Source of the DNA: Hypomesus transpacificus
Taxonomy: Eukaryota > Chordata > Actinopteri > Osmeriformes > Osmeridae
Direction: 5' to 3'
Assembly (NCBI RefSeq): GCF_021917145.1
Contig: NC_061081.1
Span: 2,572,058-2,636,057 of the forward strand
DNA length: 64,000 bases
Under the pieces are notes generated by a model. It was not told the origin of the DNA, made no database searches, and was given only the letters and a program-made list of their open reading frames with translations. Positions 1 to 64,000 of this stretch are shown here, in pieces (positions within the stretch are counted from its first letter, which is position 1; every line of letters begins with the position of its first letter). Both the position numbers and the translations under genes were made by a program.

Positions 1-1025
1 ATTTTGCTGCTGCCATCATGTGTTACATCCTCAATGAAGATTAATGAGCCCGTCCCAGAAGAAGCCATGCAAGCCCAAGCCATGATATTACCTCCACCGT
101 GTTTCACAGATGAGCTTGTGTGTTTGGGATCATGAGCAGTTCCTTTCTTTCTCCAAACTTTAGCCTTTCCATCACTTTGGTAAAAGTTAATCTTTGTCTC
201 ATCAGTCCATAAAACTTTGTCCCAGAATTTTTGAGGTTCATCTCTGTACTTTTTGGCAAATTCCAGCCTGGCCTTCCTATTCTTCTTGCTAATGAGTGGT
301 TTGCATCTTCTGGTGTAGCCCTTGTACTTTTGTTCATGAAGTCTTCTGCGAACAGTAGATAGTGATACCTTCACTCCTGCCATCTGGAGGTTGTTGCTGA
401 TCTCACTAACAGTTGTTTTAGGGTCTTTCTTTACAGCTCTCACAATGTTTCTGTCATCAACTGCTGATGTTTTCCTTGGTCTACCTGTTCGACGTCTGTT
501 ACTTAGTACACCAGTAGTTTTCTTCTTCTTCAGGACATTCCAAATGGTTGTACTGGCTATGGCCAATGTTTCTGCAATGGCTCTGATTGATTTTCCATCT
601 TCTCTAAGACTCACAATTGCTTGTTTTTCACCCAAAGACAGCGCTCTGGTTTTCATGTTGTTTTCACCTCTGAATACAGTCTGCATAGACAAAACCTATC
701 TTACCCAATCTGAACCTGAGTGTAGACATTCAGTGGTATTTATTGATTGAATAATGTATGTAATAGGACACACCTGGGCAACAAAACACACCTGTCAGTC
801 ACATGTTCCAATACTTTTGCTCACGTGACAAATGGGTGGGTTCGAACAAAAAGGTGATATTTTCTAATTTGTGCATCAGATCCTGATGTAAATACCTGGA
901 AATAAAAGCTGAAACGTTGATCTCTGGTTTCACATTCATCGTTTGATGTCAAGCCCAAATGTTTTCAGTCTACAGCAAAAATAAAGGAATTGGCCTCACT
1001 GTTCCAATACTTTTGGAGGGCACTG
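1..1025 (-). mobile_element. Tc1/mariner-family DNA transposon, right portion
   Basis: The element is cut by the left window edge. Its terminal inverted repeat reads, on the minus strand from 1025 inwards, CAGTGCCCTCCAAAAGTATT, and is preceded by the TA target dinucleotide at 1026-1027 that Tc1/mariner elements duplicate. A second, internal copy of the TTGGAACA/CCAATACTTTTG block lies near 804-820, about 200 bases inside the tip. That is the two-direct-repeat (IR/DR) terminal layout of many fish Tc1 elements. A transposase frame on the minus strand starts at 656. The scaffold-gene exon at 1174 is only about 150 bases away, so the element probably sits in an intron of that gene. The family is clear; the exact subfamily cannot be named from sequence alone. 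Confidence 0.9.
3..656 (-). CDS. Tc1-like transposase, partial (open at window edge)
   Basis: Reading the minus strand from the ATG at 654-656 gives 218 uninterrupted codons to the window edge, with no stop and no frameshift. The N-terminal part is a paired-like helix-turn-helix region starting MKTRALSLGEKQ, followed by a GRPRK hook (minor-groove contact) near residue 70. The first catalytic aspartate is in WTDET near residue 150. The C-terminal DDE residues lie outside the window. Full Tc1 transposases are about 340 residues, so roughly the first two thirds is present. An open frame of this length suggests a young copy, but activity cannot be judged without the rest. Confidence 0.85.
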   Translation of the reverse strand, partial: MKTRALSLGEKQAIVSLREDGKSIRAIAETLAIASTTIWNVLKKKKTTGVLSNRRRTGRPRKTSAVDDRNIVRAVKKDPKTTVSEISNNLQMAGVKVSLSTVRRRLHEQKYKGYTRRCKPLISKKNRKARLEFAKKYRDEPQKFWDKVLWTDETKINFYQSDGKAKVWRKKGTAHDPKHTSSSVKHGGGNIMAWACMASSGTGSLIFIEDVTHDGSSK

Positions 1026-1173
1026 TACATTTTATATGTATTTTGATCTTGGGTGCCTAATAATTCTGCAAATTACGCATTTGGAAAGTGAGTGGATGTA
1101 TCAATATGTTAGATCTGATTGAGGGTGTACAGTAGGTGGGTGTTTTCTCACCCTGGGTGTGTCTCTGCTCCAG

Positions 1174-4100
1174 CTTGTGGAGCTGCAGGATCAGGTCAGC
1201 AGACTTCAGTCTGCCAACGCTGACCTCCAGAGGAGGCTGACGGAGGAGAGGACTGACCCTGACCTGACCCTCGAGCCCACGAGGAGGGCGGAGGCTGGCC
1301 TAGCAGGCAGCAAGCCCAGGACACAGGTTAGACACGTAGATATAAACCAATGTCTTAGCTGCCCGGTTCAACGAGCTGGTTCAGAACCAGCCAGTTCCTT
1401 ATTTGTGTAGTTCCTTATCCTTCCACCGCATCTGAGGATCATCCTCCACTTCCTCCTAACCTTTGACTTCTGACCCTGACTTCTGACCCTGAATTTTCAC
1501 CTCTGCCTGGTAGTTACTAATGCCTTATCCGTGGCACTTTTCTCAGTAGTGATCTGTCTGAACTCTCTAACCTGTGTCTTGTCTGTCTGCTGTAGGTAGC
1601 ATCTCCTACCTCCCTCTTTTTCTCCACCCCTCCTCTAACCAGTCCCTGTTTTCTTATCTCTGTCTCCATGGACCTGTCCTCCACCTCCTCCTCCTCCTCC
1701 TTTTTCTACTCCATCTCCTCCTCCTCCTCCTCCCATTAGGCCTCTCACCCCATCCTGCCGTTGCTGTGCAGTGCTTTTTACGGGTTCTGTTCCTTCATTG
1801 CATTTTCTTTTACCAAGCCATGTGTGTCACATTCGCCTGCCACCCCATTACTGTAGCTCATAGAGAGGAAGATGAAGCAGCAGGCGGGAGGGCAGGGCAC
1901 AGCGACCCCCTCAGGATGGGATGGGGTACTGCAGGCCGACCGCAGTCTGGGCCAGGTAGGCACGGGGAGCATGTCTCGGCGGAGGGATGAGCCGCCCTCG
2001 TATGGACTTTGATCCAATCAAAGACGTTTGGGGGGGGAAAGGCATGAAATAACAGACAGCTTATCCCAAATCACAGTCGCATTATTCCCAAGTGTTGTAT
2101 TCCCAGAGTTCCTTACCTCGCCTTGCTCATGGTCTCTCTCAGGCTGTGGACGGGGGGCAGGGGACGACGGCAGACGCCAGCCCGAGGGGAGGGGAGAGGA
2201 GGGAGGGAGAGCTGCTCCGGTCTCTCCTGGACGAATGTGGTGTCCTGTCAGCCAATCAGCTCAGGTGAGACACCAGGACATCTCCATATGGCTTTCTGCC
2301 AGCTCAGGTCAAGATATCGACGTCAAAAGCAAACATTTAATGATCAGACTTGTAGGTTTTTTTCTGATGTTTATATTTGAAGAGTGATGATGAAAGGGAT
2401 GATGTTTCAGGGACGAGGTCCAGAGGCTGAGGACGGAGGGCCTAGAGCTGCGAGGGCTCCTGAAGGAGGGGAAGTCGTCCGAGAGGAAGGAGAAGGAGAG
2501 CGACGACAGCTGCCTCGTCGGCGAGGCCGACCTGCAGCACACCGTGGACAGGCTGAGGTCGGAGGCCAGAGGTCACCGCAGGGTCATCCGCCTCCTGCAG
2601 GAGCAGCTGGAGACCAACGCAGTTCCGGCAGCCGCCGACGGGGAGAGGACCCTCGACCCGGAGCTGGTCGCTGGCATGAGCCGGGAGACCGAGAGGCTGT
2701 GTGCCGAGAAGGAGGGAGCGCGGGGGAGAGGGGAGGAGGGAGAGACGAAAGGGAAGACGCGGGGAGATCAACTTACCCCCCAGGGAAGCAGTCTCCACAC
2801 CAAGGGCCGGTCACCAAGCAAGAGTCACCAACAGCAGGCATCCAAACAGGCGGTAAGGTCCCTCTCAAACGTACCGATGGATATCTCTCTTTATTTTGTG
2901 ACCTTTGTTGGTGTCTAGAGGGTCTCGTGATGTTCTTGGCTGTGTTTCAGGCGGGGCTCAAGTCTCGCCTCCCGGTTCCTGTGAGGCTGAAGAGCGAGGG
3001 CAGCAGTGGGTGGGGCAGCAGAGAGTCCGTGCAGCCGGACTGCTCCAACGAAGGACAGCACCTGGGTCCTGACCACAGAGGAGTTCACGGGTCCGATCAA
3101 AAGACGTCTCCAGACTCTGATTCCCCAAGCTCCACCCTGGACGTCAACCTTGGGTCGGCCCAGCACCCGGGGGCCAGACTGGGCATGGAGGTCAGGAAAG
3201 GCCCAGGCTCGGAGGACCACCAGGCCGCTGAGATGGAGCCCTGGCAGGGCCAGTCTGACATAGAGCTCCTGGCCCAGTTGGAGCTCCTCCACCAGGAGTG
3301 CCAGGAGAAGGAGGGGCTGGTCGTCCGATTGGAGGAGCAGGTCGCGGAGTGGGAGGAGCTCCACTCGCAGCTCCAGGAGAAGGACAAGCTGAACCGCCAG
3401 TACCTGGAGGCACTGCGGGCGGCAGAGTCCACCATCGCTTACCTGACCGCCTGCAACCTGGACAGCCAGGCAGGGGGAGGGCCACCCGCCGGCTCCGGCT
3501 CCGACCCTGCCCTCCGCAGGCAGTGTCTGGAACTGCAGACGGCGCTGCAGGAGAAGGAGACGCTCAACAGCCAGCTGGTGGAGTGTCTCAGCATGGCGGA
3601 GACGGCCATCTCCTCGCTCAGCGCCACATCGCCGTCCTCGTCCGACGGCTCGGACGGCCGGGGCGACCCCCAGGAGCTGTGCGTGAGGCTGGAGGCCGCC
3701 CTGCGCCAGGTCAACGCCTCCCTGGACGGCCGCCGGACGGCCGCGGGGCCCGGGACCGCCGGGGGCCAACGGGGCCCGGACCAGGAGCTGCAGCGGCAGG
3801 CCGACTCCCTGCAGGAGGCGCTGTGGGAGCAGAGCAGGCTCAACGCCGAGCTGCAGGAGAGGCTGAGGGCCGCCGAGGCAGGCAGCTGCCACACTGCCCC
3901 CTCTGGCCTGGAGGGCGGCGGCAACAGACAGGTGGAGGGACAGCGCGGGAGAAACGCGGCGGCGGCGTCGGAGAGGACGGGTGCGAGCCAGGAGGAGACG
4001 TGCAGGCGTCTGTCGGAGTGTCTGGGAGTCACGGAGGCAGCGCTAGCCTCTCTCGCAGTTCTCTGCACCGCCACAGGCTCCACCTTCTCTGCCGACAGAC

Positions 4101-6965
4101 TGGCTCAGACCGGTTCGGACCTCCAGACACAGCTGGACAGGCTCCAGAAAGTCCTGAAAGAGAAGGAAGCTCTGGGAGAGGCGGGCTCAGCAGGACCCGG
4201 CAGAACCTCCACCCACCAGAACCAGACACCCACAGGGGCTGGAGCCGGGGGCGCGTCCACCCAGAACCCCCACCACAACCTCTGCCTCCTCCAGAGGCTC
4301 TTCTACGAACATGCCCAGAGGATCTCGGAGCTCCAGGCCGCCCTGGAGACGCGCGATGCCCGGCTGCGGGAGCCCGGTCCTGGGGCAGCAGCCTCAGGAA
4401 ACGCCCAGGCTCAGATGGAGGCCTTGCAGAAGGCCCTGAAGGAGAAGAAGAAGACGTGCAGGAGCCTGGAGGAGAAGCTGGTCACGGCTCAGTCCATCAT
4501 CGCCCTGCACAACTCCAAGAAGCCTAGTGATGGAGCTTCACATACGGGTAAGGTGTCACCTCATATAACCCACTTGCAGTCTGGCAATGATAGGTCTGCC
4601 GGTCAGTTACTATTTAAAATTGTGACAATTCAAATATATAACTACATATAGGCCCAGTTTCCCAGATATGGATTACGCCTAGTCCTGCAGTAAGACAAAT
4701 ATGAAATGAAGATCTCCATAAAAAATAAAATAAATTGTCTAGGACTAGGCTAAATCCAGGTCTGGGAAACTTCATTATATATAACCTACTGATGACATGA
4801 CATAAGCAGTATAGAAAGCGTATACACAGGCCATACGTGCATCTGTGTTGGTAGAGATGCATGTTCACAGGTGTGTGAGGCATGAGAGCCAGACCGTACC
4901 GTATCCCACCAGAGGGAGGTTTGGCCTGGCCTTGCCGCCTGTTCCCCACAGCAAGGTGACAGCGAGCCGGCACCCGTGTGCGGCTCCTCTTGTCATGTGA
5001 CCCTAAAGCCACGGCACACACATGAGCCAGGATCAAAACGGACCTCGGCTCTCCTCGTCTGAAAGAGAGAGCGGGCAAGACAAATTGAGAGCGAGCGCAG
5101 AGGGGGGGGGGGGGAAAGAACACACACACACGGGTGTCCCGGTGGACGTGGCGTTCCTAACCCTTGGCGTGTGTTGTCCAGCGCCCCCTCCGGAGCAGGA
5201 TGAGAAGGGCGTGCAGGTGGACCAGCAGGACCTGGGTTACGAGACCAGCGGCAAGAGTGAGACTGAGGTGGATAGGGAGGAGAGCAGTAGCACAGGTAGA
5301 ACGCCTCGTCTAGACGTGCCGTCTGGACAGCCGCTCGGTGCATGTCTGTCTGCAGAGTGGACACTAACCGTGAATCCCACCTGTGGCTGCTGGAGTCTGT
5401 TTGCATGAGGAATGGGCACTACTTATTCTATAACCCACACGTGTGTGTGTGTGTGTGAGATCTGGGTCTTCTGTTTGTTCTGGTTTTTACCTGGGTTCTG
5501 GTTACGCTGTGATTAAGACATGCTTGTCTCTCTCTGCTTGAGTCTCCTGCATGGTCTCTCTCTCTCTCTCTCTCTCTGGAGTGTTGGAATGATCACTCAC
5601 TCCAAACGATAATATCTCCTGTCTGGTCCTATCCTGCTCTTTCGTGGTTCTTATGCACCCAAGCTAAACTCCTTCTTCTGTTACTCTCGACCCATTCCTG
5701 TCAGCTGGTTTTCAGATCACATCCCTTTTTGACGGTGTTTGTTTGTGCGTGTGGTTCCTCAGACATGTTTGGCGGCCTGCAGCCTCGTCCCAGCGGCTCC
5801 TGCAGCCTGCCGTCCCTGCCCCAGGACCAGACCACCTTCTCCTCCACAGAGAACCTGGACTCGGCCTCCAGCGCCTCCTACCCCAGCTCGCCCGCTCTCA
5901 GCTCCCCCAAGGTACCAGCCTGACCTGGGCTCTGCCCCCCCTCCCCCCCCCTGCTGTCAAAACCCCTTGGCCATAAATGGACATGGCAACTACCGTATTT
6001 CTTTGATTGAACGCCGCCCTCCAATAAATGCCGCCCTCCAATAAACGCCGCCCTCCAATAAATGCCGCACCAAAACATTCTAAATTAAATTAAAACACAG
6101 TATTTATTACAGTAAATCACAAGTGTATTATAATTCCCTCGAAGCACTGGCAGACACAAGTGGCTTTCTTGCTACAGGTTACAAGTTTTTTTCTCCAAAT
6201 CCACTGAAAACTAAACCCATATTGTCTATTCTTTGTTGTTTGTCTATGGTCGCACTGCATCTGCAATTCTCTAAATCTCTCTAACTAATTAAACGCCACC
6301 CTCGAATAAAAGCCGCACCAAAAATGATCATTGTGTAATAAACGCTGCAGCGTTTATTCGAAGAAATACGGTATTTTTTATTTGTCCCCGTCAAACCCTT
6401 CAGTGAAATCTTCTCCTCTTTCCACTCTTACTCCCCCTCTCTCCCTTTTTATGGCTCTCTTTCCTTCTCTCTGTCTTGACCGCTTTCTTCCCCGTTGCCC
6501 TCCCTCTCCTCTCCCCCACTCCCCCTCTCCTGCCCCAGGTGGGTCTGAAGAGCCTGCAGACGTACGAGGACTACGGCGTGTCGGAGGAGCCGGCCGAGCT
6601 CCGGGCTCAGATCGCCGAGCTGAAGCGTCACCTGGAGAGCCAGCTCAGGGTCATCGTCCACCTCCAGGCCCTGCTGCGGCCCCACTCCCTCTCCTCCGAC
6701 CCGCCCACCGGAGGGCCCGAGGGGGCCGGTGCCCAGGACGGGACCCCTGCGGGCCTCCCGGAGCGAGGGGAAGGAGGGGGGAAGGAGGGGGTGGAGAGGC
6801 AGGCGATGGAGGAGAGGATCGGGCGTCTGAGCGTGGAGCTGGAGAGGGAGAGGAGGGTGAACAGGAGCATGAGCGAGCAGCTGCAGCAGGTCCAGCATCG
6901 GAGCCGCTCCGCCTCACCTGCCAGGTAGCAGCTCTTTCTCTGTCTCTCTCCCTCCCTCTCTCTTT

Positions 6966-7028
<63 letters not shown>

Positions 7029-10000
7029 CCTCTCTCTCTCTCACCCCCTCTCTCTCTTGCTCTTTCTGTCTTTCACTTCAGCTGTCTCTTACATTCTTGT
7101 TTCTCTCCCTCCCCCCTCCTTCCTTGCATCAATCCCCTCCTCCTTCCCCGTGTCCACTTCTCCATCCCTCCCCACATCTTCTCCTCCGCCCCTCCCTCCC
7201 TCCATCCCCTTTTCACACCTCACCCCTCCCCCCTCCTCCTCCAGGATGGACACTCTGGTCCAGTCCCAGGCCCGGGAGCTGTCCCAGCTGAGGCAGCAGA
7301 TCCAGCAGAGCCGCGGGCTGGGTGCCCTGCAGCGCCACCAGCTGGAGGAGCTGAGCCGGGCCTTCGAGGAGCTGCTGCAGGCCAGCGACGTGGACTACTA
7401 CCTGGGGGAGGTCTTCAGGGAGCAGCTGGACAAGAGCCTCAATATCCAGGAGAGCCTGGAGGGCCGATTGGAGAAAGGTAGCACGGAAAGCAGGGTCGTT
7501 TGGGGTCCAGGTAGCACGGAACGCAGGGGTGTAAGGGGTAGTATAGACATAACAGGGGTAGTATAGACATAACAGGGGTAGTATAGACCTAACAGGGGTA
7601 GTATAGACATAACATGCCTGAAATCTCAGTGCAGGCAACAGGCCCAAAACTGTCACCACATACGGATGATGATAACTTCATTTTTCACAATCCATTTCAC
7701 AATGACTTGGCGCACGCCATCCAAGATGGCGGACGGGGCGAGGTCGACGGAGGAAAAACAAGCACTCCGTCGCGGTTCACTGATTTCTGGGAGACTGACG
7801 ATGAAGGCTAGCCTGTGAGAGAGAAAGAGAGAGCGAGAGATCACGGCCTTGAGAGGAAGAGAGAGAGGACGCGTGAACGAGACGGATAGAGAGGGAGAGA
7901 GCAGCAGAGTTGTGAGTGATGCGGCAGGACGGCTCCCTCACCATGTCTCTCTGTCCTCGTCTCCTAGGAGGCGGCCATCCAGATAACAAGGACGCAGCCG
8001 TGCTGGAGCTAGCGCAAAGGTACCGCTCTCTACCGCGCACACACACAGCCACACATACACATATACCTCTTCCATGAAGCCTACTCCTTAAGTGAGACTT
8101 TACACACACTTAAACACACTTTTTATTCCTTGGAGAACTTGCGTCGAGAGCTCAAAAGGAAAGTGATTTGGGCCTCAGGTTAGCATTTTAGCACGGCTAG
8201 CGAAACGGACGACCCATGATAATCCTAACCCCCTGTTTGTAGACACTAGCTACGTCCCCTGAGCAGATACATCAGCAGGTCACGCAGCTCAACGGCTCTC
8301 CCTAGCCTCGTGGGGCTCAGCTTTGGTGTAAGGTCATGAGGTCACACTGACAGAGTAGGGTTCTCGCCCCTGTCCCTGGTGCGGCCAGCCCTGGACTGCT
8401 TCACCAAGAGTCGCAGTACCAGACCTGTCAGTCGGAGGGCGACATCGAGCCATCGGACACCTTCGCCAGGCTGGAGGAGGAGATTGAGCACCTGCGCTCT
8501 CAGCTAGAGGGCGAGCGTGAGCTGCTGCAGCGACACCTCTACTTCCTGGTCCGGCAGAACCAGAGCCTGTCTGAGTGCACCAGAGAGCAGCTGGATCTGT
8601 GAGTGGACCGGAGCAGGACGGGAGCATGCGTTTGCTGTGAACTCTCTCTTCCTCCTCCTCCTCCTTCAAGATGGCTACTCCTACTCTGAAGTGGAAAATC
8701 TGAAAACAACGGATTACAATGAAGTTGATTGACAGATTTTTTTTAAACAATTTTTCCTGTTCCTTTGTGTGAACCTTTTCTTTGTCTTTCGAGGGTTTTT
8801 TTCTCCAGTTCTTGGATTGTGAGCTGACATTGGACTGAATAGAGATTGTGTTTCAGTCTGTGTGTTAGACTGTGGAAGCTGTGTAGCAGATACTCCAGTC
8901 TCTCATTAGTCCGTCCTACCTTTAAGCTGCCTAACCTCTCTCACCTTGGACTCGCCTTTCTTCTCTCGTCTCGTCTCTGCTCTTCCCTCCCTCCATTGAT
9001 CCCTCCCTCCCTCCCCTCAGACTCTCCAAGGAGCTTCAGGAGAAGACCCGTTTGGTCAACAGCCTGCAGAGTCAACTGAGGGGACAAACTCCCAGCAGCC
9101 ACCTCTCCTCTGCCTCCGACCTCTCCGACAGGGCGTCACAGGAAGCCAACGCCTCCCGCAACAGCCTCACGTCCTACGCCTCACAACATGGCCGCCCAGG
9201 CCTCCACGGTAAGCAGCTGGACCTGGACACAGCCAGAGAAACACACTGGAACAATCTGAGCTGTTTTGGTATACTTCTTTATGTATGGTATATCTTAGTT
9301 CACAGTCATGGTTTTTGCGGTAGTCTAGTCATGTGGATGTAGACACTGGTTGGACTGGCTGAATTATTACAGGGCCTGGTGCAGTTTGTGACTTACTGGA
9401 AGATTACTTCAGTCCAGGATTAGACCAGGTCTGTCCTCGCTGCATTCAATATGGATCTTTTTCCTCCCCCCCCCTGGTGAGATTGCCTGAATCTCTGGTC
9501 CTCGACCTATCTCTGGTCTGGTCGGGTAGTGGCCACGTTGTAGTAATGGCACTTCTTTTCCACTCAGGCCCATTGTGGTCCAGTCAGCCGTCCCGCAGAA
9601 CAAAGAGGGTCAGGCAAGGGCAGGACGGGTGTTCTCTTACCGCCATCCCTCCATCCTCTGCTTGGAGCTGCATTATTCAGGAGCACCTATCCGGTTTAAT
9701 CTTCAAATTGTGTTTCCCTTGAGAGGAGACAATGAGGGCTTTTAGAGAGATGCATGATGTGGGTGACTGACACGTGGGAGGAGAGAGAGAGGGGGGGGGG
9801 GGGGGGGGGGGGTGGAGAGAGAGGGGGGGGTGGAGAGAGAGAGAGAGAGAGGGAGGATGGAGAGACAGAGAGAGGGGGAGGATGGAGAGAGAGGGGGGGG
9901 GGGGTGGAGAGAGAGAAGAGAGAGCAGTGTCCAAAGCCAAAACGTTATTTTCCTGTAACGCTGCCTGCATGTGTTTTAGTTGAGAGATGCTAGCTAACGT

Positions 10001-11892
10001 AGAGTTGGAGCTCACTAACTCACAGGTTACCTGAGAACTTGGAGACACGTCGCTAAAGCAGCTGCTAGGCTAGGCTAGTACACTGCCGACAAGATAGTCT
10101 ACAGAAGCTACGCAAAAAACTACGCGAACAAGGCTAAGCGGGTCTGCGCAAGGCTTACACACAGCAATCGTTTAGCTAACGCCAGACCTGAGGAGATGGA
10201 TAAAGAGGAAGACCACCAGACAGAGAAACAGGAAGAGGTGTCTCTCAGGAGATGGAAGCAGGCTCTGGAAGCTTCTAAAAGGAACAAGGGTATTTCTGAC
10301 CCCGAGATGCTGAGGGATCCATCCCTTCAGGTGTATTCACCCTCACATTCATTGCCTTCCACCACAGGGGTGAAAGATTCCAATGGAGATCTGGCGACGT
10401 CCTCCGAGTCTGCAGCCAAGCATTGCGGGGGTGGAGCCAAAGCCGGGGGCGTGTCCGGCCGCGAGGGGAGCTCCGTCAGGCTGCAGAGGGAGAACGTTCG
10501 CCTGCAGGACCAGCTGAGGAGCAGCGAGGAGCTCAACACCACCCTGCGCAGCGAGCTGGACCTCCACCGTTCCATCCTGGACCAGAACCAGGCTCACAAC
10601 CAGGTCCAGAACCACGCAGGGCCAGGGCCAGAGCCCCAGAAGGAGGCCCAGATAGGAGAAGGACTGTCAGGCACACAGCAGGCCACAGCCCAGCAACACA
10701 ACATGAACCCAGGTACTGGACCCAAGTCTGACATAGTGGGGGGCGATCTTCACCTGGAGGTGAGGGGTAGGGTTTGGTGTTGTTAAGAGATGATCAATTT
10801 CTGCTTGGAAAAAGGCTTTTGGTCTTTGTGCAGTTTGTAGGTGTCTCTGTAGGTCTCACTGTGAAAGCGTGTGTGTAAATGTGTGTGTGTGTGTGTGTGT
10901 CTGCCCATCAGACCTGCTGGCAGAGCACCTGCTGGAGATCAGGGCTCTGAGACAACGTCTAGAGGAGACCATCCACACTAACGACCGGCTCAGAGAGCAG
11001 CTCGAGAGGAGACTGGCTGAGATGGACCGAGACCCAGGTACACACACACACTCATGTACAGTATGAATTCACTCAACATGCGTACAGTCACCCTTTTAAC
11101 ATTTCCTCAAAAGACTGTAATACTACATGTGTTTGGGCTCCAAATTGTGGGTCGACACTATCTGATTCTGGAGCTCTGCTTTGAACATTCCTAGCCATCT
11201 GTGTGTCCCCAGGACATATATTTAGTCCCTTCTTAGGTCTGAGAACCAAGGTCAATCCTACCTGACCCTGGCTGTGTGTGTGTCTGTGTGTGTGTGTCCA
11301 GCAGCCACCAGCATCTTCATCCAGGGTATGGAGGACCAGGGTCAGCTGACCAGCGAGCTGCGTCTCCTCTGGGAGCAGAACCAGGTTCTGAAGGAGCAGC
11401 TCAGCCTGGGCTCCAGAGGTAGCACGCACACACACACTCACACACACACACACACGCCAGGGGAGCTGTTTCTACACAACAATGCATACAAGTGCATAGA
11501 CGTTCGATATGACCGACACATGCGCACTCACATCATAGTTGGTATATCGCCCCTCTCATCCGCGCGCGTGTGTGTCCCAGACAAGCAGAAGGAGAATGAC
11601 AAGCTGCGCGAGGCCCTGGCCAGGAGGACGGCCAAGCTGGAGCAGAGCAGGAAGGAGGCGGAGCTTCTGAGGCAGGAACACGCTCGCCTGCAGGACACGC
11701 TGGAGAGGAGCTCCCAGCAGAACGCTCACCTGCAGGAGAGCCTGCACTACAGCAGGGAGGAGCTGCACAGGTACACACACACACACACCTGCAGGAGAGC
11801 CTGCACTACAGCAGGGAGGAGCTGCACAGGTACACACACACACACACACACCTGCAGGAGAGCCTGCACTACAGCAGGGAGGAGCTGCACAG

Positions 11893-11928
<36 letters not shown>

Positions 11929-14900
11929 GCAGGAGAGCCTGCACTACAGCAGGGAGGAGCTGCACAGGTACACACACACACACACACACCTGCAGGAGAG
12001 CCTGCACTACAGCAGGGAGGAGCTGCACAGGTACACACACACACACACACCTGCAGAACACACACCTGCAGGAGAGCCTAGCGACACTGTCGTATCATCG
12101 TCCCGATCTCACCATGCAACATGAAACGACACGCGCTTACACCCAATTAGAAGATACTCTCATCATAATGACTGTGGCATTACAGTCTTTACATCTTCAT
12201 TATCATCATTACCATGGCAGTCAAAGGGGAACCATATGTGTAATAGAGGCACACACACACACACACACACAGTAGTGAGGACCTGTGACCTGGGCCCCAG
12301 TGACACAGTTGAGTGGGGTGGACACCTGACACCAGGAGGCTGGTGTTCGGTGATATCTCTTCTCCTCTCCCTTTCCTGTGTGTGTGTGTGTGTTGATGGT
12401 TACTGGAATGGTATGTGTGTGTGTGTGTGTGTGTGTGAGTGACTTGTGAGGTGATGTCACATGGATGTTGATGTGTACCCTTCCCCCCCCCCCTCCCCCC
12501 AGGCTGCAGTGTGAGGTGAAGCACCAGAGGCAGCAGCTCTCAGACAGCCAGAACCTCCTGCAGTCTCTACGCGTGGAGCTGCAGGTCTACGAGAAGATCA
12601 AGACTGGAACTCACACAGGTACACACACTAGCCCTGTGTCACAGAGAGTACTAGTATCAGTACAAGTTAGTCTTGGTCCTGAGATTCCCATGGGGGCTTT
12701 GACCCATTTTCCTTTCCTGCAGAGTCTCTTCAGGAAGCTCAGGGTCCTGGCCCTGGTCCTGGCCCTGGTCCTGTACCGCTGGACCTGGGGGAGCTGCTGA
12801 GGGAGATGCGTCACCTGCGCGTGCAGCTGGAGAGGAGCATCCACACCAACACGGCTCTGAGACGGAGGCTGGAGGAGCAGCTCCACTCAGGGCCCAGCAG
12901 AGACACCATCAACATCAACTACCTGCTCTCCACGCCAGGTACACACACACACACACGCGTGTTCATATACACAGACACACACGCTCTGATGTATACATAG
13001 ACTGATGAGTGTTGTTGGTAGTGTTGACCGTGTGTGTGTGTGTGTTCCAGAGGACGGAGGCAGGTCTCCAGGTCGTGACCCTCTCCACCACTCCTCCCAC
13101 TCTCACCATGACCCCGCCTCTGATCACCATGGTAACCAAGACCCAGCAAGACTCAAGTCTACGACGGCTGGAAGGTTAATGTCATATACAGAGTCAAAGG
13201 TGAGTTTGGTCTAACGCGTGTGTGTTTCTGTGTGCTCGTGTGTGTGTGCGTGTTTCTGTGTGTGTGTCCAGACGCTAAGCGCCAGCCCCGGTCGGAGCAG
13301 GACGGCGAGTCCCAGGGCAGCTCCGGAGGGGAGGGCGTCCCGAGCCCCCCGTCCCGCCTGGTGCCGGGTCACCGTTTGTGGGCGAGCCGCGGCGGGCGCC
13401 ACGTGCTGGGCCTGACGGAGGACCACAGCGCCCTGCGCAGGCACATCGCCCAGGCCCGCCGGCTCGCACGCAGCATGGACACACTGCAGCAGCAGGGCCA
13501 GGAGAACAGGGTAAACACACACACACACCAGTGTTGTAGGCTGTGTTCAAAAAGTGAAGGTGTGCTAAAAGGTGTTAAGGTGTGTCAATAAGACTGTGTG
13601 TGTGTCCAGGCTCCAGAGGCTGGGCAGCAGGTGTCCGGCCTGTGCGGCGGCAGCGTGAGCACCATGCAGCAGGTCCTGGAGGAGGCAGGCAGGCTGCTCA
13701 AGCTCTACTGGAGGGTCTCCCTGCCTGCCTGCCCCCCCACAGGGGAGGAGGGCTCCTTCAACCACCAGCAGGTAGGAACACACACACACACTGGACAGGA
13801 GAACATGGACACACACACACACAGGAGAACATGGACACACACACATTGGACTAAGTCCTTGGTGACTGGGCACCCAGACACATGTAGTGCTGTACGCGCA
13901 CACACACACACCCTAGACACGACCACGTCGACTCCCCTTCGCAGCACACACACACACACACACACTGTGCCCCGAGTCATCTGAAGCAGCTAGGTCCCCA
14001 AGCCCCATCTCTCTCTGTCACCGGTGACCCACGGTGTCCCCAAGGAGCACTGTGAAACATGAACCGCTGTTTGCGGTCGGTGGTCTGCCACAGGTGGTTA
14101 GACTGGGAACGAAATAAATGCCTGGTCTCTCCCTCGCTGATGTATTTGGCTCTTCTTGCCTTCCTCTTTCCTTCCTTCCTTCCCCCCCCCCCCCCCCGTC
14201 AGGAGGAGCTCCTGCAGAGTGAGGTGGCCCGCCTGAAGGCCCGGCTGTCCCAGCAGGAGAGGATGCTGAACGGGGCGGTGAAACGTCTCCGCTCCACCAA
14301 CCAGCTGAAGGAGGGCATGGAGAGGGTCATCATAGACCAGCGTACGTCCTCACCTGACCTCACAGACGAGCACGCCTCTGACCAGCCCCTTTACGTAGCA
14401 GTCATACACATTCAACATGTACATTTTTCTTGTAGCCATTGATGGATTATCCCAACCAGTAAGACCTTACATGCATAGTGTACTGACAGAAGTGGGTCGT
14501 CAGATCTGAGACTGAGTGGGTCAGGTCAGCGTAGTGACACGCCCCCTTTTCTGTGTTTTGTGAATCCAGTGGCGCTGACCCACGGAGTTCTGAAGAAGGC
14601 CCGGGGGAACCTGGAGGTGAGTCCTCGAACCTGCAGCTGTGACCTGGTCCAACACTTAGTCCAACCACTAACCCTGTCTGCCTCAGGGAAGGTTCTTCTG
14701 TAATAACCCTCCATCTGCTGCCGTCTCTTATCCCTCTCTCTTCTTCCTTGTTCATATGGGTCAAATGTCAGACAAATTATTACACCCTCTTTGGCCTGAA
14801 GGGTCAGTCTGGAGGCCCAGAGGAAGGTTAGTGTGTGTTTGTGTGTGTGCACGAGGCACAGGGCTTCAGTGTTAAGTCATCCTGCATGACTCGTATTATT

Positions 14901-15492
14901 TTTAGTACGCTAACTTTTGGTTTCCTCCAAAGGTTGTTGAATTTATCTGGAAAAGGTGTTCTCGTGGAATGCTTTCGCATGAAATGGTTTTCAAACCTCC
15001 AGGCCCAAATGCATGCTGGGACCTAAACCTCTTCAGCTTTGATGTTCCTAGGCTGGGCGGTTGATGTTAGCATGAATTGACCATTGCCCATAAATCCATT
15101 CCCTGTTCATTCACCCTTTGTCCAGATATTGTGACCAAAAGGCTGTTATTGACAGTTGCTGGTTTTCAAAGTAACCCTTTTATTTAATCGAAAAACTGCA
15201 TGGATCAGACAAACCTGTTGGCTAAAAAGATTTGTTTTGCGAGGTTTATCTAAACCCTGACATTTGTGTGTGTGTTTGTGTGTTTAATGCTGTTTTATCT
15301 ACATTGATGTGATTATCCTTTTCTTCTTCTCCTTCAGGAGGTGCCAGTCAGTGGTCAGTAGAACTCAGAGCGGCAGGAGCCCCTCAACAGGAAGTGACTG
15401 TCCAGCTTCCTGTTCGGAGCCCCCCCGGAGACAGACACTCTGAATGCTCGGAGGAGAGGAACAGCGACGCCTCCTCCCACTGTAGCTACTAG
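1174..15492 (+). CDS. pde4dip/cdk5rap2: CDK5RAP2/myomegalin (PDE4DIP)-family centrosomal and Golgi coiled-coil scaffold, 3' part
   Basis: This family recruits gamma-tubulin complexes and pericentrin/AKAP9 to centrosomes and Golgi. About 25 exons are in the window and the 5' part lies upstream. Exons: 1174-1326, 1857-1955, about 2143-2267, 2412-2850, a 1.6-kb exon 2951-4545, about 5182-5294, 5763-5911, 6540-6927, 7245-7477, 7968-8019, 8404-8598, 9020-9208, 10366-10712, 10912-11037, 11302-11418, 11581-11770, 12503-12617, 12721-12938, 13051-13130, 13271-13510, 13610-13769, 14203-14340, 14570-14613, 14770-14826 and 15338-15492. Most of the product is heptad-rich coiled coil. Diagnostic blocks are VQVDQQDLGYETSGKSE, EIRALRQRLEETIHTNDRLR, GHRLWASRGGRHVLGLTEDH and a CM2-like segment EEAGRLLKLYWRVSLP. 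The end reads ...SDASSHCSY-stop, in phase with the preceding exons. CDK5RAP2 and PDE4DIP are paralogues sharing these blocks; I lean to PDE4DIP but cannot settle it by eye. Confidence 0.8.
4656..4771. mobile_element. Short palindromic MITE-like element
   Basis: Two arms of about 30 bases are inverted copies of each other: GTTTCCCAGATATGGATTAC at the left and, on the other strand, GTTTCCCAGACCTGGATTTA at the right. Both run into GCCTAGTCCT and are separated by an A/T-rich loop. The hairpin lies in the intron after exon 2951-4545 of the scaffold gene. Size and structure fit a non-autonomous DNA transposon or a fold-back SINE-like element; the family was not identified and no target duplication was established. 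Confidence 0.6.
5993..6371. mobile_element. Non-autonomous DNA transposon (MITE) with TA target duplication
   Basis: The left end CCGTATTTCTTTGATTGAAC and the right end read on the other strand, CCGTATTTCTTCGAATAAAC, match at 19 of the first 22 positions and are flanked by TA on both sides (5991-5992 and 6372-6373). Just inside the left end the unit CCGCCCTCCAATAAA(T/C)G is repeated about four times in tandem. The element has no coding capacity at 379 bases. It lies in the intron between scaffold-gene exons 5763-5911 and 6540-6927. The superfamily is not certain; a TA duplication fits Tc1/mariner-like elements. Confidence 0.75.
7527..7611 (+). repeat. 20-bp tandem repeat
   Basis: A 20-base unit, GGGGTAGTATAGACATAACA with one variant copy, is repeated about four times just inside the intron that follows scaffold-gene exon 7245-7477. 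A shorter related pair (AGGTAGCACGGAA) lies immediately upstream at about 7477-7520. No function is evident. Confidence 0.8.
9780..9925 (+). repeat. G/GA-rich microsatellite
   Basis: A purine-only stretch includes runs of about 21 and 10 guanines separated by GAGAGA tracts. It lies in the large intron between scaffold-gene exons 9020-9208 and 10366-10712 and is the source of several repeat-derived open frames. Confidence 0.9.
10030..10712 (+). promoter_or_regulatory. Candidate internal promoter and alternative first exon of the scaffold gene
   Basis: An ATG at 10196 opens a frame (MDKEEDHQTEKQEEVSLRRW...) that runs without a stop straight across the canonical acceptor at about 10365 into the conserved exon GVKDSNGDLATSSE, and reaches the donor at 10712 in the correct phase (517 bases, phase 1). 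The frame is hydrophilic and protein-like rather than repeat-derived. This is what an alternative first exon of a short isoform would look like, and the family is known for many promoters and isoforms. No TATA box was found. Chance openness over about 170 bases is possible. Confidence 0.4.
11038..13609 (+). other. Cluster of introns with (AC)n at the 5' end and (GT)n at the 3' end
   Basis: Four introns of the scaffold gene carry both halves. They are 11038-11301 (starts GTACACACACACAC, ends in TG repeats then CCAG), 11419-11580 (AC repeats from the seventh base, ends GCGTGTGTGTCCCAG), 12939-13050 (starts GTACACACACACAC, ends GTGTGTGTGTGTTCCAG) and 13511-13609 (starts GTAAACACACACAC, ends TGTGTGTGTCCAG). 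The intron ending at 10911 has only the GT half and the one starting at 13770 only the AC half. In the transcript the two halves are complementary and could pair. Similar (AC)m/(GU)n introns have been described in zebrafish, as far as I recall, as able to splice with reduced need for the U2AF large subunit. Confidence 0.85.
11728..12080 (+). repeat. Tandem array of an exon tail with its splice donor and (CA)n
   Basis: The last 42 bases of exon 11581-11770 (encoding LQESLHYSREELHR) and the following GTAC plus (AC)n are repeated. The exonic copy is followed by four more, starting near 11789, 11852, 11926 and 11988, and then by a truncated copy near 12066. Every full copy keeps the donor CACAG|GTAC. 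The copies differ mainly in the number of AC units, so spacing between donors varies. The first donor is the natural exon end; the others lie in the following intron and are potential alternative donors. Confidence 0.9.
14030..14120. repeat. Degenerate copy of a palindromic dispersed repeat arm
   Basis: The stretch reading ATGAACCGCTGTTTGCGG, then GGTCTGCCACAGGTGGTTAG, is a diverged relative of the arm at 27165-27235 (ATGAACCATTGTTTGTCTG, GGTCTCTCACAGGTGTTTAG). It lies in the intron before scaffold-gene exon 14203-14340. It appears to be an old fragment of the same element family. Confidence 0.6.
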
Positions 15493-16137
15493 ACCACACA
15501 CGGCTTTTAATGCTACCTAATGGCCCCGCCCCTTTCCCCTGCTGTAGTACTGTCTTATTGGTTCTCTTTGAAATATGCAAATTATATATTTGGGAGGTTG
15601 TACTGTATTCCAGGCACATCTACCTAATATCAGACCTATTTTTTGGTACGCAGGTTGTAAAAGATTATTTTTATTATGTAACAGGCTATTTTGTCCGGCT
15701 CTTGTAAATATGACATTTTGACATATTTTATTTCTTTAATAATTTTCCTTTATCCTTTTTATATGACCGATTGAGGAGAGATGTCTTATCAGTTGTTCCT
15801 TCCAAGTTGTACCTGTAAACTTACTGTACTTTACTCCTGGGCTATTGTATGTTCTATGTTCTGAGTTCAAATTCAAAAAGAAAGTAAATTGTTGCTTTTG
15901 AACCCGTGCTCATTCAAATTGTTTAAACCACCCGTTCATACCTCAACATGTTGCTCAAAAGGATGGCTGCTAGTAGCGACCATAGTAATCTCCTAAAGAC
16001 ACACTGTAATATATACTTATATACTTATACATACTTTAATGACAAAATACATACACTAATAGTAGTATGTAAACTATGGCACTGCACAAACAATTCAAGC
16101 AAGTACGATACTACACTGTTACTTCTACAAAAGCTCC

Positions 16138-16143
16138 TTTATT
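16138..16143 (-). terminator. Polyadenylation signal, probably nup188
   Basis: AATAAA on the minus strand (TTTATT on plus), about 1.19 kb downstream of the nup188 stop codon. It lies 22 bases to the left of the plus-strand AATAAA at 16165-16170, so the two convergent transcripts probably overlap. Confidence 0.5.
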
Positions 16144-16164
16144 ATCATATAAACGTGTTTTTTC

Positions 16165-16170
16165 AATAAA
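16165..16170 (+). terminator. Polyadenylation signal, probably the CDK5RAP2/PDE4DIP-family gene
   Basis: First canonical AATAAA on the plus strand after the stop at 15492, followed by a G-rich stretch. It would give a 3' untranslated region of about 0.7 kb. Confidence 0.5.
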
Positions 16171-17331
16171 GGGAGGGGGTATACATCTTGACCACTATGT
16201 CACGTATAAACAGCTGGAAAGGAGTCGATTGTATCGTATAACAGGTGGAAGCGAGGAGTTTGTAAAATTGCAGAAAAACATCACAGCACAAAAAGAGAAT
16301 GTTTAAAAATAGAGTTGAATATATAGCAAAAGTATACCCCCCGTCCGGACATTCTCAAAGTCACGGGAGCGAGATGTAGCAAACCGATTCAGAATACAGA
16401 GTAACTACCAGTACTGACTTCCTACGGTAAGCTTGTCAACTATCCTGACAGGTCACTGGTACATAACATGTATCATGTAAATGTGGTTCATGTGCCCTTC
16501 ACAGGATAACCATCCTACATGCTTAGTTTCCTCTGCTTGGCACCACATGAGGGAAGTCGAGGTCGACCTATAAAACTAGGTCTGTGAAGAGTCAAAAACA
16601 CATTCGATAGCACCCAGATCTTTTACAACTCAACTCAAAAGACCGGTTCCCTTATAGACTCCCACATGTGAAGTTTGCTAGGTTTCACTTCTGGATGCTG
16701 GATGCCGACTCGGCCTTGTAGACATCGACTCGACCTACTGAAGATTTTGGTCTGCGTGCATGGAGCCTCAGAGAGGAACCACTGGAGCTTCAGAGATCAG
16801 GGTCTATTCATTTACTAGCCCAGCTGAGCTCTATCTCAAGTCCCCACGCCAATACAATGTTTGTTTGGCAAAATCGAATCAATTAAACATCCTCATAAGG
16901 TGGCCTGTATACTGGCACCCAATAAGTGAGCAGGAACACAAACAAGTAACCAATCGCTGTGCAGGCACTCAAACCGGTAGCCAGTCACAGAGCCTGGATT
17001 TACGGCGCATTCAAATATCCGGTTCGATGGAGACAGTAGCACCATGTTTATGTTAGCACTTGGAAGTTCTTCGTTGTACACATTATTACAATGCTTCACC
17101 CATTGAAAGAATTGAGGAGGCAAGTGTCACCGCTCTGCCTGTACTTTGGCTCACCCAGGAACGGAGCTACACATCAAGACACCCGTCGAGCCCTGTGTCT
17201 CAGCTTTGAATTCTACATCCTCACCTTTTTTTACCCTTTTTAAATACCCTTTCACCCCACCAACTTGTCCTTGCTCCTGTGTGGTCCTTGTATCCGTTTG
17301 TTCCTGGTTCTTCGGCCTCTCCGGGCGGCTC

Positions 17332-20300
17332 TCATCCCTGAACGTGTCTGACGAAGGCCTGCACCAGCTGGATGAATGGCTCCTGGCCCTCCTGGCTGGC
17401 CTTGGAGCCCGAGGTGGAGGGCTTGGTCTGGGGGGAGGGCAGCATGCTGCCGGCCGGGGAAGAGGGGGAGCCCCGCCGAAAGTGGCGGGCCAGGCTGGAC
17501 AGCAGGGTGCTCTGAGGGGGAGGAGGGAGGGAGGGAGGTGGATACATGTTGAGCACAATGTTCCTTTAAGCGTAAATGTGACGCGAACGGGACGACGCCG
17601 TGGCTGAACGTCTGATAGGGTACAAGAGAGCCGACGATTTAGAAAAAAAAGTTTAGAGCAGAGAAGAGGTTTTAAAACAGGGTGAGAAAGAAAGAGGGGG
17701 GGAGAGGAGAAACGAGGGAGGGGGGGGGAGAGGGAGGGAGACGCACCAGCTCAGAGCTCAGCTCCTGCTTCTGCCTCTGCTTGTCCCTGGGGGGGGTGCT
17801 GGGATCTTTCAGACAGCGCACCGCCTGGGAGATCAACACGTAGAAGCAGTTCTCCATGGTGAACATCAGCAGGGACCTGGACACACACACGCACACACAC
17901 ACAGAAAGAGTTACATAGACGTTCCTTAGCTATAAGGCAGCTTTATATTCCTGTGAGCCCCTGTCTTCTCCAGCTCCTTACTTCAGGGCCTGGACCTCCT
18001 CAGACGAGACCAGGAACGCCACACTCAGGGAGGCCGGCTCCTTCTTCTCCACCTGAACACACACACAGACACACCCACACACATACACACACAGTTAGCT
18101 ACTCCACAACAGGACCCTCCCTGAGCACACAGTGGAACAGAGTCGACGGCCGCACACAACAAGGATGTGGAGGCGCTGGAACAACTACCTCTCCCAGCAT
18201 GCTTAGCGCCACGTTGATGGTGGCCAGCAGGGTTCCGAAGGAGGGCGCCACGTCCGAGTCGAAGGCCGGGTTGGTGAAGCTGAAGACGAAGAGAGTCCGG
18301 TACTCTGCCAGGTCCATACACTGGAGGAAGGAGGGAGTCACAGAGAGATGAGGGGAGGGAGGGTCAACCAGGGACTCACAGCAAAAAGAGATCTGAAAGC
18401 CAGCCAGGGGCCCAGCTCCGGGTGCAGCAGGTGCTGTCGAGGGCCCGGGGAGGTGCTCACCTGGTCCAGCAGGATCTGACAGCAGTCGGGGGTGAAGCGC
18501 TGCAGGGTGGCCAGGGTCTTGGACAGGATCTTCAGCAGGCTGCACTGCACTGCCAGCACGGCCTTCTGCTCCACCTCCTCCCTCTCCCCTGCGGCTCCTC
18601 CCCCGGCGGCTGGCTTGGAGGGGGTCTGGGGCGCACGCTGGGGTCGGGGGAGGGAGTTGGGGGGGAGCGCCTCGCCGTTCTTTGCCTGCCAGTGGGGAGG
18701 TGGTGACCTTTTACAATCTGAACTCATTCACACAGCCAAGTAGGCCGCTTGTATCATGTTTGTGTTGAGTATTTCAAAACCTCAATTATAACTGTTCCTT
18801 TATGACGCATGTGCGTGTCAGTTAGGTGAGTGTGGAAGTCTTGGTGTGTGTGTGTGTTGACCTGGAGGTAGTGATGCAGCATCTTCTTGCTGTGGAGGAG
18901 GTAGGTGCAGGTCTGACACAGGTAGCACAGGTTCACCTGAGGAGACACGCACAATGAAACATGAAGAGGGAGGCTCCTTTGGTATGGGGGTGTGTGTGTG
19001 TGTTTGTAGACCTGTGTAAGTGTGTGTGCGCCCCTCACCTGGATGTCCAGCAGCAGCTTGGGCAGGTGGAACTGCCACTCCTTAGAGAAGCTGGACAGCT
19101 GCAGCAGGAAGCCCACCGTGTGGTCAGCCTCGTCCAGACACACCAGGCTCTGCACCGTACGCACCGCGTTCAGACACTGGGGGGGGGGAGGGAGGGGCTT
19201 GTTTAGACTCAATGTGGAATTTGACATGTGAATCCTCAGGTGACACAAACACACACACACACACCTGCAGGATGCGCTCCTGGTGGACTCCCAGGAAGTC
19301 GAGAGCCTCGTTGATGAAGTTGTAGCGCAGGGTCTTCAGCAGGCTCTCCATCAGAGACATGCAGAGACGATACACACCTGGCCAGCAGGGGGCGTCCTGG
19401 GGCTTACGGGAGAACGCCTGAGAAAACACACACACACGCATTGAGACACACACACCAAAATGTGAAACGAATCATCAGGAGGTGAGCTGGTCGCGGTGTT
19501 CACCTGGGAGGCTCCATTGGAGTGGACTTCGTAGACGCTGAGGAGAGGCAGGCAGATACTCTGGATGACTCCTGCTCCAGCCACCGCTGCTGCGCCCTGC
19601 ATGACCACACACACACACACATCTCAGGGACCAGCCAGTAATGGTTGCATTTGTGTGTGTGTATGTGCCGTGAGTGTACCTGTGGAGTGTGTGTCTGTAC
19701 CCGTGGCATGTGTGTGTGTGTGTTTTTGACGTGTCCCTCTCCCCTACCTGGGGCGTGCGGGCCAGCGTGAGCAGCAGGTGCAGCACAGCCTCAGTGAAGT
19801 ACAGGTTCTGTTTGCAGCGCAGGCTCAGTTCCAGAGCACTGAGGACAGAGGGCAGAACCGGAACCTTCCTCAGCACCAGAACCCAGTGTTCCCCGTCCTC
19901 GTCCACGCGACACAGCTCCTTGGCCAGGTGGAGCGCGAGCACACACACCTGACAGAGAGACAGACGGAGACAGAACATGAGGGAGATCAATTCAAACTCA
20001 ATCGAATGGTATTCTCCTTCCGTCCTGGTTCAGACCCCGCCCCTCCCTCACCCCGTCTCTCTGGTCCTTCTGCAGGCTGCGGGGGTTGTCCGTCTCCATG
20101 CTGTCCCTGTCCTCCAGCCCCTCCCCCAGCGTGGCCACGTGACGCGTGCTGTCAATCAAGGCCAGCGCCTCGTCCTGCACCGTCTCGCACACGCACAGCA
20201 GCAGCTGGGGCAGCTGGGAAATCTCTCCACCTGGGGGCAGAGGGACAGGCAGGTTGAAGCGCGCGCACACACACACACACACGCACGCACACACGAGTGG

Positions 20301-23031
20301 TTAAACAAGAACACACACACTACCATCCAACCCCACACAGGGTAATCACCACACACACACGGACCCACCGTTGAGCCCCTGTATCTGCAGGACAGATATG
20401 AGGGCAGAGAACACCTTGGCCTTGGTCCTCTCCACCAGGTGCTGGTCGGCCTGCAGGACACTCTCCAGGATCAGGGACAGGGGCGACAGCACGTCTGGGG
20501 CCCCCGCCACCAGACTGGGGGGGGGGAGGGTGATGAAGAAGGGTGAGGGGTTAGTTTCCCACTATCAGAAGATGATGATTCAGTTTTTGCTTTATATATG
20601 TGTGGGTCTTCCATTTTATGCATTAGAAGTATTAGTTGTATGACATGTTTTATAATAGTGTGTATGGATGCATTGTATAAAAAGAAGAATGAAGATATAT
20701 TTGGGGAAGTTATGGTTGGTGAAAAGCCTTGAAAGAAAGGGCATTACGCTGGCCCACAGAACCCATCTGGTGTAGGAGCAGGTGTTAGGGATGTGTGCTG
20801 TTTGGAACACAGTAGACCAACACAGCTCTGTGTGCTGTGACAGGTGGAACAACTGTCCTGGAATATCCTCGTTTGTGCAAGCCTCTTTCAAGGCTTTTCA
20901 CAAATCCCAACATACCACAAACCTCTTTCCTTTCTTCTTCCGTATGTATGGCAAGCTTGTTCTACAATGTACCGCTAATGAAACTGGCTTCAGGTTTAAA
21001 CCACCATCAGTTCTAAAAGTCACACGAATCGCGTGACGATTCTAGGCATCGTCAGCGAATGACTTCACCGCTCATCTCTCGCCAGCATCGAAAAATCCCA
21101 ATCAAACCCCAACTCTGGCTCCCATACTCCATGCATGCCCTGCCTCTCCAGTCAGGTGGGGTTTACCTTCTCCACTGCTTGAGCAGGATGAGGAGCAGGG
21201 TGGCCATCATGGAGCCCAGTCGCAGACAGGGCACGGAGGAGGGCACCAGGAGCTGGGAGAGACACACATTTTACTGATACTGGAGCAGCGAGGGAGGGAG
21301 GAAGGCTAGGAGGGAGGGAGGGAGGGAGGGAGACTAGGACTTTACTATGGAGCCAAGGACGGATAGAGTAAGAGAGGGAGAAAGAGAGAGGGAGAGAAAG
21401 AAATACTTTTTTTTTTTAAGTCATGGAGTTGAGAGAGTGAGATGAGGAACTGGATGATGGCGCGTCGCCGTGACAACTCACAGCAGCCTTGGTGGCGTCC
21501 AGGACGTCCATGAAGAGCTTGAGTTTGGTGGAGTCGTCTGTCAGCTGCATCACGTCTGACTGGACAACACAGCAGCCAATCAGAGCACTGGCCAGTCAGA
21601 GCACTGCTCTACGCTTGGGGACCATTCGGAACCAGAAATAGTGGCAAGCGCATCCAAACTACTACTGATCATCGTCTGTCAACGAAGCTTTTCAATTCTG
21701 TCAACAGACTACAATATCATATTTGCTACATACATGCTATATACATACATACATGCTATATACATTTGTCTAGATACATTTTTATGTATGTTTATGTATT
21801 CTATAACTGTCAAACCTGTACACGTGAGAGAAAGAGAGCAGTGAGTGAAGAGAGGAAGCCCCGTGTGAGTGTGGATGAGAGAGAAAGAGAGAGCGAGAGA
21901 GCATGTATGTGTATGAGAGAGAGAGCATGTCTGTGTATGAGAGAGAGAGCATGTCTGTGTGTGAGAGAGAGAGAGCACTGAGTAAGAAAGACAAAGCAGA
22001 GTGTGTGTCTCTGTGTGTGTGTGTGTGTGTCAGAGCCGTACGTGGCTGGTGGACAGTATGAGCAGCATGCGCCAGGCTGAGATGAGCATCTGGATCTCTG
22101 AGAAGGCCCGCCCCCCCTCCTCCTCCGTCTCGGCCACCTGCACCACCAGGGACTTGACGTACTGAGACCAGAACTCATAGCGCCGCCCGCTGGACAGCTT
22201 CTGCAGTGCGTCTTTCAGAGACTGCTCCAGGGAGCCACTGGAACAACAGCAACATAGAAATATACCATTCTTATCAAAAACTGTACAGGGATCAATTACG
22301 GCGAGAAAATATTATTTAGTCAAGTGCTCAAACCACTGCTAAAAACGGCCTCGTTTACCAGGCATATACTCATTGGAATCTCGAAGATTCAGTGTGATTC
22401 ATGAACACAAACACAACAGTGATCCAGACAGGAAGTGAAGCAGTGGTATCCATGTTTGATTCCTTTACCTGACGACGTAGTAGATTTCCAGCCCGATGAT
22501 CTTCATGACAAAGGCACACGTCTCCAGCACGCAGGGCTGGGTGAGAAGGGGAGAGTCAGATATCCCCGCTCAGATCGCTACTGTGATATTTATAATGATC
22601 TCTAGGTGTGCGTGTGTCAGGTTCCTCACCTCCGTGCTGTCGGAGGGGGGGGGGGAGCGATGCAAAGAGGGGGGTGGTCAGGTTCTCCCAAAACTTCTCT
22701 CTGTAGATAGAAAAACTTTACACATTACAAAAAATGTTCATCTATCGATGGTCGCAATTTTTATACTAAAAGAAGTTGCTTAAGTGTGACCGTGGCCTTA
22801 CATGTGTGTGTGTGTGTGTGTGCTGGTGTCTTACTTGGTGCGCAAGACGGAGATGGCGCTGTCGCGGCGGTCCTGCCAGAGGGCGTGCAGGAAGGCCATG
22901 GCCGCTCGCTGTAGCAGGGGGGGGCACCAGTACTGCCCCCGCTGGCCAGAGTCGATCAGGTCCAGAACCACCTGCAGACAGCTCCACTCTCCCAGCAGGA
23001 ACTCCTGGGGACGGGGGGAGGGAGGAGAAGA

Positions 23032-23086
<55 letters not shown>

Positions 23087-26000
23087 ACGGAGACAGAGAG
23101 AGACAGAGAGAGAGACAGAGAGAGAGACAGAGAGAGACAGAGAGAGAGACAGAGAGACAGAGAGAGAGAGAGACAGAGAGAGAGAGACAGAGAGAGAGAG
23201 ACAGAGAGAGACAGAGAGAGAGAGACCAGGACAAGGGAGGAACAAGGAGACGCAGAGAGAGAAAAAAATGCACATGTATTAACATGAGCTACCACGTTAT
23301 CCATACGACAATAGGTGAATTAGGAAACGAATGAAGATGTGCACAATCGGCCCCCAAAAAAGCCTGCACTTCTCAGCCATCCTTGCCCCCCCCGTGGCCA
23401 CCGCCTCTCACCTTTGACCCCTCGCTGCCATCCTTGACCTCCAGGTTGAGGAAGAGCTCGATGAGGCCGGGCTGCGTCTCCACGGCGACGGTGAGGAACT
23501 CCAGGGTCATGACCTTGATCCGCATGTCCTCCGTGCGGCTCTGGAGGCGCGTGAGGAAGGCGTCCCGGATGGCGGCGGCGTCGATGCCCAGGCAGGCGTA
23601 CACGGACATGGGCGCCACCTGGACGGGAGCAGGACACAGAGGACGGGGACAACGGGGCCATCACATCACTCCTACTGGCATCACTGCTGCTACTGCAACA
23701 CGTGCTCGTGTTCCTGCTTCAGCACTACTTCAACTGCATCAGAGAGAGCTAAGAGCCACCCAGCTGTGACAGAGAGACAACCACTACTACTGATATAGAA
23801 CTGATACCACAGCATTGATTGATGAGGATTGATTATGATCGTTCCCCCCCCCCCCCCCCCCCCAATTAGTGTAAAATACGACCACCGTCACTCCTCCATG
23901 TAGGTCTTTCAATTCTAGATGAAAAATCTGCCATTCCCATTCTGTGTATGACACGAGTATGGTGAGAATTATGTAAGAAAACGAATGAAACCAAGTCAAT
24001 CTTTGTGTGTGTCTGGCTGTGTGTGTGTGTGTGTGTCAGTATTGTGTGTGTGACTGCGGGTCCTACCGTGGCCAGCCTCTTGAGCAGCTGGATGGCGAGG
24101 CGAGGCAGGGCGGGGTCGTGCTTGTGGTAGATGTACTTGGCCAGCACGGAGATGAGGTTGTTGCCGTGGCCACCGTGCTGCGTCAGCGCCTGCTCCAGGG
24201 GGGACACCAGGTCGGAGGGGGGCTTCAGGCGGATCACGTTGTTGGTGACGGAGAAGGCCAGCTTCACCGTCTGGATCAGGATCTGACCCGGGCTCTCAGA
24301 GCCCCCACTGGAGAGAGAGGGGGGAGAGAGAGACAGAGAGAGTCAGGTGAGTCCCAGGTGAGTCTAGTCCCAGGTGAGTCTAGTCCCAGGTGAGTCTAGT
24401 CCCAGGTGAGTCTAGTTCCAGGTGAGTCTAGTCCCAGGTGAGTCTAGTCCCAGGTGAGTCTAGTCCCAGGTGAGTCTAGTCCCAGGTGAGTCTAGTCCCA
24501 GGTGAGTCTAGTTCCAGGTGAGTCTAGTCCCAGGTGAGTCTAGTCCCAGGTGAGTCTAGTCCCAGGTGAGTCTAGTCCCAGGTGAGTCTAGTTCCAGGTG
24601 AGTCTAGTCCCAGGCGAGTCTAGTCCCAGGTGAGTCTAGTTCCAGGTGAGTCTAGTCCCAGGTCCTACCTGCTGGGCTGGGCAGCCAGGACCACGTCGAT
24701 GGTGTCCACCCCCACGCCCATGATGTTGACCACGGCCTGGCCGGCCTCTGTGTTGGCCAGGCTGTAGATGCACAGGGACTGCAGGGTGGGGGTGCTGGAG
24801 GGAGGGAGAGAGACGGTGGGAAGAAGTGTGTGAGAATGTGGATAACAGGCTCTTTTGGCCATGTTCATCTCTGGGTGTTCACAATACTGTCAACCCTGTC
24901 ATCTCATTTTACAACACTAGGCGGCGCTGTCTGTCATCCATCCGACCCGGGGTGTACCATACCTGCCCTGGTCCTCTCCCTCCGGGCTCAGGTTAAGGAT
25001 GGCGTGGACCAGCTCCAGGATCAGGCACCCTACGACAGGGAGGAGAGGAGGGAGGAGAGGAGAGGAGAGAAGAGGAGGGAGGAGAGGAGGGAGGAGAGGA
25101 GATAGGAGAGGAGGGAGGAGAGGAGATAGGAGAGGAGATAGGAGAGGAGAGGAGGGAGGAGAGGAGGGAGGAGGGAGGAGAGGAGATAGGAGAGGAGATA
25201 GGAGAGGAGAGGAGGGAGGAGAGGAGATAGGAGAGGAGATAGGAGAGGAGAGGAGGGAGGAGAGGAGGGAGGAGATAGGAGAGGAGATAGGAGAGGAGGG
25301 AGGAGAGGAGAGGAGAGGAGAGGAGGGAGGAGAGGAGAGGAGAGGAGGGAGGAGGGAGGAGAGGAGATAGGAGAGGAGGGAGGAGAGGAGATAGGAGAGG
25401 AGATAGGAGAGGAGAGGAGGGAGGAGAGGAGGGAGGAGGGAGGAGAGGAGATAGGAGAGGAGATAGGAGAGGAGATAGGAGAGGAGAGGAGGGAGGAGAG
25501 GAGATAGGAGAGGAGATAGGAGAGGAGAGGAGGGAGGAGAGGAGGGAGGAGATAGGAGAGGAGATAGGAGAGGAGGGAGGAGAGGAGATAGGAGAGGAGA
25601 GGAGGGAGGAGAGGAGATAGGAGAGGAGAGGAGGGAGGAGAGGAGGGAGGAGAGGAGAGGAGGGAGGAGAGGAGGGAGGAGAGGAGGGAGGAGAGGAGAT
25701 AGGAGAGGAGAGGAGGGAGGAGAGGAGGGAGGAGAGGAGGGAGGAGAGGAGATAGGAGAGGAGGGAGGAGAGGAGGGAGGAGAGGAGATAGGAGAGGAGG
25801 GAGGAGAGGAGAGAGGAGATAGGAGAGGAGATAGGAGAGGAGGGAGGAGAGGAGATAGGAGAGGAGATAGGAGAGGAGAGGAGAGGAGGGAGGAGAGGAG
25901 GGAGGAGAGGATAGGAGAGGAGATAGGAGAGGAGGGAGGAGAGGAGATAGGAGAGGAGAGGAGGGAGGAGAGGAGGGAGGAGAGGAGAGGAGGGAGGAGA

Positions 26001-26349
26001 TAGGAGAGGAGATAGGAGAGGAGGGAGGAGAGGAGAGGAGGGAGGAGAGGAGGGAGGAGAGGAGGGAGGAGATGAGGGAGGAGAGGGAGGAACAGAGGGA
26101 TGTAGAGGGAAGAAGGAAAGATGAGAAGTAGCGAGGTGCAAAGAAAACACTCGACGTGTCTTTGGAGCAAAATACAAATCTAAAAGTCATGTGACAGATG
26201 CAGTGCCCCAGCCCTCACCTATCCTCTCCCTGACCCCGTAGGTGTTGTAGCGCCACTTGTGGTAGGTGGGCAGCATCTCTTTGAGCACCAGCAGCACACA
26301 GGGGATCAGACCTTTGCTCTGGGTGCTGCCCAGCTGACCCTGTGTGAGT

Positions 26350-26381
<32 letters not shown>

Positions 26382-29300
26382 GAGAAGTGGTCAGAGAGGA
26401 AAAAGGGAGTAGAAACCGCAAAGGAAATGGACAGAAAGTGTGTGAGAGGGAAAACAGCAACCCCACCACAAGCATCATACATTCATGACATCATGTGCTT
26501 GAAAGGCACTGGAGTTCATGGGGGCGTTACCTTGACGAGGGTGGTGAGGAGACGGAGGAAGGCGATGGTGACGGAGTACTCCCCCCTCGGCTGCTCGATC
26601 AGGACCAGCAGGTTACCGTAGTTACCCGCTTTCATTCCCTCCGCGCTACAAGAAAGAGGGGGGGAACTTTGCGTCAAATTACGTTAACCTCAAATGACAA
26701 CAGTTGACTAACACACCACCTCCAAATAGTTGGTACGACCCGAATGTGGCCTTTGAACGCCTACCTGATGGACTGTGCCATGTTGGCTGGAGGGGACGAG
26801 GCAAAGGGGAGGAAGCCCGTGTGATGTAAACTGGACCAAACCTAAGAAGAGAGAAGAAAGACAACAAACACATTGAGCCAGTGCGTGCGTTGTAACACAG
26901 AGACAACGCCATCATTTTGACCCCCGGTCAGACAGATTATAACCCCGGGTTAGGAGGGATGATCGGTAATCCCACCTTGCCGGGCATCCTGGCCGCCAGG
27001 ACGATGAGGCAGTTGACGCAGGAGGCGATGACCTCCACCGGAGGGTTGATGACTGACGTGAGCCTGATGGAGGGGGGATGAAAGGCAAGAAAAGCTCAAT
27101 TAAGGTTGAGACCTCTCATTCATTTAGGTCAGTAGTTCTCAACCCTGGTCCTCAGGGACGAAGCATGAAGCATGAACCATTGTTTGTCTGTGGTCTCTCA
27201 CAGGTGTTTAGACTGTGACCTAAATCAGTGGTTCCCAACCCTGCTCCTCAAGTACCCCCTGTTCTGCATGTTTTCGATGTTTCCCTGCTCCAACACACCT
27301 GATTCAAATGAATGGGTTGTTATCCAGCTCTGCAGAAGCCTGTTAACGACCATTTATTTGAATCAGGTGTGTTGGAGCAGGGAAACATCTGAAACATGCA
27401 GGACAGGGGGTCCTCAGGACAGGGGTGGGAACCACTGATTTACGTCACAGTCTAAACACCTGTGAGAGACCACAGACAAGCAATGGTTCATGCTTCATAG
27501 AGATCATTTAAGACATCTGTATGAGAATAGTCTGTGTGTGTGTGTGTTCCTCACCTCTGCAGCAGCATGTAGATGCGTGAGGTGAGAGGCAGGAGGCAGT
27601 CAGACACAGTCCAGTCAGTGCTGATGACCTTATGGATGAGGTCCAGGATGGGCTTCACTCTCTCACAGTGCACAATCACATCTAGACAGGGACCAGAGGG
27701 GAGGGAGAGAAGGAAAGACATCCCGCACCCAAAATACAGTCTCATCAGAATTGAATCACATTTTTGGTCAACAGGATATGAGCGTGCATGTAGAAGCCTG
27801 TGAGTGTGTGTGTGTGTGTACCTGCGGTGGAGACGACATGCAGCAGCATCTCGATCTCGCAGGTGAAGAGGGTCCAGGCGCTGTAGGAGTAGTCCCAGCG
27901 GACCACGTAGCCCTGCTGCCCCACACACACCTGGCCCAGGACCCCCTGGGGCACACGCAGGTTGGTCTGGCCCACACCTGGAGGGGAGACCAGACCCCAG
28001 GAGAGGGAGAGAGACCAGAGGAGAGAGACCAGCAGAGAGAGAAATCAGGAGTTAGAGACCAGGAGAGAGAGACCAGAGGAGAGAGACCAGCAGAGAGAGA
28101 GATCAGGAGTTAGAGACCAGGAGAGAGAGACCAGAGGAGAGAGACCAGCAGAGAGAGAGATCAGGAGTTAGAGACCGGGAGAGAAAGAGACCAGGAGAGA
28201 GACCAGGAGAGAGAGAGACCAGAGGAGAGAAACCAGCAGAGAGAGAGATCAGGAGTTAGAGACCGGGAAAGAAAGAAATCAGGAGAGAGACCAGGAGAGA
28301 GAGACCAGCAGAGAGATCAGGAATTACAGACCAGGAGAGAAAGAGACCAGAGAAGAGAGACCAAAAAATGACATTAGGAGAGGAACAAGTGAGAACACAG
28401 AATTTGCATAGATGTGACATAACAGCATGCGCGCACACACGCAGACACACACAGCTGAATAAAGTCTGAACGGTTAACACACACAGGTCCAGCTGAACAC
28501 ACCTAGAGGGTAGAGCAGCTTGGGAGTCTGTCTCCTCCACAGAGTCTCGTCCTCTCTGGAGATGATGTCACTGGGCTTCTGCTTGTAAACCTCTGTGTAG
28601 AAGGACATCTTGTCCAGGAACGTGTACACCTGATACACACACACAGAAAGTTCAAAATAAGAGTTCAAATGTCATTTGGAATTGTTGGGTGAGTGGGAAC
28701 CAAAATGAGAAAATCAGCTTGTGTGGGTTTGTACCTTCTTAGCGGTGGACTTGTCAGAGAGAAGAGCAGTGAGCAGCTGTAGCAGTGGGCCAGTCTTATG
28801 AGGGAACATTCCCACAGCACTGTCCAGGACCATCCCCAGACCCAGGTTAGGCTTCTGACAAACACAAGCAGTGGAAACACATGAGGATCAACCAAACACA
28901 GGATAACACAGCTGGAGATTTACACACTCTCCTCGTTTGTATGCTACATCATTTCAAGTCAGAAAAAGGACAGCCTTGATTTGAATTTGACGAGTCATTC
29001 CAGTATCTTGTACACAGCTTTTACCATCCGATAAAAGCCCTAAGCCTACATGGAGGACATCCGTGTCCGTTGTGGAGCCATGCTTCTGCTTACCGTTTCC
29101 CAGAAGAGCTCGGCCAGGCTGGGGGCAGACAGGACCTCGCAGGCTGCGCTGATCAGGTGCTGAGGGACAACAACACATCAGGCTCGTTAGCCATCATACC
29201 TTTGGAGGTAAAACTTCATGGAGGTTTTAATAGCGATGATATATCAGCTAAGCTAGGTTATCAATTTTAAAGGCCAGTCATTTATCCACTAAGTTAGGTT

Positions 29301-31731
29301 ATCATCAGTAAGGCCAGTCCTACCTGCTGGCTGCCCAGAGTCTCTTCTTCAAAGGACGTGACGACAAAGGACAGGAGGCCGTAGATGCACATCCTGGCTG
29401 TACTGGCCGTGCACTGCGAGGAGAAGAGAGAACATGTGGAGCTTTAAACATCTTCAAGATGAGCTTTCAACATCCTTACGATGACCCGACATCACTGGTG
29501 TCGCTCGTCAGTTATCGCTTCCGTCCTCACTTGCCCACTCAAGTTCAACATCAGGTCCTCTAACTCAGACATGCAACTGACCACCCGTGATAAACCCTAT
29601 ATCAGCAAGCTATGCCACCGAAAATTATTAAACCGCTATTTAAATGGCACGGCTGGGCGCTATTGATACGGAGGAATGAGTCGAACCCATTGAACTGGGT
29701 TACACATGCCTACATTTAGGTTTATGGCGACCACCATAAGGTGAGTGTGTGCATGTGTGTCCATGTCCTGCTCCTCACGTTGTTGCCCGAGCCCCCGAGG
29801 CCCTGCAGCATGGGGGTGAGGTACTGGAACACCCCCAGTTGCAGCGCCGTGTTCCCTATGCGCCGCACCACCGGGCTGGCCTCGTCGGGGCTCAGCGTGT
29901 GCCTCAGTAAGACCCAGGCCAGCAGGACCGGGCCGTGGTGAGGAATGTCCCCCAGCGTTAGGAGCAGCTGGTCCATCTCCTGGAGACGCAGAGAGAGAGG
30001 AGAGAGGGGAGAGTGGATGGAGGGACAGAGATAGGGGATGGAAAGGTGGAGAGATGGGTGGAGAACTTAAGAAATGCATGGGGATGAATAGAGAAGACGG
30101 TATGTTTTAAAGATGAATTGTCTATGTCAGGGGTGGCCAATCCTGGTCCCCGAGGGCCACTGTCCTGCATGTTCTAGATGTTTCCCTGCTCCAGCACACC
30201 TGTTTCAAATGAATGGTCATTACCCGACTTCCACAGAGCTTGATAACGACCCATTCATTTGAATCAGGTATGCTGGAGCAGGGGAACATCCAAAACATGC
30301 AGGACAGCGGCCCTCGAGGACCAGGATTGGCCACCCCTCGTCTATGTGGACTCAACCACGGCTATTCTTGTCTCATACATGAAACATGAGGCGAATAGCG
30401 GAACCGACTGCAAGTCGCAGTTTCTCTGTTCATCTTCCTAACCAGGCTGTCTGGTGCAGATGACCTGATCCTGGCTGTGGTTGTGGCCGTGCGTACCTTG
30501 CAGATGACGGGGTTGCTGGAGAACTGGTGCTGCTCGGTGCGGTCCTCCAGAGCGCACTTGTGCAGGAAGTCAATGTCCATCCCCTCCACCAGGATCAGAG
30601 AGCTGAAGTATCTGCATGACACACAGGCACACACAGAGAACGATGACGGATGTCGACGAAAGGGACAACCATCATGTTCTGCCCTCTTGACGAGGGAGAA
30701 TAATAACGTTTCTGGAATGTTCCAACTTGAATTGGAGCAACCTCGCACCTAAAAACACTATTTCATTCCATTTGTATTTACATACATACACAGCCGTCTG
30801 AATTTCGGATCAACCGTCAAAACAGAGTTTTAAACTCGTACACTATAATAGGAAAAGCCTCCCACAGCCTCAAGGAATCCAGACTGCAGAGTCATTACGT
30901 GATTATATGTCAGACTATATGCAGTGCTTTGGAAGTCTCCGCCCACTTCTTTCGTTCCAGATGAGTCTCAGAAGCAGCCTGCTGCTCACCCTATGCGGTC
31001 AACGAGGGCATCCATGCTCTTGTCCACCAGGTGCCGGTTGGTCTGCCGCTGGCCGAAGCCCTGCTCCTTGAACATCTTGGTGAAGCTGAGCAGGTCGGTG
31101 GGGCCCATCTCAAAGTAGGCGTAGTACAGGAAGAGGATCTCCAGCAGCAGAGACTGCTCCCTCAGACACTGGAGAAACCACCGAGACACCTGCCTCTCTG
31201 TCTGCAACACACACACACACACACACACATGTACTGCAGAGGAACAGCTGGTCCTGGGTGAGCACACCTCAGCTCAGATAGTGAACCAGGCCAGGAGGAC
31301 AGGCTGGGACGCCTCACCATGAGGTTGCCGTGGGTCTCCCATGTCGGGGCCTCGGCCTTGAAGAGAGTCTCAAACTGCTTCTGGTAGTTGGTCACCAGTT
31401 CCTTCTCCAACTTGCTCACGCAGTTGGAGTACTCCGCCTTGATTAAACAGCAACACACACACATAAATACACACACAAACAGATTACAAAAGAGAGCTTG
31501 AGGGTGTAACTCCACGGTTGGCGCGTGAGATGGGACTAGGCTTCCTGCGGCGGCTCACCCGGTACGGGTGACGTTCGTCCTGGAAGTACGTCAACAGCAG
31601 GAGCACACATCTCAGCAGACACACGCGCTCCTCGTAGTAATAGTCTGCCACCTGGGGAGAAAAGCCACACGCACAGATTCACAAATACGTTTCTACGAGA
31701 GGATGACCCAAACGTCTTCATGGTATTGCTG

Positions 31732-31764
<33 letters not shown>

Positions 31765-33246
31765 GCCTACTTTGAGAATGAGGGCTTGGCTCTGTCGCTC
31801 ATCTTGAAGGACAGCCTTTGATGGAAAATAACACAAGTCAAGTCTTGTTTCATTTTTTTTTTTATGTACACACACACACACACACACACAGATCACCTTG
31901 AGTGAATTCCGAGTCCCTCGGTAGTCTTCCTGTAAGTAACACTGCAGAATATGCACACTTTGTTGTTCGCTGAGACCCTGAAACAATCACATATTCCACA
32001 AGATAAGTACAATACGTACCGATTTAGTCTGACAGCTCTTAAAGGAAGTTGAAGTTAGTTACCTACCAGTACTTTACTGATCCTTAGACCAAAGTCTTTC
32101 AATGTCTGTGCAACATCTTTGTCAGCTTTTAGTTTATCTGCTGATGATGAACTATAAAATAAACAGATATATAGTGATCATCATGCAGACTGTTGAAAAG
32201 TATTCAACTTAAAAATGTGAAAGCACTCGGATTGACACCACCATACCTTGGTGCTTTGTAGTAACTCAATCCTTGCAGTAACCTTTCCCAATTTCTGTCC
32301 AACTCTGCTTCGATTTGAGCCTTTGTCCATAAACAATTGAAGTCACACAAGGATAGTACTTTTTTGTATACAGATTAACACCAATAAATAAGTTCTGAAT
32401 TATCCTAACTACTTTGTACATTAGTCAGATGTTAACTGACGCATACAACAAATCCACACAGTCCACTGTTAGTAATGTCTGGTATAAGACTGAGGAAATC
32501 TTGACATACCGGCTCCCGCAACGCAGATCTGCCAAGTAAGATGGTCCATAACTCTCGACTGCTCCTGTGTGGATTTAATATGCTACGTGTTAATGTTATG
32601 AAGCTATGATTATTTTCATACTAATATACCAATCACATGCTTTTGTAACAACAGACAAGAACACTGACATTGTATTTCGAAAACTCAGTCATTCGTAAAA
32701 TGTCAAATACGTATATTGATAAAATGCATAGACCATTACACTACTACATCATGTATTACATGACAGATTGTTGCGACGCATCCTCCACGTCTTGCAGCTG
32801 TCCCGCACATTTTTGCTAGCTAAATAGCTAGCGTGCCGTTAGCTAGCTTTTTCAGGCAATAAAAACCCAAAGCACTGATATTCAGATACCGCTTAGTCAC
32901 TCAAGTATTCATTAGCAAATTTGCCTGGTTGACTAAGAAGAACTTCTAAGCTGTTGGTATAGTACGCTGTTGTCTAGCAGCATGTGATTGAAAACTATCG
33001 ACCGCGCTTCACTGCCATTCAAAAGAAAGGCAATAAGCTAGCTGGCTAAAGTTAGCTTACAATACAGCTTGTTTGAGAAACTCAAACTGTGACAAGACAT
33101 TTAGGAAATATCCTAACTTTAACAGATGCACGCATATTTATAGACTTGACATAGCTTTTGATTCCTAAAATAATTAGTTATATAAGTTTCTTTCATTAAG
33201 TTAGCTCGTCAGCTAGGTACCTGACACACATCTCCGAGTTCGCCAT
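17332..33246 (-). CDS. nup188: Nucleoporin NUP188, complete
   Basis: NUP188 is an alpha-solenoid scaffold of the inner ring of the nuclear pore complex, partner of NUP93, and helps control passage of membrane proteins. About 43 small exons on the minus strand reproduce the vertebrate protein (about 1,750 residues). Exon 1 is 33221-33246 (MANSEMCVR) and exon 2 is 32510-32574 (SSRELWTILLGRSALREP). Further diagnostic exons are about 31895-31979 (SVHILQCYLQEDYRGTRNS), 31319-31437 (KAEAPTWETHGNLM), 30987-31204 (QRQTNRHLVDKSMDALVDRI), 29779-29980, 27821-27978 (NLRVPQGVLGQVCVG), 24066-24309 (SVTNNVIRLKPPSDLVSPLE), 23411-23622, 22835-23008 and 19753-19950. The last exon, about 17332-17513, ends QEPFIQLVQAFVRHVQG. 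Almost every stretch I recall of the human protein was found in order, with no frameshift seen. The coding end converges on the scaffold gene and the start shares a promoter with dolk. Introns hold most of the satellite DNA in this window. Confidence 0.95.
20517..21164. other. nup188 intron without recognised elements
   Basis: The stretch between exons about 20369-20516 and 21165-21256 is A/T-richer than its surroundings. I saw no coding exon, tandem repeat or mobile element here. Confidence 0.5.
23036..23224 (+). repeat. (GA)n/(GACA) microsatellite
   Basis: About 190 bases of GA dinucleotides, interrupted in the right half by regularly placed GACA units. It lies in the nup188 intron next to exon about 22977-23008. 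In the transcript (minus strand) this is (CU)n and may act as a long pyrimidine tract. All open frames through it are repeat artefacts. Confidence 0.9.
23844..23863 (+). repeat. Poly-C run (20 C)
   Basis: An uninterrupted run of 20 cytosines in a nup188 intron. The nup188 transcript reads it as poly-G. Confidence 0.9.
24343..24664 (+). repeat. 16-bp minisatellite, about 20 copies, with a splice-donor consensus on the antisense strand
   Basis: Unit AGTCCCAGGTGAGTCT, about 20 near-perfect copies. A C-to-T variant (AGTTCC) occurs at about copies 5, 11, 16 and 19, and one copy has GCGAGT. Each unit holds CAGGTGAGT, the consensus vertebrate 5' splice site, on the plus strand. The host gene nup188 is transcribed from minus, where the unit reads AGACTCACCTGGGACT. 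The array fills almost the whole intron between nup188 exons about 24669-24796 and 24066-24309. Confidence 0.95.
25030..26100 (+). repeat. 1.07-kb polypurine minisatellite
   Basis: Built from GGAGGAGAGGA and GATAGGAGAGGA units in irregular higher-order order, almost purely A and G on the plus strand. It sits in the nup188 intron between exons about 26218-26341 and 24966-25032. On the transcript strand it is a pyrimidine tract directly upstream of an acceptor. Three long open frames on the minus strand (Leu/Ser/Pro only) are translations of the repeat. Confidence 0.97.
27130..27498. mobile_element. Nested palindromic hAT-like MITE
   Basis: An inner element, 27236-27437, has hAT-type ends (CAGTGGTTCCCAACCCTG at the left, the inverted copy at the right) and internal inverted GTTTCCCTGCTCCAACACAC blocks. 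It is enclosed by a second palindrome with arms of about 61 bases (about 27165-27235 and 27438-27498) that differ at only a couple of positions. A further hAT-like tip, CAGTAGTTCTCAACCCTGG, starts at 27130. The whole lies in a nup188 intron. It has no coding capacity. Confidence 0.75.
27990..28370 (+). repeat. GA-rich minisatellite with a unit of about 57 bp
   Basis: Units made of GAGAGACCAGAGGAGAGAG, CCAGCAGAGAGAGA and ATCAGGAGTTAGAGACC recur; the ATCAGGAGTTAGAGACC marker appears near 28044, 28101, 28159 and 28246. It lies in the nup188 intron before exon about 27821-27978. Confidence 0.85.
30128..30339. mobile_element. hAT-superfamily MITE with 8-bp target duplication
   Basis: Left end CAGGGGTGGCCAATCCTGG and inverted right end, with internal inverted GTTTCCCTGCTCCAGCACAC blocks related to the element at 27236-27437. 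Flanked by the direct repeat GTCTATGT at 30120-30127 and 30340-30347; an 8-bp duplication is the hAT hallmark. The final base of the right end is C where a perfect inverted repeat would have G. It lies in the nup188 intron between exons about 30497-30612 and 29779-29980. Confidence 0.9.
31734..31763 (+). repeat. Poly-G run (30 G)
   Basis: Thirty consecutive guanines on the plus strand, in the nup188 intron between exons about 31777-31814 and 31558-31652. In the transcript this is a C30 tract about 15 bases downstream of the donor side of an exon. The exact length may be unreliable because homopolymers sequence poorly. Confidence 0.9.
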
Positions 33247-33480
33247 CTTCTTGTCTGCCATCTGATTGGTTGCTTCCCACAACATGCACCCGCGTCACGT
33301 AGCCTGAACGTTTCATATTTATTTTTAATGCTGGTACATTTATATGAATTGCTCCACTTCAACAGCTGACAACTAATTCACTTTTCAGAAATATATGATT
33401 TAAATAAAACATAATGAATAATTTTTCGTTTCTTGGTACCACGTGACCCAGCTGTCAAACATGGCCCCCTCCTACTGGGT
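33247..33480. promoter_or_regulatory. Bidirectional promoter between nup188 (-) and dolk (+)
   Basis: The nup188 start codon (33244-33246) and the first dolk non-coding exon (ending at the donor 33570) are under 300 bases apart and diverge. The interval contains an inverted CCAAT box (ATTGG near 33266), a TCACGT half-site near 33294 and a palindromic E-box CACGTGAC near 33441. No TATA box stands out near either start. Promoter extent and start sites are inferred. Confidence 0.6.
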
Positions 33481-34458
33481 GTGAGTAACGCCAGATGATA
33501 GGGGAAAATAATTGTTGAAAGGTCGGGTGTCCATGAAGAAGACCATCAGCTAATGTCCTACACTTATTTGGTAAGTACTCATCTGCTTGATACTCATTTA
33601 CAAGCGCAAATCATGGTAACCGCGTTTTGTGCGACATACAGGAGTAGCTAGTCGGCTGAATTGTGTAGCCAGTCAGCTAGCAAACTAGCTGAGCAAGCTT
33701 ACTAGGGATGTAGAGTTGCTGCATCCCTAGTTGAAATTACATTAAGGCATTTCTCACAACAGTGGGAATGCCTCTAGTGCCGTGTTAGTTCTGCCGAAGG
33801 AGAAAGCATTCCTATCTGTATTATATTTATTTTCAATGGCACTCGTGATTTTATTGCACTGTCTCCCCACCCCCACCTCAATATAGAACAATAGGTTAGA
33901 CCTGAGCACAGCCCACGGGAAATTCAAGCTATCCTTCGAGGTTGCCTGTAAAAAGAATTATCAAGAGTTACCGATATTACTATTCATTTTGCTGTTCGAT
34001 AAAGATAGAATCCATTCGCATCCATTCGCCAAGGAAGTCTAGCGGTACTCTACCACACTAAGTAGTGTGAGCATGTGGGTGAATGATGTGGCAATGATTC
34101 ATTCTACATGCTGTAGGCCAAAGTTCAGGCTTGCAATTCTGGACTGAGATAAACTGAACTGTTGGGAGACACCAGAGAGTTTACTAGGCTCATATACACT
34201 GTCCTGTATATATTCAGTTTGATTATGGAAGGGTTGTCATCATATGCTATTCAGATTGAATCTTGTTTCCGCAGATGTAACCATTTGGGCTGAAAGGAGA
34301 GTGGCAGACTGATGATGTGTGAACAAGAGAAGAACTGACCTGTCTGGCTGTCTTGTTACCACACCCATTTGGAAAACACTCTCTCCACCCGCTTTCCTTT
34401 CCCCTCCATCCATCCTTCCCTTCCCCCCTCCGCCCCTTCGTCTCTGTCCAGTGCAGTC
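33480..34458 (+). other. dolk 5' non-coding exon and first intron
   Basis: A consensus donor TTTG|GTAAGTACTC at 33570/33571 ends a short upstream exon. A long pyrimidine tract ending TCTCTGTCCAG at about 34452 lies directly before the coding start and is the likely acceptor; an alternative acceptor TTTCCGCAG is at about 34274. No other element was recognised in the intron. Confidence 0.55.
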
Positions 34459-36030
34459 ATGCAGACCAACCCAGTGCTGGTGGAGTCTGCCGTAGTCTTT
34501 TCCATGGTGCTGTGCGTCCACACGGCCCTGTGGAACCAGCACTCCTGGTGCTGTGTGGCCCTGGTCATCCAGGCCTTCTACGTCCAGCACAAGTGGGACC
34601 GCCTGCTCAAAAACGGCGGCGCCGTCTTCCAGTTCCGCCCGTCGGCCAACAGCGGCATCGTGCCGGCCTGCATGGTGATGCCCTTGCTGGGGCTGGTGCT
34701 GAAGGAGAGATGCGCCGCCTCGGGGAACGTCTACTTTGAGCGCTTCTGCATGGTGGTGACCGTCACGGGCATGATGCTGGCGCTCTTCCTGTCTCTGATC
34801 GCGCTGGGGATCACGCGGCCGGTGCCCACCAACACCTGCGTGATCGCGGGCGTGGCGAGCAGCGCCATCCTCTACACCACCAAGCAGACCCTGACGGTGT
34901 CCGAGGTCATCGAGGTGCTGGAGGTCCTGCTGATCTTCGTGTACCTCAGCCTGATCGTCCTGTACCTGCTGCCGCGCTGCTTCACGCCGGGCGAGGCCCT
35001 GCTCATCATGGGCGCCGTCAGCTTCATCATCAACCAGCTGATCAAGCGCTCGCTCAACCTGGCCGAGGCCAAGGGCGACCCGGTGAACTACTTCCTGCCC
35101 GTGGTGGTGGTGGGCTCGCTGCTGCTGGGGGTGTTCTTCGCCCTGCTCTTCTGCTTCATGGAGTCGGAGACCTGGGTGTCGTCTCTCTTCTTTCACATGA
35201 TGACGGCCGTGCTGGCCCTGGGGATCCTCATGCCCTGGCTGTCGCTGCTCATCCGCAGGCATCCCATAATGTGGCTGCTGGACTTTGTCACGTTCAACGA
35301 CAAGAGACTCTGCCTGCTGGCGTACTGGGCCTTCCTCGGGGTGGTGGCCACGTGCGTGGTGCTCCACCAGAACTACCAGCGCACTTCGGGCTCCAAGAAG
35401 CACCAGGCGTCCACCGTGGTGCGGAAGTATTTCCACCTCATAGTGGTGGCGACGTTCGTCCCCGGGCTGGTGTACGACCGGCAGCTGCTCCACGTGGCGT
35501 CCGTGGGCTGCCTGGGGGCCTTCCTCCTGCTGGAGTACGTGAGGTACTTCCGTATCCGTCCCCTCGGCCAACCCCTCAGGCAACTGCTCACCTTGTTTCT
35601 GGACGAGCGCGACTCCGGGCCCCTCATCCTCACTCACGTCTACCTGCTGGTGGGGATGTCCCTGCCCATCTGGCTGTTCCCGGGCCCCTGCTCCCCCAAG
35701 GGCGTCCTCCCCGGGGCCGGAGGCCTGGTGCCCTACGCTGGGGTGCTGGCGGTGGGCGTGGGGGATACGGTGGCGTCTGTGTTCGGCAGCACCATGGGGG
35801 AGATCCGCTGGCCCGGCACCAAGAAAACCATGGAGGGCACGGCCACCTCCGTGTTCGCCCAGATCATCGCCGTGGCGATGTTCCTCATCTTTGATGGGAC
35901 CATCAACCTGAACTCCAGCTACTCCTGGATTGTGGGCTCCATCACTCTGGTGGCCATGCTGGAGGCCTACACCTCCCAGATAGACAACCTGCTCCTTCCC
36001 CTCTACCTCTTCATCCTCCTCCTGCTCTGA
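34459..36030 (+). CDS. dolk: Dolichol kinase
   Basis: CTP-dependent phosphorylation of dolichol, the last step giving dolichyl phosphate, the lipid carrier for N-glycosylation, O- and C-mannosylation and GPI anchors; it acts in the ER membrane. A single uninterrupted coding exon gives 523 residues (human is about 538), very hydrophobic with a dozen or more membrane segments. The CTP-binding signature lies at about residues 431-460: [12 protein letters not shown], then [35 protein letters not shown] at about residues 314-333 and [12 protein letters not shown] at the C-terminus also match. The start at 34459 ([10 protein letters not shown]) aligns with the conserved N-terminus and follows a likely acceptor. 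An in-frame ATG at 34369 would add 30 Pro/Ser-rich residues encoded by the pyrimidine tract and is less likely. Single-exon coding is also the mammalian arrangement. Confidence 0.97.
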
Positions 36031-37850
36031 CCTGGCCAATCAGAGCACACTCAGCCACACTGGTGGCCTATCGGAGGCCAGCAGGGGTGGGAAGGTGAGG
36101 GGTCAGAGTGGAAGTGGGACAAATCCCAATACAGGGAAGCAGCTGTAGTTCCAAGAGCAATGCAGGAGATCAGGACATCATTCAACATGGGGGGAGGGCC
36201 TATGTTGTGAAGAAGTGAAGGTACGATATCATTGGTATTAATGCTGCAAAGATAATCTTCACATTTACTTGACTGTGTGGAAGAAATCACCATGGCTGTC
36301 ACATGATAAGGCTTAACTATCTGAGATCTGATAACTGAGCTTTGGTCATCTTTAGCTTGCATAAATGAATGATGAGATGTAACTCATATGGTTGGCTGGT
36401 AGCCACTCCAATGTCCTCTACTGTTCTGCAGAGGTACTGTAAGCATGACGGTAGAACCGGTTGGATTCAAATACTAGCTAAGTTTCAATGTCTACACTTC
36501 CTTTTTGTTATATTTCCAGTATCCTGAGTAAGGATGCAGGAAGGGAGGGTGTGTGAGAGAGAGAAAGAGAAAAGGGATACAAACATGTGTTGTTTGCGTT
36601 GTACACAGCTATGTATTGTAGTGGAAGGTACCGACACGCTGAACCCCTTGGAACTAACCCCCCCTCTTGAAGCCCATAATCACAGGAGTTTCAGATGAAC
36701 AGACGCGGCTGAAGGATATGTTTCTATAATGTGTGTGATTTGTTTTGTTATTTAATATCTCTTTTTTTTGGCTTAGGGAAGAAGGCCTACAACTTGGTAC
36801 AGCCTTTTGAAGAACATGATCATTTAAGCAAGCTTGTTGAGTCAGATGGAAGTAATATATTGTATTTTGCCTTTTCTTGTTGTGGCAATATATTAAAGAC
36901 TGACTGCTGGACTTGTATTCGCCTTAAAGATGTATATTTTGTATTAGTCATTACCTAGTACTGTGGATAGTGTAGGATAGGACAGCTGAAAGCATGGTCG
37001 GTTTTCAGAAGATGATCTCTGTGGGCGGGTCCAGACTTCTGTAAGACAATACTCTTAAGCATGACTTTATAATGTGAAATCCTTAACTGTAACTTGTATA
37101 CAAAAAATACCCTACAGTATATTTTTTGTTGAACTGAAATCTTTTTAGGTCGACTCTTTGGTCATTGTGACCTCTCATTAATGACATACATTTTCTTGAT
37201 TCTTATGCTTACTTATTTGTATATGAAAAGAATAAACGGGGCTCCCGATTGGTTTTGAATTGGATTTTGACACAATAATAGGTCCATTTTCCCTGTGTTT
37301 TAGGCTTTAATGTAAAACGTATTTATCATTACCACATTAACTAAAATAACTTGACTAGGCTAATACTGAAATTAGCACTCACATTAAATGCACTCACATT
37401 AAATGTAACACTTTGAACTAACCACTCCTCCATCATTGTAGTCATGGCAATACATTGGATTTGGAATCTCAAGCCCTCCCCCAGTTTGCAGTGCATTCCT
37501 GAGAATGTTTAAAACGATGTATGTTGTCACAACTTTTCAATGTTTATTATCAGCATGGAACCAATACATTATTTGATTTCTGTAATTAATTTAAGTGGTA
37601 CTTTTTCCAATACAAACTGCTAATTTATGATATTTTGTTCAAAGTATGATTTTTTTGGGCCATATGTTTTTATCACTGCTCTTGACTGTCTGGAAACACT
37701 GGTATTGCATGGTAGATAAGCATCAATAAAGGCCTCTTCTGTTACCTCCTCTGTCCTCCTTCTCTCCTCTGAGTCTCAGGACACACTGTGGAAGGAGCAA
37801 CTATCATCTGACAACACAGGTTATGTAGGACAGACATTCAACTCTGTTAT

Positions 37851-37852
<2 letters not shown>

Positions 37853-37903
<51 letters not shown>

Positions 37904-37970
37904 TATATATATATATATAGATATATCTATATATATATAGATATATATATATATAGATAGATACATATAT
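37853..37970. repeat. (TA)n microsatellite
   Basis: About 118 bases of TA repeats with scattered G and C interruptions (GATATATC, ATAGATAG). It lies between the convergent ends of dolk and phyhd1 and abuts a perfect palindrome. Confidence 0.95.
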
Positions 37971-37972
37971 GT

Positions 37973-38008
37973 GTGAATGTTTGGAGATTATAATCTCCAA
38001 ACATTCAC
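37973..38008. repeat. Perfect 36-bp palindrome
   Basis: The 18-base arm GTGAATGTTTGGAGATTA is followed without spacer by its exact inverted complement. It starts two bases after the (TA)n tract. Single-stranded it would fold into a hairpin with no unpaired loop bases beyond those forced by geometry. No mobile-element family was recognised. Confidence 0.95.
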
Positions 38009-38623
38009 TCATGCGACCCTTTAATCTAATTCAACTTGAATATATACAGTTATGTCTTTACACAGGCATACAGAGGGAGAACCTGTGTGACTGAGTTCAT
38101 AATTAATGAGATAACCCACATGGCTAGAATGTCGTCATTCCTTTCTGTCTGCACTATTGAAACCCAGGGATTTAGTAATACTTTTCCAATTCAAGTATTT
38201 CTCACATCAAGTCTTTTTTTGCTCTGAGTATATCATCTAGACACCAAGAATGCCAAAAACAACTTTATCGGACAAAAGTATTTTGCATTTATTTAAAAAT
38301 ATTTTCTAAAGTAAAAGATCTGATCCAATCATGAAATGTCACACCATGGATTGTACTTTACATTTTGGTCCATTGCTCCTGTTGAATATAATCTCTGAAG
38401 ATTGTGACCCCTCAGCCAAAACCATCTCCTGCTCTATGCTCTGCTTAGTATTTAGCATTACATAACTTGGATTACATTTATGGTCAAAAGGCCTACAAAT
38501 ATAACTACTATCTGCTGGTAGAAGAATATTGCTTTGTCATGGTCCTGTTCAGTTCCAGGGAGACTCAGACGTCCTCTGTTTCTCTCTCCCTCCCGCCGCC
38601 TGTCCTTCTGTGTGCACGGTCGT

Positions 38624-41603
<2,980 letters not shown>

Positions 41604-42022
41604 GCTTATAGTAGTTGGTTTTAATAGAGAAGCTGTAGTCATCCGGGTCTGAAAAACAGTGTGAAGAAGAGAGCGGTCTAACTCGATTAAACTGTAACCA
41701 TGGTGAAGCAATAATAGGATTTTGGACTTTAACTCTTTCGTTACCTTTGCGTGGTAACGACGTGGCTGTCTTTTACATTGGTGGTGAATTTGTTTTGTCG
41801 AATCATTGCCCCAACTCCAACTTGACAATGTTTAAGTCCAAGAACCTTTTCCATGGACCATGCCATGAACTCTCCTGACCTCCGTCCGTACCCTTTATTG
41901 ACCTTTTCTAGCTTAGTTTTGCATTGTGCACTGTTCTGCAAAGACTTTGATGGACTTATCTGAAAGAACTCAATGTGACGAGACAAGCGCAGATACAAAG
42001 AAAGACAGTATGGTGTTAATGT
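41604..42022 (-). promoter_or_regulatory. phyhd1 upstream region, abutting the lrrc8a 3' end
   Basis: About 420 bases separate the phyhd1 start codon from the minus-strand polyadenylation signals assigned to lrrc8a. Both genes run on the minus strand, so the phyhd1 promoter and 5' leader must lie here or overlap the end of the lrrc8a transcript. No TATA box or other strong motif was picked out. Confidence 0.4.
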
Positions 42023-44654
42023 TTTATTTTATTGACATTGTTTATTTTAGAATAGTACAAAAAGTAGTAGCACTAAAATGCCCATTGGGCTTTGATAGTC
42101 TTTGTTACAGGGCTCGGGCTTCCATTCAGCCTGCTATCACCCATTTTGGCAAAGGAAAAAAAGTCATTCATAGGCATCAGTGATGAAAATACATATGATT
42201 TGTCCATTGACTCAAAAACAGCTCACATATCTTCTCGTCACATTTGTGACATGAAACAGACAGTGGGTGGGAAAGCATACAATGCAGTATCCGAGTCAGC
42301 CATATAGCATTTCAATCAGCACATATCAAGAGGATTGAGAACCAAAAATAATGTACCAAGAATCACTGTCACAAACTAATGGCCTACATACACACACATC
42401 CTCAAGGGGCTTCACAGCCATACTGTGTTAGTGTTAGACAGAAGACTGCACTCAAATCTGTTCATTTAGTTTAATGCCCATAAGACAATAAATATATTGT
42501 CTGTCACTTATAAAACTAAATAAACAGCAGCTGTTACATGGACTGGCCATGTGAAGTTAAAGGATGGTCACAAAGGGGTGGCCACAAAACCTGACTGGTT
42601 CATTTTTTCATCTGACAACGATACGTGTCTGTTACACCGTCTCCACCAGGGGGTGCTCCACCCATGCTAGTCTCATAGCAGCTATCTAAGTCGGCCTTTC
42701 TCTCGGCAGGTTTGAGGGGTTGATTAGATGCGTGGGTCGTAATGATCATGGAATGGCCTATACTTAAAGTGCTGGCACAGTGCTGTACAGAGCATTTTTC
42801 TGTGGTGGGCAAAGAAACATGCAAGCTTTTTTCTCTGGGACACACGCACACTTTCCTGTTCCCCAACCTTACCCAGGAATAACATTTGGCCTCTTTTTAC
42901 ATGCTTACTATGTTATGTTTTCCATAGTGACTGGCTGGAATGGTTTGTGCTTGTGTGGGTTAATGGGACTTTTAGGCAAAGAAAGCAGTTTTCTGTCTCG
43001 TGACACAACAGGAAGTCATACATCATGGAGGGAGAAACACAGACTGTGTTAAAGGTCAAGGAAAGCAAAGGGCTACTTCATGGAGACAAAGGAACTTTAG
43101 TAGGATTGTTTCCCATATGAAATGCCCACATTCAATTCTAGCCAGCTATCTACTAGCTCCAAACCAGCAGGCCTCTTCAGTCCTGCCCTGAGTTGAGATC
43201 ATATGGCAATCTGTCAGCTTAGGTCGAGTAAGCAACATTATTAATCACCAGTACACAGACCAACCAGTAGGATCAGCTGCAGAGGGAGTTAAGACCTGCT
43301 TGGTCTTTGTCTTATTACTTTTTTAAAAAGGACTACGAGGAGTCTGGTAACATTTGATCACACTTGTCCATCAATACCTCGACCAGCGAGTTTGGGCTAC
43401 GCTTTGCCAGCCTCTTGCCCCTTTGCATTTTAACCTGGCCTTCACCAACTATGGACAGGAGCGTTCCAGGAGATTTTCCACTGGTAGAAGAGGGGAGAGG
43501 TTCAGGTGTATAAATAAAACATATGCGCACATGTACGATGTTTTGAGGGAGATTCCAATACAGACAAACCATGTAACTAACTGGTTATAAAGATGCAGTC
43601 ATCTCATCTTGTTTTATTCTTTATATCAAACATATATTTGATATATATTTTAAACAATGGATGAAATGTTGAGATAAATGCCCTGTAAAACCTGCAGCTA
43701 CTGTAACTATAACCGGGAAATGAACGAGCCTACGTTATACAAGCTGTACAAGTTTAGACAAATTAAGAGGGTCAGGAATTGACAGGATGTCTGTGATCAT
43801 CTTAGACAAGTTTATACATCCAGATGTAAGGCCATAGAAGTAAAACAGGTTGCTTTTCAGGAAATCCCTTTTGGTAAATCTCTTCTTGACAAAGCTATTC
43901 AACCAGTCATTACGTTTTAAGTCTTTGAATCTTGCTACTTAATACTCGAGCAGGGTATTGCATCCAACCTCGACCCAACTCTTCCAGAGTCTGTGAAGGG
44001 AGTGTGATTGTTATGTTATTTGTAGACATTGGTAAAGTTCTGCTACTCCCTAAGATCCTGTAACTACCCTCCCTCCTACACATCAGAGTGCTGGTTTAAC
44101 ATCCTGTTTACTGATACGGAGGAAATCTAAACACCACTCTCTCGCCCTCTCATACGTTGGCTTGCTGGAATAACTTGGGTTGTAGCTGAAAAATCTATTT
44201 CTAAATTACTGTCTCCTGTATATGTCTTAGCCACCCAGGGGTGCTGTGTAGATTCACATGCAGGTCTTTGCACGTTGCTTCTTCTTCTGTTGTCTCTTTG
44301 TTCTGTACTGATATTCAGTACTGCAAAGTACCTTGATTCTCAAAGGTTTTTCAAACAGCAGTCTTTTGGTTTGCTCCTCCGGTTATTCATTGAAATGAAA
44401 AAAAACACCATATGAAGTGAGAGTGGCACATAGTTGGCAAGTGGAGATTAGTCAGTTAGAAACTATGATCCCGTAAGTCTAATCTTCAGTCAGGACAGCA
44501 GACCCCAAACCTTAATGACCTCCCTCTGTCTTCATGTTTGTCCCTCACTTTCTCTCTCCTTTCTTGTCTGACCTCCACTGCTGACCCTTGTCCTCCCTTC
44601 TCCTCCACTCCTCTTCCTCACGGGTGCCCCTCTTCCTCAAGCCTCTCCTCCTGC
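42023..44654 (-). other. lrrc8a 3' untranslated region
   Basis: About 2.6 kb without coding exons follows the lrrc8a stop. Two overlapping AATAAA signals on minus (TTTATT at 42023-42028 and 42028-42033) are the likely end. Mammalian LRRC8A also has a long 3' untranslated region. No mobile element was recognised within it. Confidence 0.6.
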
Positions 44655-47600
44655 TCAGACCTGATCAGCCTTGTCGGCCCTCCACAGCTGCTCCTTGACC
44701 TCCATGGGCAGGGTGTTGAACAGGTCCTCCTCCACCACCAGGCTGCTCTTCTTCAGCAGCCGGCACTCGCCCAGCTCCACGGGGAGGCACTCCAGACGGT
44801 TCCCCCGGAGCTCCAGCTGGGTCAGGCCCGTCAGCTCCCCGAAGCGGGACGGCAGGGTCTGCAGGCAGTTGCTCCCCAGGTTCAGGGTGCGGAGTTTCTT
44901 GCACTGGAACAGCTCCGGAGGAAGGGATTCAATCTGAGGGGCAGAGACGAGAACAGACAAGTAGAAGAAAGTCGAGTTCAAGTGAATTATGAGTTATGTT
45001 ACACAACACTGGATTCAAAGGAAAAACAGTACTTCCTCTTTTGTCATAAACAAAGTGTTGTACTCCATAGTGAGATCAATCATTTGATTTATTTTCTAAA
45101 TCATGACTGTTGCTAACAAACCTGTGGTGCTTTGGGTCCAGCAGTATCATAATAAAAAATAATGTTTTTCTATTGTTTAGAGGGGGTTGAAAGGTGTGTT
45201 TGGCATAGACTTTTTTGCTGACATAGTTGTGCACCACAGACTGGCAACAGCACATGGGGGGGGGGGATGGGAGGGTGGAACATACTGTTCCCACTATCTT
45301 TACCCAATCAGACAACAAACTTAGCTCCCTTAACCAATGATGGAGTAGCCAAAGATTCTGTCCAGAGGCAGAAAAGCCAATCAAAGGCTGGCGTTACACT
45401 CAAAGTTCAGTGTCATGTTTTAAACACGAACAGGAAACAGTCATATAAAACCAGATATGATACTACAAGGCCTTATCATAGAACTAGTTAACTACATCGA
45501 AATTGTACCATTCCATATCGAAGTATGAACAGTATAATGAACAGAAAGGACCATTGTTAAGACACAATAGCAAATTAAATAAAATGATTCAAGAAATTAA
45601 GCCAATTACAATTCCAAACAACTGGCTCAATAGAGAACCTTATATTAGACGTCGTCGTCGTCGTCGTCATCTGCCGCTTGTCCGGGGATCGGGTCGCGGG
45701 GGCAGCGACCTAAGCAGGGAGGCCCAGACTTCCCTCCCCCCGGCCACTTCCGCCAGCTCTTCCTGGGGGACCCCAAGGCGTTCCCAGGCCAGCTGAGAGA
45801 CATAGTCCCTCCAGCGTGTCCTGGGTCTTCCCCGGGGCCTCTTCCCAGTGGGACGTGCCCGGAACACCTCACCAGGGAGGCGTCCAGGAGGCATCCTAAT
45901 CAGATGCCCGAGCCACCTCAGCTGGCTCCTCTCGACGCGGAGGAGCAGCGGTTCTACTCTGAGCCCCTCCCGGATGACCGAGCTTCTCACCCTATCTCTA
46001 AGGGAGAGCCCGGACACCCTACGGAGAAAGCTCATTTCGGCCGCTTGTATTCGCGATCTCGTTCTTTCGGTCACTACCCATAGTTCGTGACCATAGGTGA
46101 GGGTAGGAACGTAGATCGACTGGTAAATAGAGAGCTTCGCCTTTCGACTCAGCTCCTTCTTCACCACGACGGACCGATGCAGAGCCCGCATCACTGCGGA
46201 CGCCGCACCGATCCGCCTGTCGACCTCGCGCTCCATTCTTCCCTCACTCGTGAACAAGACCCCGAGATACTTGAACTCCTCCGCTTGGTTCAGGATCTCC
46301 TCCCCGACCCGGAGATGGCACTCCACCCTTTTCCGGTCGATTACCATGGCCTCAGATTTGGAGGTGCTGATTCGCATCCCAGCCGCTTCACATTCGGTTG
46401 CGAACCGCTCCAGTGAGAGCTGAAGGTCACGGCCCGATGAAGCCAACAGGACCACATCATCCGCAAAAAGCAGCGACCCGATCCTGAGGTCACCAAACCG
46501 GACCCCCTCAACACCCTGGCTGCGCCTAGAAATTCTGTCCATATAGGTAATGAACAGAATCGGTGACATAGGGCAGCCCTGGCGGAGTCCAACCCTCACC
46601 GGAAACAAGTTCGACTTACTACCGGCAATGCGGACCAAACTCTGGCACCGGTCGTACAGGGACCGGACAGCCCCGATCAGGAAATCCGGTACCCCGTACT
46701 CTCGGAGCACCCCCCACATGAGCCCCCGAGGGACACGGTCGAACGCCTTTTCCAAATCCACAAAACATGTGTAGACTGGTTGGGCGAACTCCCATGTACC
46801 CTCCAGGACTCCGCGGAGGGTATAAAGCTGGTCCACTGTTCCACGGCCAGGACGAAAACCACATTGCTCCTCCTGAATCCGAGGTTCGACAATCCGACGG
46901 ACCCTCCTCTCCAGGACCCCTGAATAGACTTTCCCAGGGAGGCTGAGGAGTGTGATCCCCCTAAAGTTGGAGCACACCCTCCGGTCCCCCTTTTTAAAGA
47001 GGGGAACCACCACCCCGGTCTGCCAGTCCAGAGGCACTGTCCCCGATGTCCACGCGATGTTGCAGAGTCGCGTCAACCAAGACAGCCCTACAACATCCAG
47101 AGCCTTAAGGAACTCCGGGCGGACCTCATCCACCCCAGGGGCCCTGCCACCGCGGAGCTTTTCAACCACCTCGGCGACCTCAGCCCCAGAGATAGAAGGG
47201 CCCCCCCCGATGTCCCCAGACTCTGCCTCCACGTCGGAAAGCGTGTTGGTGGAATTAAGGAGGTCTTCGAAGTATTCCTTCCACCGATCCAGGACGTCCC
47301 CCGTCGAGGTCAGCAGCGCACCATCCCCACCGTATACAGTGTTGACAGAGCACTGCTTCCCCCTCCTGAGCCGCCGGATGGTGGTCCAGAACCTTTTTGA
47401 AGCCGTTCGGAAGTCATTCTCCATGGCCTCGCCGAACTCCTCCCATGCCCGGGTTTTTGCCTCCGCGACCGCCAAAGCCGCGTTCCGCTTGGCCTGCCGG
47501 TACACATCAGCTGCCTCTGGAGTCCTACCAGCCAATAAAGTCCGATAGGCCTCCTTCTTCAGCTTGACGGCATCCCTCACCTCCGGAGTCCACCACCGGG

Positions 47601-50600
47601 TCCGAGGGTTACCGCCGCGACATGCACCGACCGCCCTGCGGCCGCAGCTCCGGTCAGCCGCTTCAACAATGGAGGCCCGGAACATGGCCCATTCGGACTC
47701 AATGTCCCCGGCCCCCCCCGAGACATGATCGAAGCTCTCCCGGAGGTGGGAGTTGAAGCTCCTTCTGACAGAGGGTTCCGCCAGACGTTCCCAGCAGACC
47801 CTCACATTACGTTTGGGCCTGCCAGGCCTGACCGGCGTCCTCCCCCACCATCGAAGCCAACTCACCACCAGGTGGTGATCAGTTGACAGCTCCGCCCCTC
47901 TCCTCACCCGAGTGTCCAAGACATGCGGCCCCAAGTCCGATGACACGACTACAAAGTCGATGGCGAGCGCCTGGTGGCCGGGCCTTTTCCCATGGGGCCC
48001 GGTCGGGCATAGCCCGAAGAGACAACGTGGGACCCTCTTCCAGTGTATTAGACCATGCATTTTAAATCACATTATTCCACTTTTTTTACCGTTGCTTTCT
48101 ACAGATGGATCAAATGTGTCCAGCTAAAAGACTGTTTCTGGTTACGAGTCAATCTGAACACAGCGTTTACTGATGATTACACATCCCATTTGGGTTGCTA
48201 ATGTGCTACTGGCATAGTATAGGAGAGGGTTGCAGAAACCCAGAACACACCAAGGAGGCCTAGTAAACAAGGCTATTCTGGGACGCATACCGCTCTTCCA
48301 AAAGCCCAATTCTCAGTGTGGTGCCACACACAGGTACGCTGAAAAACAATATTAATAGCTTCTTTAACAGGAACCACATGACTGCACCCAAACACACGCA
48401 TGCACATTTAAAAAGTGGGCTGGGTCCAATTTAAAACACTATATTAATAGCTCTTTTGACTGGAGCCATATGATCCCAAACACACGTGCACACAAACAGC
48501 TAAAGGACGGTTGTATAACTTGATGGTTGGCAGGGTTGTGCATGTTTATGACTGGAAATCAAATTCCTTGATAAACTTGACGAGTCAGCTATATTCAGTG
48601 GTATAGATACAGCGCAAGTGATGCACACGTTACAGTACAGTTGGCGGGGTCAAAAACACGAGAGAGCGTGTCTTCTGACTGACTGGTCGAGAAGAATGCT
48701 TGGATCTGTCCCGAACAACCACGCAGAACCCTTGGTCCTCTAATCCTTGCATTTTCATGCTTCATAACATTTCCAGAATTCACATTTCAGCCAGTGAAGA
48801 ATTTCCTCAAGTCACATTTCAGCCAATGAGGAATGTCCTCAAGTCACATTTCAGCCAGTGAAGAATGTCCTCAAGTCCTCACCTATATTAGTTACCCCGT
48901 GGCCTTCTTACCAGACCTGGGGAATGATATGATGTAAGATGAACTCTTCCTGAGGTGTCATCTACAGGAGCCCCGCTCCCCCCGCCCCCAAGCCATCTGC
49001 TCAGCACAGTGGGTAGACAAGTGTGAAGGAGGAGTATTGAGATAGAGGTTTGCTATGTGCAAAGACTAAAGAGTTCATTCCAAACTTTCTATCTACCATA
49101 TGGCAAATTGGAATCCTGCAAGCTTACCGAGTCTGTTTCACTCCATGTGTCAGTCTGATTTGTATCGTATGGACAAGCATTTGGTTTAGTATTAGAGACT
49201 GGCCAATTGGAGTGCTTTGTTATGCTCTATGGTTGTTCTAACTATGTGATATAACTGTTGCTAAGCAAACCTTTGGTTTAAGTCATGTGATTTGTTGTTC
49301 TAATCGATGGATTGATTGAATTGTGGGTGATTTAATTTGGTCATTTATATCAGACCATTTGGTGTCAACCTGAGAGATTCCGTAGAGCAAATAAAGTGAA
49401 ACAAGGAGCGTAGGGATTTTTCTGGTTCAATAGGTAAGCCTAAAAAATCTATTGTATAAAGTATACTGAAATACTTTCCCTTGCTTTCTAAGTCAACCAA
49501 CAGTCTTGAGCTTTGCTGTGACAGAGTGATTGTGGTAGAAAACATTTGCCTGCTCCATCACTCCATGGAGACAGAAGCTCTTATGTAGAGCCAGAAGCGT
49601 GACAGGGACATTAGCGAAACAGTAACTCCTCTGTCTCCATCAAGGAATACATTAGTTTAACTGCACACACACACACCATTGTATCAGTCCACTATTCATA
49701 AAAAAATAATATGACTTTTCAATCAAGTACACAAATGACTTGTTAAAATAATACTTTTAACACATCTTCATGTAATGACTCCATCAAAGGTTCTTGGGAG
49801 GCCAAACCTCTGGCCCTTTAACTGGAATGAGTAAAGCACAAACCAGTCAGAAAGGCCCCCTTTTCATCCCATGGCTGCTCTCAAACCTGTCTCCATGCTA
49901 ATGATAAGCCCTACCCTCATGTTACCCACTACGACCTTTGAGCGTGCTCAGACATGAAAAAGTTGAAAGGAGGTGGAATAAAGGAAGAGAAATAAGTAGG
50001 AAGCAGAACAGTTAGGCCTAACAGACAAATACACACATCCCTGTTCTTGGGTTCTTACCCGGTTGGCGGTCACAGCAAAATACTGCAGGTTCTGTAGAAA
50101 GCCCACATCGGCATGGATGCTGGTCAGATTGTTGTGGCTGAGGTCCAGGAAGCGCAGTTTACGGCAGTAGAATAGCTGGCTAGGGATCTTCTCGATCTTA
50201 TTCCTGTTCAGATATAGCCTCTCCAGGTTGGTCAGCGTGCCAATCTGGATGGGGATATAGGCGATCTGGTTGTACCAGAGCTTAAGGCAGACCAGCCGGT
50301 GGAGGTGCTGGAAACTGATGATCTCCTCGATGGTCTTCAGATTGTTGTCCTTCAGGTCGATCTCCTGCAGGTTGTGGAGGCTGAAGATGGAGTGGGGGAT
50401 GCGTTCGAGGTCGCAGCGCATCAGCTCCAGCTCCGTCAGGTTCACCATCTTCTTCAGGCTGTTGAGGACCATCAGCTTGGTGCCCTCGTTGTTGATGGAC
50501 AGCTTCTGGAGGTGGACACCCACGTCGGTCACCACCTGGGGGAGCTTGGTGAGGTTGCTCTTCAGGCGGAGGACCTTGAGCCTCTTGAGCTCCCGTAGGC

Positions 50601-52164
50601 CGTCAATGACGATGAAGCGGTTGTTGTCTGCGCTCAGGTTCCCCGTCAGGTGCAGCTCACTGAGGGTCTTCAGGCTGTAAATCCACAGGGGGATCTCCTT
50701 GATGTCCGTGAACTTGATGTGGAGGGACCTGAGGTTCTCCCGGAGGAAGGCCAAAGCCGGGGCCTCGATTTTGGCCGGTGTGTGGTAGAGCCACATCTCC
50801 CTCAGACTGGCCAGCTGGGCGATGATGGGGGGGATGGTGACGTCCGGGATGAGCTCCAGCTTCAGGACCTCCAGCTCCAGCAGGTCGAAGACCGTGTCCG
50901 GGATCCCGCTGAGCATGAAGAGGTGCAGCTCCAGCTTCTCCTGGGAGTTCTTGGTGATCCTCTGCCTCAGCTTCTCGAGGGTCCACTCGTTGTTGAGGTT
51001 CAGCTGCCTCAGTTTGTTCTCGCTCACCTCGGACAGGAAGACCGCGAAGCGCTTGGAGTAGAGCGGGTCGTACTGGTCGATCATGTGCAGCATGAAGGCA
51101 AAGTCGTTCTTCACGTCGGGGATGTCGCTGTAGCTGCTCTCCTCGCGGATCGACTCGAAGGAGTAGCGTTTTAGGGAACGGGTGACCATCCAGCAGAGTG
51201 TGTACATGCAGATGAGGCCATACACCCCTACCAAGCTGATGTAGAAGCAGGCCAGGATCTTGAAGAGGGTAGCTAGTGGGTGGGCACAGTGGTACATTCG
51301 GTATCCTGTCAGCCTCTCAATGTCTACCTGACAGGGGACGCTAAATTTGATGTAGCGCACGTAGTAGGCCGTGTAGCAGATGATCAGTATGAATTTGATG
51401 ACTTTGATGATAGTCTGGCGGATGTAGAGTCTGTAGACTATGTCACCTTCCTCCACATGGATTCGGAACTTCTTGACCTTCTCAAAGAGAGCCTTGGCCT
51501 GCTCCCCTTCCTTCTTGTCCAGGACGCCGGTCTCGGAGCGGTCGACGATGCCCTGCTCAAGGCGGGACTTGGTCCTCTGGAGCATGGGCACGCTCGCCTC
51601 CACGTCCTCGCACAGGGAGGACGCCTTCTTGTCCGTGGAGCCGTTCATCTTCCCCAGCGGCTTGGGGTCGCTCTCCTCCACCACCGTCTCCGACAGGGCC
51701 CTCGTGGTCCAGGGAGAGTCGAAGCACTTCAGCAGGATGGAAACGAAATGCTCCAGCTTGGAACTCGTCCTGGGGAACTTGAACCAGAAGTTACTGCAGG
51801 CCAGGAAAATTAAGGTGTGGAGGAGGACCAGGTAAGGAAAGTACTTGGCGAACCAGTGCAGCTTGTTCTCGTAGCAGACCGCGTCGACATAGTTGTACTG
51901 GTGCCGGTCGAGGTCGTACTGGATGCCTTTGGGCTCCGAGGAGATGGGGATGGTGGCGTTGGCGTCGTTGCAGGATTGACCGACCACCCACTTGCACGGC
52001 AGGCAGATCATCTTGTCCTGGGTGACCTGCAGCGTGCCCCCGAACACGGCGATCATGAGCATGACGACGGAGATGTAGTCGGTGAAGACGTCCCACCATG
52101 GCTTTAGGATGCGGTACGCCGGCTGAGTATCGGCAAAGTACCGGAGCTCGGTGATAGGGATCAT
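44655..52164 (-). CDS. lrrc8a: Volume-regulated anion channel subunit LRRC8A (SWELL1)
   Basis: Obligatory subunit of the hexameric, swelling-activated chloride and organic osmolyte channel in the plasma membrane. Two coding exons: 50059-52164 (702 codons, phase 0) and 44655-44933 (92 residues), total 794 residues against 810 in human. The N-terminus MIPITELRYFADTQPAYRIL is nearly invariant. Four membrane segments occupy about residues 22-330, followed by about 16 leucine-rich repeats to the C-terminus, ending WRADKADQV. The cysteines of ICLPC and AVCYEN in the first extracellular loop are conserved, but that loop is about 14-16 residues shorter than in human, which accounts for the length difference. 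The donor at 50058 and acceptor at 44934 join VTANR to IESLPPELF exactly as in other vertebrates. The intervening 5.1-kb intron contains a LINE. Fish may carry two copies of this gene; which one this is cannot be told here. Confidence 0.97.
45651..48045 (-). mobile_element. 5'-truncated non-LTR retrotransposon (LINE) with 8-bp target duplication
   Basis: The insertion is bounded by the direct repeat TATTAGAC at 45643-45650 and 48046-48053. Its 3' end (minus strand) is a short GAC-repeat tail (45651-45670) rather than poly-A, as in RTE-like and some Rex-like elements. The 5' end is cut inside the endonuclease domain. It lies in the 5.1-kb coding intron of lrrc8a, in the same orientation as the gene. 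The reverse transcriptase frame is intact (see the CDS entry), so the insertion is probably recent. The clade was not resolved. Confidence 0.92.
45667..48060 (-). CDS. LINE reverse transcriptase polyprotein, N-terminally truncated
   Basis: A 797-codon open frame. Its first five codons come from host flanking DNA, because the element begins at 48045. The start of the frame keeps only the end of the apurinic endonuclease domain (the IDFVVVSSD...STDHHLVVSW segment). The reverse transcriptase follows: FKKGDRRVCSNFRGITLLS, CGFRPGRGTVDQLY, CFVDLEKAFDRVPR (first catalytic Asp), RQGCPMSPILF and the FADDVVLLAS catalytic box. The C-terminal region has LTYGHELWVVTERTRSRIQA and RPRGRPRTRWRDY, typical of a family very common in teleosts. 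With the endonuclease mostly missing this copy cannot retrotranspose on its own by the usual route. Confidence 0.93.
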   Translation of the reverse strand: MHGLIHWKRVPRCLFGLCPTGPHGKRPGHQALAIDFVVVSSDLGPHVLDTRVRRGAELSTDHHLVVSWLRWWGRTPVRPGRPKRNVRVCWERLAEPSVRRSFNSHLRESFDHVSGGAGDIESEWAMFRASIVEAADRSCGRRAVGACRGGNPRTRWWTPEVRDAVKLKKEAYRTLLAGRTPEAADVYRQAKRNAALAVAEAKTRAWEEFGEAMENDFRTASKRFWTTIRRLRRGKQCSVNTVYGGDGALLTSTGDVLDRWKEYFEDLLNSTNTLSDVEAESGDIGGGPSISGAEVAEVVEKLRGGRAPGVDEVRPEFLKALDVVGLSWLTRLCNIAWTSGTVPLDWQTGVVVPLFKKGDRRVCSNFRGITLLSLPGKVYSGVLERRVRRIVEPRIQEEQCGFRPGRGTVDQLYTLRGVLEGTWEFAQPVYTCFVDLEKAFDRVPRGLMWGVLREYGVPDFLIGAVRSLYDRCQSLVRIAGSKSNLFPVRVGLRQGCPMSPILFITYMDRISRRSQGVEGVRFGDLRIGSLLFADDVVLLASSGRDLQLSLERFATECEAAGMRISTSKSEAMVIDRKRVECHLRVGEEILNQAEEFKYLGVLFTSEGRMEREVDRRIGAASAVMRALHRSVVVKKELSRKAKLSIYQSIYVPTLTYGHELWVVTERTRSRIQAAEMSFLRRVSGLSLRDRVRSSVIREGLRVEPLLLRVERSQLRWLGHLIRMPPGRLPGEVFRARPTGKRPRGRPRTRWRDYVSQLAWERLGVPQEELAEVAGGREVWASLLRSLPPRPDPRTSGR
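48054..50058 (-). other. lrrc8a intron, upstream part
   Basis: Intronic DNA between the LINE insertion and the donor of lrrc8a coding exon 1. It holds a 32-bp tandem repeat at 48781-48876. No other recognisable element or exon was seen. Confidence 0.6.
48781..48876 (+). repeat. 32-bp tandem repeat, three copies
   Basis: Copies at 48781-48812, 48813-48844 and 48845-48876, each beginning CACATTTCAGCCA and ending CCTCAAGT, with one to four differences between copies. It lies in the lrrc8a intron. Confidence 0.9.
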
Positions 52165-52174
52165 GATGGTTTAC

Positions 52175-55100
52175 CTGCAGGGTGGGGGAGGTGGGGGAGT
52201 TGGGGGAGGGGGCAGAGAAAGAAGGTTTATGTTAGGTCAATGCACTGGTATGCACTGGTGTGTCATTGTACTCTAAAAGCTTACAGAAGGAGATCATGTA
52301 CCAGCGTGTGTCTGAAACATGTACAACACCACTTCCACTATCCAACCAGTTTTACTTTCAGCAGTCATGTAAGGCAGAGATACACATTGGAACATGTCAG
52401 CACAACACACACACAGACTAAAAGCTCAATTAGTTGGTATTTTTGATGACTTATTTCCTGTATTTACATGCTCATCATATAAACATTATATTAGGCCCCA
52501 TCACTCTCCTGCTCAACTATTTACTTCCCTTTTTGCTCACTTAAAGAAAACAGATATATTTTAATGAATTGTATCATAAATTATAATATCGCAGTCCCTT
52601 AAATTATATACAAAACAGGTCAGTTATGGATATTCATATCACAATAAATATTTGGCCAACCATTTACAGCTGAGCACCACATGAGTTCTAAGAAATGAAG
52701 AGATCATCTTTGTGCTGCTTTCCATAGAGTCCCAGTCAGCCATTTCCTGGCCACGGTACGTGTGAGTTTCCAGGTTGGTGCGCGGGGGGGGCAGTCATTA
52801 TGTTTGCCTGCTGTAGACAGTCTGCTATGCGTCAGGGCAATCCCAAACATCCTGCAAGTGTGTTCATGTGTGTTCAGACAGAGAGCATGGTAGCTCCAGG
52901 AACGCAGAGCAAGCTAGATACAGAGTGCCCATAACGGCACACACGCACGGTAAAAATAGAATCATCTGAGGATTGATGTGCGTATAAAAATAAAAACTGA
53001 CTAGTGCATTGAAAAAGAAAATCCATTGACTCAAAAGCAAAAAAAGAAACTTACAACTGAGCAAGGTATGGATATAAAAGAACTAGTGACTAAAAAGCCA
53101 ATATGTTTAGTATCGTCTAAATTGTAAAACAATCCATGCACAGCACTATTACAATACAATGAATTTAAAATCATACCTTTAACGTGGTTGACTACGCGGG
53201 TACTGCAAGTGAAATGAGAATGAAGCTATGTTCAAAGCACACAGGAGTGTGTAGCTATATTGAACACAAAGCTTAAGACAAGGAGCCTATGGCAAGGTAT
53301 CCTGAGCTCAACTGAACAGAAGATCTAGTGGCTCTTCCTTAAACATCACAACCAAGTGAAAGGACACCTGGCTAACAGCAGTAAAATGACCACAACAAAA
53401 TAAAAAAAAGTTTTAACAAAAGAAGTATTCAAATTCAAATAGACCTTTTAACAGGGGTTTTCATGCTATGGTTATAGCCTACTCAAAGTAACGGCTTGGG
53501 AAGACAAAGGAACTTGTGTGCACATTTTTGTCAGTAAAACTCTAAATCTAAACCCATCCAACACTAAAACTCTGTCGGAAATTGAGTTAAATGTATTTAT
53601 ATATAAATTAATGTATCAAGAATATTAAACATGACTTCTGAAAGCAAATAGTGTCCATTCTTTTCTTATTCTTCGTTCGATTATCTTCCTCTCCTACTTT
53701 TGTGCCAGTCCCCAGTGGGTGTGGTTACGTATCTGTAGAGAAGTATACACCTCACACCCCACCCTCTAAACCCCACCCCTGGTTAGCATACAGTCACCAG
53801 GGTGAGACGTTTGCAAAGGTATCGTGTGACAGGGTCATCAGCTCTCAAACTTGCATATTTGATATACCAGTGTCACACACTGCCTTCCAGATCTCCTAAG
53901 TGTGTGAAATGAAGAACTAAAGAAGATTCTAGACTGCAGCAAGACCTGGCATCAACCCAAACTTACCTCATAGCCCCTCTAGGAGTTCTGATCTTCTGCA
54001 GCCAGACAGCACGTGAAATGGAAGAGAACATAACCATGGGGCATTCCTCTGGGAATTAATCATTACTCACACACACACACAGCGTAGGCTCCTTCTCAGA
54101 ACTCCCCCTGTCCTACTGTAACTTCCCCATTTCCCTGAAGGGATCTGACCACCAGAGTGAACACCCACAGTCGGTTACACACTTAAACATGTTTTCTAGA
54201 TCTTTATCTTAAAATACAAATGCGACTATTTCCTGGGGTAAGAAGATATCTTAGGTGGGTGTCATCGGAACACACACAAACTGTGTGTGTCTGACATTGT
54301 GTCTGTGTTGTACGCGTTCATCTGAATCATATATCCTGTTTCTGTCTGTGGATACACACAAACCTTCACCTTCCAAATGTGCCCAATCATCACAAATATA
54401 ACATCTTCAAAATGAACAAAATCCTTACTAATGCATTTTCCTTTCCTCTTCCCATCCTATACGAGATTCAAGACTTCTCCAAAAGTGTCCTCTTCAACGT
54501 CTGTCCTCCCCTCCTAACACGACCCCCCCCCCCTCTTCGACCCCGCCCCAAACCAACAGGAAGCGGGTTGAGGGAGTGTGGTTTCACAAAAGAGCTTTAT
54601 CCAGTCCAAACCAGAATGTCTGAGGACTGAGAAGCCATCTTAATTCTTTCCCCTGGAACTTGGCTTCCCTGTATAGCACGATGCAGCCTCACCTAACTAA
54701 ATACACACGCTCCCTGTTTTGACTCAAAAGCTACATTCGCCCCCCCTGCCGTTACTTCAGCCTAGTGAAAACAAGTCAGGCTGGTCGTGTTCCCAGTCAA
54801 GCTGCTGCGACTTACAATCGTGTCTGTGTCTGAGGGGTTTGGTAACTCAATGTGTATTTGGAGACTCTGACAGCCGGACGGTCGCCCCCCCCCCCCTCGG
54901 CCCCCCCCCACGCTGTGACTTTGCACAAACCGTATCAGTGGACAGGCAGAGCCATTGCTGGCTCCATCCGACACCGTCATGGGAGTTTGTAAGATCACTA
55001 TTGCAGCTGGATGAATCATTCATTTTCTTTCGAGCTTCATCTGGCGTCAGTGTAACCTAGATGGATCTAGTCCGTCCTGGATCAGAGGGAAAACAACATC

Positions 55101-57789
55101 ACTATTCCTATTAGAGTACAACACATGAGCTTCTGGTTCATTTACTCTGGACAAATATACCCGTTGCCTTGGACCTTTGTATTGGGATGAATATTTCTGC
55201 TAAGTTACAAAAATGTCCATGTTGAAATGTAGATAGTATATATGTAGTAGTACACCAAAAGATGCCAACTCCCCCTATCTGCCTGCCTGCCTCGGTCTGT
55301 CCATCCACCTGCCCCTTCCCCCCTCCCCATTACTGAGGCATCAGACACTGTCTTAACTTCCCCTCAGAAACATCTGACAGACTGTCTCTTGGGAAACCCT
55401 CTCCTAGGTGTTTACTATAGCAAAGACTGTGGGCTCTCTGCTACACTGTTCTGTCCTGTACGTCTGAAAAAGAGGGACCTGGCCACAACTGCTGTTTATT
55501 TATGTAGGTAATTTAGTAGGTGGATTAAAGTAACCTGATCACGCCCAGGAACAGAGTGGCTTTTGTGGGATGGTAGGGGGCATTGACAGGATCTTAGAGG
55601 GGGAACATATCATTTTGGCTATCGAGGAGCACAAATGATACCCACCATGATAGCTACAGTAAATGTCTCAACAACCCTCAACTCTAATTATCTTCAGCTT
55701 AGTCAGTCCTCTCTCCAGCTACGTATAGCCGGTTCCAGAGTCAGCTGCCCCCATCTTTCTTGACTAATGACGACTTTCCACTGAATGCAATACATACCGT
55801 CCTCCATAGCAACACTACCAGCTCCAAGTCTATCTTGTATACAGAGCACAACCAACCAACCTCTAACCCCTATCTCGGTCCAGGTAGAGTTCATCCACCT
55901 GGAGACAAAGCTGCCATTGTCCAGGCACAGCCTTCGTCCAGGTGTAGTGAGCGGGAGGGGGAGACAGAGAGAGGCCAGGGGCATTGAACACACAGACAGA
56001 GCCAAACTACTGCTGAACCAAGGACTATTCTACCAAGGATGACATTGGCGTATTACAGTACGACACAGGCCAACAAGTCAGAGATGGCGGTTGGACTATG
56101 TCTTCCTCTTTTCAAACATGTTTTTCTATCTGTTTCTGTGATGCAGATAGTTACCACAAAGAATCAGACTCAGAAAAAGCACTGTATTTAGTCTAGCGGG
56201 TTACCATGACATCAAGAACACACACACCCCTACAACCTGTTCCATGTCTAGCCAGTGAGCCAGTGACACAGTTACATAACAGAAGCATCTCCATCTTCTA
56301 GCCCAAACCCGCCCACCCCCCACTCATCATACTGGTACATACTTGTCCACTGACGCACACACTAATAAATAACCATGCAAGTGTAGGAGCTCATTATGCC
56401 TACACCCCCCCTCCCCCCCCAGGAAGGACCAGCCCTGTGGATGTATTATCTGGACAACACAATAGCCTGCAAAGAATATAGGCTATGTGACAAAAGTTAA
56501 TAACAGTTAACTTCAAAAGCAGCGCTTACTTTCATGAGATGAAGACATCGAATTGTGTAGCCCAAGGGTGGCGGCAGGATTCAGTTCCAACACGTCTTAA
56601 AAATCCAACTACGAGTCTGTATTTGAGAGAATTCTCAAAAGTCATCCAGCGGTTTATAGAAATTATGGGCTGGCAAAGCTGTCGGCTACAAGAGGCCACT
56701 GACACATACTGTCTTGAGTCCAGTATAGACCCAATTCTTCTGCGTGTAGGTTTATAATTTGGCCTACGATTACGACGACAACCTATATCTTGTCGTTGCT
56801 GCCAGAAAAAAACTAACCTATTCATTAGCTTCATCTTATTTAAACACAAACACGACTGTACGAGTCTGGTGTGGCGTTCTGCCAATCACTTTTAAGACAC
56901 GACAGAACAGTAGCGTAATGCATCGGCTAATGCACGCCGGCTGGTTATGGCACGTGTGCGGCTTCAGTACAATTTATTGTTGATAACGAAGCACCCCAAG
57001 TTAACGTGCTATGTAAACATATTAATATCTGTGTTATCGCTTATTTACGATTCATTTAACTAACATCTTACAGTCAGGTTCTTTAGCAGAGCTTCCCAAC
57101 AGCACCCAATCAACACCTCAGTGACGGGAAGCGATGTCATATTATACAGCCAATCTCTCATTCAAATACAGCAACAGTACCACCAACTACCGTGTACAGA
57201 CAACTTACCTAATTTGTAGCAGGTACTGTCTTTCTCCTCTCCCGCATGTAATTGATACATTTCTTAAGATTTTCAAAGACGGACAACGTTCACCACCCGT
57301 GCCACGGTGGAAAAACTCTGAGGGAACAGGCGTCTCCACCCAGGAAGTTGTGTCACAGAAACATGGGACCATCGCGCTCCAATGCCTTCACACTGCGTTT
57401 GCACCGAGTGCGTCAGTTTCTAGCAGCACCACTCCTCATACGCCGAGGCAGCTTCAGCTGAAAACCTACAACACTAAGGACACATCTCGATATTGTTGCG
57501 CATAGTGCGTACAGTACTCATAGGTTATGCGTTGCGATAGTGTACAATTGGTTGTAATTATGTTATTCACCAAACCTAAGGGCAACTGTTCAAAACACTA
57601 TGACAAACCCATGAGCAATTGATTATATGATTATAACAAATAGCTGTGTCCTGACTTTATACAGAAAAACAGTGATCACACAAATATATGAGAGCTAAGC
57701 AACAAGTTAGTTGTGTTTGTGAGAGAAAAAAACAATGAAATCATTCTTTATTCATCCAGTACATTCATCCACAGCAACAACAAAAAAAC
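52175..57789. other. lrrc8a 5' region, no protein-coding gene seen
   Basis: An acceptor (CCCTGCAG) at about 52175 shows that lrrc8a has at least one upstream non-coding exon, probably within this 5.6 kb. Candidates are donors followed to the left by exon-like sequence near 53965 (minus GGGGCTATGAG|GTAAGT) and near 56528. Neither was confirmed. The left part is A/T-rich; 54500-54910 contains C-rich runs. No open frame here resembles a known protein. Confidence 0.4.
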
Positions 57790-60700
57790 TTATTTCTGAA
57801 CATTTTCATCATCGATTCTGGAGAGGACATTGACACGCTTTGGCATTGCTATGATGATGTCCACCTCTGCCCTCTTTCTCTTGCCCACGGGCCCCCCAGC
57901 AGGGTGGGGAGAGCCAGCGGTCTGGGCGGCGGCTATCCTATGGGTCTGCGCCTGAAAAACCTCCAGTTTCTGCCTCAGCTCCCGGAGCTGCTCCAAGTCT
58001 CTGATCTTCCTCACGTCCTCCATGACAGACTCCAGTCTGGACTCGCACTCCCTCTGCAGCTCGTCGCGGTCGCTGGCGGCTGGCGTGCTGTCCAGAACCC
58101 TCGCCGCAGACGGGCAAGGCGGAACTGGGGTGGCCGGCGTAAGGAGCAGAACCTGGGAGGAGGCTTGGGCCTGTGGGGTAGCAGGGGACACAACCAGAGG
58201 GGTGGACGGAACGATGACCTCTGGGCCATCCCAGTCCGGGCAGGGATCCAGGGACGCAGGGTCCACGAGCTCCGCGACGGCCCCTTCCACCTCTGAGGGC
58301 TGGGTGGTGTGGAGGGTGAGCAGGGGGTGGTCCCTGTAGAGGGGGCTGAGGCGCTCCCAGCCCCAGTCTGGAAGCAGCCGGAACACCTGGCAGAAGTGTT
58401 CACAGGGCAGGCGCTGACCCGCCCAGTCGTCACAGCCGCACGACGGCAGGCTGCTCTCGGAGCCGAATCGGACCAGGTGCATGTGGCTCTCGCCGTCCTC
58501 AGAGCTGCTCCAGACCCTGAAGATCCCCTCGCCCACCGCCTCCACCTGCGAAAACAGACACTGGACGGCAGACTCCATTTTGTCCATCATCCAGGAAACC
58601 ACCGTTCGGGGCCGGTGCCACAGGAAGGGAGGGATTTTGGGATTGAGGAAGAACTCTCTGGAGGACTGGCTGTTGAGGTTGCTGTATCTGCGGATTAGAG
58701 AATGCAGGAGAGACCGTCTTAGATTAGGATTCATAGTCCCTGATGTATAAGGTTTATAAGCTTTAGACAAAATCTGTACGCAATTAAAATGACACGTTAC
58801 ATAATAACGTTCTCTTGTCCTTTACCAGTAGCATCTGATTGGATAGAATGAACTAACCATATTAGTGTAACATGTAGGAACACGTCAAAGGTTCTGCGGG
58901 CTTCAGAGTTTTGCGAATAGCGTTGCATGTTCGAAGGTTGAGTTAATCTACAGTATAAAACTCACAATTGAATGTCAGAGTTTTTTGTTGTGAGTTGAGC
59001 ATTCTGTGCTCTCGCTCTCTCCCTCTCCTTCTCCTTCTCTCCCTCGAGTGTGTTACTGCTGTGTATACTTTGTGTACAAGTGTTTCGATACACTAGTGTT
59101 ATTTTCGAAATGTCTTCATTCGTGAGGATGAATAAAGTGTCTGTCTGGCAGACAATGGATCCATCCATTGGTACCTCTGGAGCGTCTGAGGGAAAAGGTC
59201 AGTGGCCAGGAAACGCAGGATGTGACTGAGGGAGCTGCTCTTGTGGACGCGGAGCTCCTGGTGGGAGAAGAAGTCCTTCTGAAGCTGCATTCCTCCGTTC
59301 ATGACGGACACCAGGTTCACCTGCTCGGCCCGCGCCACGCTCACCCACCTCTGCCACGGCACACACACACGCACACACACACACACACACACATAGGATG
59401 AAACGTTGTTTAAATGGGCTGGATTTCATGAGCTGTGCAATGTCCGTGACATGATTATGAGTATTGATATTGTGGTATTATTGATGTGTGGAAATATGCC
59501 GTTGGACAAAAACAGTCAATATATGTTGTTATCAATCACCCTCACAGAGAGCAATAACACGTTTCTTTGTCTCAAGTCTGCCTCCTCTCGCGACTGAGGC
59601 CTGGTGCCGCTCAGCGCCAACATGCACAACAAACCTTCTCTTCTGTCAGCCACTTTTTAGAGAACCAGTTCCTGAAGAGAGGTCTCTGTGACCAGATGGA
59701 GCTCTCCTGCAGGTGCCACAGCGCCCTCCTGTGGTCGTCTTTGGTCAGTGCACCAGCAATGGCTTTCATCTTCTCCAACACCTCCGCCTGGTCTGTGACT
59801 CCACGGGCTCGGTTGCCCAGCCACTGGGTCCAAGTCCTCTCCCTCAGGAAGTCGTTGTAGACCGCCAGAGAGCCTGATACAGGAAGCAAAATCATTCGCT
59901 TATATTTAGCAGACGCTCTTATCAAGACCGACTTACATTTACATTTAGTCATTTAGCAGACGCTCTTATCCAGAGCGACTTACAGTAAGTACAGGGACAT
60001 TCCCCACCGAGGCAAGTAGGGTGAAGTGCCTTGCCCAAGGGCACAACGTCGGTTGCCAGGAATCAAACCGGCAACCTTCAGATTAATAGCCCGATTTCCT
60101 AACCGCTCAGCCAGCTACCTGCTGCACACTAGTTACCTGCTGCACACTTGCTCTGACAGTGTAGAGGGGGGGGGGGGTTATTGTAGATCATGAGGACATT
60201 TTCCCACGCCTTTTTACAGTTCTCATTGGGGTTGTGGTTGCTCTGTTTAAGTGCCTTGACTAGACCAACAGAGGGTGTCGCATAGAGTCAACTTCCACAT
60301 CCACTCGAACCTTCCTTTCTACAGAGTAGGCAATAAAGAGAACATTCGTATGACGCAGTGACCGCCTGACCGGCGGGACCCTGCCTGCTCACCGGAGAAC
60401 GCGCCCTCCACAGCCTCCATCTCCACGGGGCAGTCCTCGGTGAGGCAGTACGCGGGGCTCCAGCTCGGACTCCACTGCCTGAACACGCCCAGCGCCTCCT
60501 TCAGCGCCTCGGCGCTCCGGGACTGCACCACGAACATCCCCACGGCCACCACGCTGGCGTTGGTGCGCACGCCCAGGAGGTACAGCGGCAGGGGGAGGCG
60601 CGCCCGCCTGTGGGCGGAGTCCAGGAAGAAGACCTCGCCGCCGTAGAGATGCAGCAGCGCCCGTTGCCACTCGGTCTGGTAGCATAGCAACAGGTTCTGG

Positions 60701-62473
60701 GTCTCCGACTGGGTCCTGAAGAGGTAGCTGGTCTGGGGCGCCTCCTCTTTCCAGCTGTTTGATAGAGACTACAGGGACACACACATGCGCAATTGAGAAA
60801 TGAGATGAATTTCAGTGACTCGGGAGTGAATTAGAGAATGTATAACAACTTATACATGGTTTAGTACAGTGGTAGCAGTTTTACATCACACCACAATAGT
60901 AGCAGTAAGATGTCCTGCCACTGTTATAGCATGTAGTAGTGGTACAGCAGTAATACTAAACTAGTAGTAGCACAGCACAGTACAGTCTTCTCACCACAAG
61001 GTTAGCAAGGTCAATCTTGGTGAAGTTGTCCTCTGTCCGAGTTTGAGTCATGATGTCCCTGATGGTCCTCTGGGTGGGGAAGTACTTCCTGTGTGGAGGG
61101 GCGGCCCCGTCCTTGAACAGCTCCGTCCTCACGTACTTCACCATGTGGACCTTCATGTCCTGCACCCGGGTCACGCCCCGCTTCACCATGGAGCGAATGT
61201 AGTCCCTCACCCGGCCGTCCACGTCGTCCGCCCCCTGGGGGAACGGGAGGAAGGGAAGAACGGGGTGAGCAACTGGGTCATTATTGGGCTTTATCTTGGC
61301 ACATGAGGGGACTGGATTCCCAAAAATCGACACAAAGTGGCATATCTGTCAAATCAAGAATGAATTGACGGTTTTCCGCCATTTGTGATTTAGTGAGGAT
61401 AGTAACGTCTTGTTCTTGAGAGACACGTCGCCGGGTTTACCTTTCCGATAGGGTGGCCCACGTGGTCGGAGATGTTAGGCACTCTTACGTAGTACAGGAT
61501 CTTCCACTCCACTGAGGCTGGGTCCTCCAGGAGCGCATGTCTGATGGCCATGGACTTAGCCTTCTTCTCTCGCACTCTATCCGTATCCAGCTGTTGGAAG
61601 CACACACACGTGCACTCAGACACCCAGCATAGAATATGTAGAATATTAACTAAGTAAAATGTGTTAATTGTCTTATGGTTAGCAACTTAACAGCTTCACT
61701 AAGCAGCTGGTAAATGCTTAACTGAGCATTCCTTTACCTTGAACCCATTAAACTTGGCAATGCGAGTGACTGCTACTTTGGCAGGGCAGGACAACTTCTT
61801 AGTTTGAATCAAGTGAACTCTCTTCCCCTTCTTTCCTTTCCTTGCTTCCATTTCTTCCTTGGTTGCCTGAAATGATGACAGTAGCAGAACGTCATTATTT
61901 TATTTAAGCCAAGAGGAAGCATGTGGCCCTCTCGTTTGTTTACAGACCGCACTATCATCTGTAGTCATGTCGCAGAACGCTGTCTTTTCTGTACCTTCGC
62001 TCTGGCTTCAATGTAACGCTGCTTCTTTGTGCTGTCCTTCTCACGGCCTCGATGGCACCCCATAACCTTCTGGCCGATAAACATAAAAGGAACGCCGTCG
62101 AAAGGGATGCAGGGAGTGTCTTTGCCCTTCAGCCATTCCCAGTACACTTTGTTTTTACTTTGAGGTTTCCAATCTACTGGGAGAAAACAAAGGATTGGAC
62201 TCAAGACAGAGCAAGAGTGGTCTAGCGACCTATCAAACGTAATAACATGACTATATATTCTATAGTTTCTAGCTGCTGCTATTCCCGTCAACAACATTAA
62301 TTAGTTGGCAGACTTAGTTAGCTTTCTGACAACAACGTGCCTTCAGTGAAACCTTTATCCATTGAGTAAACAACATATTTGACAAAAGTTGACTCTTCGA
62401 TTTGGCAGATCCGGTCATTGACCTGTTGTAACGATTCACAGATGAAAATGTTGATAATCTTTAACGGAAACAT
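57790..62473 (-). CDS. MULE-transposase-derived protein with SWIM zinc finger, probably domesticated
   Basis: Nine exons join in phase to an 836-residue protein: 62353-62473, 61995-62176, 61738-61866, 61441-61590, 60995-61234, 60393-60768, 59635-59873, 59175-59350 and 57790-58687. Residues about 41-200 are a basic, Cys/His-containing region (KVYWEWLKGKDTPCIPFDG, GQKVMGCHRG, KLSCPAKV, HVGHPIGK) resembling the DNA-binding part of ALS2CR8/CARF-like proteins. Residues about 285-400 resemble a Mutator-like transposase core, with D324 in VFFLDSAHRR, D386 in CLTEDCPVE and E392 nearby. A SWIM finger, C-x-C-x9-C-x-H, is at C621, C623, C633 and H635. The tail has a coiled coil (about 740-800) and a basic GKRKRAEVD motif near the end. 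Introns, lack of terminal repeats, and a shared promoter with dnlz argue for a host gene rather than a live element. I do not recognise an established name; ZSWIM-type or CARF-like are the nearest descriptions. Confidence 0.75.
59898..60125 (-). mobile_element. tRNA-derived SINE
   Basis: On the minus strand the head reads GTAGCTGGCTGAGCGGTTAG (A-box-like TGGCTGAGCGG, about 60101-60118), then CCGGTTTGATTCC (B-box, 60059-60071), followed by the CACTTCACCCTACTTGCCTC body. The tail GTAAGTCGCTCTGGATAAGA, then GCGTCTGCTAAATG, is very common in fish; a second, diverged copy of the tail follows at 59898-59935. It lies in intron 6 of the SWIM gene, same strand. It is not a functional tRNA gene: only the promoter-bearing half is tRNA-like. 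Confidence 0.85.
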
Positions 62474-62760
62474 TGCAAGCCATCAATTTGTCTACTGCAC
62501 TAGCTAATTGTTTAGCATAGTTTGCGTGCCATACAGGCTAATCATGCAACTTGTGCTCTTCTATTTCTTGCTCAGTCTGTGGAAGGGAACCGGAAATGCT
62601 TTCAATGTTTTGGTGAATTCATTGGCTCATGTGACCAACGACCGCAAACAATTGGAGAGAAACTATTGGTTAAAATAAAATGATGACTATATTTACTAAT
62701 AACGTCATAAAACTGCGACAGAAGCACATTATTTACCTTAAGGTGTCAAATGTTTCAAAG
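62474..62760. promoter_or_regulatory. Bidirectional promoter between the SWIM gene (-) and dnlz (+)
   Basis: Only 287 bases separate the two start codons, which diverge. Two inverted CCAAT boxes (ATTGG near 62621 and 62666) lie nearer dnlz, and no TATA box is obvious. An in-frame ATG pair at 62680-62685 would lengthen dnlz by 27 residues if transcription starts further upstream. Confidence 0.6.
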
Positions 62761-63681
62761 ATGTTACGTTCAAACTCCATGCGGACGCTAAATAGGATAT
62801 TTTGGAATAATCAGGAAATATCAGTCTTATGTTCACGTTTTAGGTCATTGACAGTTAGACGACTGTACTTTCACTCAGCACCTGATGAAATTCTCCAGTT
62901 AAAAATGAGAAGGGCAGCCAGTCCTTTATATCAAGGAGCAGCTGTATCAGCTATCATCGACCAGTGTGGACACGAAGTCGGACACGGACATGCTCTGCGA
63001 AGATATTTCTCAAATACCTCTCTTGTGGGAAGTGATGGAGCCATTGGGAAGATTGAATCAAAACATTATCAATTGGTTTACACATGCAAGGTAATAAATG
63101 ATACTTATCCGGTCAGTTACAGTCTTGAACATCATGAACATCATGATTTTAATGTCACTTCGTTTGCATCCACCCACAGGTGTGCTCGACCAGGTCCACA
63201 AAGCGTATATCCAAGTTGGCCTATCACAAAGGTGTTGTCATAGTGACGTGCCCAGGATGTGAGAACCACCACATAATTGCTGACAACTTGGGATGGTTCT
63301 CAGACCTGGAGGGAAAGAGGTGGGTGGCGAGTCCTCCTAATGCAACACACACCCTGTTCACAGTGATCATGCACACAACTATAATAAACTCATCAGGACT
63401 GTTTTCTGGGAGTTTTTCCTTGTCTTCCTTGAGGGTGGAGGTTGGCTGAGGGGCAGTTCTATCGGCGTATGTGAAGCGAATGTGACATTGCCTGTAAAAA
63501 GAGCTATACAAATACATTTGATTTGATACTGTCTGTCTACGTCAGGAACATTGAGGAGATCCTGGCAGCCAAGGGAGAGGTGGTGAGGAGGATAGAGGGA
63601 GGAGAAGCCTGGGAGATCGTTGCAGAGGAGTCCCTGAAGGAAGGAGGAGGAAAAACTGACACTGACTCTGGGAAATCATAA
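62761..63681 (+). CDS. dnlz: DNL-type zinc finger protein (mitochondrial Hsp70 escort, HEP1/DNLZ)
   Basis: Mitochondrial matrix protein that keeps mtHsp70 (HSPA9) soluble and stimulates it. Three exons, 62761-63090, 63180-63319 and 63546-63681, give 606 bases and 201 residues in consistent phase. The N-terminus ([15 protein letters not shown]) is basic and lacks acids, as a mitochondrial presequence should. The zinc site is complete: C109 and C112 (TCKVC, spanning the first intron) with C134 and C137 (TCPGC). The family signature reads [14 protein letters not shown], containing the DNL triplet. The start at 62761 was preferred because human DNLZ also begins MLR; 62680 is the alternative. AATAAA at 63766-63771 ends a short 3' untranslated region. 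Human DNLZ is at 9q34.3, so linkage with the neighbouring genes is loosely conserved. Confidence 0.95.
63398..63530 (+). mobile_element. LINE-2-like 3' tail fragment
   Basis: The stretch GGGAGTTTTTCCTTGTCTTC, then TTGAGGGTGGAGGTTGG, later AGCTATACAAATACATTTGATT, matches the 3' end of vertebrate and fish L2/Maui LINEs. Only the tail is present, in dnlz intron 2. Confidence 0.7.
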
Positions 63682-63765
63682 GTGTGGGTGTGTGTGTGTG
63701 TGTGTACGACAAGAAGAATGAGAAAGAGTGAGTGAAAATGTTAAAATGTGTTTTAGCTGTAGTGT

Positions 63766-63771
63766 AATAAA
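63766..63771 (+). terminator. Polyadenylation signal of dnlz
   Basis: AATAAA 85 bases after the dnlz stop codon, followed by a T-rich downstream element (GTTATTTTTGATTT). Confidence 0.8.
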
Positions 63772-64000
63772 GTTATTTTTGATTTCTAACTATTTATTTG
63801 TTTCTTCTAAAGAGACACCCAAGTCACCCACTTCAATGACTTATTTGAGCTTTTTTGGGGGGGGGGGCAATGTCAAGCCAGGTAATAACAAGGCCAGATC
63901 GAATCATGTCATTTTTACAGCTGCCATTTTGGAGCTATGCCTTCCTTTTTAGTAGTCATTGTGACAAACTTTTTCCCCCTAATGTATTCTTAAAACTACT
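63772..64000. other. Intergenic DNA to the window end
   Basis: About 230 bases after the dnlz polyadenylation signal. Apart from a short poly-G run near 63860 nothing recognisable was seen. Confidence 0.5.

Follow-up and report, generated by a model that had tools for sequence, protein, structure and literature searches.

A single spliced reading frame in the fish Hypomesus transpacificus joins a CaRF-type domain to an RNase-H-like core and a SWIM motif, and few relatives of it were found in the genome. The frame lies beside DNLZ in a window of 64,000 nucleotides (the whole stretch of DNA that was analysed, in whose positions features are given unless a contig is named). It is probably a host gene that arose from an old, transposition-dead transposase of MULE/ZSWIM type and was kept as a putative DNA-binding regulator. 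An earlier sequence-only reading had proposed a host gene with the FAR1-MULE-SWIM layout; the spliced gene, the RNase-H-like core, the SWIM motif and the lack of near-identical copies among the matches listed have held up, and the FAR1 label has not. In the available text of a 2010 study, CaRF is described as having no homology to known transcription factor families and one CaRF-like gene is reported in each species examined, the structure of the novel CaRF domain being called of great interest (PMC2877716). The second CaRF-domain gene described here argues against the uniqueness of CaRF and suggests where its domain came from.

Results

The DNLZ-linked gene runs from 62473 to 57790 on the minus strand, where, as had been proposed, nine exons splice in phase to 836 residues (2,511 nt, one terminal stop); all eight introns are GT-AG. 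Exon 1 (62353..62473, aa 1-41, start codon at 62473) is spliced in phase and is the weakest part of the model, with a weak donor (AAG/GTTTCA, exon/intron), no domain and a GC3 of 0.47. The CaRF domain begins in exon 2 (61995..62176, aa 41-101, with C81-x2-G84), continues through exons 3 (61738..61866, aa 102-144, with C128-P-A) and 4 (61441..61590, aa 145-194, with H187-x2-H190) and ends in exon 5 (60995..61234, aa 195-274). Exon 6 (60393..60768, aa 275-400) carries both acidic residues of the core, exon 7 (59635..59873, aa 400-479) a helical region without a CxxH motif, exon 8 (59175..59350, aa 480-538) W481 and the expected region of the third acid, and exon 9 (57790..58687) aa 538-836 and the stop, all on the minus strand. 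With hand-picked splice sites, 16 of 32 combinations kept the frame open. They differ in a few residues at the exon boundaries, which leaves the precise limits of exons 1, 2, 5, 7 and 8 uncertain.

That the exon chain is more than chance is confirmed by the ordered Pfam domains in exons 2-6, by a GC3 of 0.77 over the coding sequence (0.47-0.93 exon by exon) against a GC of 0.44 in the introns, and by a poly(A) signal, AATAAA, that starts 38 nt past the stop (57747..57752, minus strand; TTTATT on the plus strand). A pseudogene, or unrelated exons joined by chance, would fit the uncertainty of exon 1 and of some splice choices, but is very improbable in view of 836 stop-free codons together with this GC3, domain order and poly(A) signal.

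DNLZ, which had been recognized as a neighbour, is confirmed by a zf-DNL match (E = 2.3e-23), and the other neighbour is a papain-family protease. DNLZ and the CaRF-domain gene stand head to head, and their likely start codons are separated by 287 bp (62474..62760); this gap is a possible two-way promoter, and transcription of the gene may come from it.

The N-terminus matches the CaRF/ALS2CR8 DNA-binding domain (PF15299; 61040..62171 on the minus strand, introns included; aa 43-259, exons 2-5) over positions 2-231 of 235, with an E value of 1.2e-35 and 124 bits against a cut-off of 28.9, which places the gene in the CaRF domain family. ALS2CR8 was one of the Pfam families named as worth searching by the sequence-only reading, which described a basic Cys/His region and a FAR1-MULE-SWIM layout. 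Pfam returns no FAR1 match at E values up to 10; the FAR1 label is thus unsupported, and membership in the FAR1/FHY3 (FRS) family is rejected. C81, C128, H187 and H190 are candidate zinc ligands of the domain, and their putative order (C..G, C.A, H..H), a pattern picked after the sequences had been seen, is one that we take to resemble FAR1; no profile evidence linked the CaRF-type domain to FAR1. The domain would read a DNA site in the manner of CaRF, whose binding sequence is given as YSANAACGAGGC. CaRE-like sites were not enriched, at 33 against 38.9 expected in one count (one site with two mismatches in the shared promoter) and 37 against 51.1 in a second (none in the shared promoter).

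Across the 437-Mb genome, the CaRF domain exceeds its cut-off in at least two genes, the DNLZ-linked gene and CARF, and PF15299 gives at least 11 matches (four in the former, five in the latter and two below the cut-off elsewhere). CARF (C23:6990132-6991261) adjoins exons of a FAM117 gene; in human, CARF is linked to FAM117B. In both CaRF-domain genes C..G is followed by CPA and then by H..H, and their domains align locally with a score of 129, which none of 500 shuffles reaches (mean 47.3, s.d. 7.8). They differ in locus, and the four introns that interrupt the domain in CARF all fall at other positions than those of the DNLZ-linked gene, at distances of 26, 13, 18 and 32 aa when the exons of CARF are made to end at whole codons. 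On locus and introns, the gene is rejected as the CARF orthologue, and an independent domestication is plausible on the basis of the introns.

The clear domain homology would also be expected of a CARF duplicate that was later fused with RNase-H and SWIM parts, a reading that we consider rather unlikely. The introns speak against it, as does the motif order at a further locus, C372, where N-terminal motifs and an RNase-H core are followed further on by SWIM in an order similar to that of the DNLZ-linked gene; this is a hint that the complete layout is the older one, the homology of the C372 N-terminus being putative. When the profile of the CaRF domain (DNLZ-linked gene and CARF) was compared with that of the C372 N-terminus, no support emerged (P = 0.33), and the local alignment score of the N-termini was reached by 138 of 500 shuffles for the DNLZ-linked gene. 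For CARF it was reached by 8 of 500, an alignment that is not counted because it matches the end of CARF with the beginning of C372.

The RNase-H-like domain of ZSWIM1/3 follows at 60409..60723 on the minus strand (PF21056, aa 290-394), with an E value of 9.6e-7 and a score just above the cut-off (29.2 against 27.2 bits). The core had been called MULE-type: its RNase-H-like character and its relation to ZSWIM1/3 stand, as does a weak relation to MULE, whereas the MULE model PF10551 itself stays below its cut-off (E = 0.024). The first two acids are kept as claimed (D324, 60619-60621; D386, 60433-60435), with 61 residues between them, and a candidate third acid, E511, lies 124 residues after D386. 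According to the accessible part of a study of arthropod MULEs, 60-76 residues separate the first two acids in 11 of 12 families and the second-to-third distance is 120-135 in eight (PMC13359780), a range that includes E511. The persistence of D324 and D386 and the position of E511 within the reported distance are features that point away from catalytic death.

On inspection, no CxxH motif was found between D386 and W481: residues 388-480 contain no Cys, and C387, which adjoins D386, is followed three positions later by Glu and has no His after it before 447. For Muta1, the portion of the literature at hand reports that H307 of the CxxH motif, W401 and each DDE residue are required for transposition (PMC5225508). 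Catalytic death of the core is proposed because the CxxH motif is missing and Gly499 sits at W481+18, in the third-acid region. The core would no longer cut DNA and would serve as a scaffold or dimer platform.

The SWIM finger, previously described as perfect, is an exact C-x-C-x9-C-x-H (CGCDDWAGQRLPCEH; 58396..58440, minus strand, aa 621-635) and so has the C-x-C-xn-C-x-H motif of SWIM proteins. The Pfam SWIM model remains below its cut-off on the whole protein (E = 0.21) and on a 98-aa piece (E = 0.021), as does DUF6422, which overlaps the region. Further downstream on the same strand are a charged helix, judged by eye to be a likely coiled coil (57943..58065, about aa 746-786), and a nuclear-localisation-like GKRKR (57871..57885, aa 806-810). 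The finger would add a DNA or protein contact, the helix would pair two copies and the basic tail would direct the protein to the nucleus.

A PF21056 core and a SWIM motif are also what the gene has in common with ZSWIM1 and ZSWIM3; it differs in its CaRF-type N-terminus and in matching no further ZSWIM-named domain of Pfam at E values up to 10. There is only a slim chance that it is the fish orthologue of mammalian ZSWIM1, ZSWIM3 or ZSWIM9: PF21056, named after ZSWIM1/3, is over its cut-off, but the best-scoring domain is that of CaRF, and we know of no ZSWIM gene with a CaRF domain or with a link to DNLZ and a papain-family protease as neighbours.

Near-identical copies, which had been named as a sign against a host gene, were absent from the genome matches listed. 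All copy counts are lower bounds; PF21056 has at least four matches, at least three of them over the cut-off, and the 300-aa C-terminal stretch from exon 9 has at least one. A genome search with PF10551 at E = 0.1 gave no match, which says little because the model also missed the gene's own core. No long inverted repeat occurs among the 25 pairs listed of 30. Three short imperfect inverted pairs (17-21 nt, 81-88%) link both flanks and exceed shuffles (0 of 300 reach three; 28 of 300 reach the best score), but their positions, inside DNLZ or coding exons and crossing one another, are the reason why they are not read as element ends. No relative turned up when exon 6 and the C372 frame were used to scan viral contigs, and a PDB sequence search gave two chance matches (E = 1.5).

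That the gene is the transposase of a MULE transposon, living or only recently dead, would account for a transposase-type core with two acids kept and for flank-to-flank inverted pairs above shuffle level. It is extremely improbable given the eight introns and the missing CxxH motif, and a living transposon is rejected for want of near-identical copies among the matches listed and of a long inverted repeat among the pairs listed. Of the marks of a MULE transposon, the CxxH motif was not found, nor were long terminal inverted repeats among the pairs listed or multiple copies among the matches listed. The RNase-H core is shared with Phantom- and Muta-type animal MULEs, from which the gene differs in having no long inverted repeats among the pairs listed, no copies among the matches listed and no CxxH motif. 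Some animal MULE families carry an N-terminal FLYWCH or C-terminal SWIM finger, according to the available text of two papers (PMC6446971, PMC5225508).

Discussion

The proposed host gene has a counterpart in FHY3/FAR1 and the animal FHY3-type genes, which likewise have a zinc-finger-like DNA-binding domain, a MULE-type core and SWIM; the DNLZ-linked gene would work like them and differs in having no Pfam FAR1 domain at E values up to 10. The FRS-like order is present as PF15299, PF21056 and the SWIM motif, with the Pfam MULE and SWIM models below their cut-offs. The accessible part of one account places animal FHY3 genes in a sponge, molluscs, a brachiopod, some arthropods and Branchiostoma, and not in human, and does not use the word SWIM (PMC10027918). 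In the available text of a transposon and cancer review, ALS2CR8 appears as a table line on LINE1 silencing, which is unrelated (PMC5454887). The DNLZ-linked protein would act as a sequence-specific transcription regulator, comparable to plant FHY3/FAR1 and neuronal CaRF.

To our knowledge, CaRF has no transposase core. It is possible, at a little under even chances, that CaRF, the neuronal calcium-response factor, is a truncated transposase that lost the RNase-H core and that the DNLZ-linked gene is its sister, with the full layout retained, CaRF being one of several separate captures of one transposase lineage. Direct DNA binding by CaRF is reported in the part of the 2010 study at hand, which draws an activation domain after the DNA-binding domain (PMC2877716).

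A 2019 survey asks, in its available text, whether MULEs are truly absent in vertebrates (PMC6446971), a question to which a probable host gene with a MULE/ZSWIM core in a vertebrate is relevant. With its CaRF domain joined to a transposase-type core, the DNLZ-linked gene points to a source from which an orphan DNA-binding domain could have come, and hints that CaRF-type regulators may have begun as parts of jumping genes. If the truncated-transposase reading is true, CaRF would no longer be an orphan.

Results

The gene on the minus strand at 62473-57790 splices at GT-AG junctions into a single reading frame of nine exons and 836 residues with no internal stops, and the residues named by the sequence-only reading lie at their given positions in this product. 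Among hand-picked splice-site combinations, 16 of 32 keep the frame open, with a product differing by a few residues; exon 1 is the least certain. GC3 is 0.77 (0.47 to 0.93 exon by exon), intron GC is 0.44, and there is a poly(A) signal downstream of the stop codon. DNLZ, identified by zf-DNL, is the head-to-head neighbour, with likely start codons 287 bp apart.

The protein runs from a CaRF domain through an RNase-H-like core and a SWIM motif to a helix and a basic tail. We base this layout on Pfam matches to ALS2CR8 (CaRF; residues 43-259, E 1.2e-35) and to the ZSWIM1/3 RNase-H-like domain (residues 290-394, E 9.6e-7, slightly above its cut-off), with no FAR1 domain in the results up to E 10. 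ALS2CR8 takes the place of FAR1 in the FAR1-MULE-SWIM layout suggested earlier. The MULE (E 0.024) and SWIM (E 0.21) models score below cut-off, as does DUF6422 (E 0.017), which overlaps the SWIM residues. Shorter query pieces gave E 2.7e-7 for the core and E 0.021 for SWIM. The only cysteines in residues 41-260 are C63, C81 and C128, and C81 and C128 can make a putative zinc site, C-x46-C-x58-H-x2-H, with H187 and H190. The order C..G, C.A, H..H is common to this gene, to CARF on contig C23 (CQYG, CPA, HLYH) and to a frame on contig C372 (CDRG, CKA, HTGH), and arises in 3, 8 and 22 per 20000 shuffles, respectively, for a pattern picked after inspecting the sequences. FAR1 and other WRKY-GCM1 fingers also have this order.

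Between the first two acidic residues of the core, D324 and D386, lie 61 residues; in arthropods, 11 of 12 MULE families have a reported spacing of 60 to 76 (PMC13359780, in part). Muta1 has the triad D214, D283 and E419; its transposition also depends on W401, located 18 residues ahead of E419, and on the CxxH-motif histidine H307 (PMC5225508, in part). Residues 387-480 of the nine-exon protein contain no CxxH motif, because the only cysteine is C387, adjoining D386 (none in 388-480), and the first histidine is at 447; the residue 18 beyond W481 is Gly499. The following acids are D505 and E511, and E511 would fit the D2-E distance as a candidate third acid. We read the core as inactive, mainly because the CxxH motif is missing.

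The genome search covered 437 Mb in 376 contigs, and every match count is a lower bound. The genes present mark the source as a vertebrate, presumably a fish. Near-identical copies, which the sequence-only reading held would count against a host gene if numerous and bearing terminal inverted repeats, were not found with a 300-residue C-terminal stretch (at least one match), PF15299 or PF21056. PF15299 has at least 11 matches: four in the nine-exon gene (one below cut-off taken alone), five in one C23 gene, and two that miss the cut-off, one on C10 (low complexity) and the other on C1. The C1 match (4756008-4756109, minus strand) is a short CaRF-like fragment, NGIPFMNKEVKVIGC, at E 0.31, and tblastn found no further exons nearby. 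PF21056 has at least four: the nine-exon gene, C372, C21 and a sub-threshold match that contains a stop. A plain MULE model had no matches at E 0.1 and missed even the nine-exon gene's own core, so its genome-wide silence is weak evidence.

Searching 56500-64000 for repeats gave 30 inverted pairs. Among the 25 listed, two frame the gene (57309/63399, 21 nt, 81%; 56619/63001, 17 nt, 82%) and one lies slightly inside the coding ends (57794/62441, 17 nt, 88%). Shuffles gave a mean of 0.25 such flank-joining pairs, reaching three in 0/300 and the best score in 28/300, an excess that counts slightly against our reading of a host gene with an inactive core. We rejected these short, imperfect pairs as transposon ends because the outer two cross each other and the right arms of all three fall within DNLZ or exon 1.

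FAM117 exons adjoin the C23 gene and human CARF is located near FAM117B, so we take the C23 gene as CARF. On alignment, its CaRF domain and that of the nine-exon gene are homologous (score equalled in 0/500 shuffles). The four CARF domain introns map to residues 75, 131, 176 and 226 of the nine-exon protein in a single alignment, and its own introns there follow residues 101, 144, 194 and 274; none of the four coincide, with CARF exon ends taken from homology and rounded to whole codons. One predicted CARF donor lacks GT: after the first domain exon (minus strand, 2170-2240 of the CARF-locus extract) the homology-predicted site reads AGGACC, either an odd splice site or an assembly error. Paralogues arising by gene duplication usually retain introns, and the non-coincidence therefore favours the two genes having arisen separately from an ancestor with few introns, for example a transposase gene; very old intron turnover could also produce the difference and is less favoured.

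A second MULE/ZSWIM-type locus (C372:616000-634900; C21:8865500-8875400) combines a C..G, C.A, H..H N-terminus, an RNase-H core and a more distant SWIM motif. On C372, the motif-bearing N-terminus shares a 303-residue frame with a DASYK-containing core (PF21056, 27.6 bits; cut-off 27.2), followed by a piece with MMDRD and, about 5 kb further on, a 271-residue frame with the SWIM motif CKCTNFRMGNICKH (Pfam SWIM, 17.1 bits, below the 19.6 cut-off); these are candidate parts of a putative single gene. Its apparent relation to the nine-exon gene is weak: alignment scores were equalled in 6/500 (core), 10/500 (whole) and 138/500 (N-termini alone) shuffles, and profile comparison of the N-termini found no relationship. 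The C372 and C21 stretches are 97.8% identical across 2 kb, unlike their dissimilar outer flanks, so the locus could be a remnant of a vertebrate MULE, either duplicated or mobile.

Elsewhere, the window holds a Tc1-like transposase frame at its edge (3-695, minus), a 756-residue frame in GC-rich DNA (2381-4648, plus; no Pfam match at E 0.001), a region of very strong GC skew (0.565; 24001-26000) whose long open frames resemble simple repeats, and frames of 599 and 563 residues on opposing strands (34243-36039), where the minus frame and a 384-residue plus frame had no Pfam match at E 0.001. A LINE-like 799-residue frame with a reverse transcriptase domain (45670-48066, minus) and a single 740-residue frame of an LRRC8-type channel gene (49951-52170, minus) were also seen.

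Discussion

CaRF has been described as lacking homologues in known families, with one gene per species examined, and as binding DNA directly at the consensus YSANAACGAGGC (PMC2877716, in part). FHY3-type genes have been reported in animals, though not in human, in passages that do not use the word SWIM (PMC10027918), and the presence of MULEs in vertebrates has been questioned (PMC6446971, in part). Among the titles and abstract openings listed in searches of the open-access literature, none linked CaRF/ALS2CR8 to SWIM or to a transposase core; such genes may already carry names from automatic annotation. The window shows no enrichment of CaRE-like sites.

The mechanism we propose builds on the domain order, the copies not found (lower bounds) and the missing CxxH motif. 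The CaRF-type domain would bind a DNA site in a zinc-dependent manner, with the RNase-H core as a scaffold and SWIM as an additional contact. The helix may pair protein copies, the basic tail would direct nuclear entry, and the gene may be expressed together with DNLZ.
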